Positions 1 through 33,500 of a DNA stretch of 33,500 bases are shown piece after piece. The stretch's first letter is position 1. Each line of letters starts with the position of its first letter. The translations under genes were made by a program, and so were the position numbers. Source of the stretch: Hellea sp. (GTDB lineage: Bacteria > Pseudomonadota > Alphaproteobacteria > Caulobacterales > Maricaulaceae); contig JAHDDT010000001.1 of the NCBI GenBank assembly GCA_020629195.1, positions 36,312-69,811 on the forward strand. The letters run 5' to 3'. The notes under the pieces are model-generated. The model was given only the letters and a program-made list of their open reading frames with translations. It ran no database searches and was not told the origin of the DNA.

Positions 1-501
1 CTTGATATCACACAACGCCGTCGCAATTTGGTTGGTTCAGCCAGTTGCGGATTATGCGGGCTTGAAAATGTAGAGACTCTTTTTAAAGTTTTGCCTCATG
101 TAGCTGAGTCTCCAATAGAGCTTTCAAATGATGTCATGGATAAAGCGATGGCGCAGCTCAGAAACCGACAGCCCCTCAACGCGCAAACGCATAGCGTCCA
201 CGCTGCGGCTTGGGTCTCGCATACTGGCGAGATTATTATGAGCCGCGAAGATGTAGGGCGGCACAATGCGCTTGATAAACTTTTAGGGGCCTTAGCTCTG
301 AAAGATATGGATGTGACTGAAGGGTTTCTACTTATGTCTAGCCGCTGTTCTTATGAGATTGTTGAGAAAGCGGCGCGGCGCGGCGTTCAGGCCATCTTAT
401 CTATTTCGGGGCCGACAGCATTTGCCATGCGAAAGGCAAAAGAGGCGAATATGAGCCTCTATGCGCGAGCCGAAAATAAAGGCGTAAGAATAAAAGTCTG
501 A
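1..501 (+). CDS. fdhD: Formate dehydrogenase accessory sulfurtransferase FdhD, 5' truncated by window edge
   Basis: The frame is open from base 1, so the N-terminal part (roughly 100 residues by family length) lies outside the window; 166 residues are visible. FdhD passes sulfur from the cysteine desulfurase IscS to the bis-MGD molybdenum cofactor of formate dehydrogenase, in the cytoplasm. The diagnostic SASCGLCG segment, holding the CxxC sulfur-carrier cysteines, is near the left edge. The SREDVGRHNALDKLLG block and the SSRCSYEIVEKAARRG block that follow are also typical of the family. Its presence implies a molybdenum/tungsten formate dehydrogenase elsewhere in the genome, which would suit the formate-producing pathway encoded downstream. 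Family identification is secure; the role in this context is inferred. Confidence 0.95.
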   Translation, partial: LDITQRRRNLVGSASCGLCGLENVETLFKVLPHVAESPIELSNDVMDKAMAQLRNRQPLNAQTHSVHAAAWVSHTGEIIMSREDVGRHNALDKLLGALALKDMDVTEGFLLMSSRCSYEIVEKAARRGVQAILSISGPTAFAMRKAKEANMSLYARAENKGVRIKV

Positions 502-548
502 GTTTTTAAGCTCCAGTTCTTTTTCTGACTTGCCAATTCTGTAAAGCA

Positions 549-558
549 GCCATATGGC
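549..558. promoter_or_regulatory. Perfect 10-bp palindrome upstream of the MFS gene
   Basis: GCCATATGGC is a perfect inverted repeat in the 108-base gap between fdhD and the MFS gene, about 50 bases before the MFS start. It could be an operator half-site pair, but a single short palindrome is weak evidence. The same gap has an AAGGA ribosome binding site at about 596-600. Confidence 0.2.
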
Positions 559-609
559 GAATTGAGACTTAAATGCGCGGCTAATAACCGCCTGTAAGGA
601 TGTGAGACA

Positions 610-1851
610 ATGCGGGCTGTTCTTAGCTCTATTGGGGCGCTGTTAATATCAGCCGCAATCCTGCTCGCGGGCGGAGGTCTGCTCTCGACATTGATTGCCA
701 TCCGCGCAGAGGTCGAAGGCTTCCCGCTTGTTGCCATTGGACTTCTGACATCCGCCTATTTTGTAGGCTTTATCGGCGGGTGCATCGGCACGCCTTATTT
801 GGTCAAGCGGGTAGGGCATGTGAGGGTATTTGCTGCATTATCGGCTTTAACGGCGGCGGCAACGCTCACCCACGTTCTGGTTATAAATGTGCCAACATGG
901 CTTATTTTGCGCGTCATAACAGGCTTCAGCTTTGCGGGGCTCTATATGCTTATTGAGAGCTGGATAAATGAGCAAGCGCCAAATGAGAAACGGGGGCAAG
1001 TCTTAGCCATTTACCGCATGGTTGATTTAGGTGCTGTTACGGCAGGTCAATTTATGCTGACTTTGGCTGATCCCAAAGACTTCATTTTGTTTTCAATCGT
1101 GGCAATTTGTATTTCCATGGCGATATTCCCCATATCTGTTTCGACCTCCAAAGCCCCAGTCGCGGTTTCGCAAACGTCACTTAATTTAAAAAAGCTCATC
1201 AAAACCTCTCCCTTGGCTGTAGCAGGGTGTTTTGCGGTGGGTCTATCTAATGGATCTTTTTGGGGCGTTGCTCCCGTCTTTGTAAAACAGCTTGGCCATC
1301 CAATTATTGTTGTGTCGACTTTTATGAGTCTCGCCATCGCGGCAGGGGCTTTCCTGCAATGGCCAGTTGGGGCTTTGTCGGATAAACTTGGACGGCGTAT
1401 AATGATTATAATTATGTCAGCTTTGAGCGTGGGCGCTGGAATTTTTCTTTGGCAATATGCGCCGTTATCTCAAACCATGTTACTCTTTGGCGGAGCGCTT
1501 TACGGTGCTTTTGCGATGCAGCTCTTTGGGTTGTCTGCTGCCCTTGCAAATGATTATGCAGAGCCGCATGAATTCGTCGCAATTAGTGGCGGCTTATTTT
1601 TAATTTATGGTATTGGGTCTGTTATAGGCCCCTCAATCGCGCCTATTGTCATGTCGCTTTACACGGCCTCAGCTATGTTTGCATTCACGGCTTTTGTTCA
1701 TATGGGTCTGGTGTTTTATGCGCTCTACCGCACGTCGCAGCGCAAACCAGCAGAGGGAGGGGATTACGTTAATGTGGCGCGTCCGCGTTCCATGATGTTG
1801 ATATTGCGCACAGATCCGCGAAACCTGCTTAAGCGAAAGAAAAAGTCATAA
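610..1851 (+). CDS. MFS transporter, YcaD-like
   Basis: 413-residue inner-membrane transporter of the major facilitator superfamily with about twelve hydrophobic segments. Its N-terminal half resembles the E. coli YcaD type: a first helix with LLSTLIAIRAE, then the loop-2 region YLVKRVGHVRVF (the conserved basic G-x-x-x-D/R-R-x-G style loop), and later the repeat-half loop GALSDKLGRRIM at about residues 255-266. The C-terminal 40 residues are polar and basic and probably cytoplasmic. The ATG at 610 follows an AAGGA at suitable distance. The 3' end overlaps the convergent regulator gene by 6 bases. The substrate cannot be read from sequence; next to fdhD and the osmolyte genes, a small organic solute is possible but unproven. 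Confidence 0.85.
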   Translation: MRAVLSSIGALLISAAILLAGGGLLSTLIAIRAEVEGFPLVAIGLLTSAYFVGFIGGCIGTPYLVKRVGHVRVFAALSALTAAATLTHVLVINVPTWLILRVITGFSFAGLYMLIESWINEQAPNEKRGQVLAIYRMVDLGAVTAGQFMLTLADPKDFILFSIVAICISMAIFPISVSTSKAPVAVSQTSLNLKKLIKTSPLAVAGCFAVGLSNGSFWGVAPVFVKQLGHPIIVVSTFMSLAIAAGAFLQWPVGALSDKLGRRIMIIIMSALSVGAGIFLWQYAPLSQTMLLFGGALYGAFAMQLFGLSAALANDYAEPHEFVAISGGLFLIYGIGSVIGPSIAPIVMSLYTASAMFAFTAFVHMGLVFYALYRTSQRKPAEGGDYVNVARPRSMMLILRTDPRNLLKRKKKS

Positions 1852-2805
1852 ACGTTCTTGATGAGGGGAATGTCCAAATTTTGCTTTATAGCTTCGCGAG
1901 AAAGTTGAAGCAGAATTGAAGCCACTGGCTAACCCAACTTCCATCACTGACATAGCCGTTTGGCGCAGAAAATGTCTGGCGCGTTCTAGCCGTAAACTAA
2001 GGTAGTATTTGCCAGGTGATGTTTTGAGTTGCTCTTTAAACAATCGTTCTAATTGCCGTAATGAAAGACCTACTTTTTGGGCCAAGCGCGATAATGTCAA
2101 TGGCTCTTCGATATAGGCTTCCATATAGCCTATAGCGGCCAAAAGCTTGGGGTGTCTTATACCCGTGCGATGCGTAATTGCCATGCGTTGATTATGATGA
2201 GGCTCGCGAACAAAATTATGTAAAAGCTGTTCAGCTACATTTTGGGCTAGGGCATCACCATGGTCGAGTCTGATAGAGTGTATCATCATATCTATAGGCG
2301 CTGTGCCTCCTGAACATGTGTAACGCTTTCGGTCGATTTCGAATAAGGTCGCCGTGATCTCAAGGGCTGGATACAACTCTTTGAAAGATTCAATATTTTC
2401 CCAATGAATGGTGCAGCGATGTCCTGATAAAACACCTGCATAAGCCAAAGCCTCTGAGCCCGTACAGACAGCGCCGACAGCAAGGCCTTTTCGCGCAATG
2501 CGCCTTATATCTGCGCCCAATTCAGGTGTTAAAAAACGGCGCGGACGTAACCCTGCACAAATAAAGACTACGTCGCAATCCAAAGCACCTGCAGAGGTGT
2601 TGTCGGGTGTTATCGTGACTTGGTTGCTGGCTTTAACAGGTTTGCCTTCCGAGCTTAGGGCTTGCCATTCATAAAGCGGCTTTCGGCTTAATCGATTGGC
2701 CGCGCGCAATGGTTCAATGCAGGCGGTAAAGGCCATCATGGAAAAATCAGGCATCAAAATGAACCCAATTTTTTGTGGTCGATTATGTGGTCCTTGGCCG
2801 AACAT
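1846..2805 (-). CDS. GlxA/GbdR-type AraC-family transcriptional regulator
   Basis: 319 residues with two domains. An N-terminal DJ-1/PfpI-like amidotransferase-fold sensor spans about residues 10-185, with a nucleophile-elbow-like GAVCTGSEALA near 111-121, the CTIHWE block near 131-136 and GTAPIDMMI near 167-175. A C-terminal AraC double helix-turn-helix spans about 215-316 (LSRLAQKVGLSLRQLERLFK, then VGLASGFNSASTFSRSYKAKFG). This architecture and the HWE segment match the GbdR/CdhR/ArgR group, whose best-known member GbdR activates glycine betaine and dimethylglycine catabolism in Pseudomonas. It lies 42 bases downstream of dddP on the same strand and so is probably co-transcribed with it. 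Likely targets (inference) are the dddP promoter, the divergent fhs operon and perhaps soxBDAG. Confidence 0.88.
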   Translation of the reverse strand: MFGQGPHNRPQKIGFILMPDFSMMAFTACIEPLRAANRLSRKPLYEWQALSSEGKPVKASNQVTITPDNTSAGALDCDVVFICAGLRPRRFLTPELGADIRRIARKGLAVGAVCTGSEALAYAGVLSGHRCTIHWENIESFKELYPALEITATLFEIDRKRYTCSGGTAPIDMMIHSIRLDHGDALAQNVAEQLLHNFVREPHHNQRMAITHRTGIRHPKLLAAIGYMEAYIEEPLTLSRLAQKVGLSLRQLERLFKEQLKTSPGKYYLSLRLERARHFLRQTAMSVMEVGLASGFNSASTFSRSYKAKFGHSPHQERL

Positions 2806-2847
2806 CAGCCTATATATAACTTTTGGTCAAAAGAGCGAAGTTCGGAG

Positions 2848-4197
2848 TTACAGGGCATTTTGCAGCAACCTTTCTTCATAAGGGTATGGCGTGAGGTTTT
2901 CATATCCGTCCTGGGTTATGAGGATTTGATTTTCCAGTTTTACACCGTTAGTGCCGCCAACTTTGCCCGTATAGGCTTCCACGCATAGGATCATGCCGGG
3001 TTGTAATTCATCTTCGAAGGCCCCCTCTATGAAGTGATCCTCATAATAAATGCTGGGATATTCATCGCATAATCCCACCCCATGCATTTTGACGCAGTAT
3101 TTTTGAGCTTGATACGCCTCGGGCAAAACATGGCCTTTAAATGTGAGGTCTTTAAATGAGACGCCTGGTTTTAAGAGCTCCGTATTTTCAAGGATATGGT
3201 CATAGGCCATTTGGTAACAGTCTTTTTGTTCCGTTGTACCGTCTCCATCGCCGACAAGCCACGTTCGCGACATGTCACAGCACATACCGTAAAGTCCGAT
3301 AAGGTCTGTATCAAAGGCCAAGAGCTCTCCATCTTTTATGATACGAGGCCCTGCTTCCTGCATCCATGGGTTTGTTCTGGGACCAGAAGAGAGAATGCGC
3401 GTCTCAATCCACTCTCCGCCGCGCGCAATATTTTCATGGTGAAGTACGGCCCAGAGTTCCACTTCGGCGAGTCCGGGTTGCAAAGCTTTATGCATATTCT
3501 TAACGGCTATTCCACATGCGGCAGCGGCGCATTTCATAGCTGTAATCTCGTCTGGGCCTTTAATCAGGCGAGCTTGTTCCATGATTGATTGTCCAGACCT
3601 ATAATTGATGCCGACATCCTGAAAACTTTGAGAAACGGCTACATCCATGCGGTCAATAGCGATACGGCCTTCACAGCCGTGCTGTGTCATGACATCCTTT
3701 ATCTCTTTTGCAAATTTTGACGCTTGAGCAGATTCTTTTGCGCCATGTTCAAAATAGAAAGCGCCTGCACCGCTGCGAACTTCGTTAATGAGTGGAAGGT
3801 GGCGGGTCATGTGCTCGCAATGCGTAAAGTCCCATAATACAATGTGCCCGTCTGCACTGATAAAGGCCGCACGTGCCAGATTATGCAGAGTCCAGACCTG
3901 CATATTCATGGAATCTGTTGCATAGCGAATATTGATGGGGTCGAATAATAATATACCTCCAATATTAGATTTCTGAAGTTCAGCCATAATACGCTCACGG
4001 CGATAAAGTCGCATCTGAGGCAAGTTAGGAAGGGAAAGCCCCATTTCGGCTAATTCAGTCATCGCCCGTAATGTCGGCCCTATTTCGGGAGTGTCAAAAG
4101 ATGCACGGCGCGCCTCAATATCCGCCTGAATTTTAGGCCCAATTTTGCGGTGTATTTGCGGTCTCGCTGTCGTTATAGGCGATTTTTGAGGTCTCAT
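2848..4197 (-). CDS. dddP: DMSP lyase DddP (M24 peptidase fold)
   Basis: Cleaves dimethylsulfoniopropionate to dimethyl sulfide and acrylate; a cytoplasmic metalloenzyme built on the M24 (creatinase/aminopeptidase P) fold. The protein is 448 residues from the ATG at 4197. ATG 4218 and TTG 4224 are alternatives; none has a clear Shine-Dalgarno, and 4197 best fits family length. It reads as DddP rather than a generic M24 peptidase through GGEWIETRILSSGPRTNPW, LLAFDTDLIGLYGMC and YGVKMHGVGLCDE-like segments. Counting from this start, the residues corresponding to the five metal ligands are Asp296, Asp308, His372, Glu407 and Glu422, and the proposed catalytic Asp is Asp378 in GLCDE; all are present. 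It is transcribed divergently from the fhs one-carbon operon and followed by a GbdR-like regulator. Activity is inferred from residue conservation, not shown. Confidence 0.9.
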   Translation of the reverse strand: MRPQKSPITTARPQIHRKIGPKIQADIEARRASFDTPEIGPTLRAMTELAEMGLSLPNLPQMRLYRRERIMAELQKSNIGGILLFDPINIRYATDSMNMQVWTLHNLARAAFISADGHIVLWDFTHCEHMTRHLPLINEVRSGAGAFYFEHGAKESAQASKFAKEIKDVMTQHGCEGRIAIDRMDVAVSQSFQDVGINYRSGQSIMEQARLIKGPDEITAMKCAAAACGIAVKNMHKALQPGLAEVELWAVLHHENIARGGEWIETRILSSGPRTNPWMQEAGPRIIKDGELLAFDTDLIGLYGMCCDMSRTWLVGDGDGTTEQKDCYQMAYDHILENTELLKPGVSFKDLTFKGHVLPEAYQAQKYCVKMHGVGLCDEYPSIYYEDHFIEGAFEDELQPGMILCVEAYTGKVGGTNGVKLENQILITQDGYENLTPYPYEERLLQNAL

Positions 4198-4427
4198 AAC
4201 GTCAATAATACAGTACATTATCAAGATAGCGTATAGCTACACCCTTCAATAAGAGAACCATTCAAATTTATTATTCCAGTCATAAGTGCAGTTGCAATTT
4301 CTGGTGCTAAAGCGCTATGTGAGAAAAATTTAGCTACGTCGCTTTTCGTAAATTATTTGACGTATATTGAAAAGTTATGTGCTATTTTTGCTCTAGTTTT
4401 AAATAAAATTACAATAGGCTTTAAGGC
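4198..4427. promoter_or_regulatory. Divergent promoter region between dddP and the fhs operon
   Basis: This AT-rich 230-base gap, the longest in the window, separates two divergent transcription units. A TTGACG hexamer at 4357-4362 is followed 17 bases later by TGCTAT at 4380-4385, a plausible but weak sigma-70-like pair pointing toward fhs. The heptamer TAGCTAC occurs twice (4234-4240 and 4331-4337). No riboswitch fold or ORF was recognised here. One regulator, such as the GbdR-like protein, could control both sides; this is inference. Confidence 0.4.
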
Positions 4428-6128
4428 ATGACACAGCAGAACCTCCCAGCGCCCGGCGCAGCAGATATCGACATTGCGCGCGCGGCTAAAATGAAGAGCC
4501 TATTACCTTTGGCGGAAGAAAAGCTTGGTATTCCAGCTGAAGCTCTCGTGCCTTACGGCCACTACAAAGCAAAGCTGTCCTTGGATTATATTGATAGCCT
4601 TAAAGATAAGCCCGACGGGAAATTGGTACTTGTGACGGCTGTGACGCCAACCCCCGCTGGTGAGGGAAAGACAACGACATCGGTTGGCCTTAATGATGGC
4701 CTTAACCGCATAGGCGTTAAATCTATGGTATGCCTAAGGGAGCCTTCTTTGGGGCCATGTTTTGGTATGAAGGGCGGGGCTGCTGGAGGTGGGCGTGCGC
4801 AAGTTTTACCGATGGAAGACATTAATCTTCACTTTAACGGGGATTTCCACGCCATAACCTCTGCACATTCTCTGATTTCAGCTATGTTGGATAATCATAT
4901 GCAGTGGGGGAATGAACTGGATATTGACCCGCGCCGAATTACGTGGCGCCGCGTTGTGGATATGAACGACCGTGCACTTCGCCATATCGTCATGGGTCTC
5001 GGCGGCCCGACGCAAGGTATCGTGCGCGAAGGCGGTTTTGATATCACTGTGGCTTCAGAGATCATGGCAATTTTCTGCTTGGCGACGGATCTTAAAGATC
5101 TTCAAAAGCGCATTGGCGATATAATTGTTGCGAAGACGTCAAAAAAGAAGCCTGTCACGGTTCGTGATATCGGCGCGGATGGCGCCGTGACTGTTCTGCT
5201 TAAGGATGCTTTCCAGCCTAATCTTGTGCAATCTATAGAGCATAATATGGCCTTTATTCATGGGGGGCCTTTCGCCAATATCGCACATGGCTGTAATTCT
5301 GTAGTAGCAACGCAAACGGCGCTTAAGATGACTGACGTTGTCGTAACAGAGGCCGGATTTGGAGCGGATTTGGGCGCAGAGAAGTTCCTTGATATTAAGT
5401 GCCGTCAATCGGGTCTTCGTCCTGATGCTGTAGTGCTTGTCTGCACAATCCGCGCTATGAAGATGCAAGGCGGTGTCCCAAAAAATGAGTTAGGGCCACA
5501 AAACATTGAAGCTGTTCGTGAGGGCTGCGTGAATGTTGAACGTCATATCCAAAACCTAAAGAAATTTGGCCTTACGCCTGTGGTGTCTATCAACCACTTC
5601 ATCCATGACACGGATGAGGAGATTGCTGTTGTGAAAGAAATTTGTGATCGTGAAAATGTTCCTATGGTGATAGCGCGTCACTGGGCCGAAGGCGGCGCAG
5701 GGGCGGAAGACTTGGCCAAAGCCGTACAGGCAGAGCTGGCAAAGCCAAAGCCAAGCGTCACCCTTATGTATGAGGATTCGGATAAGCTTGCGGTGAAAGT
5801 CGAGAAGGTAGCGAAAGAAATCTACCGTGCGGAGAATGTTATTATCAGCGCCGCCGCCAAAACAACATTCAGGCAGGTTGAGAAGATGGGATTTGGACAT
5901 TTGCCGATTTGTATTGCCAAAACACAATCTAGCTTTTCAACGGATCCTAAAAAGTTAGGCGCAACATCAGGTCATACTGTTGAAGTCCGCGAAGCGACTT
6001 TAAATGCAGGTGCAGGTTTTGTAGTTGCAATATGCGGAACGATAATGCGTATGCCGGGCTTGCCGCGCCATCCAGCCGCACTAGATATTGGCCTAGATGA
6101 AGACGGGCAAATTGTGGGTCTCGCATAG
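4428..6128 (+). CDS. fhs: Formate--tetrahydrofolate ligase
   Basis: 566 residues, full length for the family. Catalyses formate + ATP + THF to 10-formyl-THF + ADP + Pi, reversibly and in the cytoplasm. The ATP loop [12 protein letters not shown] is at residues 73-84 and the strongly conserved [19 protein letters not shown] follows at about 104-122. The C-terminal [24 protein letters not shown] is also typical. It is the first gene of an eight-gene operon (24 bases to the next gene) whose other members remove and oxidise methyl groups. In that setting it most likely runs toward formate, giving one ATP by substrate-level phosphorylation per methyl group; this direction is inferred. FolD and FchA, needed between methylene-THF and formyl-THF, are not in the window. 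Confidence 0.97.
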
Positions 6129-6152
6129 CGCGGTCTGTGAAGGGAAATTATT

Positions 6153-6842
6153 ATGAGCGATCAAGACGAAGAAATCATTCTCAAAGACTTAGATGATACT
6201 GAGCTTGTCCAACAAATGATGGACGATCTTTATGACGGGATGATACCAGAGGTCACAGAAGGGACAAAAATTCTGCTCGACAGAGGGTGGGATGCCAATA
6301 TGGTTCTTAATGACGCCTTGGTCGAGGGTATGCGTATCGTTGGCGTTGATTTCAGAGATGGTATTTTATTTGTGCCCGAAGTCCTGCAAAGCGCTAATGC
6401 GATGAAGGGTGGTATGAATTTACTCCGTCCTATCCTTGCGGCGAGTGAAAATAATTCCAGCGTCGGAAAATATGTTATCGGAACGGTTAAAGGCGACATT
6501 CATGATATCGGTAAAAATCTTGTTGGCATGATGCTCGAAGGGGCTGGATTCGAAGTTATTGATTTGGGAATAAACACACCCGTTGAAGAATATCTCGCCG
6601 CTATTGAGGAGCATGAGCCTAATATCTTAGGTATGTCGGCGCTGCTCACAACAACTATGCCTTATATGGGTGTTGTGATTGAGGAATTGGATAAGCGAGG
6701 TATCCTCAAAGAACTGCCTGTGATGGTGGGCGGCGCCCCGCTAAACCAAGAATTTGCAGATGCGATTAACGCCCATACCTATGGTCGTGACGCGGCTATG
6801 AGTGCGGAGCTTGCAAAAGCAATTATGGGTAAAAATAGATAG
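6153..6842 (+). CDS. Corrinoid (methylcobamide) carrier protein, MtgC/MttC-like
   Basis: 229 residues. An N-terminal four-helix cap domain (about 15-95) is followed by a Rossmann-like cobalamin-binding domain (about 105-228). The base-off/His-on motif DxHxxG is complete (Asp115, His117, Gly120 in KGDIHDIGKN), with the accompanying Ser162-x-Leu164 and the VGGAPLN glycine pair at 193-194. Members of this family shuttle a methyl group on cobalt between a substrate methyltransferase and a THF or CoM methyltransferase. Here the partners are the MttB-family protein and the pterin methyltransferase of the same operon. The first 30 residues are very acidic (11 Asp/Glu, one Lys), longer and more charged than the fold needs. 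The cobalamin supply must come from elsewhere, as no corrin genes are in the window. Confidence 0.93.
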   Translation: MSDQDEEIILKDLDDTELVQQMMDDLYDGMIPEVTEGTKILLDRGWDANMVLNDALVEGMRIVGVDFRDGILFVPEVLQSANAMKGGMNLLRPILAASENNSSVGKYVIGTVKGDIHDIGKNLVGMMLEGAGFEVIDLGINTPVEEYLAAIEEHEPNILGMSALLTTTMPYMGVVIEELDKRGILKELPVMVGGAPLNQEFADAINAHTYGRDAAMSAELAKAIMGKNR

Positions 6843-6848
6843 GCCGTT

Positions 6849-7484
6849 ATGAGAGTGTCTTCTCAACATAAGACTCTCATTTTGGCGTGCGGTGCATTGG
6901 CTAAGGAACTTGTCTATTTGCTCGGGCAAGCGAAACATGAGGCTGAACTGAAATGTTTGCCCGCCAGTTATCACAATCACCCAAACAAAATTGTCCCAGG
7001 ACTAAAGGCCATTTTAGACGAATGCGCCGCTGAATATGACACGATACTCATTGGCTATGGTGATTGCGGGACGGGCGGCGGCTTGGACAGATTACTTGAA
7101 GACTACCCGAATGCGACTCGTTTACCGGGAACGCATTGCTATGGCTTTTATGCGGGACTAGCCCAGTTTGATGATATGATGGAAGAAGAGTTAGGAACCT
7201 TTTTCTTGACCGATTACCTTGTTCGGCATTTTGACACCTTAATCATCAAAGGTATGGGCATAGACCGCTATCCTGATCTGAAAGAGACATATTTTGAGCA
7301 TTATAAAAAACTGACTTACTTGGCGCAAACCGAAGATGAAGCTTTGCAAATTCAAGCTCAAGCCGCTGCCCGTAAACTAGGTCTAACTTATCACTATCAT
7401 TTTACAGGCTATGGCGAAGTTGAAGCGGCTATTACATCATTCGGTTTGGACACTAATTATCAAGAAAGCATACGTCATGTATAA
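6849..7484 (+). CDS. DUF1638 domain protein of the corrinoid methyltransferase operon
   Basis: 211 residues; recognised as DUF1638 from its signature IGYGDCGTGGGLDRLL near residues 68-83 and GTHCYGFYAGL near 95-105. The cysteines in YGDCG and THCYG are the obvious candidates for a metal site. No signal peptide or membrane segment. The biochemical function of this family is not known to me; it recurs beside MttB-like methyltransferases and corrinoid proteins, so a role in cobamide handling, reactivation or folate binding is possible. It starts 6 bases after the corrinoid gene and overlaps the metV-like gene by 8 bases, so translation of these genes is probably coupled. Confidence 0.85.
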   Translation: MRVSSQHKTLILACGALAKELVYLLGQAKHEAELKCLPASYHNHPNKIVPGLKAILDECAAEYDTILIGYGDCGTGGGLDRLLEDYPNATRLPGTHCYGFYAGLAQFDDMMEEELGTFFLTDYLVRHFDTLIIKGMGIDRYPDLKETYFEHYKKLTYLAQTEDEALQIQAQAAARKLGLTYHYHFTGYGEVEAAITSFGLDTNYQESIRHV

Positions 7485-7935
7485 AGTGCGCCTTTGGTCT
7501 GTTCGCCGTTCGCGTTTTATGGAGGGGCTCTATAATACTGTGAACCCAGCTATTATTGCTGTGTTAAAGGGCATCACAAAAGTCTTTGGTAAGAAGTTGG
7601 ATAAACCCATCACAGCGGCAGAAGCTGGCTTGAAAGGCTTTCTGTTTGATTGCCAGATGTGCGGAAATTGCGCTTTGTCCAAAACAGGAATGAGCTGCCC
7701 AATGAATTGCCCTAAGACTATTCGTAATGGGCCTTGCGGCGGCGTTCGTCCGAATGGCATGTGCGAAGTCAAGCCTGAGATGCGCTGTGTTTGGGTCGCG
7801 GCTTGGGATGGTGCCTCGCGGATGAAAGATGGGGATGCAATTAAATCCATTGATTTCGCAGTTGATCATCGCGAAAAAGGGACATCCACTTGGCTTAAAT
7901 TAGCACGTGAAGAGCTCGCTGAGGATGCCAAATGA
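7477..7935 (+). CDS. metV: MetV-like Cys-rich protein (methylene-THF reductase C-terminal domain family)
   Basis: 152 residues from the ATG at 7477, which overlaps the DUF1638 stop; an upstream in-frame ATG at 7411 would add 22 residues read from inside the previous gene and is less likely. Eight cysteines sit between residues 59 and 104 (59, 62, 65, 74, 78, 87, 96, 104), in CQMCGNC, CPMNCPK, PCGG and MRCVW contexts, indicating a zinc and/or iron-sulfur site. The family is the small MetV subunit that pairs with MetF in acetogens and helps electrons reach or leave the flavin. Here it overlaps metF by 4 bases. In an apparent aerobe running the reaction oxidatively it could change the electron acceptor from NAD(P) to another carrier; that is inference. 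Confidence 0.82.
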   Translation: MYKVRLWSVRRSRFMEGLYNTVNPAIIAVLKGITKVFGKKLDKPITAAEAGLKGFLFDCQMCGNCALSKTGMSCPMNCPKTIRNGPCGGVRPNGMCEVKPEMRCVWVAAWDGASRMKDGDAIKSIDFAVDHREKGTSTWLKLAREELAEDAK

Positions 7936-8948
7936 TAGAAGAAATTCAAGATGCAGAAACGCTTGGGACTAATCCAGGCGATCCGCTTCCGCAGCTTCCG
8001 GGTCACGTGTCCCATGGTCGTTTTGAGCGCGTTTTAAGAGCAGGACATTTCGCCGTTACAACAGAAATTGCTCCGCCGGACTCGGCTGATCCCGATGAAG
8101 TTCTCACGCGGGCCTCATTGTTTGATGGGTATGTTGACGCCATTAATGCGACGGATGGTTCGGGTGCGCATTGCCATATGTCGAGCTTAGCCGTTTGCGC
8201 CATCCTTACGCGAGCGGGTTACTCACCGATTTTACAAATCTCTTGCCGCGACAGAAATAGAATTGCCATTCAGGGTGATACATTAGGCGCGGCGGCTTTG
8301 GGCGTCTGTAATGCTTTGTGTTTGTCTGGTGACGATGTTGGCGCTGGGGATCATCCCGAAGCGAAACCCGTTTTCGATTTTGACAGTGTGTCGCTGACGC
8401 GGACGCTAAGAGTATTGCGAGATGAGTCGCGTTTTCTGAGTGGACGTAAGCTTGATCTCGCGCCTAAATTATTTATCGGCTCATCCATCAATCCTTTTGT
8501 GCCGCCTATTGCGAATAGAGCCGATCAACTCGCGAAGAAGATTGAAGCGGGGGCTGAATATATCCAGTCACAATATTGCTTTGATATGGATGTCCTCAAA
8601 GACTTCATGAGCAAAGCCGTGGACATGGGGCTTACGGAAAAAGCTTATATCCTCATTGGCGTGGGTGTTTTGCCGTCAGCTAGAACTGCAAAATGGATGC
8701 GCGCAAATGTACCAGGCGTGCATATTCCCGATAACATCATTAAACGTCTTGAGGGCGCCGATAAGCCTTTGCGAGAAGGCCGGAATATCTGCGTCGAAAT
8801 AATGCAACAGCTTAAAGAAACAGCAGGCGTCAGCGGCGTTCATGTTATGGCTTACCGACAGGAAAAATGGGTCAAAGATGTCGTAAAACGTTCAGGCGTT
8901 TTAGACGGACGTGTACCGTGGTCGCCTGAAACTGAAGAATTGAATTAG
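7932..8948 (+). CDS. metF: Methylenetetrahydrofolate reductase
   Basis: 338 residues, flavin-dependent TIM-barrel enzyme interconverting methylene-THF and methyl-THF. Family features are the start of the barrel VTTEIAPPDSADPDEVL (about 38-54, with the catalytic-type Glu), LQISCRDRNRIAIQGDTLGA near 101-120, and the NALCLSGDD segment near 127-135. It is longer than E. coli MetF (296 residues) and starts with about 35 polar residues. The 4-base overlap with metV and its place before a methyl-THF:corrinoid methyltransferase suggest a dedicated catabolic copy that oxidises methyl-THF rather than supplying methionine synthesis. Another biosynthetic metF may exist elsewhere. Confidence 0.93.
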   Translation: MIEEIQDAETLGTNPGDPLPQLPGHVSHGRFERVLRAGHFAVTTEIAPPDSADPDEVLTRASLFDGYVDAINATDGSGAHCHMSSLAVCAILTRAGYSPILQISCRDRNRIAIQGDTLGAAALGVCNALCLSGDDVGAGDHPEAKPVFDFDSVSLTRTLRVLRDESRFLSGRKLDLAPKLFIGSSINPFVPPIANRADQLAKKIEAGAEYIQSQYCFDMDVLKDFMSKAVDMGLTEKAYILIGVGVLPSARTAKWMRANVPGVHIPDNIIKRLEGADKPLREGRNICVEIMQQLKETAGVSGVHVMAYRQEKWVKDVVKRSGVLDGRVPWSPETEELN

Positions 8949-8957
8949 GATTATAAA

Positions 8958-9863
8958 ATGGCAAGAACGATATTAGCGTCAGCGACCAAGGAACATGTCA
9001 TTGGGTTTGACCAACCTTTCACCATGATTGGAGAACGCATAAATCCAACGGGACGCAAGCTTTTTTCCAAAGAGCTGAAAGAGTTTAATTATTGGCGCGT
9101 GAAGAAAGAGGCCCTCGCGCAAGTTGAGGCTGGAGCTCAAATTCTCGACGTCAATGTTGGCGTCCCTTTGGCTGATGAACCGCTGATTATGTCAGAAGTT
9201 ATCCCGCTTATTCAAAGCCTAACAGATGTTCCGCTGTGTATCGATAGCTCTGTGATGGACGCTTTGGAAGCTGGCCTCAAAGTGTACAAAGGACGCCCGC
9301 TTCTTAACTCTACAACGGCTGAAGAGGAAGTTATGGAACGCATCCTGCCGCTTGTCGCAAAATATGACTGCGCCGTTGTCGCGATTTCAAATGATGATAC
9401 TGGGATTTCAGAGGACCCTGATGTTCGCTTCGAAGTCGCTAAACGTATCGTCAACCGCGCGGCGGATTACGGCATAAAAGCTGAAGATGTCGTCGTTGAC
9501 CCCTTAGTTATGCCCATTGGCGCAGTGAATAGCGCCGGGACGGACGTGTTCAAACTTGTGGGACGCCTTCGCTCTGAGCTCGGTGTGAATACAACATGCG
9601 GTGCGTCCAATGTGGCCTTTGGCTTACCAGAGCGCCATGCCATTAATAATGCGTTTTTGCCTATGCTCGCTGCAACAGGCATGACATCCGCAATCGTAAA
9701 CCCCCTTCATGAAGGCCTTGTTCCAGCGGTGAGAGCGGCTGATGTTCTTAATGGTGTTGACCCAAGCTGCACGAATTGGATTAAGCATTACCGCCCCGCA
9801 CCTGCTGCAGGTGAGGGTGAGGGCGGACGCCGTGGTAGAGGAGGTCGTCGTCGCCGCGGCTAA
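8958..9863 (+). CDS. Methyl-THF:corrinoid protein methyltransferase (MtgA-like, pterin-binding domain)
   Basis: 301 residues. A DHPS-like TIM barrel (about 20-265) carries the pterin-site motifs GERINPTG at 25-32, ILDVNVG near 62-68, CIDSS near 94-98, LLNSTT near 115-120 and GASNVAFGLP at 215-224, whose Asn218 matches the folate-contacting Asn of this family. It would transfer the methyl group from the cobamide of the corrinoid protein to THF. The C-terminus is unusual: residues 286-301 form a Gly/Arg/Glu tail with seven Arg in the last eleven residues. The DNA for this tail overlaps the start of the next gene by about 32 bases. The gene begins 9 bases after metF. Confidence 0.9.
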   Translation: MARTILASATKEHVIGFDQPFTMIGERINPTGRKLFSKELKEFNYWRVKKEALAQVEAGAQILDVNVGVPLADEPLIMSEVIPLIQSLTDVPLCIDSSVMDALEAGLKVYKGRPLLNSTTAEEEVMERILPLVAKYDCAVVAISNDDTGISEDPDVRFEVAKRIVNRAADYGIKAEDVVVDPLVMPIGAVNSAGTDVFKLVGRLRSELGVNTTCGASNVAFGLPERHAINNAFLPMLAATGMTSAIVNPLHEGLVPAVRAADVLNGVDPSCTNWIKHYRPAPAAGEGEGGRRGRGGRRRRG

Positions 9864-10269
9864 GACATATACGGGCAAATGCCTTTGCGGAGAGGTTTCC
9901 TTTAGCGCTAAAGGGCTGTCGGATATTTGGTATTGTCATTGTCAGCAATGCCAACATTTGACGGGTCTCTATATCGCAGCGGCTGGCGTGAAGCGGGATA
10001 ATTTGACCATTGAAGGCCATGTGAATTGGCTCCCTATTTCCGAGGGGTCTAAATCCGGGCATTGCGCCTCTTGTGGAAGTTATATGTTCTGGGACGAAGC
10101 GGTTCGCGATACCGTAAGTGTTTTAGCGGGAAGCCTTGATGATACTGAGGGCTTAACGGTCAAAGGTCACATCTTTGTAAAAGATAAAGGGCCTTATTAC
10201 GAAATTACGGACGGCTTGCCGCAATTTGAGGGGTTTCCGCCCCAAGGCACGCGCGGGGAAACATTATAA
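9832..10269 (+). CDS. GFA-family zinc protein (glutathione-dependent formaldehyde-activating enzyme/CENP-V fold)
   Basis: About 145 residues. Zinc-binding cysteines appear in the order expected for the fold: KCLCGEVSF, then CHCQQCQHLTG, then GHCASCGSYMFWD. The start is uncertain. No ATG lies near the domain; GTG at 9832 is the last in-frame start candidate before it (GTG 9811 and 9817 are alternatives), and an earlier ATG at 9742 would read deep into the previous gene. GTG 9832 gives a 32-base overlap with the methyltransferase. The family is named for a proposed formaldehyde-glutathione adduct step, but most members lack proven activity. In this operon, capturing formaldehyde that escapes from methyl oxidation or sarcosine oxidase is an attractive inference. 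Confidence 0.82.
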   Translation: MVEEVVVAAAKTYTGKCLCGEVSFSAKGLSDIWYCHCQQCQHLTGLYIAAAGVKRDNLTIEGHVNWLPISEGSKSGHCASCGSYMFWDEAVRDTVSVLAGSLDDTEGLTVKGHIFVKDKGPYYEITDGLPQFEGFPPQGTRGETL

Positions 10270-10308
10270 TCAGCGCTGACAAGAAACGCGCTCATTGGGA
10301 GGAAAGAT

Positions 10309-11844
10309 ATGGCTAGACGTGCTAGATCAGGGGGCCGCGCAGGCCGCGCCGCTGCAAGAGGGGCTGAGGCACCGCCTCGCGAGCCGTATATTAAACGCAA
10401 TATTCCAACTTATTCTGTCCTTAACGATACAGACCTAGCGCAGCTTGAGCATAATGCGGATACGCTCCTCGAAGAGGTCGGGCTTGAAATACAAGAAGAT
10501 CCTGAGTCCATTGATTACTTCGTCAAAGCCGGGGCTAAAGCTGATGGCGATCGCGTGCGCTTTCCAAGAGGCATGTGCCGCGAAATTGTCCAAGCGACAG
10601 CACCCAAAGAGTTCACTCAATTTGCCCGCAACCCTGCGAATAATGTTCAGATCGGCGGCAATAATACGGTTCTCGTCCCGGCTTATGGTCCGCCCTTTGT
10701 CTATTCAAAAGAAGGTGGCCGTCGTTACGCCAATATCGAGGATTTTCGTAATTTTGTAAAACTCGCTTACATGTCGCCTAATTTGCATCATAGCGGTGGA
10801 ACCGTTTGTGAGCCTGTCGATTTGCCTGTTAATAAACGTCATTTTGATATGAATTACAGCCATATCAAATATTCAGACAAAGCTTTTATGGGATCCGTAA
10901 CTCAGCCGGAACGTGCACTCGATACGGTCGATATGGCGAAGATTGTTTTTGGCGATGACTTCGTTGAAGAGAATTGCGTTTTGGTCAATCTCATCAATGC
11001 CAACTCTCCCATGACGTGGGACCGCGTGATGTTGGGGTCATTAAAAAATTATGCCCGCCATGGTCAGTGCGCAATGCCAAGTCCATTTGTTGTCTCGGGC
11101 GCTATGTCGCCTGTGACGGCTGCGGGTGTCGCTGCGCAAAGTCTAGCCGAAGGCTTGGCAGGAATGGCGTTGACGCAGCTTGTCCGCCCCGGGGCTCCTG
11201 TGATTTATGGAAACTTTGTGACATCTATGTCTATGCAGACGGGAGCGCCGACATTTGGGACACCTGAAGCATCGCTAATTATTAATATGAGCGCGGCTTT
11301 GGCACGGCGTTTAGGTGTGCCTTTCCGGTCTGCGGGCGGTTTCAATGCGTCTAAAATACCTGATGCGCAGGCGGGATATGAAGCTGCTAATTCCTTGCAA
11401 ACGGGACTTTTGGCAGGTGTGAACTTTATGCTGCATACTGCAGGTTGGCTTGAGGGCGGTTTGGCCATGGGCTATGAGAAATTCATTATGGATGCAGACC
11501 AAGCGGGTATGATGGCGAAATTTGCCAAAGGCGTAGATATGTCAGCCAATGGTCAAGCCATGGACGCGATTGCTGAAGTCGGGCCGGGACAGCATTTCTT
11601 GGGCTGTGAGCATACGCAGAAGAATTTCAAAACGGCGTTTTATCAGTCCAATGTGTCCGACAATAGTAGCTTTGAGCAATGGGTCGAAGACGGAAGCTTG
11701 TCAGCAGAAGATCGTGCAGAGAAAGTCTACCAGACGATGCTCAATGAATATGTCGCGCCAGAGCTTGATGCGGATATTGATGCGCGTTTGCTGAAATATA
11801 TGGCTGACCGTAAGGCCAGCTTCCCCGATAGCAATATCAGCTAA
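10309..11844 (+). CDS. MttB-family methyltransferase without pyrrolysine, probable glycine betaine:corrinoid methyltransferase (MtgB-type)
   Basis: 511 residues, TIM-barrel member of the trimethylamine methyltransferase (MttB) superfamily. Family-like stretches include PEDxVQATAPKEFTQFARNP-style text near 85-109, the long glycine-rich barrel core from about 250 to 390 (SGAMSPVTAAGVAAQSLAEG and QTGAPTFGTPEASL), and a conserved C-terminal QHFLGCEHTQ near 428-437. The frame has no in-frame UAG, so this is not a pyrrolysine TMA enzyme. Non-pyrrolysine members include MtgB, which demethylates glycine betaine to dimethylglycine. Glycine betaine is favoured here by the GbdR-like regulator, tmpAB and soxBDAG, but DMSP, proline betaine or carnitine cannot be excluded. 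The first 30 residues are Arg-rich (8 Arg plus one Lys). The stop overlaps convergent soxG by 8 bases. Confidence 0.87.
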   Translation: MARRARSGGRAGRAAARGAEAPPREPYIKRNIPTYSVLNDTDLAQLEHNADTLLEEVGLEIQEDPESIDYFVKAGAKADGDRVRFPRGMCREIVQATAPKEFTQFARNPANNVQIGGNNTVLVPAYGPPFVYSKEGGRRYANIEDFRNFVKLAYMSPNLHHSGGTVCEPVDLPVNKRHFDMNYSHIKYSDKAFMGSVTQPERALDTVDMAKIVFGDDFVEENCVLVNLINANSPMTWDRVMLGSLKNYARHGQCAMPSPFVVSGAMSPVTAAGVAAQSLAEGLAGMALTQLVRPGAPVIYGNFVTSMSMQTGAPTFGTPEASLIINMSAALARRLGVPFRSAGGFNASKIPDAQAGYEAANSLQTGLLAGVNFMLHTAGWLEGGLAMGYEKFIMDADQAGMMAKFAKGVDMSANGQAMDAIAEVGPGQHFLGCEHTQKNFKTAFYQSNVSDNSSFEQWVEDGSLSAEDRAEKVYQTMLNEYVAPELDADIDARLLKYMADRKASFPDSNIS

Positions 11845-12406
11845 GCACGTTGTCTGCGGTATGAATCAGAGCGTCTAAAAATGACCTCGCGGAACTCCGC
11901 GGGGTCAAAAGCTGAATTTCGGTTTCGCTATATTTTATGACAATCACAGCGATATGATGAGCTGATGTACGGGTTGCAAAGCCTTCAGGTGCTTGCCGTA
12001 AATTCAGCGGAATAAAGCGCTCAAGCACATCATATAGAGCGGCGTTTTTGGAGGTGTCGCTTTTTACATTAATTGACGCCCAGCCATCACTTTGCAGCGT
12101 TGCATAAGCACATGCGCCCATCTTCTTGGCGATGTCTTTATCGGCATTTATATTCTCGCCCTCGAGTAAAATTAAATATTGGTCTGGAGAAGACCACATG
12201 GCAAAGCCACCTTTTACGGCAATGATCTGTGAGGGCTCAGGCGCAGCTTTGCCAAATGTCTTTTTAAAGGCGGGCTTAAAAGCGCTCTCTTCATCGCGTG
12301 CGATAGCCAAAGAGATAAGCTCTCCAGTATAATGTTCTTCAACCGTTAAGTCAGGCCAGTGCTTTGAGAAGCTCTCTAAGGGCAGGGTAGGTGATAATTT
12401 AGACAC
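11837..12406 (-). CDS. soxG: Sarcosine oxidase gamma subunit
   Basis: 189 residues from a GTG at 12406, preceded by AGGGAG at a good distance; a TTG at 12430 is the alternative start. SoxG is the small GcvT-like/DUF1989-type subunit of heterotetrameric sarcosine oxidase, packing against the alpha subunit. The visible landmarks are weak by nature for this rapidly evolving subunit: GWASINVKSD, YDVLERFIPLNLR and ATRTSAHHIAVIVIK resemble the family pattern of folate-domain remnants. The start overlaps the soxA stop by 8 bases, and the gene order B-D-A-G is the standard one. Identification rests on sequence plus position. Confidence 0.88.
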   Translation of the reverse strand: MSKLSPTLPLESFSKHWPDLTVEEHYTGELISLAIARDEESAFKPAFKKTFGKAAPEPSQIIAVKGGFAMWSSPDQYLILLEGENINADKDIAKKMGACAYATLQSDGWASINVKSDTSKNAALYDVLERFIPLNLRQAPEGFATRTSAHHIAVIVIKYSETEIQLLTPRSSARSFLDALIHTADNVLS

Positions 12407-15227
12407 GCAAACGCTCTCCCTTTGGATCAAAGAAATGCGGACTTACGACTGTCACGTCCACATGGCTATTCCCCATAAGATGGCTGGCTTGAATAACTTC
12501 CCCCAGACGATTTTGTCCATTTTTGAGAAAACCCAATCCGATGTAGGTTTCCAGCATAGGTGACCAAGCGACGGAGCTCATATAGCCGTGATCTGTTTCT
12601 GGTGATGGGGTTTCACCTTTGGGGATGAAATGCGCTCCATTTGTGAGCTTGTCCTGAGAGCTCACCGGAATAAAGCCGACCATTTGTAAAGAATCTTCAG
12701 CGATTAAACCTTCGCGCTGAGATAAAACCTTACCGATGCAATCTTTCTTTTTTGATACGAAACCGCCTAATCCTAAGGCTTGAGCCGTTGTCGTTCCGTT
12801 TAACTCATTACCGGCGGCATGACCTTTTTCAATACGCATGACGCCAAGCGCTTCTGTTCCGTAGAGAACTGCATCAAACGCTTCGCCTTTCTGCATCATT
12901 TCGCGAATAAGCGCGTCACCATAACGGGCAGGCACAGAAATCTCATAGGCGAGTTCACCTGAAAAAGAGAGGCGGAAGAGACGCGCCCGCGCGCCCCCGC
13001 ATATTGTAAGCTCGCCGCAAGCCATATAGGGGAAAGCTTCGTTTGAAATATCAAATTCTGGATCGACAATTTTTTCCAAAAGTTTGCGCGCATTAGGGCC
13101 AGCGACGGAGAATTGTGCCCATTGATCTGTCGTCGAAATTAGATGCACATCCATATCAGGATAGAGGCATTGCCTTACAAATTCTAAGTGCCTGAAAACA
13201 GGTCCTGCCTTTGCCGTTGTCGTCGTCGTCACAAAATGGGTTTCTGAGAGGCGTGCCGTCGTGCCATCATCCATTGCTATTCCGTCCTCGCGCAACATCA
13301 ACCCATAACGGCACTTACCGACTTTGAGAGTTGAGAACGTGTTGACATAAACCTTATTGAGAAACTTACCCGCATCGCGGCCTTGCACATCTATCTTGCC
13401 TAGGGTCGTAACATCACAAATACCAACAGAGCTGCGCGTCATGAGAACTTCACGATCAACACTATCGCGCCATCCTTTTTCACCTGAACGTGCGAGCCAT
13501 TGCGACCGTTTCCAATAGCCTGTCTCGATAAAAGTCGCGCCATTTTCCGCGGCATATTTATGGGAGGGCGTCAGCCGCGTCGGTTTGAAGTGTTGTCCGC
13601 GATGCGTCCCTGCAAAAGCTCCAATGGGAACAGGGGAATAGGGCGGACGAAAAATTGTGGTTCCCGTTTCAGGAATGCTTTGCCCTGTGGTATCGGCTAA
13701 TACGGCCAATCCGACCACATTAGAGGTTCTGCCTTGGTCGGTCGCCATACCTAATGTTGTGTAACGTTTAACATGCTCTACGGATGAGAAACCCTCTTGG
13801 TGCGCGAGGGTTATGTCTTTGGCTGTGACATCATTTTGGAAATCGACCCAAGCCCGCTTTTTACCTTTGACATGCCAAAAGGCTGAAACATTAATCGGCG
13901 CATCTTCTGTTTGCGGCAGTGACGAGGGTTTCGCGCCGAGCTTTTCAGTGACATCATTAGCGTCCTTAAAGGCCGCGTGAGTTGAGAACTGACCATTGGC
14001 AGCCCCAATAACAGACATATCAGAAGGAAGCGTTTTGGGGTCTGGCACGAAACACCTTAGTGTCTCGTCCCATTTCGGGCGTGCTCGCTTATGACAGGTC
14101 AAATGAACATTAGGATTCCAGCCTCCGGATACAGCTAGATGGTTGGCAGCTATCTTTTCACCTGTGTTGAGTGTGAGAGAACGCACCCCCTTACGGCCAC
14201 CGACATCAGTGACATAGCTGCCGTTGCGCGTGTCAAAAATATGCGCGGCATCTGTCTGCAATCCGTCATCATTATTTGTCAGAAGAGCTGTATTTTCTAA
14301 ATCAATGTCGAAGCGGTTTTTGTAACTCCGAACAGCACTTGCGAGCATGACGCCAGGGCGGTCATTATTGGCGAAGGCGATGGGCCGTTCTGTTGCTCCC
14401 GCTGCTAAAATGGATGATTTGGCATAGATGCGCCACAGGATATGACGAGGCTTTGATGACCCTATTTCATCTGTTGTAGTTTCAAGGCCGCCATAGATGC
14501 CGTGATCATAAACGCCATAAATAGAAGTGCGCGACATTAACCGCACATTGGGTAAGCTTTCTAGCGTTTGAATGGTTTCATTTACCCAATTAAGCGCGGG
14601 AGCTAAATTTATCTCATAATCTTCAGATAATAAGCGCCCACCCATTCTAAAGTCATCATCAGCGAGGATAATATTATGACCTGCAAGGCCAAGATTTAAA
14701 GCTGTTTGCAATCCTGCGGGGCCTGCGCCGATGATAAGAGTGTCACAATGTAAAAACCCCTTATCATAACTATCTGGATCAGCGGCTTTAGAGAGTGTTC
14801 CAAGCCCAGCCGCGCGGCGAATGACAGGTTCGTAAAGCTTTTCCCAAAAAGCTTTGGGCCACATAAATGTTTTGTAGTAAAATCCTGCTGCCAGAAATGG
14901 ATGCATGAAGTCATTTATAGCAAGTACATCAAAATTAAGCGGCCCCATGTGATTTTGGCTTTTGGCATTTAAGCCATCAAATAATTTAATTGTCGTTGCG
15001 CGGCGATTGGGCTCGCAGGTTCCCGCGCCGTGAATTTCAACAAGCGCATTTGGCTCTTCACTGCCTACGCCCATAATCCCGCGGGGACGGTGATATTTGA
15101 AGCTCCGTCCAACAACGCGAACCTTATTCCTCAATAGGGCAGAGGCCAGCGTGTCGCCTTCATACCCTTGATAGGCTTTGCCGTTAAAGGTGAAGCTTAA
15201 GACCTGTGTATTATCGATGAGGCTCAT
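12399..15227 (-). CDS. soxA: Sarcosine oxidase alpha subunit
   Basis: 942 residues. SoxA carries NAD+ and half of the THF site of heterotetrameric sarcosine oxidase, which converts sarcosine + THF + O2 to glycine + methylene-THF + H2O2. The N-terminal 2Fe-2S-ferredoxin-like domain (no cluster in known members) has FTFNGKAYQGYEGDTLASALL near 12-32 and GRSFKYHRPRGIMG. A Rossmann domain follows with LIIGAGPAGLQTALNLG near 164-180, then a second pyridine-nucleotide segment (ILAAGATERPIAF). From about residue 570 comes a GcvT/aminomethyltransferase-type domain (VGICDVTTLGKIDVQGRDAGKFLN and GELAYEISVP). It overlaps soxD by 4 bases. The GcvT domain might be mistaken for DmdA but is fused in the normal SoxA architecture. 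Confidence 0.95.
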   Translation of the reverse strand: MSLIDNTQVLSFTFNGKAYQGYEGDTLASALLRNKVRVVGRSFKYHRPRGIMGVGSEEPNALVEIHGAGTCEPNRRATTIKLFDGLNAKSQNHMGPLNFDVLAINDFMHPFLAAGFYYKTFMWPKAFWEKLYEPVIRRAAGLGTLSKAADPDSYDKGFLHCDTLIIGAGPAGLQTALNLGLAGHNIILADDDFRMGGRLLSEDYEINLAPALNWVNETIQTLESLPNVRLMSRTSIYGVYDHGIYGGLETTTDEIGSSKPRHILWRIYAKSSILAAGATERPIAFANNDRPGVMLASAVRSYKNRFDIDLENTALLTNNDDGLQTDAAHIFDTRNGSYVTDVGGRKGVRSLTLNTGEKIAANHLAVSGGWNPNVHLTCHKRARPKWDETLRCFVPDPKTLPSDMSVIGAANGQFSTHAAFKDANDVTEKLGAKPSSLPQTEDAPINVSAFWHVKGKKRAWVDFQNDVTAKDITLAHQEGFSSVEHVKRYTTLGMATDQGRTSNVVGLAVLADTTGQSIPETGTTIFRPPYSPVPIGAFAGTHRGQHFKPTRLTPSHKYAAENGATFIETGYWKRSQWLARSGEKGWRDSVDREVLMTRSSVGICDVTTLGKIDVQGRDAGKFLNKVYVNTFSTLKVGKCRYGLMLREDGIAMDDGTTARLSETHFVTTTTTAKAGPVFRHLEFVRQCLYPDMDVHLISTTDQWAQFSVAGPNARKLLEKIVDPEFDISNEAFPYMACGELTICGGARARLFRLSFSGELAYEISVPARYGDALIREMMQKGEAFDAVLYGTEALGVMRIEKGHAAGNELNGTTTAQALGLGGFVSKKKDCIGKVLSQREGLIAEDSLQMVGFIPVSSQDKLTNGAHFIPKGETPSPETDHGYMSSVAWSPMLETYIGLGFLKNGQNRLGEVIQASHLMGNSHVDVTVVSPHFFDPKGERLRV

Positions 15228-15502
15228 TTTTGAGACCTCGCAACATCACGCGCCAGTTCAACTTTTGTAATATCATGGGTCAGCGTGTTGCGGGTAACGA
15301 CGAGCCAAGATCTATCGCCTTGCTCATGATACCAAAGCTCTCTGTGTTGACCTACGGGATTATCCCGTAAATATTGATAGCGGTGGAAATCCTCGGCTGC
15401 CGTTTCTGATTTAGGGTTCGGACGGTTCATGAGCGACGCATCGCCCAGATAAACAAATTCAGAGGCGTCACGTGGGCCAAGAAGAGGGTGGTGAATAATC
15501 AT
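15224..15502 (-). CDS. soxD: Sarcosine oxidase delta subunit lacking the zinc cysteines
   Basis: 92 residues. The family pattern GPRDASEFVYLGDASL, then YQYLRDNPVGQHRELWYH and WLVVTRNTLTHDI identifies SoxD. In characterised enzymes this subunit holds a structural zinc through two cysteines of an N-terminal CPxCG motif plus His and Cys near residues 59-63. Here the protein has no cysteine at all: the N-terminal motif reads HHPLLG, His59 remains, and position 63 is Asp. Either the zinc is lost or it is held by His4/His5, His59 and Asp63. The start overlaps the soxB stop (TAATG), and the end overlaps soxA by 4 bases. Confidence 0.9.
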   Translation of the reverse strand: MIIHHPLLGPRDASEFVYLGDASLMNRPNPKSETAAEDFHRYQYLRDNPVGQHRELWYHEQGDRSWLVVTRNTLTHDITKVELARDVARSQK

Positions 15503-16752
15503 TAGTGAAGATTAGGCTGTGCGCCTTGCCCTTTTTCATCAATCATATAGCCCCGCGAAAAACGGTCTAGGCGGTAAGCTTTTGCCGTGTCGTGATACGT
15601 ATCGGTGGCCAATAAATGAGCGAAGCTATAGCCGCTCGCAGGTGTAGCTTTGAAGCCGCCATAACACCAGCCGCCATTAAAATAGAGGCCGTCAATATGA
15701 GTCTTATCTATAATTGGGGAGCCGTCCATAGACATATCCATAATGCCGCCCCACATACGCAGCATTCTAGCTTTGCCAATCATGGGCATGACGCTCATGC
15801 CGCCTTCACAGACATCTTCGACAACCGGTAAATTTCCGCGCTGGGCATAGCTATTATAGCCATCAATATCGCCGCCAAAAACAAGTCCGCCTTTATCAGA
15901 TTGACTCACATAAAAATGGCCCGCGCCATAAGTGATGACGCCGTCGAGAAGTGGCTTTAAGCCTTCACTCACAAAGGCTTGTAAGACGTGACTCTCAATG
16001 GGCAAGCGCATTCCCGCCATGGCCATGACGCGTCCCGAATTTCCGGCAACAGCCACGCCGACTTTCTTGGCACCTATAGGGCCGCGCGTTGTTTGGACGC
16101 CCGTACATTTACCATTTTGGATATCGAACGCTGTGACTTCACAATTTTCAATAATGTCCACGCCGCGTTTATCTGCGGCATGGGCATATCCCCAAGCGAC
16201 AGCATCGTGGCGTACAGTGCCGCCGCGCGGCTGTAATAAGCCTCCGCGAATAGGAAAACGCGCATCATCAAAATTAAGGAATGGGTACATCTTTCGTACC
16301 CCCTCGGCGTCCAATAATTTGGCATCTGCGCCGTTTAACATCATCGCATTGCCGCGCCTTATGTAAGCATCGCGCTGCGGGTCAGTATGATACAGGTTAA
16401 GCACGCCGCGTTGGCTCACCATTGCGTTATAGTTGACGTCTTGCTCAAGCCCTTCCCAAAGCTTGAGTGAAAATTCGTAAAAGGCTTCATTTTCATGGAG
16501 CATATAATTGGAGCGAATAATGGTTGTGTTTCGCCCGACATTTCCTCCGCCAATCCACCCCTTTTCCAAAACGGCGATGCGCTTTTGGTCAAATTTTGAG
16601 GCGAGATAATGCGCTGTTGCGAGGCCGTGTCCGCCGCCGCCAATGATGATGATATCATATTCAGCTAAGGGCTCGGCTTTGCGCCAAACGGGTTTCCAGC
16701 CTTTATGGCCTGTAACAGCCTCTTTAAAAATGCGAAATGCAGAATAACCCAT
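15502..16752 (-). CDS. soxB: Sarcosine oxidase beta subunit
   Basis: 416 residues. SoxB bears the non-covalent FAD and covalent FMN that oxidise sarcosine. The dinucleotide fold is at about 33-50 (IIIIGGGGHGLATAHYLA), followed by the strongly conserved GWIGGGNVGRNTTIIRSNY near 65-83. Arg181-His182 in GGTVRHDAVAWGYA lies where the covalent FMN His of the family occurs. The C-terminal YFNGGWCYGGFKATPASG segment is also standard. It is the first gene of soxBDAG, divergent from metY across a 123-base gap. With THF present the product is methylene-THF, linking it to the folate genes of the opposing operon; without THF the enzyme releases formaldehyde. Confidence 0.96.
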   Translation of the reverse strand: MGYSAFRIFKEAVTGHKGWKPVWRKAEPLAEYDIIIIGGGGHGLATAHYLASKFDQKRIAVLEKGWIGGGNVGRNTTIIRSNYMLHENEAFYEFSLKLWEGLEQDVNYNAMVSQRGVLNLYHTDPQRDAYIRRGNAMMLNGADAKLLDAEGVRKMYPFLNFDDARFPIRGGLLQPRGGTVRHDAVAWGYAHAADKRGVDIIENCEVTAFDIQNGKCTGVQTTRGPIGAKKVGVAVAGNSGRVMAMAGMRLPIESHVLQAFVSEGLKPLLDGVITYGAGHFYVSQSDKGGLVFGGDIDGYNSYAQRGNLPVVEDVCEGGMSVMPMIGKARMLRMWGGIMDMSMDGSPIIDKTHIDGLYFNGGWCYGGFKATPASGYSFAHLLATDTYHDTAKAYRLDRFSRGYMIDEKGQGAQPNLH

Positions 16753-16816
16753 AGGGTGAGCTTAACGATAATAGGCATGGGCTCAATCTGTGTCGTCACT
16801 AATAAGACTTATTAAG

Positions 16817-16830
16817 CCTTATAAATAAGG
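16817..16830. promoter_or_regulatory. Palindrome CCTTATAAATAAGG between divergent soxB and metY
   Basis: Six-base arms CCTTAT and ATAAGG flank AA in the middle of the 123-base divergent gap (16753-16875). A partly overlapping inverted pair CTTATT (16808-16813) and AATAAG (16824-16829), plus a further AATAAG at 16801-16806, surrounds it. This is a reasonable candidate operator for a dimeric regulator controlling one or both operons. No further copy was noticed in the other intergenic gaps. Confidence 0.35.
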
Positions 16831-16848
16831 GATATCAATATTGGCATT

Positions 16849-16871
16849 GGCGACATTTGGTTCTAAACGCC
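16849..16871 (+). other. Short hairpin just before metY
   Basis: GGCG (16849-16852) can pair with CGCC (16868-16871) around a 15-base loop, ending 4 bases before the metY ATG. No Shine-Dalgarno sequence is visible before that ATG, so the hairpin would cover the initiation region. It does not match the SAM-II riboswitch consensus as I know it. A role in translational control is speculative. Confidence 0.2.
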
Positions 16872-16875
16872 TTTC

Positions 16876-18165
16876 ATGACAAATTCTTCTTATTTCAAAC
16901 CTGCCACCATCGCTTTGCATACGGGCTACACCCCCGAGAGCGATCATGGATCGCGCGCCGTTCCGATTTATCAAACCACATCTTATGCCTTTGAGAGTGT
17001 CCAGAGTGCCTCAAGCCTTTTCAATGTTGAACAAGGCGGGCATATTTACTCACGCATTTCAAACCCGACTGTAGCTGTTTTAGAGCAGCGCCTTGCGGCA
17101 CTCGAAGGCGGGGCAGGGGCAATATGTACGGCTTCAGGCATGTCAGCGCTCTTTGCGACATTTATCACGCTATGTTCTGCGGGCGATCACATTGTGTCTT
17201 CTGAGCAAATATATGGGTCAACTGCGACTACTCTACGTTACACGCTAAAGCGGTTCGGTATCACGACAGATTTTATCGATATCAATGATAGCGACGCTTT
17301 AAAGGCCGCAATTAAGCCCAACACAAAAATGGTATTTTGCGAGTCCATTTCTAATCCTGGTATGCAAGTTTCAAATCTGCCTGAAATCTCGAAGGTGGCA
17401 AATGAGGCTGGTGTGCCTGTCGTGATTGATGCGACCTTTGCAACGCCTGCGCTGAACCGTCCTTTGGAGCATGGCGCGAATATTGTCGTGCATTCCATCA
17501 CAAAATGGATTGGCGGACACGGCGCAGCGATTGGCGGCTGTATAATTGATGGCGGTAATTTTGATTGGGGCAATGGCCGCTTCCCTGAGATGACAGAGCC
17601 CTATGCACCGTTCCACGGAATGAAATTTTGGGAAGAATTTGGCCCGACGGCTTTTGTGATGAAAATTCGCAGTGAGGCTATGCGCGACCTAGGCGCGGCT
17701 TTGTCACCGCATAATGCCTTTTTGATTTTACAAGGCGTTGAGACATTGGAGCTACGTATGCAGAAACATGTCGCAAATACGCTAGAGCTGCGAGATTGGC
17801 TATCAGAACAAAAAGGTGTGACCTGGGTAAGGCATCCTAATTTAGACGCTGAACCCCATGTGGCTGAGATGTTCCCAAAAGGGGCAGGGTCAATGCTTTG
17901 TTTTGGCGTGACGGGCGGACGTGAGGGCGGGGCGGCCTTTATAAATACTGTCTCTTTGGCATCTCACCTTGCAAATGTAGGCGATAGCCGCACATTGGTT
18001 TTACATCCTGCTAGTACAACGCATTCTCGCCTGACTAAAGAGGCGATGGAAGCTGCAGGTATTCCCGAGGACTTAATACGCGTCTCCGTAGGATTAGAAG
18101 ATTTCGCGGACATCAAAGCGGATTTTGCAAAGGGCCTTAAGGCGGCTTTACGGGCGGCAGGGTAA
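16876..18165 (+). CDS. metY: O-acetylhomoserine aminocarboxypropyltransferase (sulfhydrylase)
   Basis: 429 residues, PLP-dependent Cys/Met-metabolism family, full length for MetY. It joins O-acetylhomoserine with sulfide to give homocysteine, or with methanethiol to give methionine directly. The PLP lysine is Lys210 in HSITKWIGGHG, with phosphate-site residues in YSRISNPT (58-65) and ASGMSA near 86-91. The long insertion before WEEFGPTAFVMK is typical of MetY rather than MetB/MetC. It leads a four-gene operon: its stop and the next start overlap (TAATG). Methanethiol use would fit a DMSP/methylmercaptopropionate eater, but sulfide assimilation is the default. Upstream are a palindrome and a hairpin, and no clear ribosome binding site. 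Confidence 0.93.
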   Translation: MTNSSYFKPATIALHTGYTPESDHGSRAVPIYQTTSYAFESVQSASSLFNVEQGGHIYSRISNPTVAVLEQRLAALEGGAGAICTASGMSALFATFITLCSAGDHIVSSEQIYGSTATTLRYTLKRFGITTDFIDINDSDALKAAIKPNTKMVFCESISNPGMQVSNLPEISKVANEAGVPVVIDATFATPALNRPLEHGANIVVHSITKWIGGHGAAIGGCIIDGGNFDWGNGRFPEMTEPYAPFHGMKFWEEFGPTAFVMKIRSEAMRDLGAALSPHNAFLILQGVETLELRMQKHVANTLELRDWLSEQKGVTWVRHPNLDAEPHVAEMFPKGAGSMLCFGVTGGREGGAAFINTVSLASHLANVGDSRTLVLHPASTTHSRLTKEAMEAAGIPEDLIRVSVGLEDFADIKADFAKGLKAALRAAG

Positions 18166-18965
18166 TGGAACTGATAGTGAATAGCGCGCCGGTTTATGTG
18201 GCGACAGGTGGTAAAGAGTTTGATCCGAAATTACCTACAGTTTTATTTCTACATGGCAGTGGCGGTGATCACAGGACATGGGCTCTACAAACACGTTGGT
18301 TTGCCTATCATGGTTTTAGTGTTCTTGCGCCAGACCTTCCCGGGCACAGCCTTTCTGGCGGTGACGCCTTTACATCCATAGAGCAGAGCGGATCATGGTT
18401 GGTAGAGTTCCTAGAAAAAGCGAGTGTGAAAAAAGCGCATATCGTTGGACACAGCCAAGGGTTTTTAAGCGCATTAGAGCTTTATAAATCAAAGCCTGAA
18501 ATGTGTTTGTCCATCTGCGCTATTGGTACGGCGGCCGCTATTCCCGTAAATCAAGCTTTGATTGACACCGCTAAGGAAAGTTCTGCTAAGGCCGCGCATA
18601 TGATGTGCAACTGGGGTTTCGGTCCTGGCGCACATCAAGGCATAAGCTCTGTTCCAGGCATGCAACCCATTGCGATTTCTCGGGCTATCATGAGCCGCAA
18701 CCCGCTAGCCGCAGACCTCCAAGCTTGCGCTGATTATTTGGCAGGTTCCGAAATAGCGGCTTCTATAAAGGCGCCGCGGCACTGTATTCTTGCCACCGCT
18801 GATAAAATGACGCCTCTGAGGTCGGGCAAAGCCTTAGCTGAGCAAATGGGCATTACCCCAACAATATTAGAGGGTTTTGGTCATATGCTGCCGCTCGAAG
18901 CGCCCAGACAAACTTTGGCCGCGCTTCGAGAATTCATTCAAACTGTACAAAACGAAAGTGCATAG
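18165..18965 (+). CDS. Alpha/beta hydrolase
   Basis: 266 residues, single-domain alpha/beta hydrolase. An oxyanion-hole motif HGSGG is at 30-34, the nucleophile elbow GHSQG puts Ser at 97, the acid is probably Asp213 (TADKMTP) and the base His240 (GFGHMLP). No signal peptide, so it should be cytoplasmic. It sits between metY and a beta-oxidation fusion gene, overlapping the first by one base and ending one base before the second, so it belongs to their operon. Candidate roles include an acyl-CoA thioesterase, an ester hydrolase, or a homoserine-acyl-type hydrolase. None can be chosen from the sequence. Confidence 0.9.
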   Translation: MELIVNSAPVYVATGGKEFDPKLPTVLFLHGSGGDHRTWALQTRWFAYHGFSVLAPDLPGHSLSGGDAFTSIEQSGSWLVEFLEKASVKKAHIVGHSQGFLSALELYKSKPEMCLSICAIGTAAAIPVNQALIDTAKESSAKAAHMMCNWGFGPGAHQGISSVPGMQPIAISRAIMSRNPLAADLQACADYLAGSEIAASIKAPRHCILATADKMTPLRSGKALAEQMGITPTILEGFGHMLPLEAPRQTLAALREFIQTVQNESA

Positions 18966-18966
18966 C

Positions 18967-21255
18967 ATGACGATAAAAAAAGTTGCCGTTATCGGCGCCG
19001 GCACAATGGGCGCTGGCATTGCTGGACAGGCCGCAAATGCAGGCTGTGATGTCTTATTATTAGACCTTCCCAGTGAAGGCGCTGATGTTAATGCCTTGGC
19101 TCAAAAAGGGCTTAATCGTATTTCCAATCCTGCAGATCCAGGGATACTCCATCCCGATATTGCGGGCCGCATCACCGTCGGAAATATCCGTGATGATTTT
19201 GGTAAATTATCTGAATGCGATTGGATTGCGGAAGCTATCTTAGAGCGCCTAGACCTTAAGAAAGATCTTTATAAAAAGCTTGATGCTGTCTGTAAGAATA
19301 CGGCAATCATCTCGTCTAATACCTCAACAATACCTATTAAGTTATTGGTTGAAGATATGCCGCTCGCTTTTAAAAAACGTTTTGCCATAACTCACTTTTT
19401 TAATCCCGTTCGTTTTATGCCTTTGCTTGAATTGGTGGCGGGCGAAAAAACAGACCCCGCGATCATGCAGACGCTTAATACGTTCTGTGATAAGGAACTA
19501 GGTAAAGGCGTCGTCCTTTGCCGCGATACGCCAGGATTTTTAGGCAACCGTGTTGGCTGTTACGCTATCCAAGCGGCGCTGCATACGGCGAATAATATGG
19601 GGTTATCTCCTCAGGAAGCGGACGCTGTATTCGGGCGGCCCATGGGCATCCCCAAGACAGGCGTCTTTGGTCTCTATGATTTAATCGGCATTGATCTGAT
19701 GTCAGATGTGGCTAGCAGCCTTGTGTCTATCTTGCCCGAAGGTGATGCCTTTCATGACGTTGGTAATAAATTACCCCTGATGGAAGATATGATCGCGAAG
19801 GGGCAGCGCGGCCGTAAGACAGGCGCAGGGTTTTACCGTATTCATGATGGTGAGAAGCAAGTCATGGATTTGCAGAGCGGCGAATATTCTACCGTTAAAA
19901 AAATAGATATTCCCGTTGCGCTGAAAGCCGAAAAAGAAGGTATCCTTCACATATTAGAGGATAAATCTAAATATGGAGATTATGCATGGCAAGTCATGTC
20001 CAATATCCTCGTCTATGCCGCTGGGCTAATTCCTGAAGTTGGCGATAATGGCGTTGCCGTGGATGACGCCATGAAAATGGGGTATAATTGGATTAAAGGC
20101 CCCTTTGAATTGATTGACGAGATCGGTGCTGATTATTTAATTGCGCGCCTTGAATCTGAGCAGCGTGAAGTACCAAGATTTCTGCGCGAAGCGGCGGGAT
20201 CGTCCTTTTACGATGGCTTGAAAGCCCGCACAGAGGGTGGCGACTGGCAAGATATAGAGCGGGCCGAAGGTACATTACGATTTAATGACCGCCGCAAAAC
20301 ACTTTCGACTAAAGGGTCTAATGATGATGCCAGTTGGTATGATTTAGACGGCATCGCCTTGGTCGAATTTCATTCCAAAGCGAATGCTCTGGGCGCAGAG
20401 TCCATGAAGATTCTAGAAGAGGCCTTAAACGCTGTCACAGAAAATAAGATGCAAGGCTTAATCGTTCACAATGATGCCCAACATTTTTCTTGCGGCGTAA
20501 ACCTTAATGTCGTGCGGTCTTTCTTTGAAGCTGAGGATTGGGACGGGCTGGACGCATTTTTAAGTCATTTTCAAAATACCGTCCATAAAATGGCGACGGC
20601 ACAGTTTCCTGTCGTTGTGGCGCCTGTAGGCTTATCATTAGGCGGCGGGTTTGAGGTAGTTCTGCATGGTAAGCAAGTCATCTGCCATGCCAATTCCAAT
20701 ATGGGACTCGTCGAGTCTGGTGTGGGCGTGATTCCTGCGGGGGGCGGCTGTAAGGAAACGCTTTACAGATGGATTGAAAAGAAAGATGGCGATGTCGCCG
20801 CGGGAGCTTGGGAAGCCTTTATGTCACTGGGTTATGGAAAGACAGCAAGCTCTCCTCTCATTGCGACAGAAATGGCGATGCTACGGAAGAATGACCGTTT
20901 TGAAAATAATCGTGACCGTCTTTTGGGAGAGGCGATTGCGGCGGTTAAAAGCGGTGCTGAGCAAGTCGACTTCACCCGCAAGCCTATCGCTATGGCAGGC
21001 CGAGAGGATTTTAAAAAGATGGTAAGTTGGGCCGAAGACATGCATGCCAAAGGTAAGCTGTTTAAACATGATGTATTTGTCTCAACACAAATTGCCGAGA
21101 TTGTAACAGGCGGCGACATTGAACCTGGCACAATGTGGTCGGAGCAGGATCTATATGATGCAGAGCGCCGCGCCTTTCTAAGGCTTGCAAAAACAGCTGA
21201 AACGCAAGAGCGCATACGGACGCTTCTTGATAACGGAAAAGCAGTGAGAAACTAA
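18967..21255 (+). CDS. 3-hydroxyacyl-CoA dehydrogenase / enoyl-CoA hydratase fusion (FadN-like order)
   Basis: 762 residues from the ATG at 18967; an upstream ATG at 18877 reads through the previous gene and is rejected. The dehydrogenase comes first: VAVIGAGTMGAGIAG (7-20), SSNTSTIP near 116-123, His143 and Glu155 of the catalytic pair in THFFNPVRFMPLLELVAG, and Asn194. A crotonase domain fills about 455-610, with both expected acids: Glu563 in LGGGFE and Glu583 in GLVESGVGVIPAGGG. The N-to-C order is that of FadN/YusL, opposite to FadB. It would hydrate an enoyl-CoA and oxidise the 3-hydroxyacyl-CoA. Beside an acyl-CoA ligase and in a genome with DddP, acryloyl-CoA is a possible substrate; ordinary fatty acids are equally possible. 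Confidence 0.92.
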   Translation: MTIKKVAVIGAGTMGAGIAGQAANAGCDVLLLDLPSEGADVNALAQKGLNRISNPADPGILHPDIAGRITVGNIRDDFGKLSECDWIAEAILERLDLKKDLYKKLDAVCKNTAIISSNTSTIPIKLLVEDMPLAFKKRFAITHFFNPVRFMPLLELVAGEKTDPAIMQTLNTFCDKELGKGVVLCRDTPGFLGNRVGCYAIQAALHTANNMGLSPQEADAVFGRPMGIPKTGVFGLYDLIGIDLMSDVASSLVSILPEGDAFHDVGNKLPLMEDMIAKGQRGRKTGAGFYRIHDGEKQVMDLQSGEYSTVKKIDIPVALKAEKEGILHILEDKSKYGDYAWQVMSNILVYAAGLIPEVGDNGVAVDDAMKMGYNWIKGPFELIDEIGADYLIARLESEQREVPRFLREAAGSSFYDGLKARTEGGDWQDIERAEGTLRFNDRRKTLSTKGSNDDASWYDLDGIALVEFHSKANALGAESMKILEEALNAVTENKMQGLIVHNDAQHFSCGVNLNVVRSFFEAEDWDGLDAFLSHFQNTVHKMATAQFPVVVAPVGLSLGGGFEVVLHGKQVICHANSNMGLVESGVGVIPAGGGCKETLYRWIEKKDGDVAAGAWEAFMSLGYGKTASSPLIATEMAMLRKNDRFENNRDRLLGEAIAAVKSGAEQVDFTRKPIAMAGREDFKKMVSWAEDMHAKGKLFKHDVFVSTQIAEIVTGGDIEPGTMWSEQDLYDAERRAFLRLAKTAETQERIRTLLDNGKAVRN

Positions 21256-22871
21256 TGCCAAAAGCTTATGACGACCTTCCGAAGACGGGCGCTAACTTTG
21301 TTCCTTTAACGCCGCTTTCCTTTCTAGAACGCACGGCTGATATTTATCCTAGCCGTGAGGCTTTGGTTTATAACGATAGACGGTATAATTGGCAGCAGGT
21401 TCGAACGCGCTGCCGCCGCGTCGCCGCTAGTCTAAATGAGCGTGGCATCGGCAAGAATGATACTGTCTCTGTTTTGGCTTATAATACGCCTGAAATGTTT
21501 GAACTTCAATTCGCCGTTGGAATGGCTGGGGCTGTGCTCAATACGATAAATACGCGTCTTGACGCCGCGACAATTGCCTACATTATTGATCATGCTGAAA
21601 CGAAATTATTTATTCTCGACCGTGAATTATGGCCCGTTCTTGAAGCCGCTCTTGAACAATGTGACCTATCGCCCGAAGTGGTCTTCATTGATGATAGCTT
21701 CGCAGCCGTAAGGCCTGACCTTCCAGCAGATTTTGTTAGCTATGAAGATTTATTAGAGCAGGGAGATCCTGACTATCGTGGTGCAGTGCTTACAGATGAA
21801 TGGCAGGCTTTTTCACTCAACTACACATCAGGGACAACGGGCCGGCCCAAAGGCGTCGTTTATCATCACCGCGGCGCATATTTAATGGCAATGGGAACCG
21901 TACCGTCTTGGGGACTGCCGCCACATCCGCAATATTTATATATCGTCCCCATGTTTCACTGTAATGGGTGGGGCCATGCTTGGACAATGACATTATTAGC
22001 AGGAACAACAATTTGTCTCCGGGCCATTACGCCTAAGGCTGTCTTTGATTTGATTGCGCAGCATGACGTCACACATTTTGGCGGCGCGCCTATTGTCTTA
22101 AATATGCTCGCTAATGCGCCTAATGAAGAAAAGCCAAAGCTCGAAAGGCCTATTCAAGTCATGACGGCGGGAGCGCCGCCGCCAGCCAGTGTGTTGGAAG
22201 CCATGGCGAATATGAATTTTAACGTGCTTCATGTTTATGGCTTGACCGAAACATATGGTCACGTTCTGCAAGCCGCGCCGCAGTCAGAGTGGGGAAACAA
22301 ATCTATTAAAGAGCAATCTGAATTAAAATCTCGCCAAGGTGTTCGCTTCGCAAATACCGAAGCTACAGATGTTGTGGACGGAGATGGAAATCCTGTACCT
22401 CATGATGGGGAAACTATGGGCGAAATAGTTATTCGCGGCAATGTGGTCATGAAGGGCTATTTAAAAGATAAAGCGGCGACTGCAGAAGCCTTTAAAGATG
22501 ATTGGTTTGTTTCGGGTGACCTCGGCGTTGTTTACCCCGACGGATATATTCAACTCAGAGACCGCGCTAAAGATATTATTATTTCTGGCGGTGAGAATAT
22601 TTCCTCGGTCGAAGTAGAAAACACATTATACAAACACGAAGCTGTTGATGTTGCCGCTGTTGTTGCGATGCCTGATGAAAAATGGGGCGAGGTCCCTTGC
22701 GCCTTTGTCGAGCTAAAAGGCGAGGTCACAGAGGCTGAACTTATCGCCTTTTGTGGGGATAATATGGCAAGATTTAAGCGGCCAAAGAAAGTTATCTTTG
22801 GCCAATTGCCTAAAACGGCAACAGGGAAAATTCAGAAAAAAGAGCTACGAGACCGCGCGCTTAAGCTTTAA
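21255..22871 (+). CDS. Acyl-CoA synthetase, DmdB-like (AMP-forming)
   Basis: 538 residues of the ANL adenylating superfamily. The P-loop-like motif YTSGTTGRPKG is at 190-200, the substrate-pocket region PMFHCNGWGHAW has His235 and Trp239, the A5 motif YGLTETYG is near 328-335, and the A10 motif ends in catalytic Lys525 (PKTATGKIQKKEL). The length and the His-x3-Trp pocket recall the methylmercaptopropionate-CoA ligase DmdB, which in marine bacteria also activates short fatty acids and acrylate, but the same pocket motif occurs in other medium-chain ligases. Its start overlaps the fusion gene's stop (TAATG). The neighbouring dddP and metY make a DMSP-related acid plausible. DmdA, DmdC and DmdD are absent from the window. 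Confidence 0.88.
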   Translation: MPKAYDDLPKTGANFVPLTPLSFLERTADIYPSREALVYNDRRYNWQQVRTRCRRVAASLNERGIGKNDTVSVLAYNTPEMFELQFAVGMAGAVLNTINTRLDAATIAYIIDHAETKLFILDRELWPVLEAALEQCDLSPEVVFIDDSFAAVRPDLPADFVSYEDLLEQGDPDYRGAVLTDEWQAFSLNYTSGTTGRPKGVVYHHRGAYLMAMGTVPSWGLPPHPQYLYIVPMFHCNGWGHAWTMTLLAGTTICLRAITPKAVFDLIAQHDVTHFGGAPIVLNMLANAPNEEKPKLERPIQVMTAGAPPPASVLEAMANMNFNVLHVYGLTETYGHVLQAAPQSEWGNKSIKEQSELKSRQGVRFANTEATDVVDGDGNPVPHDGETMGEIVIRGNVVMKGYLKDKAATAEAFKDDWFVSGDLGVVYPDGYIQLRDRAKDIIISGGENISSVEVENTLYKHEAVDVAAVVAMPDEKWGEVPCAFVELKGEVTEAELIAFCGDNMARFKRPKKVIFGQLPKTATGKIQKKELRDRALKL

Positions 22872-23430
22872 TATAAGCCTCATCCCAAGCGGGACGTCGG
22901 AAGACCTCTTCCAACATGGGACGAAAATGCTCTAAGCTCTCAGTCGGGTAGTCAGGATCAAATGAGGTTTGGTCCCAATCTCTGCAAAACTTTTCCGCAG
23001 CGTCGAAATAGGGGCTATCTTTATATTTTTGACGTTCTTCAGGGTTGAGCCCAACTTTGTCCGCATAATATTTATATTGGAAAATACCGTGATGCTGTAC
23101 AGTCCAAGAACATTCTTCGCGGACATAAGGTTTCACAATCGCCGCGGCTAAGCTGTCATGATTATGGGGCGCAAGATCATCTCCTAAATCATGAATAAGC
23201 GCGCAAATAATCCAATCCACATCAGCTCCGTCCCGCTCAGCGCGCGTTGCCGTCTGCAGACTATGTTCTAAGCGGTCAATTTTATACCCTGATAAAGAAT
23301 TTCGAAGCGCCTCTAAGCGTTTTAAAATTCGGCTTGGTAAATCATGTGCAAACTCAGCTTCATGCTTGGCTAGGAATTCATACTCTTCCTGCGTGCCGTC
23401 CTGCATTTTTGTAAAGGAGACTGTATCCAT
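22861..23430 (-). CDS. tmpB: TmpB-like HD-domain diiron oxygenase (glycine betaine-forming)
   Basis: 189 residues of the HD/MIOX-PhnZ mixed-valence diiron oxygenase group. The ligand pattern is present: His56 in RLEHSLQTATRA, His80-Asp81 in ALIHDLGDD, His91 in HNHDSLA, His113/114 in VQHHGIFQ and Asp151/153 in CRDWDQ. TmpB oxidatively cleaves (R)-1-hydroxy-2-(trimethylammonio)ethylphosphonate to glycine betaine and phosphate. It follows the TmpA-like gene with no intervening base, which is the known two-gene order. The GDDLAPHNHDSLAAAIVKPYV region resembles TmpB relatives more than PhnZ (which acts on 2-aminoethylphosphonate). Its 3' end overlaps the convergent ligase gene by 11 bases. A less specific HD hydrolase is the alternative. 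Confidence 0.75.
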   Translation of the reverse strand: MDTVSFTKMQDGTQEEYEFLAKHEAEFAHDLPSRILKRLEALRNSLSGYKIDRLEHSLQTATRAERDGADVDWIICALIHDLGDDLAPHNHDSLAAAIVKPYVREECSWTVQHHGIFQYKYYADKVGLNPEERQKYKDSPYFDAAEKFCRDWDQTSFDPDYPTESLEHFRPMLEEVFRRPAWDEAYIKA

Positions 23431-24564
23431 TTAATCCTCGCGAATAACGGATGTTACGTTACGCCCTTTTGCAAGCATGCGAAAGAGACTAGCAGGGCCA
23501 TCATGGTCAATATAGCAGCCTTGAAGGTGACGATGTCCTTGCGCCCCATTAAACGCGGTCCGCCCATGCAAAAGGCGGTAATTATTCATCATTAAAAGCG
23601 TTCCGGGACGAAAGGGAAAGCTGATTTGAAAATCACGACTATTGCTCATTTCATGAAGCCGTCGGCGGCCCGCATAAAAATGTGTCAATGTATCGACATC
23701 TAAAGCAGGCACATAATCAAGCCGAGAGGAGAGGCGAATGTGACGAATGAAACCTTCGTGATCGCGCTCTATAATCGGGCCGTGATGTTCTAAAATAGCG
23801 GAGGGGCCTTCATAACGAAAGCGCACATTGATCTGTTCCAATATATCGGCCTGTTGCGCATTTTCTTCACGCAGCGCTTCGGCTATAGCCATGCCATCGA
23901 CAAGTGTTGATAACCCGCCTGAAACCTCATTTTTCAAGCAGTGTAAATATTGGATTCCTGGAATTGGGTTACGGTAGGGGTTATCGGTATGAGACGCTAA
24001 GGCTACATCGGTGTAAGCAAGGTCGGACGGATTAGGTTTCGTTTCTACGTTAAAAAGCTCACCAAAATTCGTTTCTCTAAGATAGCCAAAACGTCTTGAA
24101 ATCTGTTTGAGACTATCACGCTCGGTTGGTGTGTTTTGAAATATACAAAACCCATAACGGAAATAGTCTTCTAATGCGGTTTTCATAACGTTGGTGTCGT
24201 CAAGGTGAGACCAGTTATATTCAGGTAAAGTATTAAGGCTTGCATCCCAGCTTTTTGGCTTAGGTGGCGCCTCTAAGTTCTCACTCCATTTCATCTCTTG
24301 GAACGTCTCAGCCAGAATAAGCTGTAAGGCTTGTCCGTCACTAAACTCTAATTCTAAAGCCTCATCTGTCTGATTTAAGATATTTGTAATGCGCAAGTCT
24401 TGTGGGAGGTCGGCATGCTCATACATCCGCTGATGGCTAATCGGGTCAAAAACATTCGGTCCGCTAACACGTTCGCGCACCCATAATGGGTGAAGAATTG
24501 TTGAGTGAGAGTCTTTCTTTAGCGCTAAGCCGCCAGAGTTATAATCGAGAGTTATGTGGGCCAT
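23431..24564 (-). CDS. tmpA: TmpA-like Fe(II)/2-oxoglutarate dioxygenase (2-trimethylaminoethylphosphonate hydroxylase)
   Basis: 377 residues from the ATG at 24564; a GTG at 24654 would add 30 residues without family resemblance. The architecture is that of gamma-butyrobetaine hydroxylase relatives: an N-terminal beta-rich domain (about 1-90, DUF971-like but without its zinc cysteines), then a TauD/BBOX jelly roll. Iron ligands are His192 and Asp194 (SHTDNPYR) and His333 (LLHGRTAF); Arg345 in GHRHLQGCYID fits the 2-oxoglutarate-binding Arg. TmpA hydroxylates 2-(trimethylammonio)ethylphosphonate before TmpB cleaves it. Pairing with the HD oxygenase is the main reason to choose TmpA over gamma-butyrobetaine hydroxylase. 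It is divergent from the aminotransferase gene across 130 bases. Confidence 0.75.
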   Translation of the reverse strand: MAHITLDYNSGGLALKKDSHSTILHPLWVRERVSGPNVFDPISHQRMYEHADLPQDLRITNILNQTDEALELEFSDGQALQLILAETFQEMKWSENLEAPPKPKSWDASLNTLPEYNWSHLDDTNVMKTALEDYFRYGFCIFQNTPTERDSLKQISRRFGYLRETNFGELFNVETKPNPSDLAYTDVALASHTDNPYRNPIPGIQYLHCLKNEVSGGLSTLVDGMAIAEALREENAQQADILEQINVRFRYEGPSAILEHHGPIIERDHEGFIRHIRLSSRLDYVPALDVDTLTHFYAGRRRLHEMSNSRDFQISFPFRPGTLLMMNNYRLLHGRTAFNGAQGHRHLQGCYIDHDGPASLFRMLAKGRNVTSVIRED

Positions 24565-24640
24565 AAGGTAAAGCTCGCGCAGGTCGTGACATCCTATACA
24601 TAACTCCAAAAACGCTAATATTCTATAATTAGAAAGTTTA

Positions 24641-24663
24641 AAGACCCATGCCACGAAGGTCTT
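24641..24663. promoter_or_regulatory. Inverted repeat AAGACC/GGTCTT between divergent tmpA and aminotransferase genes
   Basis: Six-base arms AAGACC (24641-24646) and GGTCTT (24658-24663) enclose an 11-base loop in the 130-base divergent gap 24565-24694. A competing pair AAAGAC (24640-24645) and GTCTTT (24666-24671) overlaps it. It may be an operator or an RNA hairpin before the aminotransferase start; support is only the symmetry. Confidence 0.25.
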
Positions 24664-24694
24664 GAGTCTTTGCGTGAGCTTGTTAGGAAAGCTT

Positions 24695-25606
24695 ATGTCT
24701 TACGGTTCTCATGCATATATTCCCGACCCGCGTAATGAGGGGGTTTTATTTAATGTGAATGGCGATTTGCTGCCGCGCGATAAAGCTGTGGTGAACGTAT
24801 TCGACTCTGGCTTCATGCTCGGTGATGGCGTTTGGGAGGGCCTGCGTGTTCACGGCGGCAAAATAGCTTTTCTTCAAGACCATCTTGACCGTCTTTGGGA
24901 AGGGGCGGCCGCGCTTGATATTGATATAGGTTTGAGCCAAGAGGCGCTTACAGGACGTCTCTATGAAACGTTAAGTGCAAATGACATGACTGAGGATGTT
25001 CACATCCGCCTCATGCTAACGCGCGGATTGCGTAGCACACCTTATCAAGACCCCCGCGTTGTGATTTCGAAGGCGACGATTGTTATTGCGCCAGAGTTCA
25101 AAAAAGCCAATCCCAAAACGGCGGAAAACCCGCTCTCGCTTTATACTGTTTCCGTTCGCCGTGGCCGCGCGGATGTGCAGGATCCAGGACTGAATTCGCA
25201 TTCTAAAATCAACTGCATTACCGCTTGTATTCAAGCCATAAAGGCGGGCGCGGATGAAGGCCTTATGCTCGACCCACAAGGCTTTGTGGCGACCTGTAAT
25301 TCAACCCATTTCTTTATTGTGAGAGGTGGCGAAGTTTGGACGTCCAGCGGGGATTACTGCTTAGGCGGTATCACGCGGCGTAAGATTATCGATTTGTGTA
25401 AGGCTAATAACATTCCCGTTTATGAGAAGAATTTTAGCCTCATGAAATGCTACAGCGCTGACGAAGCCTTCACGACTGGCACTTTTGCGGGACTCGCCCC
25501 TGTTGGGGAGATTGATGGCCGCAAGATTGGTAGCGGTGAGCGCGGGCGCATGGTGAAGCGCCTGCAAGACCTCTATCTCGAATTGATTCATAGCGACGCC
25601 GCATGA
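24695..25606 (+). CDS. Class IV aminotransferase-like protein
   Basis: 303 residues from the ATG at 24695, which has AGGAAAG upstream; an earlier start at 24662 would add 11 residues. Fold type IV PLP enzyme, related to branched-chain and D-amino acid aminotransferases and aminodeoxychorismate lyase. Landmarks are VFDSGFMLGDGVWEGLRV near 35-52 and the PLP Lys171 in LNSHSKIN. The position that usually carries the PLP N1-pairing Glu (G-x-V-x-E) reads GFVATCNSTHFF, with Thr200, so this key residue appears to be missing. The gene overlaps the sulfotransferase-like gene by 4 bases. Substrate unknown; the altered cofactor site makes a standard aminotransferase reaction uncertain. Confidence 0.88.
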   Translation: MSYGSHAYIPDPRNEGVLFNVNGDLLPRDKAVVNVFDSGFMLGDGVWEGLRVHGGKIAFLQDHLDRLWEGAAALDIDIGLSQEALTGRLYETLSANDMTEDVHIRLMLTRGLRSTPYQDPRVVISKATIVIAPEFKKANPKTAENPLSLYTVSVRRGRADVQDPGLNSHSKINCITACIQAIKAGADEGLMLDPQGFVATCNSTHFFIVRGGEVWTSSGDYCLGGITRRKIIDLCKANNIPVYEKNFSLMKCYSADEAFTTGTFAGLAPVGEIDGRKIGSGERGRMVKRLQDLYLELIHSDAA

Positions 25607-26316
25607 CAATCATCGCTATGTGGTCGGGGCCGCGGAACCTGTCCACGGCGATGATGCGCAGCTTTGGCGCCCGAGAGGATTGTTCCGTCATAGATGAGCC
25701 GTTTTTTGCGCCTTTCTTAAAGGTCAGCGGTAAAACGCATCCAGGGCGTGAGGAAACTTTGGCGCGCCATGAATGCGATCCTCATAAAGTGTCTCAAATG
25801 TGTATGGAGAAAACGCCCACGTCTTACTGTTTTCAAAAACATATGCCGCACCATATGTTGGACGGTTTTCCAATGGAATGGGCCATTAATGCGAAACATT
25901 TCTTCCTCATAAGAGACCCTGCACGCGTCATTGCGTCCTATGCGAAAGGCCGCGAAAATTTTGATGTGGAAGATTTAGGTTTCGCGCCTCAGAGAAGACT
26001 TTGGGAAAAATTAGGCCGGCCGCCCGTCATAGACTCCCTTGATATTTTACTCTGGCCACGAACAATGTTGAGCCAGCTTTGTCATGCGATAGGTATTCCT
26101 TTTGATGCTGCCATGATGTCTTGGGAGAAAGGTTCACGACCCGAAGACGGAGCTTGGGCCCCTTATTGGTACGCGTCCGTTGAAAACTCGACAGGGTTTA
26201 CAGCGCCGCCCAAAATGCGGCCGACCGTTCCTCCAGAATATCAAGATATGCTCAAAGCCTGTGAGGCGGATTACGCCGTAATGGAAGCCCGAAAACTCAC
26301 GCTGAAACTCGCCTAA
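25603..26316 (+). CDS. Sulfotransferase-like P-loop protein
   Basis: 237 residues. The N-terminus IIAMWSGPRNLSTAMMRSFG places a phosphosulfate-type P-loop at about residues 8-15, as in small sulfotransferase-like proteins, and FFLIRDPARVIASYAKG near 105-121 matches the 3'-phosphate-binding segment (RDP...S). No signal peptide or membrane segment. It overlaps the class IV aminotransferase gene by 4 bases. Plants have fused proteins with a sulfotransferase-like part and a branched-chain-aminotransferase-like part, so the pair probably acts together. Sulfonation of an amino-acid-like compound is one idea; phosphoryl transfer is also possible for P-loop relatives. No function is established. Confidence 0.8.
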   Translation: MTIIAMWSGPRNLSTAMMRSFGAREDCSVIDEPFFAPFLKVSGKTHPGREETLARHECDPHKVSQMCMEKTPTSYCFQKHMPHHMLDGFPMEWAINAKHFFLIRDPARVIASYAKGRENFDVEDLGFAPQRRLWEKLGRPPVIDSLDILLWPRTMLSQLCHAIGIPFDAAMMSWEKGSRPEDGAWAPYWYASVENSTGFTAPPKMRPTVPPEYQDMLKACEADYAVMEARKLTLKLA

Positions 26317-26378
26317 TGGGCGCAGAATATAGAAGCGTCTCTCTTATGATGATATGCGTTTTTTCAATGGAGAAAATT

Positions 26379-26801
26379 ATGCGTAAATTTGCTTTGTCTT
26401 TTGCAGCCCTCATCATGATGTTGCCAAGTGCTGCGATAGCGGCCTGCTATCATGGTCCAGCAAGTTCTGTGAATGTGAGCTGCGAGCAAGGCGTTCGGGT
26501 TTACCGTGCGTCGCCAATGGCAGCTCCTGCTGCGCCTGTAATTATCTACAAACAGCGCAATAATGACTTAAGTCAACAGCGTGCGGCGCTTCAGAGTGAA
26601 CGTCTAGCGGCGCAGGCTGATAGGCTTGCCGCGCTTGAAAGCCGTTTGGAACAAACCGAAAGACCTCGTCGCCGCCGAAATGTGTATTCGGCGCCTGTGG
26701 GCGCATTTGGAGCCGCGCCATTCGTTAATCGCCGCAGAGGTTTTAAAAACCGCCGTAGTTCTGGCATTAAAGTTCGGTATAATCGCCGCATTCGCGGTTA
26801 A
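26379..26801 (+). CDS. Small secreted Arg-rich protein with coiled-coil segment
   Basis: 140 residues from the ATG at 26379, chosen because GGAG lies 6-7 bases upstream and the start directly yields a signal peptide (MRKFALSFAALIMMLPSAAIA, cleaved about residue 21); an ATG at 26316 would bury it. The mature protein has a short Cys-containing head, a Pro/Ala linker, a segment rich in Gln/Leu/Ala/Arg heptads (about 67-95, likely coiled coil) and a strongly basic C-terminus dense in Arg and Asn. Probably periplasmic. I do not recognise the family. Its stop overlaps the convergent moeB-like gene by 4 bases. Confidence 0.75.
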   Translation: MRKFALSFAALIMMLPSAAIAACYHGPASSVNVSCEQGVRVYRASPMAAPAAPVIIYKQRNNDLSQQRAALQSERLAAQADRLAALESRLEQTERPRRRRNVYSAPVGAFGAAPFVNRRRGFKNRRSSGIKVRYNRRIRG

Positions 26802-27535
26802 GAACAGGCGGGGCAATCCGGATCTTGCGGGAGAGATACTGTTCTTGTCTCGGCTTTTAGCCCGTCAAATAGCCAAATTTTACCTATCAACGGCTCCCCT
26901 GCGCCCGTGATGAGCTTGATAACTTCCAGCGCCATCATTGATCCAATCACACCTGCTAAAGCACCTACCACTCCGACCTGAGAGCAAGTCTCAGCATTGG
27001 GCGGCACGTGAGGAACAAAACAGCGGTAACAAGGGCTTTTCTTATCCGAGCGAAAGGCGCTGACCTGTCCGTCAAAACGGCCAAGCGCGCCTGAAACTAG
27101 CGGAATGCCTAAGGCTAAAGCCGCATCATTTATCGCAAAGCGCGTTTCAAAATCATCGACCCCGTCAAGGATAATGTCATGTCCTTGTAACAACTCTTCT
27201 GCATTTTGGGCGTTTAGCCGCCCAATGTGGCCTTTAGTCTGCACGTCAGGATTCAGATCATCCACTGTGTCGGCCATAACTGTCGCTTTTTCCATACCGA
27301 TGTCAGTCGTCACAAATTGAACTTGGCGCTGGAGGTTGGAGGCCTCCACGACATCATCATCTATGATCGTAATTTGCCCAACGCCAGCTGCCGCCAAGTA
27401 AAGTCCCGCAGGCCCGCCAAGCCCGCCCGCGCCGACAATGGCGACCTTAGCCGCTAAAAGCGCTTGCTGCCCCGCCCCGCCAATTTCCTTTAGGACAAGG
27501 TGGCGAGCATAGCGATTGACGTAATCAGGGGTCAC
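26798..27535 (-). CDS. moeB: MoeB/ThiF/HesA-family adenylyltransferase
   Basis: 245 residues, E1-like enzyme that adenylates the C-terminal glycine of a ubiquitin-fold sulfur carrier such as MoaD or ThiS. The nucleotide loop VAIVGAGGLGGPAG is near 31-44, Asp59/60 follows in TIIDDDVV, and Arg/Asn of SNLQRQ are in place. Two CxxC pairs (Cys169/Cys172 and Cys241/Cys244) should bind zinc, and Cys184 (AETCSQVG) is in the position of the family's catalytic-type cysteine. The start is GTG, immediately after the cysK stop. MoaD activation would support the molybdenum cofactor needed for the formate dehydrogenase implied by fdhD; ThiS or a cysteine-synthesis carrier is an alternative, given cysK upstream. 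Confidence 0.88.
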   Translation of the reverse strand: MTPDYVNRYARHLVLKEIGGAGQQALLAAKVAIVGAGGLGGPAGLYLAAAGVGQITIIDDDVVEASNLQRQVQFVTTDIGMEKATVMADTVDDLNPDVQTKGHIGRLNAQNAEELLQGHDIILDGVDDFETRFAINDAALALGIPLVSGALGRFDGQVSAFRSDKKSPCYRCFVPHVPPNAETCSQVGVVGALAGVIGSMMALEVIKLITGAGEPLIGKIWLFDGLKAETRTVSLPQDPDCPACS

Positions 27536-28474
27536 TTAGTCAAAAAGCGGTGTTGAAAGATAACGCTCCGCGAAGCTGGGGATAATCGTCACGATACGCT
27601 TACCGCGCATTTCGGGTCTTGCGCCAACGAGAAGACTAGCAGCGATAGCAGCACCTGAACTAATCCCGACAGGGACTCCGTCTTCGGCAGCCACATGTTT
27701 GGCTGTGCCAAAAGCGGCGTCATTATCAATCGTGACCACATCATCTATGACATCCGTATCGAGTACCTCTGGGAGAAAGCCCGCGCCAATGCCTTGAATT
27801 TTATGGGGGCCTTTTTCGCCTTTGGAAATCATGGGTGAGCCGATGGGTTCCACGGCGATAATTTGGCAGTCAGGATTCTTCTCTTTTAAGAATTTGCCTG
27901 TCCCCGTCAGCGTGCCGCCTGTGCCGACGCCTGCGATGAAGGCATCAACTTTGCCGCCGCAATCATGCCAGATTTCAGGGCCCGTGGTTTTGTAATGAAT
28001 AGCCGGGTTGGCGGGATTGACGAATTGCCCGGCTTGCACCGCACCAGGCGTGTTGGCACAAATCTCATCGGCTTTGGCCATAGCGCCGGGTATGCCGCCA
28101 GCGGCTTCGGTTAAGACAAGTTCCGCGCCAAGAAGCTTCATCATTTTGCGGCGCTCAATACTCATTTGCTCTGGCATAACCAGGATAGCCTTATATCCCT
28201 TCGCAGCAGCGGCAAAAGCGATAGCAATACCTGTATTTCCAGATGTCGGTTCTACGATAGTGCCGCCGGGTTTTAGCTTGCCCTCCGCTTCTAAGGTTTC
28301 AATCATGGCAATCCCGATGCGGTCTTTTACGGAGGCAATAGGGTTGAAAAATTCAAGCTTATAGCAGAGGTCAGCCGGCACGCCTTTGGTGATGCGTGGG
28401 AAACGCACAAGCGGCGTATTGCCCATCGTTTGCATGATATTGTCGTAAATTTTACCGCGAATGAGGTCTGTCAT
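27536..28474 (-). CDS. cysK: Cysteine synthase A (O-acetylserine sulfhydrylase)
   Basis: 312 residues, full length for CysK. PLP enzyme making cysteine from O-acetylserine and sulfide in the cytoplasm. The PLP lysine is Lys50 (NPIASVKDR), TSGNTG at 77-82 is the substrate loop, and the phosphate-binding GVGTGGTLTG and the PVGISSGAA segment are present. It lies 9 bases after kynA and abuts the moeB-like gene with no gap, so the three are probably one transcript even though kynA has no evident metabolic link. The nearby metY gives the strain two sulfide-fixing routes. Confidence 0.95.
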   Translation of the reverse strand: MTDLIRGKIYDNIMQTMGNTPLVRFPRITKGVPADLCYKLEFFNPIASVKDRIGIAMIETLEAEGKLKPGGTIVEPTSGNTGIAIAFAAAAKGYKAILVMPEQMSIERRKMMKLLGAELVLTEAAGGIPGAMAKADEICANTPGAVQAGQFVNPANPAIHYKTTGPEIWHDCGGKVDAFIAGVGTGGTLTGTGKFLKEKNPDCQIIAVEPIGSPMISKGEKGPHKIQGIGAGFLPEVLDTDVIDDVVTIDNDAAFGTAKHVAAEDGVPVGISSGAAIAASLLVGARPEMRGKRIVTIIPSFAERYLSTPLFD

Positions 28475-28483
28475 AACTGTCTC

Positions 28484-29278
28484 CTAAAGCTCGGTTCTTA
28501 TGTCCCATAATTCGGGGAAGAGAACAACATCAAGCATGGCTTTTAAATAATTGACACCAGAGGTTCCGCCGCTGCCGCGTTTAAATCCAATGACTCGTTC
28601 AACTGTGGTGACGTGATTAAAACGCCAACGGCGAAAATAGTCTTCGAAGTCGACAAGCTTTTCAGCAAGCTCAAATAAACCCCAATGTGCTTTGGGATTT
28701 TTATAGATGGTGAGCCAAGCGTCTCGCACGCTTTCATTTTCAGAATAGGGAAAAGACAAATCCCGCGCCAGATGATTGGGATCAATTTCAAATCCGCTGC
28801 GAGATAAAAGGGCGACGGCTTCATCATAGAGGCTAGGTGTATTCAGCGCGGATTCTAAACGCGCATAGGCTGGTTTGTCCTTATGGGTTTCAAGGTGTCG
28901 GGCCGCCTTGTTTCCCGCTAAAAACTCAATTTCACGATATTGCCAACTTTGAAACCCGGACGCCGCTCCAAAGGCGTCCCGAAAGGCTGTATATTCATCG
29001 GGGGTAAGGGTTCTCAGGACATCCCAAGCCGAGTTTAATTGCTCAAAAATACGAGATACGCGCGCTAACATTTTCATAGCGGGCGGAAGGTCGCCTTTGC
29101 TGATGGCCTTCCTCGCGGAAATGAGTTCATGGACGGCCAGTTTCATCCAAAGCTCAGAGGTTTGATGCTGGATGATAAACAGCATTTCGTCGTGTTTGTT
29201 AGTCAGCGGATGTTGCGCTGATAATAGCGTCTCTAGGCCCAGATAGTTTCCGTAGGTGAAGGTGGAATCATTTTTCAT
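28484..29278 (-). CDS. kynA: Tryptophan 2,3-dioxygenase
   Basis: 264 residues, slightly shorter than typical bacterial enzymes (about 280). Haem enzyme opening the indole ring of tryptophan to N-formylkynurenine. Conserved parts are [17 protein letters not shown] (31-47, active-site His39), the substrate-contacting Arg115 in QYREIEFL, the proximal haem His222 in [13 protein letters not shown], and GSGGTSG at 235-241. It is transcribed divergently from the kynureninase-like gene. No formamidase (kynB) lies in the window. The product formate of that missing step would join the same formate pool as Fhs. Confidence 0.96.
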
Positions 29279-29331
29279 AAATAGGCCTAATATAGAGATT
29301 ACTCATCATTGCCATGCTATAGGCTGTAACT
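29279..29331. promoter_or_regulatory. Divergent promoter region kynA / kynureninase-like gene
   Basis: Only 53 bases separate two divergent starts. TAGGCCTA (29282-29289) is a perfect 8-bp palindrome 4 bases outside the kynA start codon. No Shine-Dalgarno precedes the kynureninase-like ATG, and a TATA-like stretch sits about 15 bases before it, so a very short or absent leader is possible. A shared operator is an inference. Confidence 0.3.
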
Positions 29332-30495
29332 ATGTCTTATAAACATCTATTTTCAAAATCTCTCAATGCTGCGCCTGAACGCTTGCATATGGCCGCGCAT
29401 AGTCATCATCTTTGGCCTGATGCCTCCTATGCTGGGCAGATGCAGGCCTTTGAGGATGCGGCGCGTCTGGCCGATGATAAATGGGATCACATTTTCGCAG
29501 AAGTTTACCCAGAGGCGCAGCGTCATGTGGCAAGGCAGTTGAGTTTACCAGACCCTTATACGCTCGTTTTTGCGCCGAATACACATAACCTAATTCTGAG
29601 TTTATTCTCTGCTTGCGAGAGCCATCCCATTAAATTGCTGACAACGGATGGGGAATTTCATTCTTTGACTCGTCAAAGACAGCGTTGGGAAGAGAGTGGC
29701 AAGGTAACGGCAGATATTATTCCCGTTCACCCCGCTGAAACCTTTGATGCGCGTTTCTTAGAGGCTGCTAGGTCAAAGGACTACGATATTATTTTTACCA
29801 GCCATGTGTTTTTTAATTCGGGTCATATCTTTGGCTCAATCTCTGAGTTAGCAGAGTTAGCGAAGCCTGAAGGCCCTTGGGTTGTCTTGGATGGTTATCA
29901 TGGATTTATGGCTGTGCCGACGGATTTATCCGCTGAAGCTGATAAGGTGTTTTATCTGTCTGGCGGGTATAAATATGCCATGGCAGGAGAGGGTGTATGT
30001 TTCATGCACGCGCCAAGCGGTGTCGCGCCCCGCCCTGATATAACAGGGTGGTATGCCGCCTTTGGGGATCTCGTTGCGCCGCCTAAAGGCGGCGTAGGTT
30101 ATACCAAAGATGCAGGGCGGTTTTTCGGTGCTACTTTCGACCCATCAGGGCTTTACCGTTTCAACGCTGTGCAAAATATGTTGGCTGATCAAGGCTTAGA
30201 TGTCGCCCAAATGAACGCCTATATTGGTGGCTTACAGATGAAATTGGCCTCTGCAATCAAAACAGGTCAAGCAGGTAGTTTGGCGCAAGCGCGGGCCCTA
30301 AATGATATTGAGGCAAATCGTTCAGCACGGTTTCTTGCTTTGGAGCATGAAAAGGCCCAAAGTTGGAAGGCTGAACTTCATGCGCAGAATATCATTACGG
30401 ATGTGCGAGGCAATGTCTTGCGGATTGGACTTGGACTCTATCACGAGATGGCAGATATTGACCGATTATGCGACGTGGCTAAGACTTTGTCTTAA
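29332..30495 (+). CDS. Kynureninase-like class V aminotransferase-fold enzyme
   Basis: 387 residues, fold type I PLP enzyme. The PLP lysine is Lys214 in SGGYKYAMAGEG, close to the kynureninase YKYLNGGPG pattern. The PLP-ring Asp187 and the following VLDGYHGFMAVPTDL correspond in position to the D-x-x-H segment of kynureninase but differ from its usual WDLAHSAGAVP. TSHVFFNSGHIFG near 156-168 is the counterpart of the kynureninase H-x-x-x-x-x-G stretch. Length is near that of kynureninase (about 400-415). Divergence from kynA supports cleavage of kynurenine to anthranilate and alanine. A related class V lyase is the alternative. The stop lies one base from the stop of the convergent GH5 gene. 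Confidence 0.75.
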   Translation: MSYKHLFSKSLNAAPERLHMAAHSHHLWPDASYAGQMQAFEDAARLADDKWDHIFAEVYPEAQRHVARQLSLPDPYTLVFAPNTHNLILSLFSACESHPIKLLTTDGEFHSLTRQRQRWEESGKVTADIIPVHPAETFDARFLEAARSKDYDIIFTSHVFFNSGHIFGSISELAELAKPEGPWVVLDGYHGFMAVPTDLSAEADKVFYLSGGYKYAMAGEGVCFMHAPSGVAPRPDITGWYAAFGDLVAPPKGGVGYTKDAGRFFGATFDPSGLYRFNAVQNMLADQGLDVAQMNAYIGGLQMKLASAIKTGQAGSLAQARALNDIEANRSARFLALEHEKAQSWKAELHAQNIITDVRGNVLRIGLGLYHEMADIDRLCDVAKTLS

Positions 30496-30496
30496 G

Positions 30497-31477
30497 CTAC
30501 CAATTCCTTATGATTTCACGCGCGAGCCGCCCTGAAATTGTGAGGTCTTGTTCACGCCAACCGCCATGTGAAGAGGCTCCAGGTTTAAGCATTGAGGCGG
30601 TTTCATCTTTGTCACTCACCGCCCAATTTAAATGCGTAAGGCCATGTTTTTTCGCAAACCTCATCCATTCGATTGATGAGTCTATATCGACAAATCCATC
30701 ACCACTATAGGTGACACTGCCCCATTCTGAGATAATGAGCGGCAGACCTTTTTTGATTGCATATTCGGCTTTTTCTCTAACAAATTCCTTATGTGTCGCT
30801 GCATAGAAATGCAGTGCATAGAGTATATTTTTCTGTCCTCTGATTGGGTTGTCAGCGGCCTTATCGACTTCGGTTGCCCAGCTTTGTGTGCCTACAATAA
30901 TGAGGTTGTCAGGGTCAATTTGGCGGATCGTCTTAATCATCACCTCAGCATAAGGTTTAATCACGCGGTTCCAATCGGTCGTATCAAGCGGCTCATTATA
31001 GATTTCGTAGATAATATTTGGAGTGTGGCCGTAACGTTTGGCGATATGAGTGAAGAACGCTTGAGCTTCTTTGACGTCTCGTTCGGCTTGGTGGGAATGC
31101 CAATCTACAATGACGTAGAGGCCATTATCTATGGCGGCTTCAATGACCGTTTGCGCGCGTTTTAGATTACCACGGCGATCTTTGAGAATGCTTCCATCAT
31201 TTTGCGCACCGACGGCGACGCGGACAATGCCAGCCTTCCAGTCTTTTGCGAAGGTGTTAACCGCGCCGCGTGTGTAAAATCGGTCTTGTCCCCAGCCTGT
31301 ATTACTCCAAAAGAAACTTGGTCCAGCAAGTGATGTAACGGCGCCGTTTTTATCGACAATATGTTTCCCTGAGACGCGTAGGTCGCCATGCTTCTGAACC
31401 GGTGTTTGGGCGTAAGCGGTGGATATGCCAATGATCCAAACGAATAATGTGAGAGAAAAAAGGCGTGAAATCCGCAT
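30497..31477 (-). CDS. Secreted glycoside hydrolase family 5 (endoglucanase-like)
   Basis: 326 residues with a signal peptide (residues 1 to about 23, ending AYA before QTP). A single TIM barrel of clan GH-A follows. The acid/base is Glu162 in IYEIYNEPLD and the nucleophile Glu251 in LIISEWGS; the supporting residues include WHSH near 126-129 and His223 in ALHFYA. It has the look of a bacterial GH5 cellulase subfamily but carries no carbohydrate-binding module or dockerin. Exported to periplasm or medium, it would hydrolyse beta-1,4-glucans or related algal polysaccharide. It starts 2 bases after the dut stop and is thus last in an otherwise housekeeping operon. Confidence 0.92.
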   Translation of the reverse strand: MRISRLFSLTLFVWIIGISTAYAQTPVQKHGDLRVSGKHIVDKNGAVTSLAGPSFFWSNTGWGQDRFYTRGAVNTFAKDWKAGIVRVAVGAQNDGSILKDRRGNLKRAQTVIEAAIDNGLYVIVDWHSHQAERDVKEAQAFFTHIAKRYGHTPNIIYEIYNEPLDTTDWNRVIKPYAEVMIKTIRQIDPDNLIIVGTQSWATEVDKAADNPIRGQKNILYALHFYAATHKEFVREKAEYAIKKGLPLIISEWGSVTYSGDGFVDIDSSIEWMRFAKKHGLTHLNWAVSDKDETASMLKPGASSHGGWREQDLTISGRLAREIIRNW

Positions 31478-31479
31478 AA

Positions 31480-31935
31480 TTACTGTGTTCCTGTACTCCC
31501 AAATCCGCCTGCGCCGCGCACGGTTTCGGATAATTCTGTTACAGCCTCAAAGTCTGGCTGCGTTATGGGGGCGATGACCATCTGTGCGATGCGTTCTCCG
31601 CGGTTAATCGTAAAAGCGGTATCGCCGTGATTAATCAGCAATATTTTCACTTCACCCCTATAGTCTGCATCAATCGTGCCAGGTGTGTTCAGGCAGGTGA
31701 TACCGTGTTTATAAGCGAGCCCTGAACGCGGACGAATTTGCGCTTCATATCCCGCAGGTAGGGCCATAGCCATGCCGGTTGGCACAAGGGCGCGAGCCCC
31801 GGGCTGCAACACCATGGGTGCATGTTCGGGTACGGCGGCGCGAAGGTCGGCACCTGCGGCAAGGACGGTTTCATATTTTGGGAGGTCCAGCTCGCCGAAA
31901 TGGGCAAGTTTTTTAATTTCAACGACAAGTGACAT
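31480..31935 (-). CDS. dut: Deoxyuridine 5'-triphosphate nucleotidohydrolase
   Basis: 151 residues, trimeric dUTPase hydrolysing dUTP to dUMP and pyrophosphate. The five family motifs are visible: AGADLRA (27-33), the PTGMAMALP strand, RSGLAYKHG (70-78), [11 protein letters not shown] (86-96) and the C-terminal [10 protein letters not shown] (140-149). It lies 9 bases after the secreted acidic protein gene and 2 bases before the GH5 gene. The coaBC-dut neighbourhood is widespread in proteobacteria, which supports the call. Confidence 0.98.
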
Positions 31936-31944
31936 GAAGCGGCC

Positions 31945-32586
31945 TTATTCTGCGTCTTTAAGCTCCTCAGGCGTTAAGGCTTCCATGTCCTTCTCCACCG
32001 GAGCCTCGTCTTTCTCGATAGATTCGTCCGCGCTGTCATCTTGAGTCTCTTCTGCATCTGTGGATGAGTTGTCTGGTTCGGGATCATCCTCTTGAGTGCT
32101 ATTCTCTAACATCGCTTTTTCTTTTTCGGCCAGGTCGTGGGGCTGTAGATTAAAGACCTCTAAGCGGTCCTTCATTTCAGCCTCTAACGTGTCCGATAAA
32201 TCAGGCCCTTTATAATCAGATCGAAATTCGCCATCTTTAAAATAGATCGTGGTGAGTCCTGTTTCTGTGCTGTCAAAGTTTTGAGATATCATGAAAGGCG
32301 TTCCCGTCGCCACAATCGGAAAGTCACGTAATGACGGAATGACGCTCTTGCGTTTACACATGACCGCGCGAATGGGGAGGCCGTCTATCTCGCGCAACAC
32401 ATCAGCTTCGTCGTCATAGATGCTGGCTATGAAATCCGCTGCGGGCCTAAAGCTAGCCACTTCGGCTGTGCCTTCAACACCCTCTTGCTTAATTTTCTCC
32501 ATCAGTACCACTTCGCAGCCTGCAATATTATCGGCGAAGGCGGGTGTGGAGAGGCTTAAAAGAAGCGCCGTTAATAAAACTCTCAT
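31945..32586 (-). CDS. Secreted protein of unknown function with acidic tail
   Basis: 213 residues. A signal peptide covers about 1-18 (MRVLLTALLLSLSTPAFA). The mature part has a folded-looking region to about residue 150 containing two cysteines (in AGCEVVL and AVMCKRK) that may form a disulfide. A low-complexity tail from about 155 is dominated by Asp, Glu, Ser and Pro and is likely disordered. I do not recognise the family. It overlaps coaBC by 4 bases and precedes dut by 9, so it is co-transcribed with both. Periplasmic location is inferred. Confidence 0.85.
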   Translation of the reverse strand: MRVLLTALLLSLSTPAFADNIAGCEVVLMEKIKQEGVEGTAEVASFRPAADFIASIYDDEADVLREIDGLPIRAVMCKRKSVIPSLRDFPIVATGTPFMISQNFDSTETGLTTIYFKDGEFRSDYKGPDLSDTLEAEMKDRLEVFNLQPHDLAEKEKAMLENSTQEDDPEPDNSSTDAEETQDDSADESIEKDEAPVEKDMEALTPEELKDAE

Positions 32587-33500
32587 GTAAAATGCTCCGC
32601 AATTTTAACCGCCAGGCGTTTGGCGCTATCGGCCTTAGTGAGGCGCGGCCATTCATCTGCGCCCGTCTCGGTCACAAGGATCATTTTATTATGATCTCCG
32701 CCCATGACATCGCCTGATACATCATTGGCAACGATCCAGTCACACCCTTTTCGCAGTCGTTTCGCAGTTGCGTGGTCAATGACATCATTAGTTTCAGCCG
32801 CGAATCCAACCACCAATCTGGGGCGGTTTTTAGACGTGCTAAGTGTTTTGAGAATGTCGGGATTTTCTTCCAGCTTAAGCGGAGCAGGGGCATCGCCATT
32901 CTTTTTGATTTTCTTATCCCCGCGAGAGGCAGGCCGCCAATCGGCGACAGCGGCTACGGAGACGAAAACATCAGAGGGCAGTGCGGCCTCACAGGCGGCT
33001 AGCATCTCAAGCGCCGTTTCGACTTTTACGAGGTTCACATTCGATGGCGGGCGGATTGAGACGGGGCCGGAGACAAGCGTTACATCTGCGCCCAAATCGG
33101 CGAGCGCACCCGCAATAGCATAGCCTTGCTTGCCTGAACTATGATTGGAGAGGTAACGCACAGGGTCAATCGGCTCGCGCGTTGGGCCTGCTGTGACGAG
33201 GGCCTTTTTGCCTTTTAGAGGTTTGGGGCCTTTTAGGCCGTCTAGGGTTGTCACGCCCTTCAGTGCAGCTTCAACCGCATCAGCAATGTCCTCGGGTTCC
33301 GCCATGCGGCCTTCGCCAAATTCCCCGCAAGCCATCGCGCCTGCATCAGGGCCGATGAATAGGGCGCCGTCTTTCTTCAAGCTTTCCACATTGCGCTGCG
33401 TCGCGGCGGCTTCCCACATGCGCACATTCATGGCGGGGGCGTAGAGCACGCGCTTATCTGTGGCGAGGAGGGTCGTCGTGGCGAGGTCATTGGCAATGCC
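32583..33500 (-). CDS. coaBC: Phosphopantothenoylcysteine decarboxylase / phosphopantothenate--cysteine ligase, N-terminus beyond window
   Basis: The frame runs through the right edge; 305 residues are visible and about 100 of the N-terminal decarboxylase domain are missing. The visible end of the CoaC domain shows TLLATDKRVLYAPAMNVRMW with the AMN substrate motif. The CoaB ligase domain follows with VTAGPTREPIDPVRYLSNHSSGKQG, then SVAAVADWRP and the KKIKKN...PLKLEENPDIL segment, and IVANDVS. The bifunctional enzyme makes 4'-phosphopantetheine in coenzyme A synthesis, joining cysteine to phosphopantothenate with CTP and then decarboxylating. It is the promoter-proximal visible gene of the coaBC-unknown-dut-GH5 run. 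Confidence 0.97.
   Translation of the reverse strand, partial: GIANDLATTTLLATDKRVLYAPAMNVRMWEAAATQRNVESLKKDGALFIGPDAGAMACGEFGEGRMAEPEDIADAVEAALKGVTTLDGLKGPKPLKGKKALVTAGPTREPIDPVRYLSNHSSGKQGYAIAGALADLGADVTLVSGPVSIRPPSNVNLVKVETALEMLAACEAALPSDVFVSVAAVADWRPASRGDKKIKKNGDAPAPLKLEENPDILKTLSTSKNRPRLVVGFAAETNDVIDHATAKRLRKGCDWIVANDVSGDVMGGDHNKMILVTETGADEWPRLTKADSAKRLAVKIAEHFT

Follow-up and report, generated by a model that had tools for sequence, protein, structure and literature searches.

The eight genes fhs, mtgC, DUF1638, metV, metF, mtgD, GFA and mtgB, which form an operon on the plus strand (positions 4428-11844) of the analysed stretch of 33,500 nucleotides (the window), very probably encode a B12-dependent module for glycine-betaine demethylation and methyl oxidation of the aerobic MtgBCD kind. 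The window derives from a Hellea sp. MAG (Caulobacterales), which was included as genome G000 in our survey and is 76.5% complete. For comparison, we used 61 genomes and 80 fetched named loci with MttB, 40 of them with full flanks. The gene identities, the operon, its conservation, the co-occurrence of its parts and the loss of MetH are directly supported by these data. The core idea is already published: aerobic MtgBCD glycine-betaine demethylation, which doubles as a split methionine synthase, was described in marine Proteobacteria (Mausz et al. 2025, PMC12478193).

Pfam and NCBIfam profile matches confirmed the eight gene identities and the gene order given in the preliminary description. 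Neighbouring genes of the operon are spaced by -8 to +39 bases, with the exception of the GFA frame. The soxB-D-A-G genes on the minus strand are convergent with the operon, and fhs and a DddP-like gene are transcribed divergently. The same locus is carried by H. balneolensis. The full set of eight gene types is present in 12 of the 80 MttB loci, a figure which is lowered by contig ends; the grouping is therefore more than chance. MtgB, MtgC, MtgD, DUF1638, MetV and MetF are jointly present in 35/80 loci, and in 33/80 together with a RamA-like gene. The searches of the window for Rfam families and tRNAs gave no match. Promoter-like sites are more frequent than in shuffled sequences (21 vs 10.2, sd 3.2; 17 of the 21 on the minus strand) and one of them (4297-4270, minus strand) is located in the intergenic space preceding the DddP-like gene. 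Terminator-like sites are not enriched (7 vs a shuffle mean of 8.5). Both were set aside as regulatory evidence, since nearly all promoter-like sites lie inside genes and terminator-like sites occur at shuffle level.

The methyltransferase core consists of three genes. mtgB (10309..11844, plus strand; PF06253, 723.6 bits) encodes an MttB-family methyltransferase which shows 45.2% identity to the glycine-betaine MtgB (2qne) and 60.6% to 4yyc. As described before, it is of the non-pyrrolysine type: Phe occupies the pyrrolysine column and the reading frame is not interrupted by a stop codon. A pyrrolysine MttB trimethylamine methyltransferase was ruled out by this Phe and by a TIGR02369 score of 255.7, below the cut-off of 525. 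The corrinoid carrier gene mtgC (6153..6842, plus strand) matches the B12-binding domain PF02310 (91.1 bits) and the cap domain PF02607 (51.3 bits), with the motif DxHxxG at residue 115; its best NCBIfam match is MtgC_2 with 196 bits, under the cut-off of 370. mtgD (8958..9863, plus strand; Pterin_bind PF00809, 102.8 bits) encodes a methyl-THF:corrinoid methyltransferase and exceeds the cut-off of 259 for NF005719 (methyl-THF:corrinoid/Fe-S methyltransferase) with 350.9. The GFA-fold protein (9742..10269, plus strand; PF04828, 66.6 bits), which has matches in 29/80 MttB loci, is perhaps involved in formaldehyde handling. Its mechanical open reading frame overlaps mtgD by 122 bases, so that the true start is probably located later, inside this frame.

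Identity to MtgB 2qne ranges from 42.1 to 47.4% in 25 rows (the window, four plasmid rows and 20 genome loci) and from 35.5 to 42.9% in seven plasmid paralogues, with 28.0% in one further paralogue; the gap between operon-type rows and paralogues would thus be a weak and overlapping signal. In the MttB-family tree (36 rows, long branches, midpoint root), the D. hafniense MtgB (2qne) branches as the sister of a 33-row group which mixes operon-linked rows and uncharacterised plasmid paralogues. This group excludes pyrrolysine MttB and L095_mtgB_b, a long row. Since its sister group is mixed, the tree does not single out glycine betaine, and an assignment of the substrate from MttB phylogeny was rejected.

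Two components are predicted to act in corrinoid reactivation. The DUF1638 protein (6849..7484, plus strand; PF07796, 96.2 bits) has the invariant residues C14, H42, C73, H96 and C97 in alignments of 30 and 28 rows; its role as a reactivation partner is taken from PMC5764234 and PMC12478193. The predicted model is good (87.6), with a best Foldseek E of 0.0071 and a best Z of 8.4 for the lac repressor core, from which many other alpha/beta folds differ by no more than 1; as this gives no confident structural relative, no function was drawn from the fold. A RamA-like activase is encoded on another contig of the genome (RACo C-terminal domain, G000:C77) and near mtgB in 45/80 fetched loci. Among the 61 genomes, the MetH reactivation domain PF02965 is missing in 11 of the 13 with the activase and in 1 of the 48 without it (present in 2/13 vs 47/48). 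It is absent from G000, at 76.5% completeness, and also from the nearly complete genomes G001, G003 and G006. This loss, which tracks the RamA-like activase, fits a role of the system as split methionine synthase. Members of the S-methyltransferase family are present in the genome, none of them pinned to MtgE. The methionine role in place of MetH and the corrinoid activase, as well as the regulator described below, are additions to the preliminary description.

The folate line starts with fhs (4428..6128, plus strand), a formate-THF ligase gene (FTHFS PF01268, 857.8 bits; NF010030, 880.1 with a cut-off of 652). metV (7477..7935, plus strand; DUF5981 PF12225, 89.8 bits, over the cut-off) encodes a Cys-rich Fe-S subunit of MTHFR. 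Its start is probably 7477 and not 7411 as in the mechanical open reading frame, because the conserved N-terminus begins at 7477. The protein contains the motif NGPCGG, and C84, C87, C96, C100, C109, C118 and C126 are invariant in 26 rows, whereas C81 is not; the Cys residues are predicted ligands for two [4Fe-4S] clusters. A fold model of MetV was discarded for its low confidence (mean pLDDT of 64.7; less than 50 in the Cys-rich part). metV is located directly upstream of metF (7932..8948, plus strand; MTHFR PF02219, 101.1 bits) with a 4-base overlap. The latter encodes a MetVF-type methylene-THF reductase, which presumably runs as a methyl-THF oxidase.

metV and the matching metF were found near MttB in 42/80 loci, always both and never singly. 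MttB is also present in 25 of the 27 alphaproteobacterial genomes in which MetV is clear. The data indicate that MetV/MetF is often encoded next to MttB in aerobic Proteobacteria. MetV is missing in 3 of the 11 MttB-bearing genomes among the 61 and near mtgB in 11 of the 40 loci with full flanks, which counts against our reading of the operon; so do the MtgC and GbdR matches under their NCBIfam cut-offs. In some Hellea a divergent MTHFR replaces MetV/MetF. A second MTHFR match is present in 8/8 MetV-bearing genomes of the 61 (in G003 as a contig-end fragment only), which counts for a catabolic use of the operon.

Several neighbouring genes give hints on the substrate. A GATase1-AraC regulator (1846..2805, minus strand), a probable glycine-betaine sensor with matches in 25/80 MttB loci, scores 351.5 bits for GbdR and 151.8 for the next model, FtrA. 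Although GbdR is by far the best match, the equivalog cut-off of 480 is not reached and the protein is therefore named GbdR-like. Likewise, the DddP-like DMSP lyase (2848..4224, minus strand) is close to PDB 4rzy (462 bits) but scores 546.8 with a cut-off of 600 for NCBIfam DddP; its gene occurs in 5/80 MttB loci. The neighbourhood with soxBDAG and dddP, as described before, thus stands with restrictions for dddP and soxG: soxB (15502..16752; TIGR01373, 663.7 > 529.45), soxD (15224..15502; PF04267, 101.7 bits) and soxA (12399..15227; TIGR01372, 1205.1 > 1164) were identified on the minus strand, and the soxG-like gene (11837..12430, minus strand; no Pfam match) is assigned by its position beside soxA. 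An O-acetylhomoserine sulfhydrylase-like gene for homocysteine supply (16876..18165, plus strand; TIGR01326, 570.8 > 495.1) was found here and in 8/80 MttB loci. In the Hellea MAG L042, a BCCT transporter is encoded near mtgB (family model 449.7 > 407.55), for which the best model is glycine-betaine uptake (473.9, under 650). The MttB gene of Azoarcus KH32C has betA, betB, a choline-binding ABC protein, folD and ETF-QO as neighbours, and the cluster of S. meliloti is accompanied by bmt and a betaine/proline ABC gene. Judged from gene content, the GbdR-like regulator, the BCCT transporter of a relative and Sox point to glycine betaine, which, as suggested earlier, is the best reading of the substrate.

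We infer the substrate, the direction, the electron acceptor and every reaction in Hellea sp. as follows. Glycine betaine would be demethylated to dimethylglycine by MtgB, which would load the methyl group onto the Co(I) of MtgC, and MtgD would pass this group on to THF. MetV/MetF would oxidise methyl-THF to methylene-THF, and a dehydrogenase/cyclohydrolase encoded outside the window, in which no such gene was found, would convert this to formyl-THF. Fhs could then release formate with a gain of ATP. DUF1638 and the RamA-like activase would re-reduce spent cobalamin, and SoxBDAG would take the last methyl group, from sarcosine to glycine. In reverse, MtgD and MtgC with a separate MtgE may make methionine in place of MetH. 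The oxidative direction, proposed in the preliminary description, likewise remains the best reading.

The published aerobic system includes DUF1638, RamA and an extra metF, and mutants of R. pomeroyi were used to examine whether mtgC and mtgD are required for methionine supply and growth on glycine betaine (PMC12478193). Like R. pomeroyi MtgBCD(E), the Hellea genome contains MtgB, MtgC, MtgD, DUF1638, a RamA-like gene and an extra MTHFR, MtgE excepted, and appears to have lost MetH. Marine Proteobacteria as hosts and clustering with later demethylation genes are further shared features (PMC12478193). The R. pomeroyi genes are dispersed (PMC12478193), whereas the Hellea operon includes MetV, Fhs and GFA; the terms MetV, Fhs and formate do not occur in the main text of that study. 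D. hafniense MtgABC (2qne/9yce MtgB) shares the non-pyrrolysine MttB-family enzyme, the corrinoid carrier and the THF methyltransferase, but its host is anaerobic (PMC12478193) and the two MtgB proteins are 45.2% identical. In the split methionine synthase of Phaeobacter inhibens, B12-binding, pterin-binding, DUF1638 and RamA-like (DUF4445) proteins replace MetH (PMC5764234); unlike for the Hellea operon, MttB and MetV are not mentioned in the consulted sections of this report, nor is MetV in those of PMC12366255 on the same system.

A different methyl donor for the same machinery, such as DMSP, proline betaine, carnitine or another quaternary amine whose methyl group is oxidised, is rather unlikely. 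Diverse substrates are known in the MttB family (PMC12478193), which the tree leaves unresolved here, the DddP-like gene diverges from fhs, and a TmpA/gamma-butyrobetaine-dioxygenase-like gene is located within the window. Together with DmdA in two Hellea MAGs (L042, family match; L043, 85% identity to that of L042), the DddP-like gene shows that DMSP is a likely methyl source in Hellea too, a point against our main reading. Against another donor stand the GbdR-like regulator with Sox, the BCCT, choline and betaine genes near the operons of relatives and, weakly, the higher 2qne identity of operon-type rows. We consider it improbable that the operon is mainly anabolic, with Fhs activating formate, MetV/MetF forming methyl-THF, MtgD/MtgC/MtgE making methionine and MtgB as a minor side entry. 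This would agree with the missing MetH domain where the activase is present and with the sulfhydrylase-like gene nearby, but each MetV genome of the 61 has another MTHFR match, MtgB is part of the operon and the GbdR-like regulator is encoded close to it, and in R. pomeroyi no other protein differed as strongly in its synthesis on N-osmolytes as the extra metF2 (PMC12478193).

The methyl branch had been called acetogen-style, which applies to MetV/MetF and Fhs but not to a carbonyl branch. A piece of an anaerobic acetogenic or methylotrophic (Wood-Ljungdahl) pathway for low oxygen would explain the acetogen genes MetV, MetF, Fhs and corrinoid methyltransferases, and strict anaerobes were reported as MetFV hosts (PMC8515935). 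It is nevertheless very improbable: CdhC (PF03598) was found in 0/61 genomes, with positive controls in two methanogens, so that acetogenesis via CO dehydrogenase/acetyl-CoA synthase was rejected, and an O2-using sarcosine oxidase adjoins the operon. COX1 (heme-copper oxidase) is present in 9/10 Hellea genomes including G000, in agreement with the apparently aerobic marine alphaproteobacterial host described before. The same cluster also occurs in loci of the aerobes Pseudomonas, Paracoccus and Sinorhizobium. Thus, the hosts observed here differ from the strict anaerobes to which a 2021 study assigns MetFV types (PMC8515935); strict anaerobiosis is a feature of hosts and not of the MetVF enzyme. 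The Hellea proteins resemble the MetVF-type (2S) reductase of C. ljungdahlii in the NGPCGG motif, the conserved Cys, the position of metV 5' of metF and the lack of an Rnf/Hdr/Nuo partner gene, here among the eight genes of the operon; they differ by a host with heme-copper oxidase and a presumed oxidative direction (PMC8515935).

Our literature searches gave no report of MetV in aerobic MtgBCD clusters (Figure 4 or the supplement of PMC12478193 might use another name), none on aerobic methyl oxidation by MetV/MetF (judged by title and start of abstract), none under DUF5981 and none joining Hellea with glycine betaine. Neither MetV/MetF with MttB nor the in-place MTHFR swap in Hellea was met in this literature. 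Tentatively, an oxygen-tolerant MetV/MetF running in reverse might be a dedicated methyl-THF dehydrogenase for MtgBCD in aerobic proteobacteria, with an acceptor other than NAD+; a single-subunit MTHFR of divergent type could take its place in the operon. The methyl-THF couple (-200 mV) would feed electrons through the iron-sulfur clusters of MetV, possibly to an ETF or quinone route or to a ferredoxin-like domain in the corrinoid activase; in the latter case, methyl oxidation itself would help to keep cobalamin reduced.

Hellea and relatives (Robiginitomaculaceae) are shown here to carry an MtgBCD-type system, in which one compact operon holds the line from methyl to formate, except for the methylene-THF dehydrogenase step. 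The electron acceptor by which aerobes oxidise methyl-THF is thereby testable in a cultured strain. If MetV/MetF indeed runs in reverse in aerobes, an enzyme type regarded as strictly anaerobic would gain a new role and a new range of hosts.

Pfam matches exceeding the curated cut-offs identified eight genes on the plus strand of the window (4428-11844): fhs, mtgC (corrinoid carrier), a DUF1638 gene, metV, metF, mtgD (methyl-THF:corrinoid methyltransferase), a GFA-fold gene and an MttB-family gene. Together with the tight spacing (at most 39 bases or overlap; the start of the GFA-fold gene is uncertain), this confirms the operon proposed in the preliminary description. The MttB-family protein has 511 aa without an in-frame stop and carries Phe where the reference 7xcl has pyrrolysine 334, which upholds its reading as a non-pyrrolysine homologue. 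The glycine-betaine MtgB of D. hafniense (2qne) has Leu at this position, and both proteins have His aligned to Tyr364. Of the neighbours described earlier, soxBDAG was found on the minus strand, convergent with the operon (soxG is named from its position alone), and dddP is better called a DddP-like gene. The latter lies upstream on the opposite strand, together with a GbdR-like AraC regulator.

The DUF1638 protein (6849-7484) has invariant residues C14, H42, C73, H96 and C97, looking like a metal site; fold comparison of its predicted structure (pLDDT 87.6) gave no confident match. MtgD (8958-9863) ends in an Arg/Gly-rich tail, and an Arg-rich C-terminal tail also occurs in the RamA-like corrinoid activase of one relative (L031). 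Genes for tryptophan 2,3-dioxygenase, a PLP-family protein, a ThiF-family protein and a kynureninase-like class V aminotransferase (26798-30495) probably form a tryptophan/kynurenine catabolism cluster.

The window corresponds to 36312-69811 of contig 4 of the Hellea assembly (2.18 Mb, 144 contigs, 76.5% completeness). Among the best 80 of 306 MttB relatives, the closest named loci are from Hellea. H. balneolensis DSM 19091 encodes an MttB with 98% identity and has its genes in the same order over the stretch bounded by the MFS and sulfhydrylase genes. H. balneolensis is aerobic, and COX1 was found in 9 of the 10 genus genomes searched, including the present one.

For analysis of conservation, genome contigs were scanned with the MttB protein, and the window genes were compared by BLAST with the best 80 of the 306 relatives (alignment of at least 40% of the query, E <= 1e-10). 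Matches were obtained for mtgC (59), mtgD (52), DUF1638 (46), the RamA-like gene (45), metV (42), MetVF-type metF (42), GFA (29), fhs (27) and the GbdR-like gene (25). Many of these loci end at contig borders; in the 40 with at least 9 kb on each side of mtgB, the counts are 35 for mtgC, 33 for mtgD, 29 each for DUF1638, the RamA-like gene, metV and metF, and 19 for fhs. A six-gene core (mtgB, mtgC, mtgD, DUF1638, metV, metF) is present in 35 of the 80 loci; 16 of these also have fhs, and 12 have both fhs and GFA. Neither metV without MetVF-type metF nor the reverse occurred in the 80. Fourteen loci have the fhs and mtgC matches in this order on one strand, with a gap of 15-64 bases between them. 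Carriers of the core include Hellea, Robiginitomaculum, Arenicella, Woeseiaceae, Pseudomonas and Azoarcus; together with the RamA-like gene it is located on plasmids of Paracoccus (two) and S. meliloti (one).

The distribution is patchy. In a set of 61 genomes (this one plus 9 from the genus, 27 from the family and 24 from the order), MttB was detected in 11 (genus 7/10, family 4/27, beyond the family 0/24), MetV in 8 and a RamA-like domain in 13. Fhs exceeded the cut-off in 28, namely 10 of 11 with and 18 of 50 without MttB. Hellea-type MttB clusters with that of the gammaproteobacterium Arenicella (support 100/100), suggesting an interclass transfer. PF02965, the reactivation domain of MetH, was found in 49 of the 61 genomes. 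It occurs in 2 of 13 with a RamA-like gene (G031, G035) versus 47 of 48 without; G029 lacks both. This pattern matches the published model, as outlined in PMC12478193, which assigns MtgC and MtgD to glycine-betaine demethylation as well as to a split methionine synthase, for which P. inhibens offers a precedent (as stated in PMC5764234). Homocysteine-methyltransferase family members occur in 60 of 61 genomes, a family-level match not specific to MtgE.

MetV adjoins MttB in Proteobacteria, among them Pseudomonas, Paracoccus and Sinorhizobium, which are known as aerobes. This differs from the C. ljungdahlii-type MetFV reductase, assigned "only" to strict anaerobes in the Figure 4 legend and "mainly" to anaerobic bacteria in the text of PMC8515935. 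According to that study, the C. ljungdahlii enzyme is consistent with MetF binding one flavin and MetV two [4Fe-4S] clusters, it cannot use NAD(P)H, and the methylene/methyl-THF couple lies at -200 mV. In the literature searched, no description of MetV/MetF in aerobes was found. Among 387 alphaproteobacterial genomes, MetV matched in 28 (27 above cut-off) and MttB in 85. MttB is also present in 25 of the 27 (exceptions G112 and G166) and likewise absent from G316, whose MetV is below threshold. As 60 of the 85 MttB genomes lack MetV, it is not required. Two of the 14 control genomes, M. acetivorans and Corynebacterium glutamicum, gave a MetV match, above cut-off in one case. All 8 MetV genomes of the 61 contain another methylene-THF reductase (MTHFR) match (for G003, a fragment of 82 positions at the edge of a contig). 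This favours MetV/MetF having a dedicated catabolic role. As given in PMC8760232, the reverse reaction is known in vitro: FAD or rubredoxin supports it in one enzyme, and NAD+ supports it slowly in that of A. woodii. A single hint at the electron acceptor in aerobes is the ETF-QO gene near MttB in Azoarcus KH32C.

In two Hellea MAGs, one protein of 306 (L042, 5758-6678) or 301 residues (L043, 5879-6784) lies between DUF1638 and mtgD, where metV-metF would be expected. It matches MTHFR with just 33.7 bits in L042 and is a divergent, single MTHFR-like protein replacing MetV-MetF in place within the genus. It was matched in 11 of the best 80 of 306 loci, none with metV. Since three genus genomes with MttB and without MetV (G001, G002, G005) contain only weak MTHFR matches (33, 29 and 19 bits), such a protein may in these genomes serve both reaction directions.

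The methyl donor is likely to be glycine betaine. This is supported by the GbdR-like regulator and SoxBDAG at the locus, by a BCCT transporter encoded close to mtgB of L042 (best model glycine-betaine uptake, score below cut-off), by choline and betaine genes at the Azoarcus and S. meliloti loci and by R. pomeroyi mtgC and mtgD genetics, as presented in PMC12478193. The MttB-family tree, the DddP-like gene and the DMSP demethylase DmdA beside the L042 operon (326-1435, minus strand; 571.6 bits, cut-off 410) speak against certainty. The product of DmdA would likewise be methyl-THF; dmdA lies close upstream of the fhs-mtg operon and would place two methyl-THF sources next to each other. L043 carries a homologue with 85% identity.

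In the window (22861-24654, minus strand) and in L042 (11529-13242), a TmpA-like Fe/2OG dioxygenase gene is paired with one for an HD-domain diiron-oxygenase-like protein. Both were matched within 10 kb of mtgB in 10 of the 80 fetched stretches (best 80 of 306), from Alpha- and Gammaproteobacteria, and in the loci L042-L044 they lie a short distance from mtgB and from a BCCT transporter gene. The dioxygenase scores 337.6 bits (cut-off 400) and 207 bits against PDB TmpA. Beyond Hellea and its kin, its matches are just 26-29% identical and those of the HD protein 43-53%. The HD protein keeps the pattern H...HD...H...H...D in 17 of 17 aligned rows, some being duplicates of one genome. Since the YxxE loop of PhnZ/TmpB is missing, the HD protein may cleave a different trimethylammonium compound and thereby supply glycine betaine.

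Additional MttB paralogues were seen on plasmids of Rhodobacterales and rhizobia (L151-L154, L156; L155 is without annotation), next to betaine-type ABC transporters (L152, L156), flavin oxidoreductases (L151, L153, L156) and mandelate-racemase-family genes (L153, L154). No corrinoid carrier or THF methyltransferase is annotated within 6 kb of these five. Judged from their neighbourhoods, they are possibly demethylases for other substrates sharing a carrier encoded elsewhere.

The proposed oxidation of an osmolyte methyl group to formate via methyl-THF was mostly right; however, a system of this kind was already published in 2025, and the Hellea locus therefore counts as a further member. Features worth following are MetV/MetF in aerobes, the replacement of MetV/MetF in place, and the repeated occurrence of TmpA-like and HD oxygenase genes as a pair.
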